A stretch of DNA of 64,000 nucleotides from Ascidia mentula (taxonomy: Eukaryota > Chordata > Ascidiacea > Phlebobranchia > Ascidiidae). How positions within the stretch are numbered: position 1 is the first letter of the stretch; each line of letters starts with the position of its first letter. The stretch spans positions 10,305,001 to 10,369,000 of the forward strand of contig OX387202.1 in the NCBI GenBank assembly GCA_947561715.1. The letters run 5' to 3'. The translations under genes and the position numbers were made by a program. The notes below the pieces were generated by a model. That model was not told where the DNA came from, made no database searches, and saw nothing but the letters and a program-made list of their open reading frames with translations. Of this stretch, positions 1 through 64,000 are shown one piece after another.

Positions 1-2896
1 ATTGCCATAACCCAGAAGAAAGCACGATAAAATGGGTTTGCGATCATTTCATTAACGTTTGCGAATGCATTGTTCACTAAATTTACACATTCGTCACTTC
101 CGTCCGAACAGTCGTCGATTCCATTGTTAACAAGCTTCCTGTTAACGGAAAGAGGTTGAGAATTTAAACAATAAAATCTGGTTCCTTCGCAAACACAATG
201 GTTTTCGTCTATTCCGTTATCACAATCAACTATGCCGTCGCAAACATGTTTTCTTGCAATTGAAATCCTTCCTTTACTCTTGCAGTAATAGCGAGTAGTT
301 TTACATTTTTCGAGAAACTCATCCGATTTGTCGTCGCAGTCGATTTTTCCGTCGCATACGCGATCACTGGCGATATTAATCTCACCCTTGTTAAAACACC
401 TAACAAAGTTTGGACAGTACATTTCAGTGGAAACACCAAATGGGTGTTGTACTTTCCCACTGCATACAAACGGAAGGTACTGAAGCAATTCATCCTTTGG
501 GGCAGTTGGATACCTGCTCAAATAATATTCTAGTTTTGTGCATTTATAGCGGGTTGGACTTGACGGATTCTTTTTCAAGTTTGCTGGACACAAATACGAT
601 TTTGACTGTTGTTCATTTAAACAATACTTAGTATTGGTTTGATTGTAACACTGAACACTTGTATTACACAGTGCAACTACCTGACTTAAACAAGTTGAGG
701 TGTTATTACACAACACTTCATTCACAGGACAACTTCCTTTAACTTCCCGACACAAAGTTTGATCAGCGCACAGACATTCGTCCGACATGTCAAAGCAATC
801 CACTACACCGTCACATACCTGTTTGCTTGAAACTATAAGCCTTTTGTCCAGGCATTGAAAGCATCGGAATTGGCCATTGACAAAACAAAGGTCAGAATTA
901 TCCGAACACTGAGTCACAGAATCGTAGACGTTGGACTGAGGTAAAACACAAACAGCTTTTCGTGTCACTCCAGAACATTTAAACCCAAATCCATGTTGAA
1001 TTTCGTCGCTTTTGTCTTTGCAACTGTATTGGGAATTACTGAACCCTTCACAAAAATCAGTTTTCGCAACAACTTGTTGGTTTTCACAGAAAAATACATC
1101 CCTGCAAATTGCGTTTGCACACGATGTAGTCGTACAAACTACCTTCTCTATTTCGCAATAATTGATTCCGACAGCAAAGGCTTTGCTTACCACAGGATTG
1201 CAGGTTATTGATGTGTTCGTGTTGATTAATTGTCTGGCTTCCTTTTCTGTTTTACAGCTAACAGAAAGTGAGTGACAAGATTGGCAAGAATAATAATTTG
1301 CAGAGCAAACATCGTCATTTCCATCAATGCAGTCTGTGATGTTATCGCCCACCCACTCATAGGGAATGCATCTGCCAGTTTTTAAGTAGTTGTCTCTGTC
1401 AGATGTATTCCGACAATATGCTGAAATACCGGAACAGTTACATGTATGATGCGTTTCATCACTTCCATCAATGCAATCTTCATTTCCGTCGCATAGCAAC
1501 GAATGATCAATGCAGTTCAAGTTTATTCCAACACATTGTCTGGTGCCGACACAAGCGCACGCGAACTTATTGACTGGGCAGGAGCAATTAACTTCATCAC
1601 TCCAATCTCCGCATGTGTTCAAGCCATCGCATTGGTATGAGACTGGTAAGCATCCTCCTAGTGTATTATTGCAGTTTTTTGTTTCGTAGCAATCACATTC
1701 AAAGGTATTAGCAGGACATGTGCAGTTTTCTTCATCACTCCAGTCGCCGCAGTGGTTGATTCCGTCACACCGGTTCATTGCCAATAGGTAACCGATGCCA
1801 AAAGAACAATTTCGGTTCTTGTAACAAGGACACTCAAACTTATAATGCGCAGGGAAGGACTTGCAATTGATTTCATCACTCCAATCCCCGCAGCTATTAG
1901 CTCCGTCGCAACGAAGTATTGAGTTAAGACATCCAAACATGTAAGAACAGTTTTGTGTCTTGTAACACGCACACTCATATGTATTCGCTGGACATGTGCA
2001 GTTGATTTCGTCATACCAATCACCGCAATTGTTATAACCGTCACACACTTCTGACTTGTTAATACATCCATATGAGGGATTGAAACCATCGCCTGTTGCA
2101 ACTACACCCCCGCTTCTTATCTTTGTGCAGTTTCCTGTTTTGTAGCATGGACACTCAAACTTATCGACTGGACATGTGCAACCCAACTCATCACTTCCGT
2201 CGGGGCAATCGTCAACTAAATCGCATTTAAACAAATCGAATACACAGCTTTCTCCGTCCTTACATGTTGTATTGTGGCAGTGACATTGAAAGTGTCCTGG
2301 TCGGCACACTGAGGTCACTTCATCGCTCCAGTCTCCGCAGTTGTTGGAACTGTCTTGCAAGTACATCATATCTATGCATCCCTGCACTGTTGGTTTACAA
2401 CTTCCAATCTTGTGACAGGCGCATTCGAACACAGTGGTTGGACACGTACAGTTGACGTCATAGTAGGGAGGAGTGCACGTTGAGAGGTTCAACGGCCCTA
2501 CGAAAAACATAAGGTTTTCTTCCAAGATCACCAAGACTTTTACACTCACAGATGTGAAGTCAAACATGATATATACATTGCATTGTATTTGTGGGCTCAA
2601 TTCAAATTGGCCAATGTTTGATTCATATTGCGTGGTTCCATATCTATATTATCACTTACATGGACCAAAAAAAGTTTGGTCGATTATAAAACAGTGTTGC
2701 TTCGATTTCAATAGCTCTAATTTGTTTGTTTAGCTTTTTCATTTAAAAAAAATATTAAAATCAATTTTAACGTTTAACGTATAATTTACCGTGACTTACT
2801 TTTAAAGGGAAGTGGGGCCAAGCTTGTGTCCTCCACTGGACAAAGACCTTCCACCAAACAAACCGAAAGAAGCAGTAAAATAAATATTCTTATCAT
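1..2896 (-). CDS. LDLa-repeat rhodopsin-type GPCR, copy A (5' part, runs off the left edge)
   Basis: Two exons on the minus strand. Exon 1 (2896-2800) encodes a signal peptide beginning MIRIFILLLLSVCLVEG and ends at a GTAAGT donor in phase 1. Exon 2 starts at 2497 after a TAG acceptor and stays open to position 1, about 830 codons, ending in TM1 (FYRAFFWVMA). I translated the exon by hand and saw no stop. It carries about a dozen Cys-rich LDLa-like repeats with the CGDWSDE / CIDGSDE calcium-site signature, then three more (CDDKSDE, NGIDE, CSDGSDE) just before the membrane. By family this is a cell-surface receptor with a large ligand-binding ectodomain, close to the relaxin-receptor/GRL101 type but with no LRRs seen. 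The exon structure matches copies B and C (exon 1 is 97 nt in all three). The 7TM part lies outside the window, so full integrity is unknown. The ligand is unknown. Confidence 0.85.
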
Positions 2897-3764
2897 TTTT
2901 AAGCATCTAGAAAGTTCGTCACTAGTTTACTCACCATATCTGTATATTACAAACTTTTATGTGCAAAAAAGTCAAAATAATACGCTTCTCATGCATGTGG
3001 TTGTGGTGACGCTAAAGATTATCGCTCTGAATAGATATTGTATAGCATGCACTTTTGACTTACTATAACATCTACAAGTCTGACATAAATAAATTTTGCA
3101 TAGTTCTGCAATAAGCACTCCATTCCGTATCTTTGCGACTCACTTGATAGCAAGCTAAAAGAATTCTGTTAGAATTTACTCGACTGTAAAATATACACGT
3201 ATGCCTATGTGGTCGACGAATTAAAAGGGCCACGAATGTTTTCAGCTCAACAAACAGACGCTCAAAATTCGCCCAAATTGCCAAATGCCGCCGGCGACGG
3301 CGAGAAATATTTTTGAGAATTAACATTAATTCAGAAGGGGCATCAGACCGCTAACCACAATATCCTGTCCAACGTGCAGGTCCAAACCACTACATCAAAA
3401 AGTTCTGTTTGTGATGTCAACTCGACGTGTCAGTGGATCGTGCTTGGTGGCAGAGAAGAACGTGACAAATAAAATATCGCATATACATATTATTCTGTGA
3501 TTGACATTATGGCATTAATTTTCTCCACCGTTTGTATGAACACTGTTGCCTAGTAACACTACAAGTAAACTTATCCCGGGTTAGTTGGTTGAAACAGACA
3601 TTACAGTTTGGTCAGCAGATTTTCTGGCAATGTAAGTTTTGCCCAATTGCAAGTGGTATGAAAATTGGTTTCCTTGCTGTTTTTATTTCCTTACCTGCAA
3701 AACCAACACGAACACAAACAAATGAGCACCATGTAAAACGCAGCCACTGGAATGCAATATAAAA

Positions 3765-4650
3765 CGCAGCAAACAGTAGCGATGGCCGTTAAAATACATT
3801 GAAAATACGCTGCGAACTGTGGCGAGGGCCTACATTGCAAACCGCAGCAAACAGTAGCGAAGGCCGCTTAAATACATTGAAAAATGCTGCGAACTGTGGC
3901 GAGGGCCTACATTGCAAACCGCAGCAAACAGTAGCGAAGGCCCCTTAAATACAGTAAAAAACGCTGCGAACTGTGGCGAGGGCCTGCATTGCAAACCGCA
4001 GCAAACAGCAGCGAAGGCCGCTTAAATACATTGAAAAATGCTGCGAACTGTGGCGAGGGCCTGCATTGCAAACCGCAGCAAACAGCAGCGAAGGCCGCTT
4101 AAATACATTGAAAAATGCTGCGAACTGTGGCGAGGGCCTGCATTGCAAACCGCAGCAAACAGCAGCGAAGGCCGCTTAAATACATTGAAAAACGCTGCGA
4201 ACTGTGGCGAGGGCCTGCATTGCAAACCGCAGCAAACAGTAGCGAAGGCCGCTTAAATACATTGAAAAATGCTGCGAACTGTGACGCGGAACTGCATTGC
4301 AATAGCGATGGCCGTTTAAATGCATTGAAAAACGCTGCGAACTGTGGCGAGGGCCTGCATTGCAAACCGCAGCAAACAGTAGCGAAGGCCGCTTAAATAA
4401 ATTGAAAAATGCTGCGAACTGTAGCGAGGGACTACATTCCAAACCGCAGTAAACAGTAGCGATGGCCGTTTAAATGCATTGAAAAACGCTGCGAACTGTG
4501 GCGAGGGACTGCATTCCAAACCGCAGCAAACAGTAGCGATGGCCGTTTAAATGCATTGAAAAACGCTGCGAACTGTGGCGAGGGCCTGCATTGCAAACCG
4601 CAGCAAACAGTAGCGAAGGCCCCTTAAATACAGTAAAAAACGCTGCGAAG
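3765..4650. repeat. 77-bp minisatellite 1
   Basis: About 11 tandem copies of a 77-bp unit whose core reads GCTGCGAACTGTGGCGAGG, then GCAAACCGCAGCAAACAGTAGC, a short GGCCG spacer and a TAAATACATTGAAAAA tail. One unit near 4275-4330 is shortened and several carry substitutions. Reading frames through the array recur every 77 bp on both strands, so the many short overlapping ORFs here are a product of the repeat and not genes. It lies in the 5' flank of GPCR copy A. A sister array lies in the 5' flank of copy B. Confidence 0.95.
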
Positions 4651-5359
4651 CAATGGTTTGTCAAATTTGGCACGCCTGCCCTGTGTCCCAAAAGAAAGTG
4701 AATCAATAATTCTTTTTTGAAATCGATGTAAAAGTAATTTCTATTCCACCAAAAACCCTTTCTGGGCAATTTGACATGTATGAAACCCAAAAAAACATGT
4801 ACGACAGTTTAAACTGCTGCTGTGATTGGACAAAGTGGTCACCGAATGCTCCCTTGAATATTTTCAATATCTTGCAGAAAACAACATGCATGGTAGCAGG
4901 ACACAATGGACATAATTTGCGTTGATGTAATTTCGTTGATGAGAAAAACTGTTTTCGCATAAACTTTGGCACCCCTATGGGTTCTCTAATCGTTCCAGTT
5001 TGGGTTTTATAATCATATAAACAGTGTCCAACCTGCAATAAACTTTTCCCTAAAAACACAACATAGCCAGGATTTGTCATTCTTGGGTGGAAATGTCACA
5101 TCACAACCGGACAGAAAACTTACCCCTTCTATTTTTAACACACAAACCGCTACTTACAATGCACGTCTTACGTCCCACCAAAACATAAAGTTTAAATTTG
5201 ATCTATATAAGAGAGCTCTTACACACATACGCGATCTAGAGGGCTGAACACGGACATATCGGGACTCATTAAAGCTCAATAAGATTTCCGCTAACCTAAA
5301 TCTTACACCCCTCATACACAACAAACCAACACCAAACATACACAACATTATTGCTTAAT
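4651..5359. other. Intergenic, no gene recognised
   Basis: Sequence after the minisatellite has no homology to the flank of GPCR copy B. A 125-codon minus-strand ORF (5080-4703) has no recognisable domain, signal peptide or exon borders, and I do not call it a gene. Confidence 0.5.
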
Positions 5360-5450
5360 ACTGCTCTTCTGGCAAAATTTAATTTATCGACGTTTCTCGA
5401 CGGATGTTGTGCAACAGTCTTCATCAGGTGGTATGAAATGTAAATTAAGC
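5360..5450 (-). repeat. Penelope-type terminal sequence with hammerhead-like core
   Basis: Read on the minus strand, this contains CCTGATGAAG, an internal stem-loop-capable stretch, GAGAAACGTCG, and ends CCAGAAGAGCAGTA. The same end (TACTGCTCTTCYGGCA on plus) recurs at 28787, inverted at 29132, and at 60117. The CTGATGA / GAAAC pair is the hammerhead ribozyme core, which is known from Penelope-like elements. Folding was not computed. Confidence 0.5.
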
Positions 5451-6816
5451 AATGGGGACAATGTTGTGGCACATTAACAAAGAAAAAACGCTACAATAGA
5501 AAAGAAGAAGTGAAAAAAACGATAAGAAAGGGCGAACACACCTGCACTATACAATTATCAGTAACAACACGGGTTATCATGGTTTCTGGAGTGCGCGAGG
5601 TTTAACGGCAGAATTCCCTAGCAGGTGTCGGTACACTGGGGGAAACAGAGTTTGCTTTTTGTCATTGAGTGACGACGCATACGTATTAATGTTCAATGGC
5701 TCCAAAAACATCCTTTTCTGCCTGTCGGACTCGCGTTCCAAAATGATCGTTCTTGTGAAGTCCACCGTATAGCAGTATTCAACAATAAAATATGTCTGAC
5801 AGCGTCAGTAACAATTTATACACAACATTCACTTCCACGCCATATATACAAGAAGTTTCTGAAAGGATATCTAAAATACTTCAATATATCAGCCAAACGC
5901 TATAAATGTAAGTATAAACATAATTATATCAGCCAAACGAAACGTAATCCGACGTTCCGAGTCAAAAAGTACAACATAGCTGCACGAAATATGGTCTCTA
6001 ATAAACCTAACCTATACCCATAAGGTTGACATCGATTGATGTGCAAAAGTGCAAAAGTTATAAAACTATAATTTAGCAGAATGTTCGGTCCTAACTCATT
6101 TGTCTTTCTGTTGTTTTCGAGTTACATATATTTCGCCTACAATTCTGCATCATCAGTATCACTAAAAAACAACGCTTTGGCGAAATATCCATATCAGAAA
6201 CAATATAACGATAAATGACTCAGATTTCTCTTAAATAACATTGCAATTTATGTTTTTACAGCTAACCTAACGTCATTTTTCGTACAAATAGTGTCAGTTA
6301 ATAACAGGAAAAATTAGCAGTTAAAAAGTTTCAAAACTCAGTTTTTCAAGCTTGTTTTTTCTATACTTATCATAAGAACATGTGCGTTATGTTCACGATA
6401 TCGAAGCCTCAGGACATTTTCTTTAAACTGCATGTTGTCCCATGGGTAAATGCGCAGAGTATCGAAAAACAACAAATCTTAACACAAAACAGCGTTTTTT
6501 TAACATTCTTGCAACAAAAACTCGATTTAATTGCTTGTGTGATTAAGAGTACAATTCGCAGTATCCCATTAAAACACATGCACGGCCCCAAATAAAAAGT
6601 TGTTCCAAAATACCCGGTTACTATTAAACGAGCATACACTATCTTATCGTTGACCTTAACAAACGATTTCACCAAACATAGAAAACCGTGGAATTGCAAG
6701 AATCCATCATTTGTTTTCGGTGCTATTACATGCCCTAATGCCTGTTTGTGCAAGTTAATTTTGCTGCTATCAGCTTTTATGTCTATTCGATATATGACGT
6801 AATTTATACAACAATA
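5451..6816. other. Intergenic, no gene recognised
   Basis: AT-rich sequence with scattered stops. A 150-codon minus-strand ORF (6861-6409) crosses the border of the transposon at 6817, has no family features and is not supported as a gene. Confidence 0.5.
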
Positions 6817-7790
6817 GGGGAGACCGAGGATAGCTCGGACGGTTTGGGGAAAATTGTTCATATTTTTTTAAAATTATGAACTAAATTCTTAAATTTTATT
6901 TTGTTGTAAGTAGTAAAGCATTACTCAAAAAAACAAAAGGGTTTTGGTTCGTTTTAGCTCACTAAAAATGCTCATTCAGCCAATTTTTTAAACAGGTCTC
7001 AAATGTCCGATGTCACCCCGGTGCCGGGGTAACATCGGACATGACCGGGGATATCTCGGACAGCAAGTTTTAAACAGACGTTTTTTTTTTTATTTAACAA
7101 ATATCTTAAATCAAACTTGGCGCAATATCACCATTGGAGCATCAGCGCATATAATATCATTCAAGCTTTCAGGAATCGGGGCGTGGCCACTTATCGTTTC
7201 GACCCTTCCATACGTTCATGCTTTGGGTAACTCGTGTACTTTTACGACAGCACGGATATTATAGATTTTCGGGTCAACAAACGATGTTTTATCTTTGGGG
7301 CTTTTTTTTACTGCCAAAATTCGATCATTTCATACAGGCTCTGTATATTCTCTTCTATGACCTGATAATTTTTAATAAAACTCAAAAAGTGTGGTCTTCT
7401 GGCGATTTCTTGCCATGATGTCCGAAGTATCCCCGACCACGTGACGACACAGAAATTATTAAAATATGGCCTTGTTTTTAAAGGTTACACAAAATCACCA
7501 TTGGCCTATCCAAGAATACATATGAATGTGCAATCAACCAAAAATTACTGCATTTTGATTAACTGTGACTGATATATAGCCTTACACATACAAATTGAAA
7601 AACTTGGTTTCACTGATAAATTGACTTTTTCGATTATAACTTTTTAAGCGGACATGATTTAATTCCAAAGTTCCTGTTAACGTTTGATGGAAACATAAAG
7701 CTTTTGTATCAGTGTCTTAACAACACCTAATTGTGACGTAAAATACCTGGTCCAAAGTATCCCCGTGTCCGAGGTATCCCCGGTCTCCCC
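6817..7790. mobile_element. Non-autonomous TIR DNA transposon with TA target duplication
   Basis: The left end GGGGAGACCGAGGATAGCTC and the right end (reverse complement GGGGAGACCGGGGATACCTC) form inverted repeats, and both borders carry TA (6815-6816 and 7791-7792). The 974-bp interior has no transposase. The motif TCCGAGGTATCCCCGG and its reverse recur inside at about 7003-7075 and 7417-7438. A TA duplication suggests a Tc1/mariner-type element. The superfamily is inferred from the TSD only. Confidence 0.8.
7003..7042. repeat. 40-bp near-perfect palindrome inside the TIR element
   Basis: ATGTCCGATGTCACCCCGG is followed by its near-exact reverse complement with almost no spacer. The arms are made of the same TCCGA/CCCCGG words as the element ends, so this looks like an internal end-to-end junction of terminal sequences. 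Confidence 0.8.
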
Positions 7791-8328
7791 TACATAGCTG
7801 TTACGTTGTATTCTATCCATTGTTAAATTAGAGAACCATAGATACGAATTACCAACAGTCAGGGTTACCATCGACATGGACTAAAAACAAGCATGTTGCT
7901 TTATGTGTGTTGATTCCTTAATCAGTTGTTCTTAACGTGGTGTCGATTGAGTCCCTGGGGTCTCAAAGGTTCGACGAAGGTCCAATGATTTACAAAAGTC
8001 AGCGAAGGTTTCAGTCATTTTGTTCTTTTAAATTAATTGTAGAAAAAAAATTATTTACGCATGTTAAGTAGGCACGTGCATTCAAAATATTAGGCTTTCT
8101 CTAAAAGTTTTATTTTGCTGTTGCTGCCCGACATATTATATTTTAATAATCTGTCCTTCTGTCACAATTAACGTGACTTTTATTGTCCAACGTTTCACCT
8201 GCTATACAGCGAGGCTTCTCCAGGGTATAGGTTTCTCTAAAAGTGTTTTTGGCAAAATTAACCCCAATCTGATTGATATTATATGCATAAAATCACAATA
8301 CGCACAAATTTTCCGCCAGGAGATAACG
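7791..8328. other. Intergenic, nothing recognised
   Basis: No homology to the other GPCR flanks, no exon-like ORF and no repeat with clear ends was seen. Confidence 0.45.
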
Positions 8329-8479
8329 CCGCTGGCTAAATTAATTTTTATGAAGACATGTGACAAATTAATACTAACTGCCGAACCACAGACTACAATT
8401 TGTGGCGCATATAATGTGGGAAACAACAGTGCATTAAGTTGAATACGTGTTTACATACCTTAACTGAGCTGGTGGCGTT
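8329..8479. mobile_element. Small fold-back (MITE-like) element, copy 1
   Basis: Ends AACGCCGCTGGCTAAATTAA and (reverse complement) AAACGCCACCAGCTCAGTTAA form an inverted repeat around about 110 bp with a second internal dyad (CCACAGACTACAATTTGTGG). It is homologous to 10243-10373 and sits at the same place downstream of a GPCR 3' end, so it was present before that duplication. Confidence 0.6.
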
Positions 8480-9357
8480 TTGTGGTTAATAAACCATATC
8501 TTGATAAAACTGCATGCCCAAATATAATTTATAAGAAAACACTTTTCAAAATAATTGTACTGCACAAATTTAAACCGGCGCATTAAAACTGTTTATGCAA
8601 CGTAAATTTGTTTTAAATATTTTTAAATTTTTTTTTCTAACTTTAAAAATGTATAGTAAATATTAATACATTTGCATGGCCCTGACCCTCCACACGTTTA
8701 TACCAGTGATAAGCTTGTACATAGTACAGATTGACTACATTATACACTCTGGCTGATTAGAACTTCAGTATCTTATACACAGGCACTGCAAGAGTCAGAA
8801 ATGACTGAAATTCGAATGTTTGCATTTTGTTGTGACTTCGTGTGACTGCAGAAAATCCAGAAAAAACTGCCATAAACGCAGGAATTTAATTTTTTCATGA
8901 ATTTCAGTCATTTTTTCAAAAGCACAGTTATTTCCTGACCAAGTTTGAACTCTATCGAACGTCCGAGACATATTGGAGAAATGTAAAATATATACACAAT
9001 ACATTACATGCAGAAAAACAAAATATACAACGCTAAAATTACTGCAGAGCTAGTGAGAAGTGAGGATACAAGAGAGGCAATGGACTTTCGTGCTTGACCC
9101 AAGCGACGTTCCAATATATTAGAGTAGAGCAAGGGATTAAGTGCGCTGTTGATCGGTAGCAACAGATAAGCACTCACCACATAAGCATCCGCAGGCAATT
9201 TAACACCTGTTATACTCAGATATCCCATAATGGAAATCGGAATCCAACAACAGAAATCAGTCAAAATCAATCTGCTTATTCTCTTCTGCATCTTGGAGCT
9301 ATTATCATTGCCTCGAGATGCTTTCATGCGATTATTTTGCTTGAAAATAAAATCATG
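8329..9357 (-). pseudogene. LDLa-GPCR 3' fragment (TM6-TM7 and 3' flank), copy D
   Basis: Codons from 9357 down to 9004 encode FKQNNRMKASRGND, then TM6 with CCWIPISIMGYL and TM7 with INSALNPLLYSN (the NPxxY-type motif), closely matching the C-terminal end of copies B and C. Homology stops abruptly at about 9357, where TM5 sequence should begin, so this is a truncated 3' end. The 3' flank, including the fold-back element, also matches copy B. It is a remnant of a tandem duplication, not a working receptor. Confidence 0.85.
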
Positions 9358-10242
9358 TGTAAACAAACGTCAGAAAATTGGAAATTGGCTTTATTTGTAT
9401 TCTTGAGCGCCACCAGTCATTTATTTTGTGTTAAATAAAAGTCGCAAGATGTCGCTCACGATAAAGTAGTGTCCAAGGATTTTTGCCTGTGTTCCAGTCG
9501 CGGTGTGGTAAAAAGAACAAAGCATAGATTAAAATTTTTTTGGTAAACCTCAAACTGTTCGCTATATATGATATGCGATTTATATGAGCAAGTATGCTGA
9601 TTGTTTCGAATATGTAAAATGTTTTAAATTAATATTATCTGTTGGGTAACAACATAAAGTGTAATTACTTGTGACACAGCACCGTTTCGAAATGTTTGTT
9701 TTCAGCAAATTCCGGCGATTTGAAAAACATACGGGAGATTTAACAGAAAATTGTGACAAACAAACGCATATATTGAATACACATCATATGCTCTGGCGTA
9801 ATAATACCAATGACTTCTTGTTTTGTTACTTCTGCTCTTTTACCTTCGTGTTTCTCTCGCATTTGTTGTTGTTATTGTGTCAAATGGATTCAAAATAAAA
9901 AATACTTTACATAAGTTAGATCTTGTGCGACATCTAACGGTGGTGCCAATAAGTTTTTGCCAACACGTTTGCTTTACGTCGTCAAATATAATACATTTGT
10001 TTACATGGAGATGAAGTTGGGAATCGACATCAATTCATTTTACTGGAGTTCATTTCCATACAACTGAATATTGGTAAGAGCCATTAAATCATATATGTAA
10101 ACATTTCAATAAGGCTATGCATCTTTGATTTATGTCAGATATTTTATTGCTCCGAAAATAATAATTTCGCTAATGTATTGTATGCCCCAAGAGCTTTTAA
10201 GTCAAATTTCCTTACCATTAATGCATTACGTTACTTAGAATA
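9358..10242. other. Intergenic between GPCR remnants
   Basis: No gene recognised. Bases about 9915-9990 contain a short repeat (CTTGTGCGACATCTAACGGTGG) that recurs at about 41217-41243 downstream of GPCR copy C. Confidence 0.5.
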
Positions 10243-10373
10243 ACGCCACTGGCTAAATTTGAATTTTAACAAGAATTCTGTTAAATTCGTACTAACTGCA
10301 AAACCACAGACCACAATGTGTGGCTCGCATACGGTGGAAAAACAACAGTATTTGTATCAATTGAGCCAGTGGT
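10243..10373. mobile_element. Small fold-back (MITE-like) element, copy 2
   Basis: Starts AACGCCACTGGCTAAATTT and ends with the inverted ATTGAGCCAGTGGTGTTT. It is about 130 bp with the internal dyad ACCACAATGTGTGG. It corresponds to the element at 8329-8479, which carries about 20 extra bases near its right end. Confidence 0.6.
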
Positions 10374-10636
10374 GTTTTGCGGTTGAATATTCATACCGTG
10401 ACAAAACCGCATGCCTAAATATCATTCACAATAATTGTCCTGCACTCATTTAAATAAGCGCATTGAAACTGTTGATACTGACGACATTTTTTTTAAATAT
10501 TTTCTACAATCTTTGTTGTCCCCACAGATTACGTTCATTAGTAACATTTTAGTAACATTTATGTAGAAAGGTAATTTCCATCAATCGTAGAATTGAGCAA
10601 ATGTACTGTTATTTTCTGACTATGTTCGGACCTTTT

Positions 10637-13600
10637 TCAAAAGCATGTGCCATAGACACATTGGAGAAATAAAGAATATATACAATACATTACATGCAGA
10701 AAAACAAAATATACCACGCTATAATTGCATGTAGCTGCAGAGTGACGGCTATTCACGTAGTTGGAACGAAGTGAGAATACAAGAGAGGCAATGGACTTTC
10801 GTGCTTGACCCAAGCGCCGTTCCAATATATTAGAGTAGAGCAGGGGGTTAAGTGCGCTGTTGATAGGAAGCAACAGACAAGCACTCACTACATAAGCATC
10901 CGGAGGCATTTTAACACCTGCTATGCTCAGATATCCCATAATGGAAACCGGAATCCAACAACAGAAATCAGTCAAAATCAATCTGCTTATTCTCCTCTGC
11001 ACCTTAGAGCTATTATCGTTGCCTCGGGATACTCTCATGCTATAATTTTCCTTGAAAATAAAAGCATAAGCAATTACCATGTAGATAAACATTAGAAAGT
11101 TGATTGTGATGATGAATGTAGAATATTCCCAAGCGAACTGATTAGTTGTAGCAAAAAGGCGTGGCATGCAGACGCTTGTTTCCCCATAATAACCAATTTC
11201 TCCTTTAATTGGTTGTCTTGGAAACATATCAGTTATAATTTGCTTTACCTCTAACTAATTATCTGGTTTAATATTTGAAACTCTTTGCGCCAGAAGTGAC
11301 ATATTTTTTCTTGACACAAGATCTGTTTGATAAAAATTGTTTGGAAACCAGACACTGGAAACAAAATACTTGGAAGTGTTGGGTAACAGTGGGATAATAG
11401 CTAAAAGGCTAGCTGCCACCCAGCAAAAAACCACAGCAGTCACAGTTTTAACGACACTGGCATTCCTCATGACAAAAGGTTTCAATGAAGAAATCAAATG
11501 GAATGTTGTCATTAAGGCCAAAGTAAAAGATGACGTTTGCGATGATACAAGTGCAACTGCTCCAAAACCTGAACATAAGCTTCCAGATCTCCACTACTTA
11601 TCAAACAAACAATAGGAACCAGAAAACCGGGTTGCCTGTATAATGATCCCCAACAGGTAGATTCCCATTAGAAAATCGGCTGCTGAGAGGTTAAGAATGA
11701 ACACGCTTGTGCACACAAACACGTTCTGATCCTTGTTCGACTTTGCTAATCTGCAAGCAGTTGAGACAAACACAAACGAATTTCCGAACAATGCTAAGAT
11801 TGCCATAATCCATAAGAAAGCACGATAAAACGGGTTTGCGATCATTTCATTAACGTTTGCGAATGCATTGTTCACTAAATTTACACATTCGTCACTTCCG
11901 TCCGAACAGTCGTCGATTCCATTGTTAACAAGCTTCCTGTTAACGGAAAGAGGTTGAGAATTTAAACAATAAAATCTGGTTCCTTCGCAAACACAACGGT
12001 TTTCGTCTATTCCGTTATCACAATCAACTATGCCGTCGCAAATATGTTTTCTTGCAATTGAAATCCTTCCTTTGCTCTTGCAGTAATAGCGAGTAGTTTT
12101 ACATTTTTCGAGAAACTCATCCGATTTGTCGTCGCAGTCGATTTTTCCGTCGCATACGCGATCACTAGCAATATTAATCTCACCCTTTTTAAAACACCTG
12201 ACAAAGTTTGGACAGTAAAGCTCGTCGGAAACACCCAATTGGTGTTGTACTTTTCCACTGCATACAAACGGAAGGTAAGCAATTCATCCCTTGGGTCATT
12301 TGGATACCTGCTCAAATAATATTCTTGTTTCGTGCATTTATAGCGAGTTGGACTTGACGGATTCTTTTTCAAGTTTACTGGACACAGATACGATTTTAAC
12401 TGTTGTTCATTTGAACAATACTTAGTATTGGTTTGGTTGAAGCACTGAACATTTGTATTACACAGTGCAACTACCTGGCTTAAACACGTTGAGATGTTAT
12501 TACACAACACTTCATTCACAGGACAACTTCCTCTAACTTCACGACACAACGTTTGATCAGCGCACAGACATTCGTCCGACATGTCAAAACAGTTCACTAC
12601 ACCATCACATACCTGTTTGCTTGAAACTATAAGCCTTTTGTCTAGACATTCAAAGCATCGAAATTGGCCATTGACAAAGCAAAGGTCAGAATTGTCCGAA
12701 CATTGAGCCACAGAATCGTAGACGTTGGACTGAGGTAAAACACAAACACCTTTTCGTGTTACTCCAGAATATTTAAATCCAAATCCATGTTGAATTTCGT
12801 CGCTAACGTCTTTGCAACTGAGTGAAGGGTCACTTGAACCATCACAAAATTCTGTTTTTGCAACAAGTTGTTGATTTTCACAGAAAAATACATCCCTGCA
12901 AATTGCGTTTGCACACAATGTAGTCGTACAAACTACCTTCTCTATTTGGCTGTAATTTATTCCGACAGCAAAGGCTTTGCTTTCCACGTGATTGCAGGTT
13001 ATTGATGTGTTCGTGTTGATTAATTGTCTGGCTTCCTTTTCTGTTTTACAGCTAACAGAAAGTGAGTGGCAAGATTGACAAGAATAATAATTTGCGGAGC
13101 AAACTTCGTCACTTCTATCAATGCAGTCTGTGATGTTATCGCCCACCCACTGGTAGGGAATGCATCTGTCAAATTTTAAGAAGTTGTCTCTGTCAGATGT
13201 ATTCCGACAATATGCTGAAATACCGGAACAGTTACACGTATGATGCGTTTCATCACTTCCATCAATACAATCTTCATTTCCGTCACATAGCAACGAATGA
13301 TCAATGCAGTTCAAGTTTATTCCAACACATTGTCTGGTGCCGAAACAAGCGCACGCGAATTTTCGCACTGGGCAGGAGCAATTAACTTCATCACTCCAAT
13401 CTCCGCATGTGTTTAAGCCATCGCATTGGTTTGAGACTGGGACACATCCTCCTGATGTATTATTGCAGTTTTTTGTTTCGTAGCAATCACATTCAAAGGT
13501 ATTAGCAGGACATGTGCAGTTTTCTTCATCACTCCAGTCGCCGCAGTGGTTGTATCCGTCACATTGTAACAGCTTAGAAAAGCAACCAACAGAAAAACAA

Positions 13601-14663
13601 TTCCTGCTCTGGTAACAAGGACACTCAAATGTATGTGCAGGGCAAGACGTACAATTGATTTCATCACTCCAATCCCCGCAGCTATCAACTCCGTCGCAAC
13701 GAAGAAATGGGGTAAGACATCCATACATATAAGAACAGTTTTGTGTCTTGTAACACGCACACTCATATGTATTCGCTGGACATGTGCAGTTGATTTCGTC
13801 ATACCAATCACCGCAATTGTTATAACCGTCACACACTTCTGACTTGTTAATACAACCATATGAGGGATTAAAACCACCGAATGTTGCAACTACACCCCCG
13901 CTTCTTAGCTTTGTGCAGTTTCCTGTTTTGTAGCATGGACACTCAAACTTATTGGCTGGACATGTGCAATCCAACTCGTCACTTCCGTCAGGGCAGTTGT
14001 CAACTAAATCACATTTAAGCAAACTCAATACACAGCTTTCTCCGTCCTTGCATGTTGTATTGTGGCAGTGACATTGAAAGTGTCCTGGTCGGCACACTGA
14101 GGTCACTTCATCGCTCCAGTCTCCGCAGTTGTTAAAGCTGTCTTGCAAGTACATCATATCTATGCATCCCTGCACTGTTGGTTTACAACTTCCAATTTTG
14201 TGGCAGGCGCATTCGAACATAGTGGTTGGACACGTGCAGTTGACGTCATAGTAGGGAGGAGTGCACGTTGAGAGGTTCAACGGCCCTACAAAAAACATAA
14301 GGTTTTCTTCCAAGATCACCAAGACTTTTACACTCACAGATGTGAAGTCAAACATGATATATACATTGCATTGTATTTGTGGGCTCAATTCAAATTGGCC
14401 AATGTTAGATTCATATTGCGTGGCTTCATATCTATATTATAACATACATTGGACCAAAAAAAGTTTGGTCGATTTCAATAGCTCTAATTTGTTTGTTTAG
14501 CTTTTTCATTTGAAAAAAATATTAAAATCAATTTTAACGTTTAACTTATAATTTACCGTGACTTACTTTTGAAGGGAAGTGGGGTCAAGTTTGTGTCCTC
14601 CACTGGACAAAGACCTTCCACCAAACAAACCGAAAGAAGCAGTAGAATAAATATTCTTATCAT
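10637..14663 (-). pseudogene. LDLa-repeat GPCR, copy B, pseudogene
   Basis: Exon 1 (14663-14567) carries a signal peptide starting MIRIFILLLLSV. Exon 2 starts at 14285 and carries the same LDLa array as copy A. Compared with copies A and C it has three disabling changes. The first is a 4-bp loss near 12276, upstream of the YCPNF repeat. The second is a GAG-to-TAG stop at 11596-11594 just after CLFDK in the TM2-TM3 region. The third is a TGG-to-TAG stop at 11257-11255 in the loop before FPRQPIKG. After each change the conserved frame resumes: TM1-TM2 (LNLSAADFLMGIYLL), TM4 (CWVAASLLAIIPLL), TM5, TM6 (CCWIPVSIMGYL) and TM7 (NSALNPLLYS). Its near identity to copy A over ectodomain and 5' flank suggests a recent duplication followed by loss of function. 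Confidence 0.9.
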
Positions 14664-15604
14664 TTTTAAGCATCTAGAAAGTTCGTCACTAGTTTACTCA
14701 CCATATCTGTATATTACAAACTTTTCTGTGCAAAAAAGTCAAAATAACACGCTTCTCATGCATGTGGTTGTGGTGACGCTAAAGATTATCGCTCTGAACT
14801 TACAATAACATCCACAAGTCTGACATAAATAAATTTTGCATAGTTCTGCGATAAGTAGTCCATTCTGTATATTTGCGACTCACTTGATACCAAGCTGAAA
14901 GAATTCTGTTAGAATTTACTCGACTGTAAAATATACACCGTATGCCTATGTGGTCGACGAATTAAAAGAGCCACGAATATTTTCAGCTCAACAAACAGAC
15001 GCTCAAAATTCGCCCAAATTGCCAAATGCCGCCGGCGACGGCGATAAATATTTTTGAGAATTAACATTAATTCAGACGGGGCATCAGACCATTAACCACA
15101 ATATCCTGTCCAACGTGCAGATCCAAACCACTACATCAAAAAGTTCTGTTTGTGATGTCAACTCGACGTGCCAGTGGATCGTGCTTGGTGGCAGAGTAGA
15201 ACGTGACAAATAAAATATCGCATATACATATTATTCTGTGATTAACATTATGGCATTAGTTTTCTCCACTGTTTTCATGAACACTGTTACCTAGTAACAC
15301 TACACAGCAAATCAAATTGGGTTGGTTTTACCCACTACACTTCTGTACAAGATTTGGGCTCCTTGGTGGGGACACCCAAGTAAACATAGTTGGTAAAAAC
15401 AGACATTGCAGTTTCGAGGTTATTCAGAATTCACCATGCTTTGCCTAGGCAGACATTGCAGTTTGGCAGCAGATTTTCTGGCAATGTAAGTTTTGCCCAA
15501 TTGCAAGTGGTATGAAAATTAGTTTCCTTGCTGGTTTTTTTCTTTATCTGCAAAACCAACACGAACACAAACAAATGAGCACCATGAAAAACGCAGCAAT
15601 TGGT

Positions 15605-16160
15605 ATGCATACAAACCGCAGCAAACAGTAGCTATGGCCGTTTAAATACATTGAAAAACGCTGCGAACTGTGGCGAAGGATTGCATTGCAAACCGCAACA
15701 AACAATAGCGATGGCCGTTTAAATACGTTGAAAAATGCAGCAAACTGTGGCGAAGGATTGCATTGCAAACCGCAGCAAACAATAGCGATGGCCGTTTAAA
15801 TACATTGAAAAATGCAGCAAACTGTGGCGAAGGATTGCATTGCAAACCGCAGCAAACAGTAGCGATGGCCGTTTAAATACGTTGAAAAATGCAGCAAACT
15901 GTGGCGAAGGATTGCATTGCAAACCGCAGCAAACAGTAGCGATGGCCGTTTAAATACATTGAAAAATGCAGCAAACTGTGGCGAAGGATTGCATTGCAAA
16001 CCGCAGCAAACAATAGCGATGGCCGTTTAAATACATTGAAAAATGCAGCAAACTGTGGCGAAGGATTGCATTGCAAACCGCAGCAAACAGTAGCGATTAC
16101 CGTTTAAATACATTGAAAAATGCTGCGAACTGTGGCGAAGGATTGCATTGCAAACCAAAC
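15605..16160. repeat. 77-bp minisatellite 2
   Basis: About seven copies of the 77-bp unit seen at 3765-4650, here with GGCGAAGGATTGCATTGC as the typical variant and very low divergence between adjacent units. It lies in the 5' flank of GPCR copy B at the position homologous to array 1 upstream of copy A, so the array predates the A/B duplication and changed copy number since. Confidence 0.95.
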
Positions 16161-16162
16161 AA

Positions 16163-16310
16163 AAATCAGTTTTCGCAACAACTTGTTGATTTTCACAGAA
16201 AAATACATCCCTGCAAATTGCGTTTGCACACGATGTAGTCGTACAAACTACCTTCTCTATTTGGCAATAATTGATTCCGACAGCAAAGGCTTTGCTTACC
16301 ACAGGATTGT
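16163..16310 (-). pseudogene. LDLa-GPCR ectodomain fragment (copy E)
   Basis: Reverse complement encodes KAFAVGINYCQIEKVVCTTT, then the CRDVFFCENQQ segment, matching copy A around 1050-1200. It starts directly at the end of minisatellite 2 and ends directly at the CNB-gene exon fragment at 16311, so both borders are abrupt rearrangement junctions. Confidence 0.85.
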
Positions 16311-18527
16311 AATGAACAAATTTTACTTCGTGAAAAAAGGGAGGCTGGTTACGGTAAAGTAAGTGAAATGCATGTGAGGAAACTTATATACCTAAATGAT
16401 TAAATCTTAGAATGTCATTTTTTTGGCCATCTGAAATACTTGGTAAAAATGCTCTTATTGTATGTGTTGTGAACTACTTTTCATGTTTATCTTGTAATTC
16501 TTTACAGTCACGGAGAAAGTCGTGGCAAGACCCCAGTACCAGGTGACATTATTTCAGAACCTCTTTCTTCACCACGGTTTGTTCACTCCTATCTAGCTGA
16601 AGGCATGGAGGTGAGAAATGTGTGGCAAAGTTAATCCAAATAAAATTTTAAAAGACATAAAAGAGTTGATCCACTTAGAAGCTATAAGTGCCCGCCACGA
16701 AATTTATTTTCTCTGTGACAAGTATTTAAACTAAAATTTTAAGTAGGTTTCCAGCCAATTTATGAAAAATAATACATTTTTGGTATAACCGCCAAGTATA
16801 ATTTAAGAGGATCACTGTTTTTAGCACTTTTATAAACAAATTCAACAATTTTTATTGCGCGTTGTTTATTGTATAAGAAAATGAACAAATGATTCGATAA
16901 GCCACTACAGAAAGTAAGGAAATACAAATTTCTCAATAACCCTGTTTACATGGCCAAGTCGACTTGAGCATCAAGTCGACTCGTGACCGGGTCACGTGAT
17001 TTTCAAATTCGACGCGCGAAAACGACGAATTTACATGGGGCTTTTAAGTTAGCTTAAGTTAAGCTGTCTCGGGCTGACAGGCTGTAAATTCAGACTCTGT
17101 ACTAAATAAATTATCAATATTTCTAATCTAAGCATGCAGAGAAAAGTTATTGGCAGTTAGTTTACGCAAATGGTTGCTGCAAATTGGTCCTTGATTATAA
17201 TGTGAGTTTACTTTGCCAGATATAATAGATGATTAAACTAAAAGGCTGCATTTTCCTGGAATGTGTTCACAACTACACCATGGTAAGAGTATTCAAGTGA
17301 AAATTTCATGTTTAGTAGTATTAATTATCTCTGTCCTTCTTCACAGGATCCTTTTCAGAAGCTGTCTTAATCCCGTAATCCCATGTACAATTGAGTGTCA
17401 GAAAAGACTGAATGGAATGTTTCATACCAGCCCAATGTTAATTAATTTGAAACAAATATACAGAAGATGTGATAGTTACATCACATAAACTTGTGTCATG
17501 GCATTCTTGTCATATTTGTTTTATTTTGACAAACAGAAAAGGTTTACATAAGCCTGCTTTTGTATTTTATGGTTGATTGTTGTTCACATAATCCTTGCAT
17601 AATTGAGATGCAGTAGCCTAAATATGAATAAACAACCAGTTTGCATTGACTTGTTATATTATAGCACATCCAGCAGCAAATGAAAACAGTTAACACAAGT
17701 GCATTCTTCTTTCAAGCAAGTGTCAGCATTCCTGCAATGCATTTATTTCCTTCAGGTCTCCAAAATGCAACTTAGGTCCTCAAAACGAATGTTGCTTTTT
17801 TGTATCTTGATGCTTGTACAATTCATTTAACACTTGCGCAGTATTTATCAAAATTAACTCGAGTAAGCACATCCTTCTCGCCCCTGCAGCATAGAGCATA
17901 CTTACGTAGTTGTACTAGAACTAGTTTCTTACTTTTAAGGTTTATTGTAAACAGCAAACCCTCAACGCACAACCTCATAAACAAATTACCTAATCCTAAC
18001 TTCTTCGCGGCACTTGTCGCTACTGGGTTTAAGCTGACTTAATCGCTTAAGCTGTCCCGTAAACCACTCTCCGCGTTAGATCGAAGGCCGAGACGGCTTA
18101 AGACGCTTGCCTTTTTCTCTTCGCCGAAAACGAGAGAGTCGGATCGGCGAGTCAGCTTCGAAGCCGTCTTAAACCGTCATGTAAACGGGGTTAATGTTAC
18201 AAGTGGCTGAAAAGTAGACAAATATGGTAACAATGTTTCTATGAATATTAGAGAGAAGAATATATGGCCAGAAAACGTCACAATATTACTTACAAGTTTA
18301 AATATATTTTTCTTGGATTCAAGGTCGTTCAATGCATTGCAATCCCAATTACCAAGTTCAGTAACAAACAACTTGAGAGCATTACATCATCTGACCTCGA
18401 CGCCACACGAAGCAGAGTTCAAGAAAACTTTGAGGCTCACTTGAACCAAGATTACAACCCAGACGACGACCGAAGCGGAACCAGTGGTTACATCAGTCTC
18501 ACTTCTTCCGAAGGAACAAAATTTTAA
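16311..18527 (+). pseudogene. CNB-tandem gene, 3' fragment (copy 0)
   Basis: Contains the end of exon 9 (16311-16357, FYFVKKGRLVTVK), exon 10 (16508-16610, HGESRGKTPVPGDIISEPL) and exon 11 (18324-18527, ending SLTSSEGTKF and a stop), homologous to the complete copies at 22340 and 31433. Exons 1-8 and the start of exon 9 are absent. Splice borders are kept, and the last intron is enlarged by a TIR transposon. With no start and no first CNB domain it is a duplication remnant. Confidence 0.85.
16940..18190. mobile_element. Non-autonomous TIR transposon in the last intron of CNB copy 0
   Basis: Left end CCCTGTTTACATGGCC and right end (reverse complement CCCCGTTTACATGACGG) are inverted repeats. 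The flanks read ATAA on the left and TTAA on the right. The homologous intron of copy 2 reads straight through (tctcaatgttacaag), which shows the empty site. No transposase ORF is present. TTAA would suggest a piggyBac-like element and TAA a PIF/Harbinger-like one; I cannot decide. Confidence 0.7.
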
Positions 18528-18551
18528 ATTTTCTCCAAGATCAAAACTAAA

Positions 18552-19378
18552 GGCCGCATCTCTGTATTTCTATGGAAAAGACTTTCCCGGTTGGGAATTG
18601 CCCTTCTCGAAATCCTGCGTAACAGAGTAAAATTGTGTGTAACAATGCAATGGGTCATGCATGGGCGCCAGTGTTTTGGTTGAATGAGCGCAGTTGAACA
18701 GGCTGTTGCCAGGGCGATTTTCAGCGTGTTTGGGGCAGTTTTACTTTGGTTTTCAGGGTTATTAGTCAGGCAGTAAATTGGTAGAGGGTGCTGTTGTACA
18801 TGTAGCTGAAAAACTACCCAAATATTGAGGTTGATTTTGTGAAAAAATGAATCACAGAAAGTATGTTCAATTTGTGATTTTCTGTTAGTGCCGACCCTTG
18901 GCAAGGAATTGTGGCCAAATTTATAATGGAAATAACTACTTAAACTGCTCCCACGGGGGCATTTTGACCCTCTGCTGGCCATTATTTTGGCCAAAAAAGC
19001 AGAAAAAAGTGTAGGTTTGTTTTGTGAAAAAATGAATCTCAGAAAGTTACCTCCATTTGCGATTAAGTGAAGCCACCAACCCTCCTCTACACAATTCATG
19101 AAGAATTAGATGTCTTGTAATTGTCTTGGGGCCCCACCGGGGCTGTTTGTACACCCCCTAGGACTGACAATTTAGCAGTTAGCCTTTGCAAAACCCCCCA
19201 ATGTGCTGTCTTAATGCAGCTGCAATCAATTTTTTTTCTGTTCAGCAATAGTAGTCCCCCTTCATGAGTCATCAGACCCGGCAATTGTTTTTGGCAAACA
19301 AGAGAAACTGTAACCAGGTGCACAATAACAAATGACTTCTAAAACTCAATTTTTAGGATTTAATTGAGAGATGCGGCC
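18552..19378. mobile_element. Non-autonomous TIR transposon downstream of CNB copy 0
   Basis: Ends GGCCGCATCTCT and its reverse complement AGAGATGCGGCC, flanked by TAAA on both sides. CNB copy 2 has the uninterrupted site ACTAAAGGAAAC. The 827-bp interior holds two diverged sub-repeats (around GTGAAAAAATGAATCACAGAAAG) and a 191-codon minus-strand ORF without any family signature, so it is a non-coding passenger element. Confidence 0.8.
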
Positions 19379-22339
19379 TAAAGGAAACCTTCAGCACTAA
19401 CTCAGTGTTCTGTATTACAAAGGCTTGGATTTATATCAAAAATACTTTGTAACATTCTGCTTGCTGACTTCAATGATTACACGTTTACATTATAAGAGTT
19501 GAAAAACTATTGCTAGCTTCGTATATGATCTCTATTATGTGCACGCTTTTGAGTTACATCAGTCACAACACTTTTTAATTCAGTAAAATACTCTTGAGAA
19601 ATGTCATGGTTAAGTCGATGCACTTCACATTCTTTAAATTTGTAAACTCATAATGCATTTCTCTTGTACTAACTGTTACCTAAGGTATAGTTGAATGCAT
19701 ATAATGCTGATCAATGTTTTAAAAGCATAACTTGATTGATAAAGAAACATGTATGTCGAAATATTGTTGGCAAAAAGTGGTTGATGCTTCCTTCGAATTT
19801 TAGTTATTTGAAAAAAGCAGGCGGCATGCGGCAATAAACGTTTTGATCGCTATATTGTCTTATTATAAAACAAAGACAGTGCAAAAATAACTTCCAAAAG
19901 GGCCCCAAACCCAAAGGCGTTGTGTACTATATTCCGTGTAAGGACTGCGGTGGAGCATACATATCTGAAACCGGAAGAGCGTTACAAACTCGGTTAAAAG
20001 AGCATCGCGATGTTGTAGCGAAAAATAGCCAGGGGACAGCACTGGCGAAACACGCTGCCACAATCGGCTACCGAGTTAACTTTAACGACGTCCGAGTCCT
20101 GGAAACACTCCACAATCACAAGAACATCTATTGCGTAAATGACAAAGAGCAATACGTCTACATTCCAGCTGTTTACAACAACTTGTTGTAATTGTTACGC
20201 CCCGTTACAAGCGGTGCCATAGTTTTCGATTCCATTTTTTTGTGTTTTTCGTACGGTTTTAGTGTTTATGCGCTTGATGCATTATTGTTGCTACATAACC
20301 CTGAGAAAGTCTCGCCGGATGGTGAACGAAACGTTGGTTTTAACTGATTATAAATTTACATAGTATATATTTTTGATAAGCAATGTGGAGCCAATAATAT
20401 GAAAGCTGCACTGATAAGACCTTATAGGTCGTCTTTATAACATTTTGTTGTGCGCCACCAGTTTATGGGAAGTTGTGAACCACTGCACTGAGGAAATTAC
20501 CTGACTTAGTAAACGACCAACAAAGGAGTCCTTTATTTAGAATATGATGAAGTTTGTCGTAACAAGTGACCTTTGCTTCTTGCTTTTCTATTGTAGTCAT
20601 GTGTGTTTGTTTGTTCCACAGTTGAGTTCAGTTTGCTGTTTATGGCGCAATTCTTTGAACTCGTTTAAACATTATCTCAATGCCAACATGCCCATGCAGC
20701 CCAGCTTGCTCCATGATAACTGGAATGATAATTTTCCCCATATCGGATGTATACATTTTTGACCAAAACCTATTTTTCTTAATTTACATCATACAACGAT
20801 AGAATTAGCGTGTGTTATATACTGTAACCAAGATGTGATATCAAGATCTTTTCGCCAGGAACTTTTGCTTACTTTAAAGCCAAAATGGGATTTCAACACA
20901 TTTTGCTACCTTTAGCAGTTAGACAATGTAGTGCGCGAAGTATATTGTCGTCGTTAGGAACAAAATCACACTTAACACATAGCTATTGTTACGTCACCAG
21001 AGGTACTTCGCTGAAAATATCCTTCCTCCTACACATTTAACTGTTTTATTGCAGGCAACGAGACAAGTATAAACACCACAGATTGTACAATACGTTGAAT
21101 TTTGTTAACTAATAACATTGATTTTGTGAGCAAGCAAATGCATCGAATTATTCGCACCTAGTGGATCACAGTGCAATAAAAATGCGTCATATTTTATAGC
21201 AACGTAACGGTCGCCATCCAAACGACTTTGGAAATATTTTCAAGTTGGGGAATTCTTTAGAAATCTTCACATACATCAAAAAATTTAAACGCACTATTCC
21301 TCGTATTAAAGGTGCTTTGGACGGGTTTGTTGTCCGGTTTATGTAATGCTGGTTTCAAGTTGATGTTAACTCAGAAAATTCCTGGAGGAAGTGTGTTTCT
21401 TTGGCTGCTATAGTTGCTGAGCTGTGTAAGGAATTTGTGCAAACAACGCTTAAAAACGAGCCACCGATAGGTTTTCCCGGTAACTTTGCTCAACAAAGAA
21501 GTTTGGTGACTCATTGGCATCCGTAAATAAATTACTACTTGATAAATGCGCAAATAATGGAATACCAAACAAGGTGTCATACAGCACACGTACCATTTAT
21601 CAGCTGCTTGGATGTTCGGTTGCACACATATATTTTACTGCACCCTTAAACCCGTGTTGAGAAAAAACTGAAAAAGCCTTATCGAATTTGGGATAAATGA
21701 TTGTAGTGTTGTAAAACTGCGTTGCTTTTGTAAAACGCGTGTTTTCCGTTGTTGTGTTGTTTTTTAGCGATATTAATGATGCCTGCACAGACAGGCGAAA
21801 TATATATGTCGTAAAAACTTGAAACAGACTGACGACTTAGGAATATTTATCATTTTCTGCATTGATCCGTTACTGAGTCTCTGTCAGCCATAAGGACTAC
21901 ACAGGCGATTCATATAAATCAAACTCTGATTTGAGACAGATTTGTTTAATGTTGCAAGCGCGGACCAACGGATTGTTGTATTCGATTAAACATTACCACG
22001 CTGGTCAGCTAACAACCGGACGGTCATATCGACAAAAAAATCTCGTTTAAAATATTTTTTAAATCATTACCTTTCCGCGTATTTCACATTTAATGCAACT
22101 CTCAACTCATCATAATATCCCGTTTTTACAGTTAGCGGTCGTTTGAAAAAAACAGCTGTGACACTTCTGATTGACGAAGTGCGCGTGGTTGTCGGTAATA
22201 CGTTAATCATTGATTGTGCGTAGCCTCGTAAAACTGCTACAAGTTTAGCCACTGCAGTAACTTACACGTTCGATCCACGAACGTAGTGCTTTTTTGCCTG
22301 ATATGCTTCGGTGAAAAATAACAAGGGATTTCTAAGAAA
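19379..22339. repeat. Duplicated intergenic unit, flank A (upstream of CNB copy 1)
   Basis: Matches 26600-31432 (flank B) over most of its length: 19379-19815 matches 26600-27010, and 20436-22339 matches about 29250-31432. The start (19379-19870) also matches the 3' flank of CNB copy 2 (35790-36222). Short ORFs that appear in both flanks, such as one starting MQPNIQAAD on the minus strand, are kept by recent common descent and show no domain. It presumably includes the promoter region of CNB copy 1. Confidence 0.8.
19815..20435 (+). mobile_element. Penelope-like retroelement, 3' fragment (GIY-YIG end), flank A
   Basis: The frame around 19920-20191 encodes VYYIPCKDCGGAYISETGRA followed by RLKEHRD and KHA, the GIY-YIG endonuclease signature of Penelope-like elements. 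The downstream part carries CCTGAGAAAGTCTCGCC and GAACGAAACGTTGG, a hammerhead-like core, and ends near CTGATAAGACCTTATAGGTC. The reverse transcriptase part is not present. Homologous remnants occur at 27030-27640 and 36120-36222, so this insertion is older than the tandem duplications. Confidence 0.75.
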
Positions 22340-25300
22340 ATGAATTTACCTGGACGAGAAACTTCATTTTGCCAACATCAGAGACCAGCTGATAACTACA
22401 ACATTGATCAAGTCGAGGTAAAAACTTAAATTGGATTTCTGCCCACTTCAAAACCTGTGAAAGTATTTCGTCTTGAAAACAAACTGTTGTTGGACTAAGG
22501 TGTAGCTATCTATCATGTTGAAAGTAACCTCATTGGCTACATTTTTGAAGGGCGTCGATTCGTGCCTGTATCAGACTTTCTCGCTTAATCCATTGCGCGC
22601 AAGTTTAAAGCAATTTAGTTCGGCCCCGTGGTAACAAAGGTTAACAAAATACCCTAATTGATTGGACAACCAAAACAAGTGCCTCAAAAAAGTGATAAAC
22701 TAATATATAAACTGATAAACATTGTAGCTTAATGTTAAATGAACCTATTTTCGCACTATTGTTTAACAGAGCCTTACTTTCATCGAAGATTTTCATCAAA
22801 ATAACCACTACCACGTTCCTAGCAAGGAAGTGGAAGGTTTGTGTCTGAAGTTTCGTTTTCTTAATCGCTCGGGTATAACTTGTTCACTGTTTCTAGCGCC
22901 CACCCCAAGAATATCGTTTAAATCCAACGAATCTCCCACCGATTCTGAACCTGACAACGCATCTCGGCGTCTGGAAGATCTAAATGATGACCTGGCTTCA
23001 ATTTCCAATGAAAATGAACCTGGCAGTTCAAGGCAGATCAGCAGACAAGAAGCGGACCAAAGAATTCAAAATCAGCTACAACAAAACCAGAAACCGGATA
23101 AGTGAATATATGGCCTTACTAAAATCTCTTTATGAAAAATTTGTTGCCGACTTTAATTTTCAGGTCGACTGGCAGTAAATTCAGCCGTAGACTTAAGAGC
23201 ATGTTAAAAAAATCGAAAAATGTTGCTGGACAAACAAATATAACTGAAGATATCGATGATGAAATCGAGGTGGGTAACAGAAAATTTTTTTTTTGATAAA
23301 ATACACAGGGGCAATAACGTCATTTTCACTAATTGAAACCAAGCAACTAGCCCCACGTGATGTGGCACATTGTGGCCCATACTATTCTAGGGAGCCTACG
23401 AAAAACATTGTATCCCTTGAAACTGTTAAATATATATCGATCTTACAAAATGTGCCGTGAAATCTGCGCCGTACAATGATGTTCTGAAATGCCGTGGTTT
23501 GCTTATTTTGAATAACTTAGGATTATATTTGTAAACGAACACGAGAAGGTTGATTAGAAGGCATTAGAAATGCTGTCGTTAGTGAAACAAGTTGAGAGTC
23601 ATTAAACTTAACTGCTGTGTTGAAGCACTATAGGAAAAATAGTGCTTCAACACAGCAGTTAAGTTTAATGACTCTCAACCTCTATGACAAGCTCTTAGCA
23701 AGTAACAGTTGTTGGCTTCCAGGTACCATGTCCCGACTGCACGTACCTCCAAGAAAGGAATAAGGAATTAGAAGATGAAAATAAGAAACTGAAATCCCAA
23801 ATTCGATACCATGAACTTACACCAAATGGAAGTTCAAGCGCTTCCAAACAAAAGAGGTAGATCGCGATTGGGTTTAAAATAGCGTTCTGTAGAGTCATGT
23901 ACTTTGTAACCTTGATCGAAAAAAGGAATATAAACCTCCAAGGGCCTACTGGCCCGGATATCCTGGGTTCCAAATCTAGTGTGATTGAAATAAAAGAAAC
24001 AAATAAAAAGCAGTCATGCATGAAGAGTAGCATTGATATCTGGAACTCATCATGTTTGGAGTCATTTTTGTGAAATAAATAATTTTTTTTAATTCCATAT
24101 AGTTTTGCATATGGTTGGCCCTTTCAGAAAAAAATGACGTTTTTCAGAATTCAAAACACAACAAAGTCAACAATTATGACACCACAAACCCGGGAAGACA
24201 TCATTCGGGCTCTTCCCAATGAATTAGTTCGGATTTTTACCTTCGAAAAAATGGAACATCTTGTGGAGAAAATGAAGTGCATGTCAACGTGGAAAGGTAG
24301 CTTATACATATAGGCTATACATAGTAGTGTTTCATGTAATGGCATGATTGGCAGGATCGTGGGGCGATCACAGCAATCGTATAGAGATCATTAGGTTTAA
24401 AGGCTTTGCAGCCCAGGCATTGCAGCCTGACGATATTTGAAAATCAAGCTCCGGTGAGGTTTAAACTCACAACCCTGGGCTAACCAGGCTCAATGCTCTG
24501 CCAATCATGCCATTGTATGAAACATCACTGCGTTGTCCGATTATAGTGGTAGAGATCCCCTACGCACACGTAAAGGTTGCCTGACAAGTTGCGCGTTGGT
24601 CACAATATACTCCGTGAAACATCTGAGCTTCTGCAGCTCAGTTGGTAGAGCGTTGGGCCTGTTAGCACGGGGTCGTGCGTTTAAACTTCACCGGGATGAT
24701 GATTTTTAAAATCGCGTTCCGACTTGTCAGGTAAAGTGGCTGATCCAGCTAGGCTGCGATGCCTGCAAACCTACATATATGCCATTGCTTTTTTGTTTGA
24801 TTTAGAATTTGTGCAATCCATACATTGAAACCTACTGTAAAGCAAATATAATATGTGTACGTAATATTTCCAAATGATTTTCTCAGGGTATCGGCTCTTT
24901 GAACAAGAAAAGCTTTGCCAGCGTGTCTACGTCATCGAAACCGGGATCTTCCGTTTTAGCAAAGCAAATCAATCTTCTTTTGCAAATAAAAGCTCGCTTC
25001 GGGAGCCAGACGCCACAGCCTGGACATTCCTTGGATGGGACGAATTGTTCTTCGAGTCAGTACATGTAACAACATGCACGTGTTTAGAACCAGGAAAGGT
25101 GCGAAATATGCTCGTTATTTGCGATTATACTATTGGTGCTGTTTTGCATTTGCCATACTTGCACATTTTTATAAGCGTTTTAGAGATTTAGATATATAGT
25201 CCATTAAGCCACATTTGTTATATGTCGTCGTAGTACATGTGCAGTGCAGTAAAGTATTCATTTCAACTATCTTTCATTGCAAATAGCTGTGGTACTTTAC

Positions 25301-26595
25301 ACGACCTGTCTTTCAACAAACTGTGGGAAAAATATCACCGAAGCGACTTCGTGTGACTTTTGACTATTTAAGTCAAGTGTTACCTTCTTATTTAGAGAAA
25401 CGGCGAGTTCATCTGACCAAAAACAGCGAGGTAATATGTTGAAATGTATTTGTATTGTTTCACCCTCGAAAGTACATTAACCTACAGGGGCGATGCCCAC
25501 AACTTTCGAAATGTAATTTATTTCATTTTATTAAAACAATAAAGTATTCGCTGACACAAGGAAACGCTAATAATCAGTGCCAGCAAAGTGTGACTCAATA
25601 GTGTATACGCATAATAACGAAAATATATTGGTCTCAACTGCAAGGTAGTTTTGCCTTGTCAAGGGTGCAATAGACATTAAACATTGTTACAAGAAAAATC
25701 TTTCAGAATAGTTAACTTTGGTTAAATATTAATCTCTTTCAGGTTGTCCTTTGTTCGCCTGGGGAGTTCCTTCTGCGCTCCGGTGACGTGTTCAACAAAT
25801 TTTACTTCGTGAAAAAAGGGAGGCTGGTTACAGTAAAGTAAGTGAAATGCTTTTATAACCCAAATTAATAAATCTTAGAATGTCATTTTATGGCCATCTA
25901 AAACATTTACTACAATTCTTTCTGGTGTAAGTCCGGGTTGCGATCTTCTTTTCATGTTTGTTTTGTTATTTTTTACAGTCACGGAGAAAGTCGTGGCAAG
26001 ACCCTGGTACCAGGTGACGTCATTTCACAACCTCTTTCCACACCACGATTTGTTCACTCGTATCTAGCTGAGGGCACGGAGGTGAGAAACGTGTAGCCAA
26101 ATTTATGGTATAGCCGCCAAGTTTATTTTCAGAGAAAGACTTTCCTAAGTACATTTATAAACAAATTCAACAATTTTCATTGCGCGTTTTATATTGCATA
26201 CGAAAACTGACAAATTATCCGATCAGCCATTATACAGCACCACTAAGGAAATATAAATATCTTAATGTTAGTATTTTGAAACGTCTTTGAAAAGAAAATA
26301 AATTTGGTAGCAATGTTTCCAAGAATATTCGAAAAAATCAAGGCCAAATATTACTTACAAGTTTAAATATATTGCCTTCAAGGTCGTTCAATGCATTGCC
26401 ATCCCTATTACCAAGTTCAGCGACAAACAACGTCAGAGTATTACATCATCTGACCTCGACGCCACACGAAGCAGAGTTCAAGAAAACTTTGAGGCTCACT
26501 TGAACCAAGATTACAACCCAGACGACGACCGAAGCGGAACCAGTGGTTACGTTAGTCTGACTTCTTCCGAAGAAACAAACTTTCCACAAGTCTAA
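22340..26595 (+). CDS. Tandem cyclic-nucleotide-binding-domain protein, copy 1 (kinase-less, PKG-regulatory-like)
   Basis: Eleven exons: 22340-22417, 22770-22872, 22897-23101, 23164-23269, 23723-23856, 24148-24296, 24887-25098, 25287-25430, 25743-25837, 25979-26081, 26383-26595. All phases agree and give 513 aa. Order: start MNLPGRETS; acidic Ser-rich stretch (about 66-110); basic SRRLKSMLKKSKN; short coiled coil (LQERNKELEDENKKLKSQ, about 173-190); CNB-A (about 240-345, with RVYVIETGIFRF, FLGWDELFFE and WYFTRPVFQ); CNB-B (about 360-460, with SPGEFLLRSGDVFNKFYFVK and VPGDVISQPLSTPRF); acidic tail ending in SLTSSEETNFPQV. The order coiled coil, CNB-A, CNB-B is that of the PKG regulatory half, but no kinase follows. 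The CNB-A cassette lacks the usual PR-A Arg and CNB-B lacks the GE-AL part, so cyclic nucleotide binding is doubtful. AATAAA overlaps the stop codon. Function is not known to me. Confidence 0.8.
23591..23679. repeat. Perfect 41-bp inverted repeat with 7-bp loop in intron 4 of CNB copy 1
   Basis: The arm beginning GTTGAGAGTCATTAAAC (23591-23631) is followed by AGGAAAA and its exact 41-bp reverse complement (23639-23679). CNB copy 2 has only the left arm at the same site (around 32947), so the right arm was copied in inverted orientation after the duplication. Confidence 0.95.
24313..24771. mobile_element. Composite tRNA-headed SINE/fold-back insertion in intron 6 of CNB copy 1
   Basis: Flanked by an 8-bp duplication TACATATA (24305-24312 and 24772-24779) and absent from the same intron of copy 2. 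It holds a plus-strand tRNA-like head (24630-24700: GCAGCTCAGTTGGTAGAGCG as A box, GTCGTGCGTTTAAACTTC as B box) and a minus-strand one (24440-24505). The outer ends are inverted (AGGTTTAAAGGCTTTGCAGCC against GGCTGCGATGCCTGCAAACCT). An inner hairpin pairs about 24322-24350 with 24500-24531. It resembles the tRNA-derived composite elements known from ascidian genomes. Confidence 0.7.
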
Positions 26596-27029
26596 TAAAA
26601 CTGAAGGAAACCTTTGGCACTAACTCAGTGTTCTGTATTACAAACGCTTGGATTCATATCAAAAACGCATTGTAATATTCTGCTGGCTGACTTTAATGAT
26701 TACACGTTTACATTATAAGCGTTGAAAAACTATTGCTAGCTTCGTATATGATCTCTATTATGTGCACGATTAAGAATTACTTCAGCACCAACACTTAATT
26801 CAATAAAATACACCTGCGAAATGTCGTGGAAATTTGCCGATGCACTTCAGATTCTTTAAATTTGTAAACTCATAATGCATTTCTCTTGTACCAACCGTTA
26901 CCCACTTGAATGTATTATATGCTGATCAATGTTTTACAGCATACCTTGATTAATAAAGGAAAATGTATATCGAAATATTGTTGGCAAAACGTGGTTAATG
27001 CTTCCCTCGATTTTTTAGTTATTTGAAAA

Positions 27030-27640
27030 CAGCAGGCGGCGTGCGGCGATAAACGTTTTGATCGCTATATTGTCTCATTATAGCAACAAAGTCAGTGCAA
27101 AAAAAACTTCCAAAAGGGGCCCAAACCCAAAGGCGTACTGAATTATATTCCGTGTAAGGACTGCGATGGAGCACACATAGGTGAAACCGGAAGAGCGTTA
27201 CAAACACGGTTAAAACAGCATCGCCAAGATGTTGCAGCGAAGAATGGCCAGAGGACAGCGATAGCGAAACACACTGCCACACTCGGCCACCGAGTAAACT
27301 TTAACGAGGCCCGAGTACTAGAAATGGAGGAGGACAACACAAAACGTTTATTCCTGGAAACACTCCACATTCATTAGAACAACCATTGTGTTAATGACAA
27401 GGAGCAATTCGTCTACTTTTGAGCTGTTTGCAACAACTTATTGTAATTGTTACGCCCTGCTACACAACTGGTCACTTGACAATATAAGCGGATTCCCTTT
27501 TTCTTGTATTTTTCTTACGTTTTACTTGCGTTTTTAGTGTTTATATGCGCTTGATGCATTTCAGTTGCTACATAACTCCGAGGAAGTCTAGCTGGATGGT
27601 GGACGAAACATTGGTTACAATAAACACTTTCATAACGCAG
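27030..27640 (+). mobile_element. Penelope-like retroelement, 3' fragment (GIY-YIG end), flank B
   Basis: Homologous to 19815-20435: the YIPCKDC, ETGRA and KTHCHTR/RVNFN-type segments of the GIY-YIG region can be aligned by eye, followed by GAGGAAGTCTAGCTGGATGG and GACGAAACATTGG. It is more decayed than its sister in flank A and is not coding over its length. Confidence 0.7.
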
Positions 27641-28786
27641 TTTTATTGCATTTCTTCTTAAGGTCTTCTCCCATGACACCAGCGAATGACTACAAAAACA
27701 AGCAAGTGTTAAAAATGGAATAAATGAAAATAGAGTCACCTGTTGGAAATACGTTCAAACCATTCGAAATGGGCATGGGTCGACAACCTCATGGACGCGA
27801 CGTGGAACAAATTATGTAAAAATGTCAATGAGTACGCGTGCTAACAATTTTCTGAGTGCAATGCGTACAGAAATTTTGACCTTTTTTTGTCAAACACTGC
27901 TTCTCGATGCTCAATTGTATGATTGATAGGGCATTTGCAATTTTAAAGGGTACATTTTTTATTCTTGGACATGTAAGCACTTTTATCCTTTTTGTCTGGA
28001 ACGGAAAAAAACTGAGAAAATCATCAGTGTAGTGGAGGTAAGTACATTCCAAATTCGCAAATTACCCCAGACTTTTCGCGCATGGCGAGGGTTACCGACC
28101 CCTGATCTAATAAATGCCACCAAGCATTTTTGACAATGCCGATAATCGTAACCATCGGAACACTGTTTGCTGCATAAGGCTGGATTGCCTTGGGGGATTC
28201 TATCTGTTATCACTTGGATTTGGTGCAATAACACCACCCTGCGGATGCACAAAAAAGCAACGACAGGCAGCGACTTTAACTAAAGGTGGCTGTACACAGG
28301 ATCAGTTTCGGTCCGTTTTCGTCCGTATGCGTATATGTGTAAAAATTCGGTCCGACGCCTTTCGGTAGCGCTTGTTTCCCATCTTCGACAACTTTTATTC
28401 GATATTTTGACAGTTTGTCTTGAACAATGGTTAGATTTTGGCGTTAACGTATTACCCAAAAACGCGACACTAATTAGTTTAAAGTTTTTTTGCATATGTG
28501 TTTGAAAAATCCCTGAAAAGGTCTTCACCAAACCAAATCCGAGACTTAAAAGATTTAGAAACATTACCTAGTTGCACAAAAGCATACTTGTTTGCTCAAT
28601 GGCTGCAACTCGTACGGAGTCCCAGGCATTGGAACTTTTTGACTTATTGGGTTGCATTTGTAAACAAATACGCTAGACCAGAGGGTTGGTTTATATGTTG
28701 TTACATAGGGCGTCACCAGTTTCCTTTCAGACTTTGACGGATTTCATTTTAAAACAAACTAAACTTATCTTTTTGAAACGTACTGC
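27641..28786. other. Intergenic, no gene recognised
   Basis: Sequence specific to flank B. It has several 70-95 codon ORFs on both strands, none with a domain, signal peptide or exon border, and no repeat with clear ends. Confidence 0.45.
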
Positions 28787-29132
28787 TCTTCCGGCATAAA
28801 ATTAACGTTATATTGTTACGAGGTTTCATCTGCCATTCAGCGTGACTTTATCAGGGTTTGGTACCGCAATTTCAACGTAAACCACACTAAAACATTCAGA
28901 GGCACAAAAAAGAACAAGGAGACACGTTGACACCGCTTATCAGATCACGTGGCAAAAGCAAAACACCAAACACTGCAGGAGGCGATACAGTTACAACAAG
29001 TTGTCGTAAACTGCCGGAAAGTATACACCCTGAGACAATGTCATTTGCGGTGACAAACCCTGATAAAGTCTCGCTGAATGGCAGACGAAACGTCGTAACA
29101 ATATAACGTTAATTTTATGCTAGAAGAGCAGT
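28787..29132. repeat. Fold-back element with about 80-bp inverted ends and hammerhead-like cores
   Basis: The left end TACTGCTCTTCCGGCATAAA continues through a region that reappears in reverse orientation at 29042-29132 (CCTGATAAAGTCTCGCTGAA, then GACGAAACGTCG, ending GAAGAGCAGTA). The two inverted copies belong to the same terminal-sequence family as 5360-5450 and 60117-60198. It is absent from flank A. Confidence 0.75.
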
Positions 29133-31432
29133 ATATTTTAAATTGCAATATGCCTGGCAGCAACAGGAGTGGTGTAAAATTATGTTAGTACAAAAGCGAC
29201 AACGTCCCTGAAAAACGGCCAATACTATAAATATCTTTCGTTTTTTAAACGCGTCTTTATAACATTTTGTTGTGCGCCACCGGTTCATGGGAAGTTGTGA
29301 ACCATGCACTGCACTGAGGAAATTACCTGAATTAGTAAACAACCAACAAAGGAGTCCTTTATTTAGAATGTGATGAAGTTAGTCGTAACAAGTGACCTTT
29401 GCCTCTTACTTTTCTATTGTAGTCATGTGTGTTTGTTTGTTCCACAGTTGAGTTCAGTTTGCTGTTTATGGCGCAATTCTTTGAACTCGTTTAAACATTA
29501 TCTCAATGCCAACATGCCCATGCAGCCCAGCTTGCGCCATGATAACTGGAATGATATTTTCGGATGTATACATTTTGACCAAAACCTATTTTTCTTAATT
29601 TACATTATACAACGATAAAATTATCGTTTGTTATATACTATAACCAAGATGTGATATCAAGATCTTTTCGCCAGGAACTTTTGCTTGCTTTAAAGCCAAA
29701 ATGGGATTTCAACACATTTTGCCACCTTTAGCAGTTAGACAATGTAGTGCGCGATGTATATTGTCGTCGTTAGGAACAAACTCACACTTAACACATAGCT
29801 ATTGTTACGTCACCAGAGGTACTTAACTGAAAATATCCTTCCTCCCACACAATTAACAGCTTTATTGCAGGCAGCGAGACAAGTATAAACACCACAGATT
29901 GTACAATACGTTGAATTTTGTTAACTATTAACGTTGATTTTGTGAGCAAGCAAATGCATCGAATTATTCGCACCTAGTGGTTAACAGTGCAATAAAAATG
30001 CGTCATATTTTATAGTAACGTAACGGTCGGCCACCCATTCCCTGTATTAAAGGTGCTTTAGACGTGTTTGTTGTCCATGGGTTTATGTAATGCTGGTTTA
30101 AAGTAAATATTAGATGTTAACTCAGATTTCTGGTATAAGTGTGTTTCTTTGGCTGCTATAGTTACTCAGCGGTGTAAGGAATTTGTGCAACCAACACTTA
30201 AAAACGAGCCACCGATGGGTTTTCCCGCTAACATTGCTCAACAAACATGTTTGGTGACGCATTGGCATCCGTAAATAGATTACTGCTTTACAAACGCGCA
30301 AATAATGGAATACCAAACAAGGTGTCACATAGCACACGTACCATGTATCAGCTGCTTGGATGTTTGGTTGCACACATCATTTTTACAGCACCCTTAAACT
30401 CGTGTTGAGAAAAAACTAAAAAAGCCTTATCGAATTTGGGATAAATGATTGTAGTGTTGTAAAATTGCGTTACTTTTGAACCACGCGCGTCTTCCTTGGC
30501 CATGACTATTTGCTACGTTGCCAAAGCATAATGTCTGTATCTGTATACGAGTGCTAGGAAATATATGCTGGTGAACTTTTGTATGACAATTCGTAATATT
30601 GACATTGGATTGAATGTTAGGTATTTGTTTGTAAATGTGTCGACTCTAGGTGACCTGTTGTCCCTTATATATAGGTTAAACATGACTTCCCACCGTGCTA
30701 CGGGTGTTACTAATGCGATATTCAGACACATGTATTGTAGTAACGTTGATGATTCTGTGGTTGACCATAGCTATGTTTCTTTGTTTAAGGCAGAAGAAAT
30801 AGTCATTAAAATGTGAAAACCAATTTCATAGAAAAACAACGTTTTGAAAGAGAATGTGCAGCACCTGGATAATATATATCAAAAAGTTTCAATGCTCTGT
30901 CATGGGATTTGAAAAATAAACGTTTGGTCCGATACCATGGTAAAGGTTTGTGCTGTTTACTTTTAATTACGCAAACAAAAGTTAGACTTTATCTCGGAAT
31001 TTCATTCCGTTGTTTGACGTTCTACTTGAGACAGATTTATTTAATGTTGCAAGCGCGGACCAAAGGATTGTTGTATTCGATTAAACATTACCATGCTGGT
31101 CAGCTAACAACCGGACGGTCATATCGACAAAAAAATATCGTTTAAAATATTTTTTAATTCACTACCTTTCCGCGTATTTCACATTTAATGCAACTCGTAA
31201 CTCATCATAATATCTCGATTTTACAGTTAGCGGTCGTTTGAAAAAACATCTGTGACACGTTTGATTGACGAAGTGCGCGTGGTTGTTGGTAATACGTTAA
31301 TCATTGATTGTGCGTCGCCCGTAAAATTGCTACAAGTTTAACCACTGCAGTAACTTACACGTTCGATCGACGAACGTAGTGTTTTTTTGTCTGATATGCT
31401 TCAATGAAAAATAATGTGGGACTTCTGAAAAA

Positions 31433-34400
31433 ATGAATTTACCTGAACGAGAAACTTCATTTTACCAACATCAGAGACCAGCTGATAACTACAACATCGA
31501 TCAAGTCGAGGTAAAAACGTAAATTGGATTTCTGCCCACTTCAAAACATGTGAAAGTATTTCGTCTTAAAAAAACTGTTGTTGAACTAAGGTGTATCTAT
31601 GTGTTGTTAAAACTTAAAAGTAACCTTATTGGCTATGTTTGAAGGGCGTCGGTGCGTGCTCAGACGTTCTCGCAAAAGTCATTGCGCGCAATTTAGTTCG
31701 GCCCTGTGGTAACAAAGGTTCACCCGAATTGATTAGAGGACATAAACAAGTATCTCAAAAAAGTGATAAACTAATATATAAACAGATAAACATTGTAGCT
31801 TAATGTTAAATGAATCTATTTTCGCACGATCTTATTTTCGTGGATGTCCCAAGTTTCATTGCTATGTTTTCCCAGATCATCAATTTCACATTTGTATAAA
31901 AAGTTGTTGCCAAAATGCGACTAAGCATTTGGTTAGGGAAAGGGTGCGTGCTTTAAAATCTAAACTGCAATCTATTTAGCACGCAACTCATAACTAAACT
32001 TTTATACATGGTTTTTAGCATTCTTTTTTGCCTTGTAGTACTATGTAACCTTTTACCCCTTTTTTATCAATTACACAAATTCTTATTGTTTAACAGAATC
32101 TTACTTTCATCGAAGAACAAAATAACCACTACCACGTTTCTAGCAATGAAGTGGAAGGTTTGTGCCTAAAGTTTCGTTTTCCGAATCGCTCGGGCTGTAA
32201 TTTGTTTACTGCTGCACGTTGACCTAAAATTGATTTGTAAAGTTAAAATAAGCTAAATTGTTCCATTCATTTCGGTTTCTAGCGCCCACCCCAAGAATAT
32301 CGTTTAAATCCAACGAATCTCCCACCGATTCTGAACCTGACAACGTATCTCGGCGTCTGGAAGATCTAAATGATGACCTGGCTTCAATTTCCAATGAAAA
32401 TGAACCTGGCAGTTCAAGGCAGATCAGCAGACAAGAAGCGGACCAAAGAATTCAAAATCAGCCACAACGAAACCAGAAACCTGAAAAGTGAATATTCCCT
32501 TACTAAAATCCTTTATGAAAAATTTGTTGCCGACTTTAATTTTCAGGTCGACTGGCAATAAATTCAGCCGTAGATTCAAGAGCATGTGGAAGAAATCGAA
32601 AAATGTTGCTGGACAAACAAATATAACTGAAGATATCGATGAGGAAATCGAGGTGGGTAACAGAAAATTTTTGACAACATACACAGGTGTAATAACGTCA
32701 TTTTGACCAATTGGAAGCAGGAAACTGCCCCTTGAGCCTACGAACAACACTTCCCTAGAAACTGTTCAATTTATGTCGCAGGGGCTGGGAGCTATAATTT
32801 TATCTTACAAAAGGAGTGGTTAAATCTGCCCTGTAGAATGATGTTCTGAAATGTCGTGCTTTGCTTATTTTGATAACCTTGAAGTTCTAAACTAACATAA
32901 GAAGGTTGATCAGAAGGCATTGGAAAATTTGTCGTTATTGAAGCAATTTAAGGGTCATTAAACTTAACTGCTGTGTTGAACCACCATCGGACAAATATGC
33001 GTAAACGTAACTGTTTGATTAAAAAATGTAGCATGTTTCTTTCTATGACAAACTCTTGGTGATTGACTGTTGTTGGCTTCTAGGTACCATGTCCCGATTG
33101 TACGTACCTCCAAGACAAATTGGTTAGTGTTGAAGCAAGGAATAAGGAATTACAAGATGAAATAAAGAAACTAAAATCCCAACTTCTTTACCATGAACTT
33201 ACACCAAATGGAAGATCCAGCGCTTCTCAACAAAAGAGGTAGATTCCGATTGGGTTTAACATAACGTTCGGTAGAGTCATGTAGTTTGTAAGTAAAAAAA
33301 GAATCATACTGGTCAGGATATCCTGGGTTCGAAATCTGGTTTGATTACTAAAAATTAAACAAACAAATAAAAAAGACAGTCATTTATGAAGAGTATAGCA
33401 TTCATATCTTGAATTCGTCATTTTGGGTGTTATCTTTGAGAAATAAATATTTTCAAAGTCCAAATTTTTTTCAACATGGTGGACTTGGCTAACATTTTTC
33501 AGAATTCAAAACACAACAATGTCAACAATTATGACCCCACAAACCCGGGAAAACATCATTCGGGCCCTACCCAATGAGTTTGTTCGTATTTTTACCTTCG
33601 AGAAAATGGCAGATCTGGTGGATAAAATGAAGTGCATGCAAACCAGAAAAGGTGCTTAAAAGTTTTTTGTTTGATTTACAATTTGCGCAAACAATACATT
33701 GAAACCTCTTGTGAAGCAAATATAATATGTGTACGTAATACGTCTAAATAATGTTCTCAGGGTATCGGCTCTTTGAGCAGGGAAAGCCTTGCCAGCGAGT
33801 GTTCGTCATCGAAACCGGGCTTTTTCGATTTGGTAAATCAAATCAATCATCTTTTGCAAATGAAAGCTCGTTCCAGGAGCCATATGCTAGCACAGCCTGG
33901 ACGTTTCTAGGATGGGACGAATTGTTCTTCGAGTCAGTACATGTAACGACATGTACATGTTCAGAATCAGGAAAGGTGCGCCGTACATTAAGCCATATTA
34001 GTTGTAAAGTATTCATTACAACTATCTTTCATTGCATATAGCTATGGTACTTCACACGAACTGACTTTCAACAAACTGTGGGAAAAATAACACCGAAGCG
34101 ACTTCGTGTGACTTTTGACTATTTAAGTCAAGTGTTTCCTTCTTATTCAGAGAAACGGCGAGTTCATCTGACCAAAAACAGCGAGGTAATATGTTGCAAT
34201 GTATTTATATTGTTTCTTCCTCCACAGTACCTACAATGGCGAAGCCCACAACTTTTGAAGTGTAATTTATATCATTTCATTTAAACAATAAAGTATCCGC
34301 TGGCTCGTAAAGCAACTTATGAACAGTACCAGCAAAGTGTGAGTCATGGTGAAGGCTAGACACACTATAACGAGGTTATATTGGTTTTAACTGCAAGGTA

Positions 34401-35763
34401 CTTTTGCCTTGTAAAAGGTGCGATATAGACATTGAGCATTGTTATTTGTGCAGTGACATGGGTGGAAAAGACCTTTCAGGAGCTTCATCGTTGGTTAAAA
34501 ATTAATCTCTTTCAGATTGTCCTTTGCCCGCCTGGAAAATTTCTACTGCGCTCCGGTGACGTGATGAACAAATTTTACTTTGTGAAAAAAGGGAGGCTGG
34601 TTACGGTAAAGTAAGTGAAATGTATGTGAGGTAACTTATATATCTAAATGATTAAAGCAACGAATGTAATTCTTTGGCTATCTGAAATATTTACTAGAAA
34701 TGTTTTATTGTATGTCCAGATTGTGATCTTTTCATGTGTATCCTGTTATTTTTGCAGTCACGGGGAAAGTCGTGGTAAGACCCTGGTACCAGGTGACGTC
34801 ATTTCACAACCCCTTTCTTCACCACGATTTGTTCACTCCTACTTAGCTGAGGGCATGGAGGTGAGAAACGTGTAGCAAAGTTAACCCAAATAAAATTTTG
34901 AAAGACATACTTGTTTAAACATTATCTCAACGCCAACATGCCCATGCAGCCTAGCTTGCGCCATGATAACCGGAAATAATAATTTTTCCACATATCGGAT
35001 GTATACTTTTTTGACAAAACCTTTTTTTCCTAATATTCATCAAGTCTATGTTACTATATGACTGTCGGGAGATTCCCATACATGTTTTTCGGAGTTCTAT
35101 AAGTGTCTCCCACGAAATTGATTTTCTCTGTAACAAATATTCAAACTAGAATTTTAAGTAGGTATTCAGCCAATTAAGAAAAATAATACATTTTTGGTAT
35201 AAAGTTTAATTTAGGAGGATGACTGTTCTAAGTACTTTTTTTTAACAAATTCAACAATTTTCATTGCGCGTTGTTTTTTACTTAAGAAAATCCGATTAGT
35301 CACTACAGCATCAGTAAGGAAATAGAAATGTCTCAATGTTACAAGTGGTTCGTAACGTTTTTTCAAAGAAGACAAATATGATAACAACGTTTCTATGAAT
35401 ATTAGAGAGAAAAAATTAAGGCCAAACAACGTCACAATATGATAAGTAAAGTGGAGTTGCACTGATGAGACCTTGTAGGTCGAAACAGTGACCATCTGTC
35501 TGCAGCTTACACAACGTCACAATATTACTTACAAGTTTAATTTGTTTTTTGCATTCAAGGTCGTTCAATGCATTGCAATCCCTATTACCAAGTTCAGTAA
35601 CAATCAACTTAAGAGCATCACGTCATCCGACCTCGACGCCACACGAAGCAGAGTTCAAGAAAACTTTGAGGCTCACTTGAACCAAGATTACAATCCAGAC
35701 GACGACCGAAGCGGAACCAGTGGTTACGTCAGTCTGACGTCTTCCGAAGGAACAAATTTCTAA
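31433..35763 (+). CDS. Tandem cyclic-nucleotide-binding-domain protein, copy 2 (kinase-less, PKG-regulatory-like)
   Basis: Eleven exons: 31433-31510, 32097-32196, 32283-32487, 32547-32652, 33084-33238, 33503-33651, 33761-33975, 34042-34185, 34516-34610, 34758-34860, 35560-35763, giving 517 aa. Same architecture as copy 1. Differences: exon 2 lost the copy-1 donor and uses a GTAATT donor three bases further on, still in frame. Exon 5 keeps one extra heptad (DKLVSVE) in the coiled coil, which copy 1 lacks. Exon 7 has one extra codon. CNB-A reads YVIET-like VFVIETGLFRFGK and FLGWDELFFE; CNB-B reads PPGKFLLRSGDVMNKFYFVK. The tail ends SLTSSEGTNF. Both copies are open over all exons, and the indels seen in coding exons are multiples of three, so both are probably under selection. 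The role is unknown. It is probably intracellular, since no signal peptide or membrane segment is seen. Confidence 0.8.
34913..35030 (+). repeat. Ectopic copy of intergenic flank DNA inside intron 10 of CNB copy 2
   Basis: GTTTAAACATTATCTCAACG and the following 100 bp match flank A at about 20666-20785 and flank B at about 29487-29600. Copy 0 has no such segment at the same point, so this piece of flank was pasted into the intron after the duplications. Confidence 0.8.
35430..35516 (+). mobile_element. 85-bp retroelement end with hammerhead-like core, intron 10 of CNB copy 2
   Basis: Inserted between two copies of ACGTCACAATAT. Copy 0 shows the empty site at about 18269-18290. The insert contains CACTGATGAGACCT, a TGT loop, AGGTCGAAACAGTG and ends CTGTCTGCAGCTTAC. 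A 5-bp stem II flanked by CTGATGA and GAAA is the hammerhead arrangement. The same end is found at 44340 and, inverted, at 54657. Confidence 0.75.
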
Positions 35764-36119
35764 ATTTTCGACAAGTCTGATAAAACTAAAGGAAACTTTT
35801 GGCACTAACTCAGTGTATTACAAACACTTGGATTCATATCAAAAATGCATTGTAATATTCTGTTTGCTGACTTTAATGATTACACGTTTACATTATAAGC
35901 GTTGAAAAACTATTGCTTGCTTCGTATATGATCTCTGTTATGTGCACGCTTTTGAGTTACATCAGTCACAACACTTTTTAATTTAGTAAAATACAAAATT
36001 TCTCTTGCACTAACTGTTACCTAGATGAGTGTATTGTATGATGATCAATGTTTTGAAGCATAAATTGATTGATAAAGGAAAATGTATGTCAAACAATTTT
36101 TGGCAAAATGTGGAATGCC

Positions 36120-36222
36120 TTCCTCCATTTTTTAAAAAAGCAGGCGGCATGCAGCAACAAACATTTTGATCGCCATATTGTCTCATTACAACAAAGGCAG
36201 TGAAAAAATAATTTGCCCAAAA
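36120..36222 (+). mobile_element. Short Penelope-like remnant downstream of CNB copy 2
   Basis: AAAAAAGCAGGCGGCATGCAG and the following bases match the left part of the fragments at 19815 and 27030, and mark the point where homology of the duplicated unit ends. Confidence 0.65.
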
Positions 36223-36450
36223 GTTGTGATGCTTAATGTTCATGGGCGCATTAATTCGGATGGTTGCAATTGATAAACGATTTTGTCGTTACACAGCAGG
36301 CCACATCCTGGAAACTGAGCGTTGCGATTTCAGGATATCTCTGTTGTCTAAAGAAAGTTTCTTAACATGCCTCAGGTAGCGGGCAATGTACAAAACGTAT
36401 TAGCGAGGTGGTCGTTTATCAATGTTTTGATGTTTTATGAGCGTTACGAA

Positions 36451-39400
36451 ATGATTAAAATACTTAATTTGATATTTCTTTCCGTTTGTGTGGTTGAAGG
36501 TCTTTGTCCAGTGGAAAATGCAAGTTTGGCCCCTATTCCATACATACGTAAGTTTTATTTTATTAACATTGCATGTGTATTTTCGCTTGGATGAAAGATA
36601 AGTGCTAAGTGCTAATCATACAATGGCCCTCAAACCAACTGGTGCGTCTCAAGGCTCTTTGGGAGCGCCATAATGCAACAATGTGTGACCGCACCTTTTG
36701 GAGTCTAATTACAAGCATAATCATTTGGAAGTGGTTGATGTTGTTCACAGTGAGAGCAATCTCTTGACAATATATATCTCATGGCGGTCAAACAAATTTG
36801 CCGCAACAGCTAACTAGTTTGAAAAGCAATGAAGTAAAATAACAAAGTAAAAACATATTACCCGTTATAAAATCAAACCAATTAGTCAACGCGAGGTTTG
36901 CCGATTGTCATTTGAAAATGTAGGTATCAAACCACGTAGGCCTTTTTACGGTTTAATCTCATCCATTTCACTTGTTGTTAAATTTGTTATCTACCCATAC
37001 AAAGAATTCCAACAAAATTGTTAATGGCAATTTAGTTCGATAATTAGCTTTTCTTATTTTCCATACATAAATAATAAGTTTAATAATTCTTTTCGAAGGG
37101 CCAATGAACCTGACAACTTGCGTCCCACCATATTATGACTTCAACTGCGTGTGTCCTTCCGGTATGTTCGAATGCGCCTGCCATAAAATAGGAAGTTGTA
37201 AACCAAATGTACAGGGATGCATAAACATGATAAGCTTATACAACGGATGGAACAACTGCGGAGACTGGAGTGACGAAGTGGCCTCTGTGTGTCCTCCAAG
37301 ATTCTTTCAATGTCACTGTTACAATACAACATGCAAGGACGGGGGAAGCTGTGTTTTGAGTTTGCTTAAATGTGATTTCGTCAACGATTGTCCCGACGGA
37401 AGTGATGAGTTGGATTGCACATGTCCAGCCGATAAGTTTGAGTGTCCATGCTACAAAACAGGAAATTGCACCAAATTAGGAAGCGGCGGTGGATTTGGAT
37501 TAGGTCTTGGTTCCATTCCTTCATATGGTTGCATAAGCAAGTCGGAAGTTTGTGACGGTTATAACAATTGCGGTGACTGGTATGACGAAATCAACTGCAC
37601 ATGTCCATTGAACACATATGAGTGTGCGTGTTACCAAACAAAAAACTGTCCTTACAGCTATGGCTGCACCAACGTCCTGGCTCGTTGCAACGGATTTGAT
37701 AATTGCGGGGATTGGAGTGATGAAATCAATTGTACGTCTTGCCCTGCGCACTTGTTCGAGTGTCCGTGTTACAAGAGAAGGAATTGTACATATGGTCGCG
37801 GTTGCTTGCAACCATTCTTTGTTTGTGACGGTTATAACACGTGTGGCGACTGGAGTGATGAAGCAAACTGCACATGTCCTACTAATACTTTTGAATGCTC
37901 CTGTTACAAAACCAAAAACTGTACAAAATCAGTGCGTGCTTGTATAGCGCTTGCATATCAATGCGACGGCTTGAACACATGTGGAGATTGGAGTGATGAG
38001 GTTAATTGCACCTGTCCAGTCGATAAGTTCGAGTGCGCATGTGTCGGCACTAGACAATGTGTTGGAATAAACTTGAACTGCATTGATCATTCGTTGCTAT
38101 CCAACGGATATTCCGACTGTATTGATGGCAGCGACGAAACGTATCATACATGCAACTGTTCCGGTATGTCAGCAAAATGTCCAAATGGGTCTATATATAA
38201 CTTTACCAGATCAGAAAATTGCATTCCCCACCAGTGGGTGGGTGATAACATCACAGACTGCATTGATGGAAGTGATAATGTTTGTTCTTCTAGTTCCTTT
38301 TTATGTCTATCATGTCATTCGATTTCCATTAGCTGCAAAAGAGAAACGGAAGCCAGACGATTAATTAACACAAACGCATCAATAACCTGCAACCCTGTGA
38401 AAAGTAAGACTTGTGCTTCCGATATCAATTACTGCCAAGTAGAGAAAGTAGTTTGTACGACTACATCGTGTGAATACGCATTTTGCAGAGATGTGTTTTT
38501 CTGTGAAAATCAACAACTTGTTGCAAAAACAGAGTTTTGTGATGGATTTAGCGACCCATTGCACAGTTGCAAGGACAAAAGCGGCGAAATTCAACATAGA
38601 TTTGGGTTTAAATGTTCTGGAGTGACACGGAAAGGAGTTTGTGTTTTACCTCAGTCCAACGTCTACGATTCTGTGGCTCAATGTTCGGACCATTCTGACC
38701 TTTGTTTTGTCAATGGCCAGTTTCGTTGCTTTCAATGTTTGGACAGGAAGCTTATAATTTCAGACAAACAGGTATGTGACGGTGTAGTGGACTGCTTTGA
38801 CATGTCGGACGAATGTTTGTGCGCTGATCAAACGTTGTGTCGGGAAGTTAGAGGAAGTTGTCCTGTGAATGAAGTCTTGTGTAATAACACCTCAACTTGT
38901 TTAAGTCAGGTAGTTGCACTGTGTAATACAAGTGTTCAGTGTTACAATCAAACTAATACAAAACACTGTACCAATGAGAAAGGAATAAAACCGTATCTCT
39001 GTCCAGCAAACGTAAAGATAAATCCAAGCAGAACTGGTAACCGCAACCTCAGACACAAATGTACAAAACTGGAGTATTTCATGAGCAAGTATCCAACTGT
39101 TCCACATGACCAGTCATTGCAATACCTGTCGTTATTTTGCAGCGGAAAAATTCATACAGGATATGGTATTTCAGCCGAGCTTTACTGTCCAAACTTCGTT
39201 AGTTGTTTCAACAAGGGTGAGATTAATATCGCCCGCAATCGCGTATACGACGGAAAAATCGACTGCGACGACAAATCGGATGAGTTTCTCGAAAAATGTA
39301 AAACTACTCGCTATTACTGCAAGAGCAAAGGTAGGATTTCAATTGCAAGAAAACATATTTGCGATGGCATAATTGATTGCGACGATGAAACAGACGAAAG

Positions 39401-40673
39401 CCGCTGTAGTTGTGAAAGAACCAGATTTTTTTGTTCAAATTCTCAACCTATTTCTATTAAGAGGAAGTTTGTACACAATGGAATCGACGACTGTTCGGAC
39501 GGAAGTGACGAATGTGTAAATTTAGTGAACAATGCATTCGCAAACGTCAACCAAATGATCGCAAACCCGTTTTATCGTGCTATCTTCTGGATTATGGCCA
39601 TATTAGCGTTGGTGGGGAATATTGTTGTGTTTGTCTCAACAGCTTGGAAACTGGCCAAATCAAACAAAAATGAGAACGTGTTTTTGTGTACGAGCGTGTT
39701 CATTCTTAACCTCTCAGCAGCCGACTTTCTTATGGGGATTTACCTGTTGGGGATTATTATCCAGGCAACCCGGTTTTCTGGTTCCTATTGTTTGTTTGAT
39801 AAGGAGTGGAGATCTGGAAACTTATGTTCAGGTTTTGGAGCAGTAGCACTTGTGTCATCAGAGGCGTCATCTTTTATTATGACCGCCATGACAACATTTC
39901 GCTTGATTTCAGCATTTAATCCCTTTTTGATGAGAAATCCCAGTGTCGCTAAAACCGTTACAGTAGGACTGATTTGTTGGGTGGCAGCTATTCTTTTAGC
40001 TATTATCCCACTGTTACACATTACTTCCAAGTATTTTGTTACCACTGCCTGGTTTCCGAACAACTTTTATCAAACAGATCTTGTGTCAAGAAGAAATATG
40101 TCACTTCTGGCGCAGAGAGTTTCCAATTCCAAACCTAATACTTGGCTTGCCGTGAAGAAGATTATAAATGCGGTATTTCCAAGGCAACCAATCAAAGGAG
40201 AGTTTGGTTACTATGGTGAAACTAGCGTCTGTTTGCCATATCTTTTTGCAACAATCGATCAGTTCGGCTGGGAATATTCTACGTTCATCATCACAATCAA
40301 CTTTCTAATGTTTGTCTACATGGTAATTGCCTATGCTTTTATATTCAAGCAAAGCAATCGCATGAAAGCATCCCGAGGCAACGATAAAAGCTTGAAGATG
40401 CAAAGGAAAATCTCCAGATTAATCTTGACCAACTTTTGTTGTTGGATTCCAATTTGCATTATGGGATATCTGAGCATAGCAGGTGTTAAAATACCTCCAG
40501 ATGCTTATGTAGTGAGTGCGTGTCTGTTGCTTCCGATCAACAGCGCACTTAACCCCTTGCTCTACTCTAACGCATTGAAGAAGCGCTTGGGTCGAGCTAG
40601 AAGTGCACTCACATCAGTTGTTACGTCGGTTCGTGGTAATGACGAACATTCAACCACTGGAGCCAACGCTTAG
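36451..40673 (+). CDS. LDLa-repeat rhodopsin-type GPCR, copy C, complete
   Basis: Exon 1 (36451-36547) encodes the signal peptide MIKILNLIFLSVCVVEG, followed by LCPVENASLAPIPYI. Intron 36548-37098 has GTAAGT and an AAG acceptor. Exon 2 (37099-40673) is one open frame, total 1223 aa. The ectodomain has about 13 LDLa-like repeats, most with GDWSDE or DGSDE acidic clusters, and many NxT/S sites. No LRRs are seen. The 7TM region (last ~360 aa) has the TM1 Gly-Asn (LVGNIVVF), TM2 LSAADFLMGIYLL, a DRY-less TM3 end (MTTFRLISAF), CWIPICIMGYL in TM6 and INSALNPLLYS in TM7, as in relaxin-receptor/GRL101-type LGR receptors. It lies in the opposite orientation to copies A and B and is clearly more diverged from them than they are from each other. 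The ligand and coupling are unknown. Confidence 0.9.
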
Positions 40674-41480
40674 CTTTAAAATACCCCAAAGTTGATACAG
40701 ATATGGGAGAAACAGAATGACTGCAGATTGAACATTGCATTCGCTTACTTTTGTTTAATTCTATTTGACTGTAAACCACTAAATTTACTTGGTCCTTAAT
40801 GTTTGTGTGAAGATGTGATATGCTGACCTATGACAAAATAATTTTAATATTCCTTCCAAAACGTGTGTCCACATGTATTGTGCAAGAACAATCAATGTTT
40901 AACAACAAGCCTGCATGTTATGTTTTGTGTTTCACATTTGTACAAATCATAACGTTTCTGACACTAAGTTTAGTGGTGTTGTCGGATATAATTTGAGGAA
41001 AATCTTTTAAAATATCACTTTGTTATTCAGGTGTAGGTTACAAATCAGACTTTAGATTTCGATTAATCGGATAAAATAACAGTCGATCGATGTTACTGTA
41101 TAAAAAATAAGGTGTCCAAATCAGTACAGTTTCTTATTAGTATTCTGCTAATGTCGCAATAGAAAGACCCTAGCCATTCGGCGTCACAACACCTTGCGAA
41201 AAATAGTGCAAAACTTAGCTCTTGTGCGACGTCTAACGGTGGATGTCTAAAATTTATTGCGACCACAAGTGTCCAACGCCATCAGGTATAATAAAATTGC
41301 CTCACAGGCTTAAAAATCGCATTATTTCATTGAATCACAACTTTCTAATACAATGAGCATTGCTAAGACCCTCCAACCAACAATATCAATAGGAGAAGAT
41401 AAAAAATTTCCTATATTTTTTAACACAATTGACCACAACGATCAATTGGTCAATAATTTGTTATAAGGCATGGAGTGAGG
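40674..41480. other. Converging 3' ends of GPCR copy C and DUS2
   Basis: About 800 bp between two stop codons facing each other. The minus strand has AATAAA (plus 41253-41258), a plausible poly(A) signal for DUS2. Bases about 41215-41290 carry the short repeat shared with 9915-9990. No gene is seen. Confidence 0.55.
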
Positions 41481-46260
<4,780 letters not shown>

Positions 46261-46262
46261 TT

Positions 46263-46514
46263 ATGGGGGCAGCACGTACAAAACTTGCCAAATACGCAAA
46301 ATGTTTGATCAAGGCAACATGGAACAGTGCAAAGCTTGTCAGTCAACCATGCGTTGCGGTACCGTACGGGAAATACCCCGATTTGTTGTTCCTTTTACGC
46401 AACCGAATGAAAGCAAATGACACGGATACAGTAATTAAAAATCTACAAGCAATTTACAAGCCCAAAATAATGACCAAGCCCAAATCAATTGTCTGCCTTG
46501 GTGTGTGCTTGTGA
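46263..46514 (+). CDS. Small unrecognised ORF, head-to-head with DUS2
   Basis: ATG at 46263 opens an 83-codon frame beginning MGAARTKLAKYAKCLIKATW, basic at its N-terminus and ending VCLGVCL before TGA. Only five bases separate it from the divergent DUS2 start codon, so it would share a bidirectional promoter region. The amino-acid composition looks protein-like, and the N-terminus could be a mitochondrial presequence, but I recognise no family. It may be the last exon of a larger gene or a chance ORF. Confidence 0.35.
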   Translation: MGAARTKLAKYAKCLIKATWNSAKLVSQPCVAVPYGKYPDLLFLLRNRMKANDTDTVIKNLQAIYKPKIMTKPKSIVCLGVCL

Positions 46515-47435
46515 TTCCAAATTTTATGACAATCTGCGATTTCTAACCGCACATAGTTAGGGCCCTGGGTTAACTTCTGCGCAAAGTGTTTTTTTTTAGC
46601 AGAACTTCATTGGCAGTCCTGCCTGGACTTGCCAGACTAACATTCAATGGGTGGTTGTTTTCTTGCCATTGTCATGTGGGAGGCATATTTAAAGTTTTTG
46701 TCACATTGTGTGTTGAACTTCTATTGTATTTCAATTGATGTAAAGATCCACTAGTAGCAATTAATTTACACAAGTTTCTTGTGATTTGTTTTTTGAAACC
46801 TGTAACCACAATGCATTTCCATTGGGTCTTTTTAGACCCAATACTATAGTCTTTTTTGATCACACATATTACACTATAGCATTTCGAAACAACACATCAC
46901 GATGTCAATATCGGTACGATGCAAAATTCAGTCAGAAACACGCCTATTTCGTAACAAAATTTGAGTATTGACAACAGACGTGTGCAACCAGCCATGGTCT
47001 ATTCGGCGCGCAGGGGAACCAAACAAAGATCCAGACAGGCCCGTTGTGGCGAAAACCAAGGGGAATTTACCAAGAAGGGGAGCGCTGTACGGATGACTAT
47101 GCCTTCACATAAAAAAGCATGACATTGGCAAAAGCTTAAATTGTGCAATTGTGTAGATCTTTGAGAAAAGTGACAGCACCACTGCAGTTCCTGGCCTTAA
47201 AAAATCAGCATTTAAATCGTTGCGCAAATTCCTGGGGTGTGGTGGAATTGATTTTACGATGTGTGCCGTTTTTTACACATAGATTTTTCTCAAGGGTGTT
47301 ATTTGCGTTACGCATAGACAGCAGATTACCCAAATATTTGCCGACGACTAAGCGCCACCTTTTTTACTTCAACAGGACAGACGCTTGCTAATGGAAGATT
47401 TTATAAAAATTTATATAAATCTGTGTATTTTTCAG
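46515..47435. other. Intergenic, no gene recognised
   Basis: Between the small ORF and the first recognisable NLR exon. An 82-codon plus ORF at 47143-47391 has no domain. Upstream exons of the NLR could hide here, but I found none with convincing borders. Confidence 0.4.
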
Positions 47436-50359
47436 GTATTGTGACCGGTGATGTGCATTACCATTACTACAGGCCACAGGAAAACATATCAGGTATATAA
47501 TTTTCATGTAATACAAATATAAATTGTAAAACAAAACATGAATTCTTCGAAAAGGGTATAACATTTTCATTTTTAAATTTTAAATTTAAATACGCCAAAA
47601 TGAATTAGACAAAAGGTCCACACACTTGAAAGTAGCTCTTGAAAACATGAGCGATCTTTTGCTGTGAGAGACATTTTCGTGTATTCTGGCCTACGTACAA
47701 TTTTCAAATACGCTGGTAAAATCTGTGATATTATTAAAGTTAATCACGACGGAAATCCTCCTACACTTGAGGAAATTGACCAATTCAAAAACGATCCAAG
47801 AACATTGTTTCAAGAACATAAAACGCGAATCTTAAACGCCAACGGATCGCACGTGGGTAAGTTTTTTTAGATTCAGTGCAAGGTTACATGTTATGCTATT
47901 GTTTATTATTTTCCTGTTTACTATTACTTATGCCGCCATAAAAACACTTTGGAAGTGGTGCTAGAAACATTGGCAAAAATGATGATTACGTGAATAACAT
48001 ATTCTGTAATATATTTCATGCAGATAACAGACGTCTGGCTGATGTTTTGGTTCACACTCATCTAATGTCAGATCCCAATTTCTTCTGCTCCACAAAAGAA
48101 AGTTGGATTCAACGAGTTTACCGTTGGTGGGAAGGTCGCAGATATAATGCATCAAGTGAGCGCCCATCGTGTAGCACAGCATCGGGGGCAGCATCTTCTG
48201 GCTCTCCAAATGTACTTGTAACACCAGGGCAAGTTATTGCAAACGATGAGGACGAAGACAATAAGTTGGTGTTGGTCGTTGGAGCGCCATGATCGGGTAA
48301 AACATGTCTTTCTCATCGTTTCATACAAGAAGCTGCACAGGAGGAAAGCGGATATGATTTTTTCTTTCGTATCGAGTTTCGAAGCATCGGTAACAATCGA
48401 ACCACTTTGAAAGATTTGCTCTTTTCAGATGCAGCAAACTTAACAGATCAAAGAAAAGTGGAGCTTTTTACTCACATGGTCAAACACCATATCAGGTGTC
48501 TCGTCGCATTAGACGGGTTGGATGAGTACAGTCATTTCAAAAGTCTGAATGAGGCCTCCATGCAAAAGATGTCGCTGTACGATACAAGATCCACGCCTGT
48601 GGTGTTGGCGAACCTCATGCTCGGTAAACTGTTGAAAAACTGTGTAGTGATCGTTACTTCACGACCGGCGAGAGCGAACCAACTTCGTCAATGTTTCATT
48701 CGCACAGCTAAGGTGTTTGCAGTGCAACCTGAAGAACACCGCCTGCAATATTGCAGTCATTTACTTACCGAAGAAAACCAGTTGGAAAGAGTGCAGAGAA
48801 TGGGCGCAGTTTGGAATGCAATGACGACGCCAATAGTTTGTCAAATCGTTTGCGCCGTTTTACCGACATTAGAAGAGCGATTGCCTGCACACTTTGGAGG
48901 AATTACATTTCTCTATGCAAAATTTATTTTGGCATTTGTAAAATCGGAGCACGTGAGTTTAGAGGACGAACCAACTGCCCAAGAAAGATTCGGTTTAACC
49001 AAAAAATTGGCACAGATTGCGTGGCAATGTATGGTCCCCGGAAAAGCAACATTTCCCGAAAAAATGCTCTGCGTCGACGAGACGACCAGCAGAGGAAGGC
49101 GACCTTGCGAAGCTTTTATCAGCAACTTTCTAGCTGTAATATTGCACTCAGGATCTTCCGCGAAAGGTCAGAAAGAGTATTACTTTGAGCATAGAAGCCT
49201 TCAGGAGGTTTTTGCCGCACTCTGGCTCTGGCTGAACAACATGAAGGTCAGTCAGCAAGTAAAACGGATCTTCAATGACAAAGATTCACTTGTGCTCACG
49301 TTTTTCTGCGGTTTTTGTCGCACTGAAGTGCGAAAGTTTTGGAAAGATTTTTTTGGACAGGAACTCCAAGTTACAAGGTCACAGATGTACAAGTACGCCA
49401 AGCAATTGATTCAACTGCAATGGGATAAACGCAGTCGTTATTTCTTAAACTGTACTCAGGCACTACAGGCTGCTTGCGAATCTGGGGATAACGAACTACT
49501 TCGACGTTTTGCTAACGGGTTGCGAGAAAATATCGATATAAACTCACAGCTCTCTGGTCCTCAGATATTTGCTCCTTTGGGGATGATTCTACAATTAAGT
49601 CGTGGACGGGCTAGTCTGAACGTTAAGTTAGGTTTGGGTCATGAGAAAGCTTTTACGGATCTCTTGTCAGAAGCAGTAAAAACATTAGATCTCGGTGATA
49701 ACTCTTTGACCGCTGAAGGTGTTTCGCATGTTTGTTTGTCACTGACCGACCAAAACATCCGAATTGATTCGATCTCATTTCAACACAACCCGGAAATCGG
49801 CGACGGCGCAGCGAGCGAATTTGCCATGATCTGTCAACACACACGATGTCTGGATTTGTGGAATTGCGGACTTACGGATGCCGGCATGACAGGGTTTGCT
49901 TCTTACGCGAATTCTTTTTCCCACACAACGCTGGAGGAACTCAATCTTGGGATGAATCGAATTGGGGACGAGGGAGTTCAAGTCTTGTGTCAATCTGCAG
50001 TAATTGTACAATCATTAAAGAGTCTAAAAATGTGCGACTGCGATTTATGTGACGCTGGCGGCGAGATTTTGTCTCTTCTGCTCAATGATCAAAACAAGGC
50101 CCTGGAGTGTTTGGACGTGCGAAAAAATCGGTTTACCGAAACCGGTTACGAGAAAATTTTGCAAGCAGCGCTGAGCTCACAAAAGCTGACAACGTTAAAA
50201 ATCAATCCCAATATTACTCCCAGCAAGTTTGCGGATGTAAACAAAACGAGCGGAATATGGGTTGGTCGGGGATTTAGGGGTTCCGGAGGTACTACGGAAT
50301 TAAACTTACAAAGGTGTCGTGCCATTACATCTAATCGCAATCGCACGGCATATCGATGA
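47436..50359 (+). pseudogene. NACHT-LRR (NLR) gene with a stop codon in the P-loop
   Basis: Exons: a probable 57-nt exon 47436-47492 (VTGDVHYHYYRPQENIS), an exon ending at 47856 (YSGLRTIFKYAGKICDIIK and on), and a large exon 48024-50359. The large exon has the NACHT P-loop as GAP-stop-SGKT: TGA at 48290-48292 stands where GGA is expected. It continues with Walker B CLVALDGLDEYS, sensor VVIVTSRPA, the winged-helix motif FEHRSLQEVFAALWL, then about five RI-type LRRs (LDLGDNSLTAEGV, LELNLGMNRIGDEGV and similar) to the stop at 50359. AATAAA lies at 50812. By family this is an intracellular innate-immune sensor that oligomerises through NACHT and senses through LRRs. Apart from the TGA, the frame is open for 778 codons. 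Upstream, the 47652 region is one base out of frame with the 57-nt exon at a T run. Type pseudogene is given because of the TGA; a sequence error or a null allele is possible. Confidence 0.8.
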
Positions 50360-51949
50360 CGTCACTAACTAACTCAATATTTTCGAAAACACAGCAGTTA
50401 TTTTTTGTAGTTTATTTATTATTTTCTTTGTAGTTTGATTTGCGTATATGTATTCAATATGTTATCTTTTGTTTTTGTTGTTTGTTTGTTGCAAAAAATG
50501 CCTCTTTAAACGTTTTAATACCTACATTTGTAACTATAATGTTGACAAAACCTCACTTTCGAGACGCTGTTTGGTGATTGTGACTTCAATGTTGCTTTTT
50601 TTCACCAATTGCAACTTGATTTGATTCCATATAATTTGTAAGTAATAGTTTACAAGTCTCTTTTGTTTGTAATTTAGTTTGTTTAGTTTACTTTACGAAG
50701 TTGTTGGCAAAACTTTTTTCAACGTTTATTTTGTTTGTTTCGTTTGTACTTTTTCTCAGTGTTAATACATATTTATGAATATTGCGGCCTGTAGCCTAAC
50801 AGTAAAAGAAAAATAAACTGTTATCGAAAAATGTTGCCTATTTTTATAATGATTGTAAAAAGTATACTTTATTTGCCTACTTGGTGTTGTTATAGGCCTT
50901 CCCATACATTATGTCACTTGACTAAAATGCATAATATTGGCGAAACATGCACGCAGGCCGTGTAACCAAATAAAACAATGTATGACGCACATGTATTGGT
51001 GTAAATATGCATCGATGGTTCCTTAATAGCATATTGACGGTGTCTACTTTATGGTGGAATAACTATGGCGATACACAAACGTGTCAATTATTTTATCATT
51101 TGACACCATACTTCGTGTAATGTATTTGGTATCTTACCCATTATTGCATATAAACTTATAAAAATAATTCGCAGGTGAAACAAGCCTAGTTTAAAAAATC
51201 TTTTTTTTCATAATAAACGACGCATGAAGATTCGGATGCCTATCCACGATAATCGACGCAAAACATGAAATTACTGATTAGTTGCACCTTATGGTTCTGT
51301 CTAAAAAAATCTATCACATTATCTGTCTTTCGGACCTTTAGTTTAAGCGTGTACAGCACACTGTTCATAGCCAGGCATTGCACAGCAATGCGCGGACGTA
51401 TATGGGTCGGGCGCTTGACCAATGCTGCCAATCACCCGCCGGACGTACAAAGGACATTCACAACCTTGTCACACTACTAAAGCACAACAGCGCCACATAG
51501 CGAGGACATACGTCGAAAGTTAATTCATTAACGAGTTCGACTTCAACATAAAGTTATGCACGCATGTTTCTTCAATAAATTTCCCACACAAGCCGTAAAC
51601 GCACACTTGGTGTATTTACGAATAAAAACCAGACGGGTGTTACTGTCACGCGCGTTAGTGATGGGCGAGCGAGTAATTTATCTGTACCGCATCTGGTGCA
51701 GAACTCATCGTACTATATTGTAAAGTGTTTGCATATTCGGGATTTTGCTGTAAATCGCACCGAGGTATTGCGTCACATCGCATGTAGCCTTTTCCTATAA
51801 CGTGACAAGTCTACAGAATTCCTTATTTTCATGCTTCGCAAATCTACAATGCCTTTACTATAATCATTTTGATGAAGTGATCTGGGTCCTCCTAAGATAC
51901 ACTTGCCAATGCTCCATACAAGACCAATCAACCTGGTTAAACTGCACTA
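50360..51949. other. NLR 3' flank, no gene recognised
   Basis: T-rich 3' UTR-like sequence with AATAAA at 50812-50817, then about 1.1 kb with only short ORFs and no repeat with clear ends. Confidence 0.5.
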
Positions 51950-53250
51950 TAATTGCCTTCGCTAATGTTCCAGTCAATAGTTCCCAACCTGAAGTATATA
52001 TGATCACAACCAAGGGGTCAATGGGATCGTTTTAAGCGGTTGCGAATGAGCAAAGGCCTTTTCAACGTGCATTTCTATTTCCATTTATAATAATGGTCTT
52101 TTCGATCTCGACGGATTTCCTGAATGAATAGCTCGTCTGGACTATCCAAGCCAAGTAAAAGCGTTACGGTATCTCCCTCGATTGATGGAAAATTTATGTT
52201 GCGTAAATGTGTTGTGCCAAGTAGATCTTTGAGAGTAAAAACAGGATTTGTCGTACTGGAATCTCATCAAAGGATATCACCTTCTGGAGAACTATCTCCT
52301 CTCCACCGTCCACAGAGGAAACAGAGAAACTCACTGAAACACCCGCATGCTCTCTAGCGTCATCGGTGAGGGCTTGTAGAACAATCTCCTTTGCTTAACC
52401 TTTCATGCCCAAAGCGTCGACAAACCTTTTGTTCAACAGATTTCTGTAGATCCGATAATAAAAAACGCGTAAGTCAAAACCTTTCGGCCCTTGTATTTTA
52501 CTTGGACCGGAACTACGCACTGATACACGTCCTCAGAACACTCTTCGCCACTGGAAGAGGTTATCAATGAATACGAAGCAACCTTCTCTGGTACAACAGG
52601 CGACGCTGCAGTCTCTGGCTTCACATTTAGGACGCGTTTGTGCAGCAAAGTATGATGGTAGTGACTTGAACAACCCTTTTCCTCGCATTTTTTCCGGAAA
52701 CAAACTATATTCGTTCGGAATACGTTTTGCGCTTGAAGTCGAAGCACTTTGCCAAGCCTTGAAGCGATGACCTTTCCATTTGAAGCTGTTGAACTTTTAT
52801 CGGGTCAACAGCGACGCAACTGCTTTAGTCTTTCTTATAGGCTAAACGAACTCCTTGTCACGTCTAGATCCCATAATCCTACTGCCGTAAGGAGAATTTC
52901 CACCTCAGCACGATCCAAAACAAACAGAACGAAATGTTTAAACATGGCTTCGCGATTTGTTGGATGAAGAACTTCAACCGATCGTTTAATCCATCGTTCC
53001 TGTAAGCGGTAAATCAACTTGTCGATCCGCTGCAACATCGAATTGAGTGAGTTTAAACCAACATATTCGTTAATGTCCTCCAACGTAGAAAGACACCTTC
53101 CAGCAGGTCTGCAAATTGCATCAGCCTTTTCTGGTTGATCACCTTAAAACGACTCTTCTTGAGATGCTGCTCACAAGTATTTGCAATAATGTGGGGCTGT
53201 CCGTACTCCGGAAAAGCTTTTGACGGGCCTGACGGTAACCCTCGACAGGT
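51950..53250 (-). mobile_element. BEL/Pao-group LTR retrotransposon fossil (gag and protease part)
   Basis: On the minus strand, segments resemble the gag region of BEL/Pao elements (RIDKLIYRLQERWIKRS region), then a Cys/His segment (KKCEEKGCSSHYHHTLLHK) and a protease-like part with LLLGLDSP. No LTRs were found, and reverse transcriptase and later parts are not seen. The copy is clearly broken, with several interruptions, and looks old. Confidence 0.65.
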
Positions 53251-53796
53251 CTTTTTGTTAAGTGGTCAATTTTTAATCGCACTTTATAATCACAATGTTG
53301 CCGTAGATGGGATCTCTATTGCAGTCACATTGAAAATTATTGCCAGCATCAGGCAAACGACTTGCTTTTGAATAAATGCGAATAGCGATGAACGCTTGAT
53401 TTTGTCTGTGTGCAAAATGCTCGAATTTTCGGACGGTTTTCACATTAATTTGGAAAATATTACAAAGAAATGGTAACCACCTAACGTTGCGACACCATGT
53501 AGCCATTAAACAATAAATTATACAGCGTAAATTGACAGTACTTAGAGTGCATAATTGCTTTAACAACAAGAACATCCCATTCCAGTAACTATTTTATTAT
53601 TACGCAACTAAATAAGACTTAATAGGTTGAAAATTATTAAACAAAATTCGTTTGTTGCTTGTGTTCACTTGTTGTGCCCTGTTTAATGCAAAACTATACT
53701 AAACTAGTTGCTGTCGGCAACCGCAAGACTAAAGCGCCTTCTGTGACGTCACGTAACAATAATCGCTTTCGCACGATTTCGTTCGCAACGGTAAAA
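53251..53796. other. Intergenic, no gene recognised
   Basis: Only short ORFs. No repeat ends were seen between the LTR fossil and the CARD-like ORF. Confidence 0.4.
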
Positions 53797-53973
53797 ATGC
53801 GACTTCCCATCCTGTCGCAAGTAAATTTTGCTCTTATTTCCGATCTGGCTGAACACTTGGCATGCGATGGGCTGTTGACCAAGCGTGATGACCGCACAAG
53901 TAGAATTCTGCAAGTCTGCACGTGCTTAGATACCAAACCACGAGAACTTAGTCAGTTGTACAGCAGAGTCTAG
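53797..53973 (+). CDS. CARD-like ORF (candidate exon)
   Basis: From ATG 53797 the frame reads MRLPILSQVNFALISDLAEH, then LACDGLLTKRDD, a TSRIL segment, and DTKPRELSQLYSRV before TAG. The spacing of LISDLAEHL, LLT, RIL and TxxxKxRELxxLxxR fits helices 2-5 of a CARD domain, as used for NLR N-termini. The frame is open further upstream (from 53659). No splice border can be fixed, and the last CARD helix is missing. It may be an exon of another immune gene or a remnant. Similarity is by eye only. Confidence 0.35.
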   Translation: MRLPILSQVNFALISDLAEHLACDGLLTKRDDRTSRILQVCTCLDTKPRELSQLYSRV

Positions 53974-54656
53974 GTAGTGCTGAAAAACATTTAAATTTTC
54001 ACGAAAATATATTTAGCAATATATGATTTCAGCAAGTTGTGGTGAAATAAAATTTAAGGATTTCTGTTGGCGCTTTATCGAGTATAGTGTCTATAAGAAA
54101 GACGGGCTACAGCTTTGTTTATTCAATATGTTATATTGGTTTAAAATCAAAGAACTACGTTCCTGGTGCTCAGGTTTATGTGTTTTAGGTAAATGTTATT
54201 GAAATGTTTGGTATGATATATACACTGAACGCACACAGCAGCATTCTTTATTAATTAGTTTTCTGTGCCGCTACCAGGTATGTCGTAAGTAACCTAAAAC
54301 ACGAAGTTGTTTGGTATTAGACTATTGTTTACAAAACCATCAATCAGTAAAAATGCTTTACTTTGAGAAACTTTGCTGCATGATTGTTGTTTGGTGTTTC
54401 TATATCTATGGCCCCAGATGGCGTTTGCCACAAAGAAGAGAACAACTGTGAAATAGGGAAACTGGACTTGACACATATTATTAACTTCATTAGACTAGAA
54501 GATGTGGCGGATACTCCTGTATCAGTTCTATCCATAGCTGGTATTTTGAAATGTGGGGTCGACCTTATTGTCTCTGTTGGGAATGTATTTGGAAGCTGAT
54601 CAGATTTAAATTCAGAAAATGAGAAAAGAAAATGAGAACAAAATTGCATACGATAC
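53974..54656. other. Intergenic, nothing recognised
   Basis: No exon-like ORF with borders. A 149-codon minus ORF (54793-54344) runs across the retroelement end at 54657-54798 and is not supported. Confidence 0.45.
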
Positions 54657-54798
54657 ATAAATAGTGTAAGCTGCATACAGATGGGCAACTGTTTTGACCT
54701 ATAAGGTCTCATCAGTACAGCCGGTGTGACTATCAGACGACTTTGCTGACCAAACGGCCAAGCAAAGACTTCCACTTTGTGGTGACTATACAATCACC
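54657..54798 (-). mobile_element. Retroelement 3' end with hammerhead-like core (inverted copy)
   Basis: On the minus strand it reads GGAAGTCTTTGCTTGGCCG, ACTGATGAGACCTTATAGGTC, AAAACAG and ends CTGTATGCAGCTTAC, the same family as 35430 and 44061. The GAAA box is AAAA here, so this copy has lost a core base. No target duplication was clear. Confidence 0.7.
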
Positions 54799-55171
54799 CT
54801 CAATTAGTATTTTGTTCTTTTGGGGCCGGATGTAAAGCTAAGTCAGCATAAAAGCCTAAGTTTTTTAGGTTAATGTTGGACAAAAGTTTTTTATTATATT
54901 TAGCATTTTGTTCCATTTGGAAAAAACTTTAATTTCTTATTTGTAAAGTTCTTTAGATCTCAAAGGTTGTTAGGTTGTATCGTATAATATAGACGGCCAC
55001 CTCCTATACTGATGGTAGGAAATCAGTTTTCCGCACAGCAGTTTTGGTCAACCAAACAATTTTTATATGTAGAAAATCTCTGGTTGGTACAATTGCAGGA
55101 TCGTTTTAGGTACCTTGATACATCTGTTGTAACTTTTCCTGCAAGTTGGTTAAAATAATTCTCAATCGAAC

Positions 55172-56568
55172 ATGAGCAAAAATGTTCTAAAATTAAAAAA
55201 TTCAAGTTACTTGATATCTTGGAGGCAAACCACTGAAGATGATCTGCCAGAAATCGACAAACTGCTACAACAATATTACTCACTTGAACCATTTGCAGCT
55301 CTCAGAAGATGACGTAACTTTGTTTGTTAAAATCATTAAGGTTCGCAAATTATCCTTTGAATCTATCAAATTCACTTGAAACAACAAACGTTGATTTCCT
55401 TTATTCTATCTCCAATTTTGTTTCTTACACATGAAAATAATGTAACGACTTTAAAGATTATTGTTAATTGTGCGAACAGGACCATTACCTCAGAACACCT
55501 GGACTTTGCGCGTACGACGTGAAAAGTGGAAAAATATGTGGAATTTGCATCGTTTACAAACGGAACTTTCAACTGTCCGTGCATGACATGTCTCCCAAAG
55601 TGTCGCAGTATTTTGAGGTAAGTTATACGAGGATTAGTGCTGACTACTTAATTCACATTAAGTTTTTAGCTTGGTTCAAATTTAATGATGTTTTACTGCA
55701 AACTTCTCAAACAGATAAACTATTAGCTCATACACTATACGAGGATTAGTGCTGACTACTTAATTCACATTAAGTTTTTAGCTTGGTTCAAATTTAATGA
55801 TGTTTTACTGCAAACTTCTCAAACAGATAAACTATTAGCTCATACACTATATATCTTTATAAAAAATCAGCAAAACTTGAGATACGATATCTGTGATCGC
55901 CACGTACGGACCTGTGCGGTGGGACGATCCTGACAATCATGCGATTGAATGAAACACTTTTGTGTTGTTTGATATATAGTGGTAGAGATCCCATACGTTT
56001 ATGCGAAGGTTGCCTGGTAGTGTACCTTGGCAACAATATACCCCGTTCAACCGTAGCTCTGTTGCTAGAGCGTGAGCCAAGCAGCGTCTTGAGTTCAAGC
56101 CTGTGACTGATCCTGCTTAGCTTGGCTGCTATGCCTGCGAAACTTTAATAATCAAAACTTGCGATTTATTATATTCTTTACATCGAAGATGATCAATCAA
56201 TCAACAAAATACATCAATGCCTACGCAGGAGACAGAGATTATGTTCGTGGGTTAATAATGTGCGTCACACAAACCTACACCAGACTTGGGATTGCCGAAG
56301 CTTTATTCAAGAAGTAAGTGCTGGTTTAAAAATAAAACTTTGCAATAATGAAAGAAAAAACTCCTATTGCAGACTAATGGAGTTGGTACGGCAAGCAGGT
56401 TGCAGTTTATATATTGTTGTCTGTTCATCGCAATACGCTGAAAAAGGTCTCGTAAATGTTGGAGCAAAATACATCAATAAAATGGATTTCGTTTGGGATG
56501 AGGAAGGAAATAAACACCCAGCTAGGTTTGAAAAGCAACCACCGACAAAAATCATGTGTCTTGAATAA
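55172..56568 (+). CDS. GNAT-family N-acetyltransferase
   Basis: Exons: 55172-55340, 55480-55617, 56189-56313, 56373-56568, with GT-AG borders and agreeing phases for exons 2-4. N-terminus MSKNVLKLK, then TTEDDLPEIDKLLQQYYSLE (strand 1 and helix 1 of the GNAT fold), YLRTPGLCAYDVKSGKICG (strands 2-4), TRLGIAEALFKK (the acetyl-CoA binding R/Q-x-x-G-x-A/G loop, reduced here), CSLYIVVCSSQY, and a final KYINKMDFVWDE. By family it transfers acetyl from acetyl-CoA to an amine; the layout resembles arylalkylamine/polyamine-type acetyltransferases, but the substrate cannot be told. In exon 1 one extra T in TTT near 55290 shifts the frame between EP and LSEDDVTLFVKI; without it the exon joins in phase. 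AATAAA lies at 56611. A SINE-like insertion fills intron 2. Confidence 0.7.
55624..55847. repeat. Perfect 112-bp tandem duplication in GNAT intron 2
   Basis: TATACGAGGATTAGTGCTG and the following bases to CTCATACAC (55624-55735) are repeated at 55736-55847 without any difference I could see. It begins a few bases after the exon 2 donor. It is either very recent or an assembly artefact. Confidence 0.95.
55893..56150 (+). mobile_element. tRNA-headed SINE-like element in GNAT intron 2
   Basis: Shares with 24530-24771 the stretch ATATAGTGGTAGAGATCCC, GAAGGTTGCCTGG, a degraded tRNA-like head (GTAGCTCTGTTGCTAGAGCG, then CTTGAGTTCAAGCC) and the end TTGGCTGCTATGCCTGCGAA. It is an older copy of the same family. 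Confidence 0.65.
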
Positions 56569-57230
56569 AATTGTTTTGTCTAAACTTCAAATAACCAATG
56601 ACATATAATAAATAAAGATGGCAACTTGTGAAAATTGATTGAAGCGAAACGTAGCAGGAATAAATATATCTCCATGGTTGCTTTAACCAAAACAATGCAT
56701 AGTTTTGGGGGCGGCTACATTTAATACATCTAGTAACTGCTTCTTTCAGAATGTCGATAGAAGTAGGTTAATTTAATTTTGAGGCTGGCAAAGACCACCG
56801 AGAAAGGCCGACGACCAAGTTAGCTGATTATACAACACAGTAATTCTGTCAGTACCTTTCTTTTGCCTGGCAGTAGCGTTGCCTACGAGTTCGCGTCACA
56901 AATGATTTTTTTTAATTCGCCACAATCAACCACCAATGTAATTTTCGCAATATAGTTCGTAACTAGAAATGTTGGAATCATCAAATTAAAGTCAACACAA
57001 AAGTAAAGTACAAAAGTATGAACATCACACCCAAAATATCGTCATGTAATGTCACTGAGGATAGAAACGCAAAATCCCCGTCTTATCGAATTATAGAGTA
57101 AAGTCGTTGCTGCTATACCCTTTGGTCCTCCGATTATTAGGGAAAAATAGTCCTTTGGTTTGTGACGTCACAGTGACATATTTTTGTGTGACGTAAAACC
57201 TTGTCCTGACCATTGAGGTAACGTAATCTG
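56569..57230. other. Intergenic, no gene recognised
   Basis: GNAT 3' flank with AATAAA at 56611-56616. The rest shows no coding or repeat structure that I can name. Confidence 0.5.
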
Positions 57231-57470
57231 AGGATTCACAGGCTTCGCAGCCAAGGCATTGAGCGCTTGCGCACCAGTGTACCTTGGCCACGATATACCC
57301 TGTGAAGCCACTGAACTCCTGTAGCTCAGTTGGTAGAGCGTTGGGCCTGGTTAGCCCAGGGTCGCGAGTTCAAACCTCACCGGGAGCTTGATTTTTCAAA
57401 TCTAGCTCCGACTTGTCGGGAAAAGTGGCTGATCCAGCTTGGCTGCGAAGCCTATGAACCTTCTGAACTT
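57231..57470 (+). mobile_element. tRNA-headed element with inverted termini (best-preserved copy)
   Basis: Left end GATTCACAGGCTTCGCAGCCAA and right end (reverse complement GGTTCATAGGCTTCGCAGCCAA) are inverted repeats. Inside, 57314-57388 folds as a tRNA: acceptor-like CTCCTGT/ACCGGGAG, A box TAGCTCAGTTGGTAGAGC, anticodon stem GGGC/GCCC with loop CTGGTTA (anticodon GGT would be Thr) and B box GAGTTCAAACC. I read it as a SINE-like mobile element and not a host tRNA gene, because it sits inside the same inverted ends as 24313 and 55893. Confidence 0.7.
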
Positions 57471-58527
57471 TGGATATATGTTTGTTGCAGATGTACCTTT
57501 AGTTTTACGCAAAGTTGCCGTGGCCGCGTCATATGCACTTTAACTGGCGTTTCAGCAGCGATATATACAAAGAAATAATACGAGGAGAACGTGGAATACA
57601 GAATATAAGCCAACAGTTACTTTATGCATGAAATAATTGGCCAGCTCGCGTTGAAACCGGTGTACGCTCGTGCGTACGTCACCAACGAAAAGTTGTCGCT
57701 TTGTCGTATAAATAAAAAAAATACTTTCCCTGAAGGCAAGTTACGTTTGTGTGTGCGGAACTGTGACTGATATCTCTACTTTAAAGGTGTGTCTTTGTTA
57801 CCCGGAGCATTTCACAGCATTAAACCTAACACATTCGTTCGATACAATATATGAGATATAATTTTTCACAGACTTAAAAAACAGTGTCGTCAAACATTAG
57901 AGGCAGCAGTGGCATGTTTTTGCTTGTGTGTGGTAGAGCACGAGGTCGGACGATTGGCAACGTTGGTCAAGACGCTCGACCAATATACCACAAAGAAAAC
58001 CTGGGTTCAAGCACTTGAAAAATAAAAAGGATTTGCAGAGCTAATGTAAATAATTTACAAGCCCTTGTGTCAGTGGCAACACCAACGACAGCTTTTAGTG
58101 CGCTCATCATGTTCGGTTAATAATTATTTACGTACTTGCCTTGACACAGTGTTTGCCAAATTATTCTGGCCAATGCCCCCCATTTGCTTTCAATTATATT
58201 TAGTATGAAAGATAACACATTTGTATGATGTGAGGTATTAGTTTAGTCAGTTGCATTCCTAATTGAGAGGTTGGCAGCCATCGTAGCCAAAAGGCACTTC
58301 AAACAAAAGGCAGGATCAGCGAGCACATTACCAAATGTCTTATGGACAAGACCAAATGTCTTTTCGATTGGGCGAGTCTGCCTTGTTGTCATGCAAGAGG
58401 ATGCATTATTTAAGTGTTAAATCACGTTGGTGATTTAAGATAATTTTTACACGATTAACATTGAAACAAATTGCTTTCCGCTGCATAAGAAAATTATTAA
58501 GAAACAGTGGTTGCCTAACTGTGAATA
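57471..58527. other. Intergenic upstream of GCAT
   Basis: About 57925-58020 contains a further degraded tRNA-like stretch on the minus strand (GGTATATTGGTCGAGCGTC, GGGTTC-type B box in the other orientation). No gene or clear promoter element was seen otherwise. Confidence 0.4.
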
Positions 58528-61500
58528 ATGCGTGGATGCATTTCTTCAAAAGTTAACTCGCCTGAAGACAGTATGGAAAGGATAAAACGACAGACCAACA
58601 GTATTGTTGGAAAAAAAAATAAAGACCTATACCAGGAACATGTATCAACAAGAAAACAAGGTACGTTAACATCAACATTTTATTAATTTTTTCGCTGCAG
58701 AAAAAAATATAGTAAATTGTTTTCGAAGACAAATGAAAGTGCTTGTAATTTTTAGACGACGTATCTCTTTTCATCCTAAAAATACTATTTTATGCCTACA
58801 ACAGTGACTTCACATAAATAAACGATTAAACACATGCCTAGATATATTTTCAACAAGAACGTTTTTGCAGGTGCTGTATTGCGATTAGAAAACACCAGTC
58901 GCGAATGTATAAACTTTTGTGGAAGTGACTACCTTGGTTTGTCCCGCCACCCTGATGTATTGGCTGCTGGAGAACAAGCTTGGAGAGATTACGGGGTTGG
59001 CGCAAGTTCTGCCCGGCAAGTTTGCGGTATCTTTAAGGCAAAATCATGCTTTCGTAAGGAACGTCAACTTAACATATCCAGAATTGTTTGCAAAAGAGTG
59101 GCAGACGATCAGGGTCAGTGCTACATTTTACCAGCAAAATGAACAGAAATGTTACTTTTGCCTGAAGGCATCTTCTGTTTGTGTAATTATTTAGGTATTA
59201 ATTTATCGTCTGCCTCTCGTTTGTGAGTAATTTTGGATATCTGACAAGAAGATACAGATCTTCAATACAAACAAAACAGCCAATGCAATAGTCGAGAATT
59301 TCGTGATACAGACGTTTCGATTGTTGTGCTACAATCATTTTCAGCGTTAATTGCAGGCGAGCCGGCAAAACCATTAATGGTACGGTTGCTTGTATTGGCT
59401 ATTCGTTTTGTATTGAAGATTGACAAAACTGTCAGCTATATTCCTAAGATACAGATCCTTCGGTACCACCAAACAGAATAGGCCGATGCCTGTCTTCTTC
59501 ATTACATTTTCCCTTAGGTTAATAAATGAACATTTTATAGTCTTACTGGTGGTACGCAGCCTATACACAAGGAGTTGGAGAGAAAGATTTCCGAGTTTCA
59601 CGGAACAGAGGATACTATGTTGTACATAAACTGCTATTCAGCTAACACTGGATTGTTTCAAGCTCTATTGTCAGAGGTATTGCGTTTGTACAACCACAAT
59701 CTCCATTTGTCATATAGTTTTTCCAGAGAAGCATGAGATCAGCAGCGTCTGATAGGCTTGCCCTTTTTTTCGGAATATTACCCAAGTAAAAACAATTCTT
59801 TCCTTATACGTCATATATAAATGTTAGGTTATTCCCGAATAGGGACGTTATAACATGGGTATAACGACAGACACTGCATAAAATATAATTTTCAGGAGAG
59901 TTTGTGATACTTTCTGTTTAAGTCAAATGTAACACAGGGTCAGGTAAATACAAAACATCAAAGCCCCAATACGACGAGTTAAACGAAAATGTACGTTTCC
60001 TAACACTATTCATGAGTGCATTAAAATTTGAACGGTGTGTATTGTAAATTTCGTGTATTAAGCATTACCATAATCCGACCCAATGTTAAAACACTATCTT
60101 TACAATTTAAAATGTACTGCTCTTCTGGCATAAAATTTACGTGCTGTATTGCTACGACATTTCGTCTGCCAATCAGCAATATTTCATCAGGTATTGATTC
60201 CACAATTTTACTGTTGCAAACCTTTGCTAGAAAGATGCTGTTTTTTCTGATGAGCTGAACCATGTGTCCATCATTGATGGCATTCGCCTTTGTAAGGCCA
60301 CAAAGTACAAATATAAGCACCTCGACATGGAGGACCTCGAACAAAAATTAAAGGATGCAGAAAAAAGCAGACATCGTCTAATTGCAACCGATGGTGTTTT
60401 TTCTATGGATGGTGATTTTGCTCCATTGGTGGAAATTTGCAATCTGGCAGACAAATATGACGCCATGGTGTTTATTGATGAATGCCACGCCACAGGTTTT
60501 TTTATTCGGAGACACTGGCAGGTCATTCTTTTATATAGTTTCTTTCAACTTAAGTACTATCATTAATAAAGTAGAATGATCACTTTTAATGGGTTTTCTA
60601 AACATGAGGTCTAAGAATACATGGCGAGATATTTCGCAAGTTCTTTCAGGTTGTTGCGAAAATACGTGTTTTTGTTTTCTATTACGTTCAACACATGAAG
60701 GCCTAGAAAATAAAAGATTTGCGCATGGGGGTCCGCGTACCGTAAGGTTTGGAAAACTTAGATAATATGGCCACTCCGAAATTAATTCTATATTGTTATG
60801 GATGTTGTAATACTTACCGTAAATAAGATGTTTCAAATCTTTTAAAGAATATTTGCTATGGATGTTGACGTATTTTGGGCCAAAGCCTGCGGGAAAGAAA
60901 ATGTTGTATTCTCCCTTCATGTTGCGACTAAAATAGAAATGAAAGTATTTACGGCGAGCATTAAAACAAACAAATCACTTTAACAAGCGTGACAACAGAC
61001 GCAAATGTTGTTTCTACATTAAACGTCTTAAAAAATTTTAATACCTGGCAACAAACTCTGCTTATCCTTCCCATTGCAGGGGTACAGACGAACTGCTTGG
61101 AGTTGGTGGCAAAATAAATTTGATTAATTCGACCTTGGGAAAGGCATTTGGGTGTGTATCGGGTAAAGGGTGAATTTACGTTACTTAAAACAAAAAAAAA
61201 CATCACATTTTTCGCAGGCGGTTACACAACAGGACCAAAACCCCTCATAGAGTTTTTGAGGAAAGCATCCCGCAAGTATCTCGACACAGTCTCTCTACCG
61301 CCCCTAGTTGCTAGTTGTGCGAGCAAAGCTGTCGACTTACTCATGGATAATAATGAACTTGCTAAGATGGTTATGGAAAAGTCTAAGAGGTAATTTGGTA
61401 CAAAAAAAATTGACAGTAGAACACCTGTTGGGCGTACATGAATATTTTCACATGTAAAGATTCCGGTATTGTATGACCGAAGCTGGATTTACAATCCTCG

Positions 61501-61789
61501 GTGGTGATCATCCATTATGTCCAGTAATGATTGACGAAATGAAAATTCGTGATATGATGAACGACCTCCACCAAGAGGGTTTGCATAGATGTTTGTAACT
61601 GTTTGGGGAGTTATGCAAACTTTTTTTCCATACACAGGTGTGTTTGTTTTGGGAATTGAATACCCTGTAGTACCTCTCGGTAAATCGAGAATACGTGTTC
61701 AAATCTCTGCACTGCATACTTCTAAAGATATCGACAAATGTATTGATGCCTTCATCAAATCTGGAAAAAAGCACAATGTTTTGCCATAA
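58528..61789 (+). CDS. GCAT: Glycine C-acetyltransferase (2-amino-3-ketobutyrate CoA ligase)
   Basis: Eight exons: 58528-58660, 58871-59026, 59552-59676, 60231-60521, 61080-61162, 61218-61389, 61460-61578, 61638-61789, about 409 aa against 419 in human. An in-frame TGA at 58522 supports the start ATG. The protein follows human [91 protein letters not shown] with the PLP-Schiff-base Lys, [22 protein letters not shown], and the end [19 protein letters not shown]. This mitochondrial PLP enzyme of threonine breakdown makes glycine and acetyl-CoA from 2-amino-3-ketobutyrate. Oddities: a T7 run at 60497-60503 is one base too long for the frame (GF-L-FGDTGR), and exon 3 starts after TG instead of AG, its intron beginning GTATCTTT like a U12-type donor. 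Confidence 0.9.
59250..59425. mobile_element. Fold-back element in GCAT intron 2
   Basis: ATCTTCAATACAAAC plus AAACAGCCAATGC at 59254-59285 pairs with GTATTGGCTATTCG, TTTTGTATTGAAGAT at 59391-59421. The middle includes GATACAGACGTTTCGATTG. It is a small TIR/fold-back element, 170-180 bp. Confidence 0.65.
60117..60198 (-). repeat. Penelope-type terminal sequence with hammerhead-like core in GCAT intron 3
   Basis: Plus strand TACTGCTCTTCTGGCATAAA is identical to the end at 28787 in all but one base. On minus it reads CCTGATGAAATATTGC and GCAGACGAAATGTCG. Only this terminal piece is present. Confidence 0.6.
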
Positions 61790-64000
61790 ACTTAAGACCC
61801 CTGTTTTATGACATTCGGACCAATCACAACAATGTATTACAGTGCTGTCTAAACTTTTTCGCTCGAGGCCTCTTTCATTTGATTACCATTTTCCATTTGA
61901 ATCCTCTCGTTTCGATATAGAACTAAATGTAAAATATTGTGTTGAAACAGTCATTTTATTTTATTTTGATGAAACAACTGAAAAAAATCCAGGGCTCAGT
62001 TGCGTTGCCGTTTTTGGCTGGCAACTTTACACTAATATTTTAATAACTTGCTTGCTATGTTCGTTTTTGAATGATGAACAGAGGGCTACGGACTCTAAAA
62101 TATACTGTATGTGATACAAGAATCACAAAACGTTGAGAACCATTGGCTGATTTATTTTTTTCCGTATTGAATGTTTTTTATTTTCCATCGTTACCTCAGC
62201 TCTACATAAAGCTGTTCTACGCCGACAGGCAACAATTTGCTGACACTACACCTTAACCAAAGCTGGATACACATCACTAACATGTTGTAGCCTACGTTAT
62301 TTCCACAATATAATACTCTGTCGGTGCATAATACAGTCAATAAACATTAGTACACTCGTGTCAGGAGTTAAAAGTGTCAGGGGTACCCCTGGACTCTAGC
62401 AGGATAAGTACAGTATTTGTCTGCATATGTTCAGAAAACTTCGACAAAGTTTAAAGGCAGTCGCATATTCTAATTTTAACCAAATTTAAGAAGAACTAAA
62501 GCACATTTAATTTCAACTACAATTTTATTTTAAAAAAGCCAAAGTTTGATTGTATAAGTCTGATGACCTGTTCAGTAAGTTATTTTGGGCCACCTGTTTT
62601 TTCTTTTTGTGAGTTTTGTGTGTAACTGTGTTAAAATTCTGAAATTTGAGCACAAAAATATGTCCATCAGGCAAACGTCAATATATATTTTTATTCAACT
62701 AATTTTTTTTTAAAAGTGACGATTATGTTTATTTACAAAACATATTCAATTAAATAACAATAAATCAGACGGAACTGACCAGTTAAAGTTCAAGTGATCA
62801 ATCTTGATCGACGTGTTCGTCACCAATGTTAACATATACTCGTTTAAACGATGATGTCTTACTGATTATCACGTTACTTTATTTTCAAATATCACAGTCT
62901 TACTGTGGCGTTGATTCTTACTAATTCGTCCAAACCCTGACGCGGTCTGATCATCTAAATGGCATCACACCAGTTGTGACAATACCTGTTCGAGATGTCG
63001 AAAAATCTTTAAATTGCGTTGAGCGCACCGGGAAATGCTGCTCGATGCTTCAATTCTGAACATCATGTGTACCCAATTAAACCTAAATTATGTTTCTCCA
63101 ATACAAACTATTGTTGGACAGTCAGACAACACTTAAAATCCATGGTAAAAGATTTTTGGTTAAAGATCTGTATAAATCACATCAATAGAATTATTGACTT
63201 TGTGGATGGCTTGGTATAACCATTGTTATAACTTTACATTTGGAACATGTTTTACATTAACCTTAAGTATAGTATTGTATAAAAACGATTAATTAACCTT
63301 CCCTTAGACATAGGTGGCTGGAAAGAGTGTTTCATTTTCTAGCTTGATTTTGATGATAGTAAAAAATTCAATGGACATACGGATTCTTCCATGCCCCGGG
63401 GATAACTCATATCATGCTGGGAATGCGATTGCGGGAAGGAAAGTACCTGGCATACTAACACCTCACAAACCTATTTCATTTTTAATCCCTTATTTGCCAT
63501 GATAGCGGCATCTGGTCAAATAATTGCAGGGTCAGCAGTTGAAAAGCAAATAAATGAGAAGTTTATTGCGTAAAAGATATTTGTTCTGTAATAAGTTTAA
63601 TTTGGAGAATATGATTTTCGAAGATTAATTTGAAATATTGTTAAAAATTGTTGGAAACAAACGATGTAAACATGTTGACTCGAGAAAGTTCGATGCAAGA
63701 GAATAATGTGCTATAAACATCGCAAGTGTAGGTGATCAAAAACAATGTAATCAGATAACTGATGCTAAAGTAATGTATAAAAGATACTGGTACCTTTACC
63801 CGATGAGTTTTGCACATTCGTACCAGTGTAACTAGAACTAGAACACAATATAAAAAGAATCCTCGCGGAGAGTGCGATTTGTCCCACTGACTCCAATTTG
63901 CCAAATCAAATCCTTCGCAGTGGGAATGTTTGGGAAAGCTTATTACTGTAATTTATACTGCATGGAAAATGCAGTACTGCGCCTCCTTCAGAATTAGCAT
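61790..64000. other. Right end of the window, no gene recognised
   Basis: About 2.2 kb after the GCAT stop. ORFs of 60-90 codons on both strands (for example 63314-63502 plus and 63904-63641 minus) have no domain, signal peptide or matching splice borders. No repeats with defined ends were seen. Confidence 0.5.

Follow-up and report, generated by a model that had tools for sequence, protein, structure and literature searches.

The DNA analysed here is a 64 kb stretch (the window) of a sea-squirt-like genome, and it carries two complete genes on the + strand, designated A and B:

22340..26598, + strand: gene A, 11 exons, 501 aa (splice sites, phases, two PF00027 stretches, purifying selection)
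22340-22417, 22770-22836, 22897-23101, 23164-23269, 23723-23856, 24148-24296, + strand: gene A exons 1-6
24887-25098, 25287-25430, 25743-25837, 25979-26081, 26383-26598 with stop, + strand: gene A exons 7-11
31433..35763 including stop, + strand: gene B, 11 exons, 504 aa (splice sites, phases, two PF00027 stretches)
31433-31510, 32097-32157, 32283-32487, 32547-32652, 33084-33238, 33503-33651, + strand: gene B exons 1-6
33761-33975, 34042-34185, 34516-34610, 34758-34860, 35560-35763 with stop, + strand: gene B exons 7-11

When the exons and phases were rebuilt, each gene proved to have ten GT-AG introns and no internal stop, which bore out the original prediction of two complete 11-exon genes ending in an acidic Ser-rich tail. 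The lengths first given, 513 and 517 aa, were not reproduced. In gene A, the coding sequence ends at 26595 and is followed by the stop codon, to 26598. Exon 2 has a weak donor (GTTTGT), and the boundaries of exons 2 and 3 may therefore be placed differently. Each of the proteins A and B contains two PF00027 stretches (Pfam; E 3.6e-11 and 1.1e-11, over the cut-off), and both are arranged as a short zipper-like segment, CNB-A, CNB-B and an acidic tail:

23723..23856, + strand: gene A exon 5, short zipper-like segment (heptad register read by eye)
33084..33238, + strand: gene B exon 5, zipper-like segment of about four heptads (heptad a/d pattern)
25027..25074, + strand: gene A CNB-A phosphate-binding cassette FLGWDELFFESVHVTT (alignment; amino acids invariant in five distinct copies)
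33904..33951, + strand: gene B CNB-A cassette, identical in protein sequence to that of A (gene model, alignment)
26010..26063, + strand: gene A CNB-B cassette PGDVISQPLSTPRFVHSY, non-canonical, shortened (alignment)
34789..34842, + strand: gene B CNB-B cassette (alignment)
26383..26598, + strand: gene A exon 11, encoding the last part of CNB-B, a helix and the acidic Ser-rich tail
35560..35763, + strand: gene B exon 11, as gene A exon 11

A and B had been described as a tandem pair. The pair is real, but the description undercounts the family, as the assembly holds six open copies including A and B, plus fragments. The four extra open copies lie on the same contig as A and B, and one of them is identical to A in its coding sequence. 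Copy A' matches A at 99.986% identity over 7001 bases, and copy B' matches B at 96.5% over 6.8 kb. A' and B' may be extra loci or may reflect assembly or haplotype redundancy, and B', one of the five distinct copies compared, may be allelic instead of a separate locus. The window itself includes a broken copy, which is limited on its 5' side by a repeat boundary (16309):

16309..18527, + strand: third, broken copy, consisting of part of exon 9, exon 10 (16508-16610) and exon 11 (18324-18527) (tblastn and self-comparison; exon ends read by eye)

Between A and B, dN is 0.054-0.057 and dS is 0.20-0.24. Over the five distinct copies, omega is 0.349 (lnL -3226.96, compared with -3254.02 for omega 1), and this codon-based comparison shows that selection on the copies is purifying.

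The nearest relative of A and B that we found in the same genome is a complete kinase gene on another contig:

C71:12304915-12296803, - strand: gene K, 16 exons, 966 aa, two CNBs and a PKG-type kinase

The Pkinase domain of K is complete (Pfam, E 1.1e-66, profile 2-263 of 263), and its best PDB match is PKG1. A genome search with PF00027 returned 21 matches at E 0.001, with neither A/B nor K among them, and a genome search with protein B recovered both A/B and K. In BLASTP against six subject sequences, five of which were joined by hand from exon pieces, K was the best match of A (E 6e-27 over 264 residues), followed by PKG_C72 (5.6e-10) and RII (8.4e-10). K and A/B also cluster together in a nine-row tree, with support of 100/99. 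Moreover, five introns in the CNB tandem are common to K and A/B in both place and phase (K/G, phase 1; PG/LW, phase 0; the start of CNB-B, phase 0; TV/H, phase 2; E/VVQC, phase 0). For four of these five places, five further PKG/PKA-R genes from this genome were examined, and the shared intron is absent from these CNB kinase genes at all four: both b1 junctions are uninterrupted in five of the five genes and both b7/b8 test peptides in four, while in the fifth (RII) the exact b7/b8 place is uninterrupted and an intron lies a few residues further on. A and B therefore almost certainly share descent with K, and the predicted likeness to the regulatory half of PKG reflects real homology. Since K is the closest match found and the four shared introns examined are absent from the five further genes, A and B are regulatory-half paralogues of a divergent PKG, and they most likely belong to a small family, expanded locally, of paralogues that have only the regulatory half of the PKG-type kinase K. 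A profile built from A, B, the inverted A-type copy and K found the PKG1 regulatory domain as its best PDB match (E 2.4e-18), with PKA RII-beta next (2.3e-15); this match is not independent, because K is itself a row of the profile. Neither Pfam nor the PDB gave a better-fitting CNB family.

The predicted lack of a kinase was upheld. Pfam gave no kinase model in A or B up to E 1, and a downstream kinase exon was sought in the window and not found, as the kinase domain of K produced chance-level matches only (tblastn, best E 3.6). Against the five C70 loci, its best match (E 0.79) falls in an intron of the inverted A-type copy and was taken as chance. Exon 11 of A and B is homologous to the linker between CNB-B and the kinase of K up to SGY-S, where a stop follows, and the two proteins thus appear to be cut off at the start of the linker to the kinase.

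The pockets of both CNB domains depart from the usual pattern. The canonical cassette motif is described as FGE..R (PMC2246266), and Glu183 and Arg192 of PKG I are described as holding the ribose and the phosphate (PMC3080414). In the alignment, A and B carry LGWDELFFESVHV and VISQPLSTPRFVH instead of FGE..R cassettes. CNB-A had been thought to keep the Glu and to lack the usual Arg. Only the latter holds in register: the G-W-D-E-L of A and B aligns gaplessly to G-E-L-A-I, which puts a Trp where the ribose-Glu would be and a Glu two residues further on, and a His occupies the Arg position. In PKA-RI numbering, the changes are Glu200 to Trp, Ala202 to Glu, Arg209 to His and Ala210 to Val. CNB-A of K keeps both Glu and Arg in an FGE..R-type cassette, where A and B have Trp and His, and its positions 202 and 210 are already Asp and Val. 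In CNB-B, the departure from the canonical form is common to K, A and B. The claim that CNB-B keeps an Arg is uncertain, for the Arg of STPRFVHS is shifted by one column relative to the canonical Arg, and an Arg is missing there in K. These alignments suggest that A and B very probably lack canonical cyclic-nucleotide binding. Given the complete kinase, the FGE..R-type CNB-A and the non-canonical CNB-B of K, the most economical order of events would be that CNB-B was lost first, and CNB-A, the kinase and the pseudosubstrate later, on the A/B line. Across the five distinct copies, the 23 codons of the CNB-A cassette region include no amino-acid-variable codon and six silent-variable ones. Equally invariant random codon sets occurred in 64 of 20000 draws; among contiguous 23-codon windows, 9 of 474 were free of amino-acid change, so the cassette is not unique in this respect.

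What the original prediction called a coiled coil is a short run of heptads, read by pattern: in exon 5 of gene B, the a/d positions are C L L V N L I L L. Exon 5 of A is exactly 7 aa shorter, and the heptad register is therefore kept between the two. The zipper region of A and B is not clearly alignable with the coiled-coil region of K, which speaks against heterodimers with K. The pseudosubstrate-like RRGV exon of K (VIQRRGVWEPSRK) has no counterpart in the A and B gene models, and its peptide found no match up to E 10 in the window (tblastn). Ahead of CNB-A, where an autoinhibitory pseudosubstrate would be expected, A and B have only QKRIQN nearby. The KR dipeptide of this sequence lies close to the expected pseudosubstrate position, and QKRIQN may be a weak inhibitory sequence.

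Among known systems, the regulatory half of PKG/PRKG shares with A and B the order of zipper-like segment, CNB-A and CNB-B, and its PKG1 regulatory domain is the best PDB match of their tandem CNB profile, in which K is included. A and B differ from PKG by the missing kinase, the lack of a recognisable pseudosubstrate and the non-canonical cassettes in both CNBs. PKA RI/RII is likewise a separate double-CNB protein without a kinase. However, A and B have no RIIa docking domain (Pfam up to E 1), the RRxA/S inhibitor site was not seen by eye, and their introns and best match indicate descent from a PKG-type gene. CRIS, for which the name CNBD2 is also in use, provides another comparison. It too is a CNB protein without a kinase (PMC3854790), but it is called unrelated to other family members in the same source, a description that sets it apart from A and B, which are clearly PKG-derived. 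Among the titles and abstract openings that searches of an open-licence library brought up, none describes the family of A and B, which is weak evidence of absence.

Taken as a whole, the best explanation, a PKG-derived, cyclic-nucleotide-blind, zipper-dimerised adaptor or decoy, stands in our view at about an even chance. A and B would dimerise through the exon-5 zipper, would have no canonical binding of cAMP or cGMP and, free of a kinase, would serve as adaptors or decoys by occupying the docking partners of K- or PKG-type kinases. A point against this reading is that PKG I-beta is reported to be inhibited mainly in cis (PMC9417419), so that a kinase-less partner would inhibit little. The adaptor or decoy role taken by itself is proposed tentatively, and the roles offered in the original prediction (decoy, dimer partner, ligand-independent scaffold) keep the standing of suggestions. 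Loss of the kinase and of the usual pocket may make A and B signal-blind decoys or sensors of something else.

A second function to be weighed is that of cyclic-nucleotide-blind, never-releasing inhibitors acting in trans on the catalytic domains of K or PKG. The double CNB with an N-terminal dimer region in PKG/PKA-R order and the position of QKRIQN are compatible with it; on the other hand, the absence of the K pseudosubstrate-like exon from both the models and the window makes direct trans-inhibition of the PKA-R kind less likely, and we regard this function as unlikely. It is a little less likely still that CNB-A has been re-tooled for another ligand. Its Glu at Ala202, polar His at Arg209 and Val at Ala210 fall on the three sites (E311/T318/V319) that distinguish trypanosomatid PKA-R, which binds purine nucleosides, from cAMP-binding PKA-R; nucleoside-bound structures of the former are described (PMC10959531). 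The invariance of the cassette in amino acids despite six silent changes also fits, as do the Asp at 202 and Val at 210 already present in K. However, the trypanosomatid sites described use a Glu at the Glu200 position as well (E309, site A; PMC10959531), where A and B have Trp, so that A and B agree at three of the four sites and fall outside the nucleoside-binding CNBs as described there; moreover, their CNB-B shows none of the trypanosomatid-type changes. The lineage is unrelated, and the likeness would thus be convergence at best. The narrower version, in which CNB-A exchanged cyclic nucleotides for a neutral, nucleoside-like ligand with Trp replacing the ribose-Glu, is very improbable.

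Two further readings concern the genes themselves. Decaying pseudogenes would be consistent with the loss of the kinase and the canonical pockets, with the broken fragment at 16309-18527, and with the inverted A-type copy, which has AA in place of AG where the exon-3 acceptor is expected. In five of the six copies, nevertheless, all ten introns are GT-AG and the frame is open; the sixth stays open through in-frame AG acceptors that lie 12 to 39 bases upstream, and setting omega to 1 costs 27 log-likelihood units. Selection and the open frames, with one shifted acceptor in the inverted A-type copy, disfavour decay, and its likelihood is very small indeed. Complete kinases, with catalytic exons that were overlooked or that are joined on by splicing from a distant downstream site, would agree with the PKG domain order; the exon 11 stop, however, falls inside the segment homologous to the K linker, and no credible kinase-like DNA occurs in the window, which extends 28 kb past B, leaving this the least probable of all.

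If regulatory-half-only descent from K is correct, kinase-less PKG duplicates under selection would indicate that the regulatory half of PKG can live alone, an arrangement that PKA uses and that would here have arisen secondarily, when the kinase was lost. With its conserved but non-canonical cassette, CNB-A would offer a ready binding assay for the function that such domains take on when they no longer read cyclic nucleotides.

In the models reconstructed from the sequence, genes A and B have 11 exons apiece, all GT-AG-spliced, and encode proteins of 501 aa and 504 aa that are 88.5% identical. Pfam identified two cyclic-nucleotide-binding (CNB) stretches in each protein, and no kinase domain in either. 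The rebuilt models and Pfam agree with the original prediction of two complete, kinase-less 11-exon genes with two CNBs. The proposed likeness to the PKG regulatory half also held. In a phmmer search of the PDB with protein B, PKG entries (E 7.5e-5) ranked above PKA regulatory subunits, whose best match had E 0.0025. Since three defining features of PKG were tested and none was found, A and B are not PKGs by function; they are PKG-type regulatory halves existing without a kinase. No published description of such a family was found in the literature searched.

The glycoside hydrolase family 6 domain, which among animals is not known outside tunicates, has two matches (E 9.2e-6 and E 1.1e-4), in keeping with the tunicate origin assumed in the original prediction. 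Protein B as query against the same genome (195.8 Mb) returned 67 exon matches, of which 66 lie on C70, the contig whose positions 10305001-10369000 make up the window. Together with the window genes, these yielded six copies, each with 11 exons and an open frame.

Copies of the kinase-less double-CNB genes
22340-26598 and 31433-35763, plus strand: A and B, in the window (rebuilt gene models)
About 126.6 kb downstream of the window pair: A' and B' (own-genome search with protein B)
About 430 kb upstream, minus strand: an A-type copy (L020) and a B-type copy (own-genome search with protein B)

All ten introns are GT-AG in five of the six copies. In L020, the inverted A-type copy, AA occupies the expected exon-3 acceptor; AG acceptors that keep the frame occur 12 to 39 bases upstream of it, so that the copy's exon-3 start is uncertain by some residues. 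CNB-gene fragments were also found at 16309-18527 of the window and, as its twin, at C70:10445904-10447931. The coding sequence of A' is identical to that of A, with 99.986% identity of the two copies over 7001 bases; for B' and B, identity over 6.8 kb is 96.5%. A, B and both inverted copies are distinct from one another; the rest may be real loci or assembly redundancy. The second block, C70:10445904-10467482, corresponds to 15093-36756 of the window, about 125 kb apart, with 99.98% identity in the stretches compared around the fragment and gene A, and only 96.5% over gene B. Either a recent duplication accompanied by conversion or a mixture of haplotypes in the assembly would account for it.

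The sole match off C70 was weak (E 0.088, C71:12300803-12300976), with kinase exons just downstream on the same strand. Reading this region yielded gene K, with 966 aa in 16 exons, one GC donor and the remaining introns GT-AG; its last exon was read from sequence, and a further exon may be missed. K has a long, Ser-rich N-terminus, a segment that resembles a coiled coil by eye and an exon carrying VIQRRGVWEPSRK, similar by eye to a PKG/PKA-R pseudosubstrate. Its two CNB stretches match PF00027 at E 4.2e-18, and its kinase is complete (PF00069, E 1.1e-66). In the PDB, a 459-residue piece of K matched full-length PKG1-beta best (E 1.2e-73), and the kinase alone scored 196 bits with PKG1 and at most 159 with PKA-C-named entries among the best 60 of 1230 matches. 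The genome has several PKG-type kinases; a tandem of two canonical-looking PKG genes lies at C73:7692000-7709000 (L031, L032), and a third PKG on C72.

Several observations connect A and B with K. BLASTP from A reached K at E 6e-27; of the genome's five other CNB kinase genes, the best-scoring gave 5.6e-10. In a tree of nine regulatory halves, K and A/B group together (support 100/99), and the stem leading to A/B is long, at 2.0 changes per column. A, B and K share five introns of the CNB tandem, alike in position and phase. Four of them were examined in the other five kinase genes as well: all five read through both b1 junctions, and four read through both b7/b8 test peptides; RII, the fifth, has no intron at the exact place but one a few residues beyond. 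Finally, exon 11 of A/B stops where the homologous K exon (ENF..H......SGY.S) continues into the kinase linker. The BLASTP rank, tree support, common introns and exon-11 homology thus indicate that A/B share descent with K.

The nucleotide pockets were compared in a gap-free register extending from the cassette roughly to the conserved LW. The CNB-A cassette is FGELAILYNCKRTASV in the genome's own PKG, FGETDIFYHTRRVSSC in K and LGWDELFFESVHVTTC in A/B. K keeps the Glu that holds the ribose and the Arg that holds the phosphate, roles described in passages of PMC3080414 and PMC2246266; A/B have Trp and His there. Of the predicted retention of the Glu and loss of the Arg, only the loss stands. 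A passage of PMC2246266 names a CNB family, PDZ_GEF, in which Met or His stands in for the Arg. In PKA-RI numbering, the CNB-A of A/B also carries Glu202 and Val210, besides a polar residue at 209. Passages of PMC10959531 describe how trypanosomatid PKA-R, a nucleoside binder, was made to bind cyclic nucleotides by mutation at these three sites; that protein, however, also uses Glu where A/B have Trp, and A/B match it at three of four positions. The CNB-B cassette (FGERALMTEDKRAANV in the own PKG, IGDVTDSSTHVGNY in K, ISQPLSTPRFVHSY in A/B) is shortened and non-canonical in both K and A/B. The simplest order is that CNB-B changed before the K-A/B split, and CNB-A after it.

The copies are under constraint. 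Between A and B, dN is 0.054-0.057 and dS 0.20-0.24. For the five distinct copies (A', identical to A, left out), omega was 0.349 with kappa 2.7; among seven kappa values tried, the best fit with omega fixed at 1 was worse by 27 log-likelihood units. Within the 23-codon region of the CNB-A cassette, the five copies differ silently at six codons and in amino acid at none, as compared with 107 amino-acid-variable and 72 silent-only among all 496 codons; a lack of amino-acid change was seen in 64 of 20000 random 23-codon draws and in 9/474 contiguous windows. The tail is conserved too (3/40 codons amino-acid-variable), and the CNB-B cassette varies at 3/24.

Our analyses demonstrate the descent, losses and constraint of A/B; as to their role, we infer that they may form zipper dimers that would no longer respond to cyclic nucleotides and would act as an adaptor or decoy. 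The zipper-like segment of B-type copies has seven residues that A-type copies lack, with the heptad register kept (A register by eye). Inhibition of kinases in trans is disfavoured, as A/B are without the pseudosubstrate-like exon, and a passage of PMC9417419 describes PKG I-beta inhibition as mainly in cis. A/B may heterodimerise with K, although their coiled-coil regions align poorly.

The window contains other features.

Other features of the window
12028-14436 and 10637-12283, minus strand, and 37071-40673, plus strand: long open frames encoding repeats of the LDL-receptor class A type (PF00057)
48293-50359, plus strand: NLR-like gene, 688-aa open frame with NACHT (E 6.8e-16) and leucine-rich repeats
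57315-57388, plus strand: tRNA gene, single match (Rfam, 45 bits)

The LDL-receptor class A copies lie on either side of the CNB cluster in opposite orientation and are 83% identical over 3.5 kb; the plus copy is a single 1200-aa frame, and the minus copy is split over several frames. The two frames scanned have 5 and 6 PF00057 stretches, followed by a part resembling a 7-TM receptor by eye. Repeated pieces downstream of the broken CNB copy (19847-20191) and of gene A (27084-27377) carry, by eye, a motif like that of GIY-YIG endonucleases, which are found in mobile elements; Pfam on one of the two gave no match. These pieces may mark duplication units. Tandem arrays of a roughly 77-base unit occupy 3749-4649 and 15606-16156, the latter ending near the broken copy. 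Within an intron of gene A, 24596-24764 is 83.5% similar to the tRNA stretch, and may therefore be a tRNA-derived repeat.
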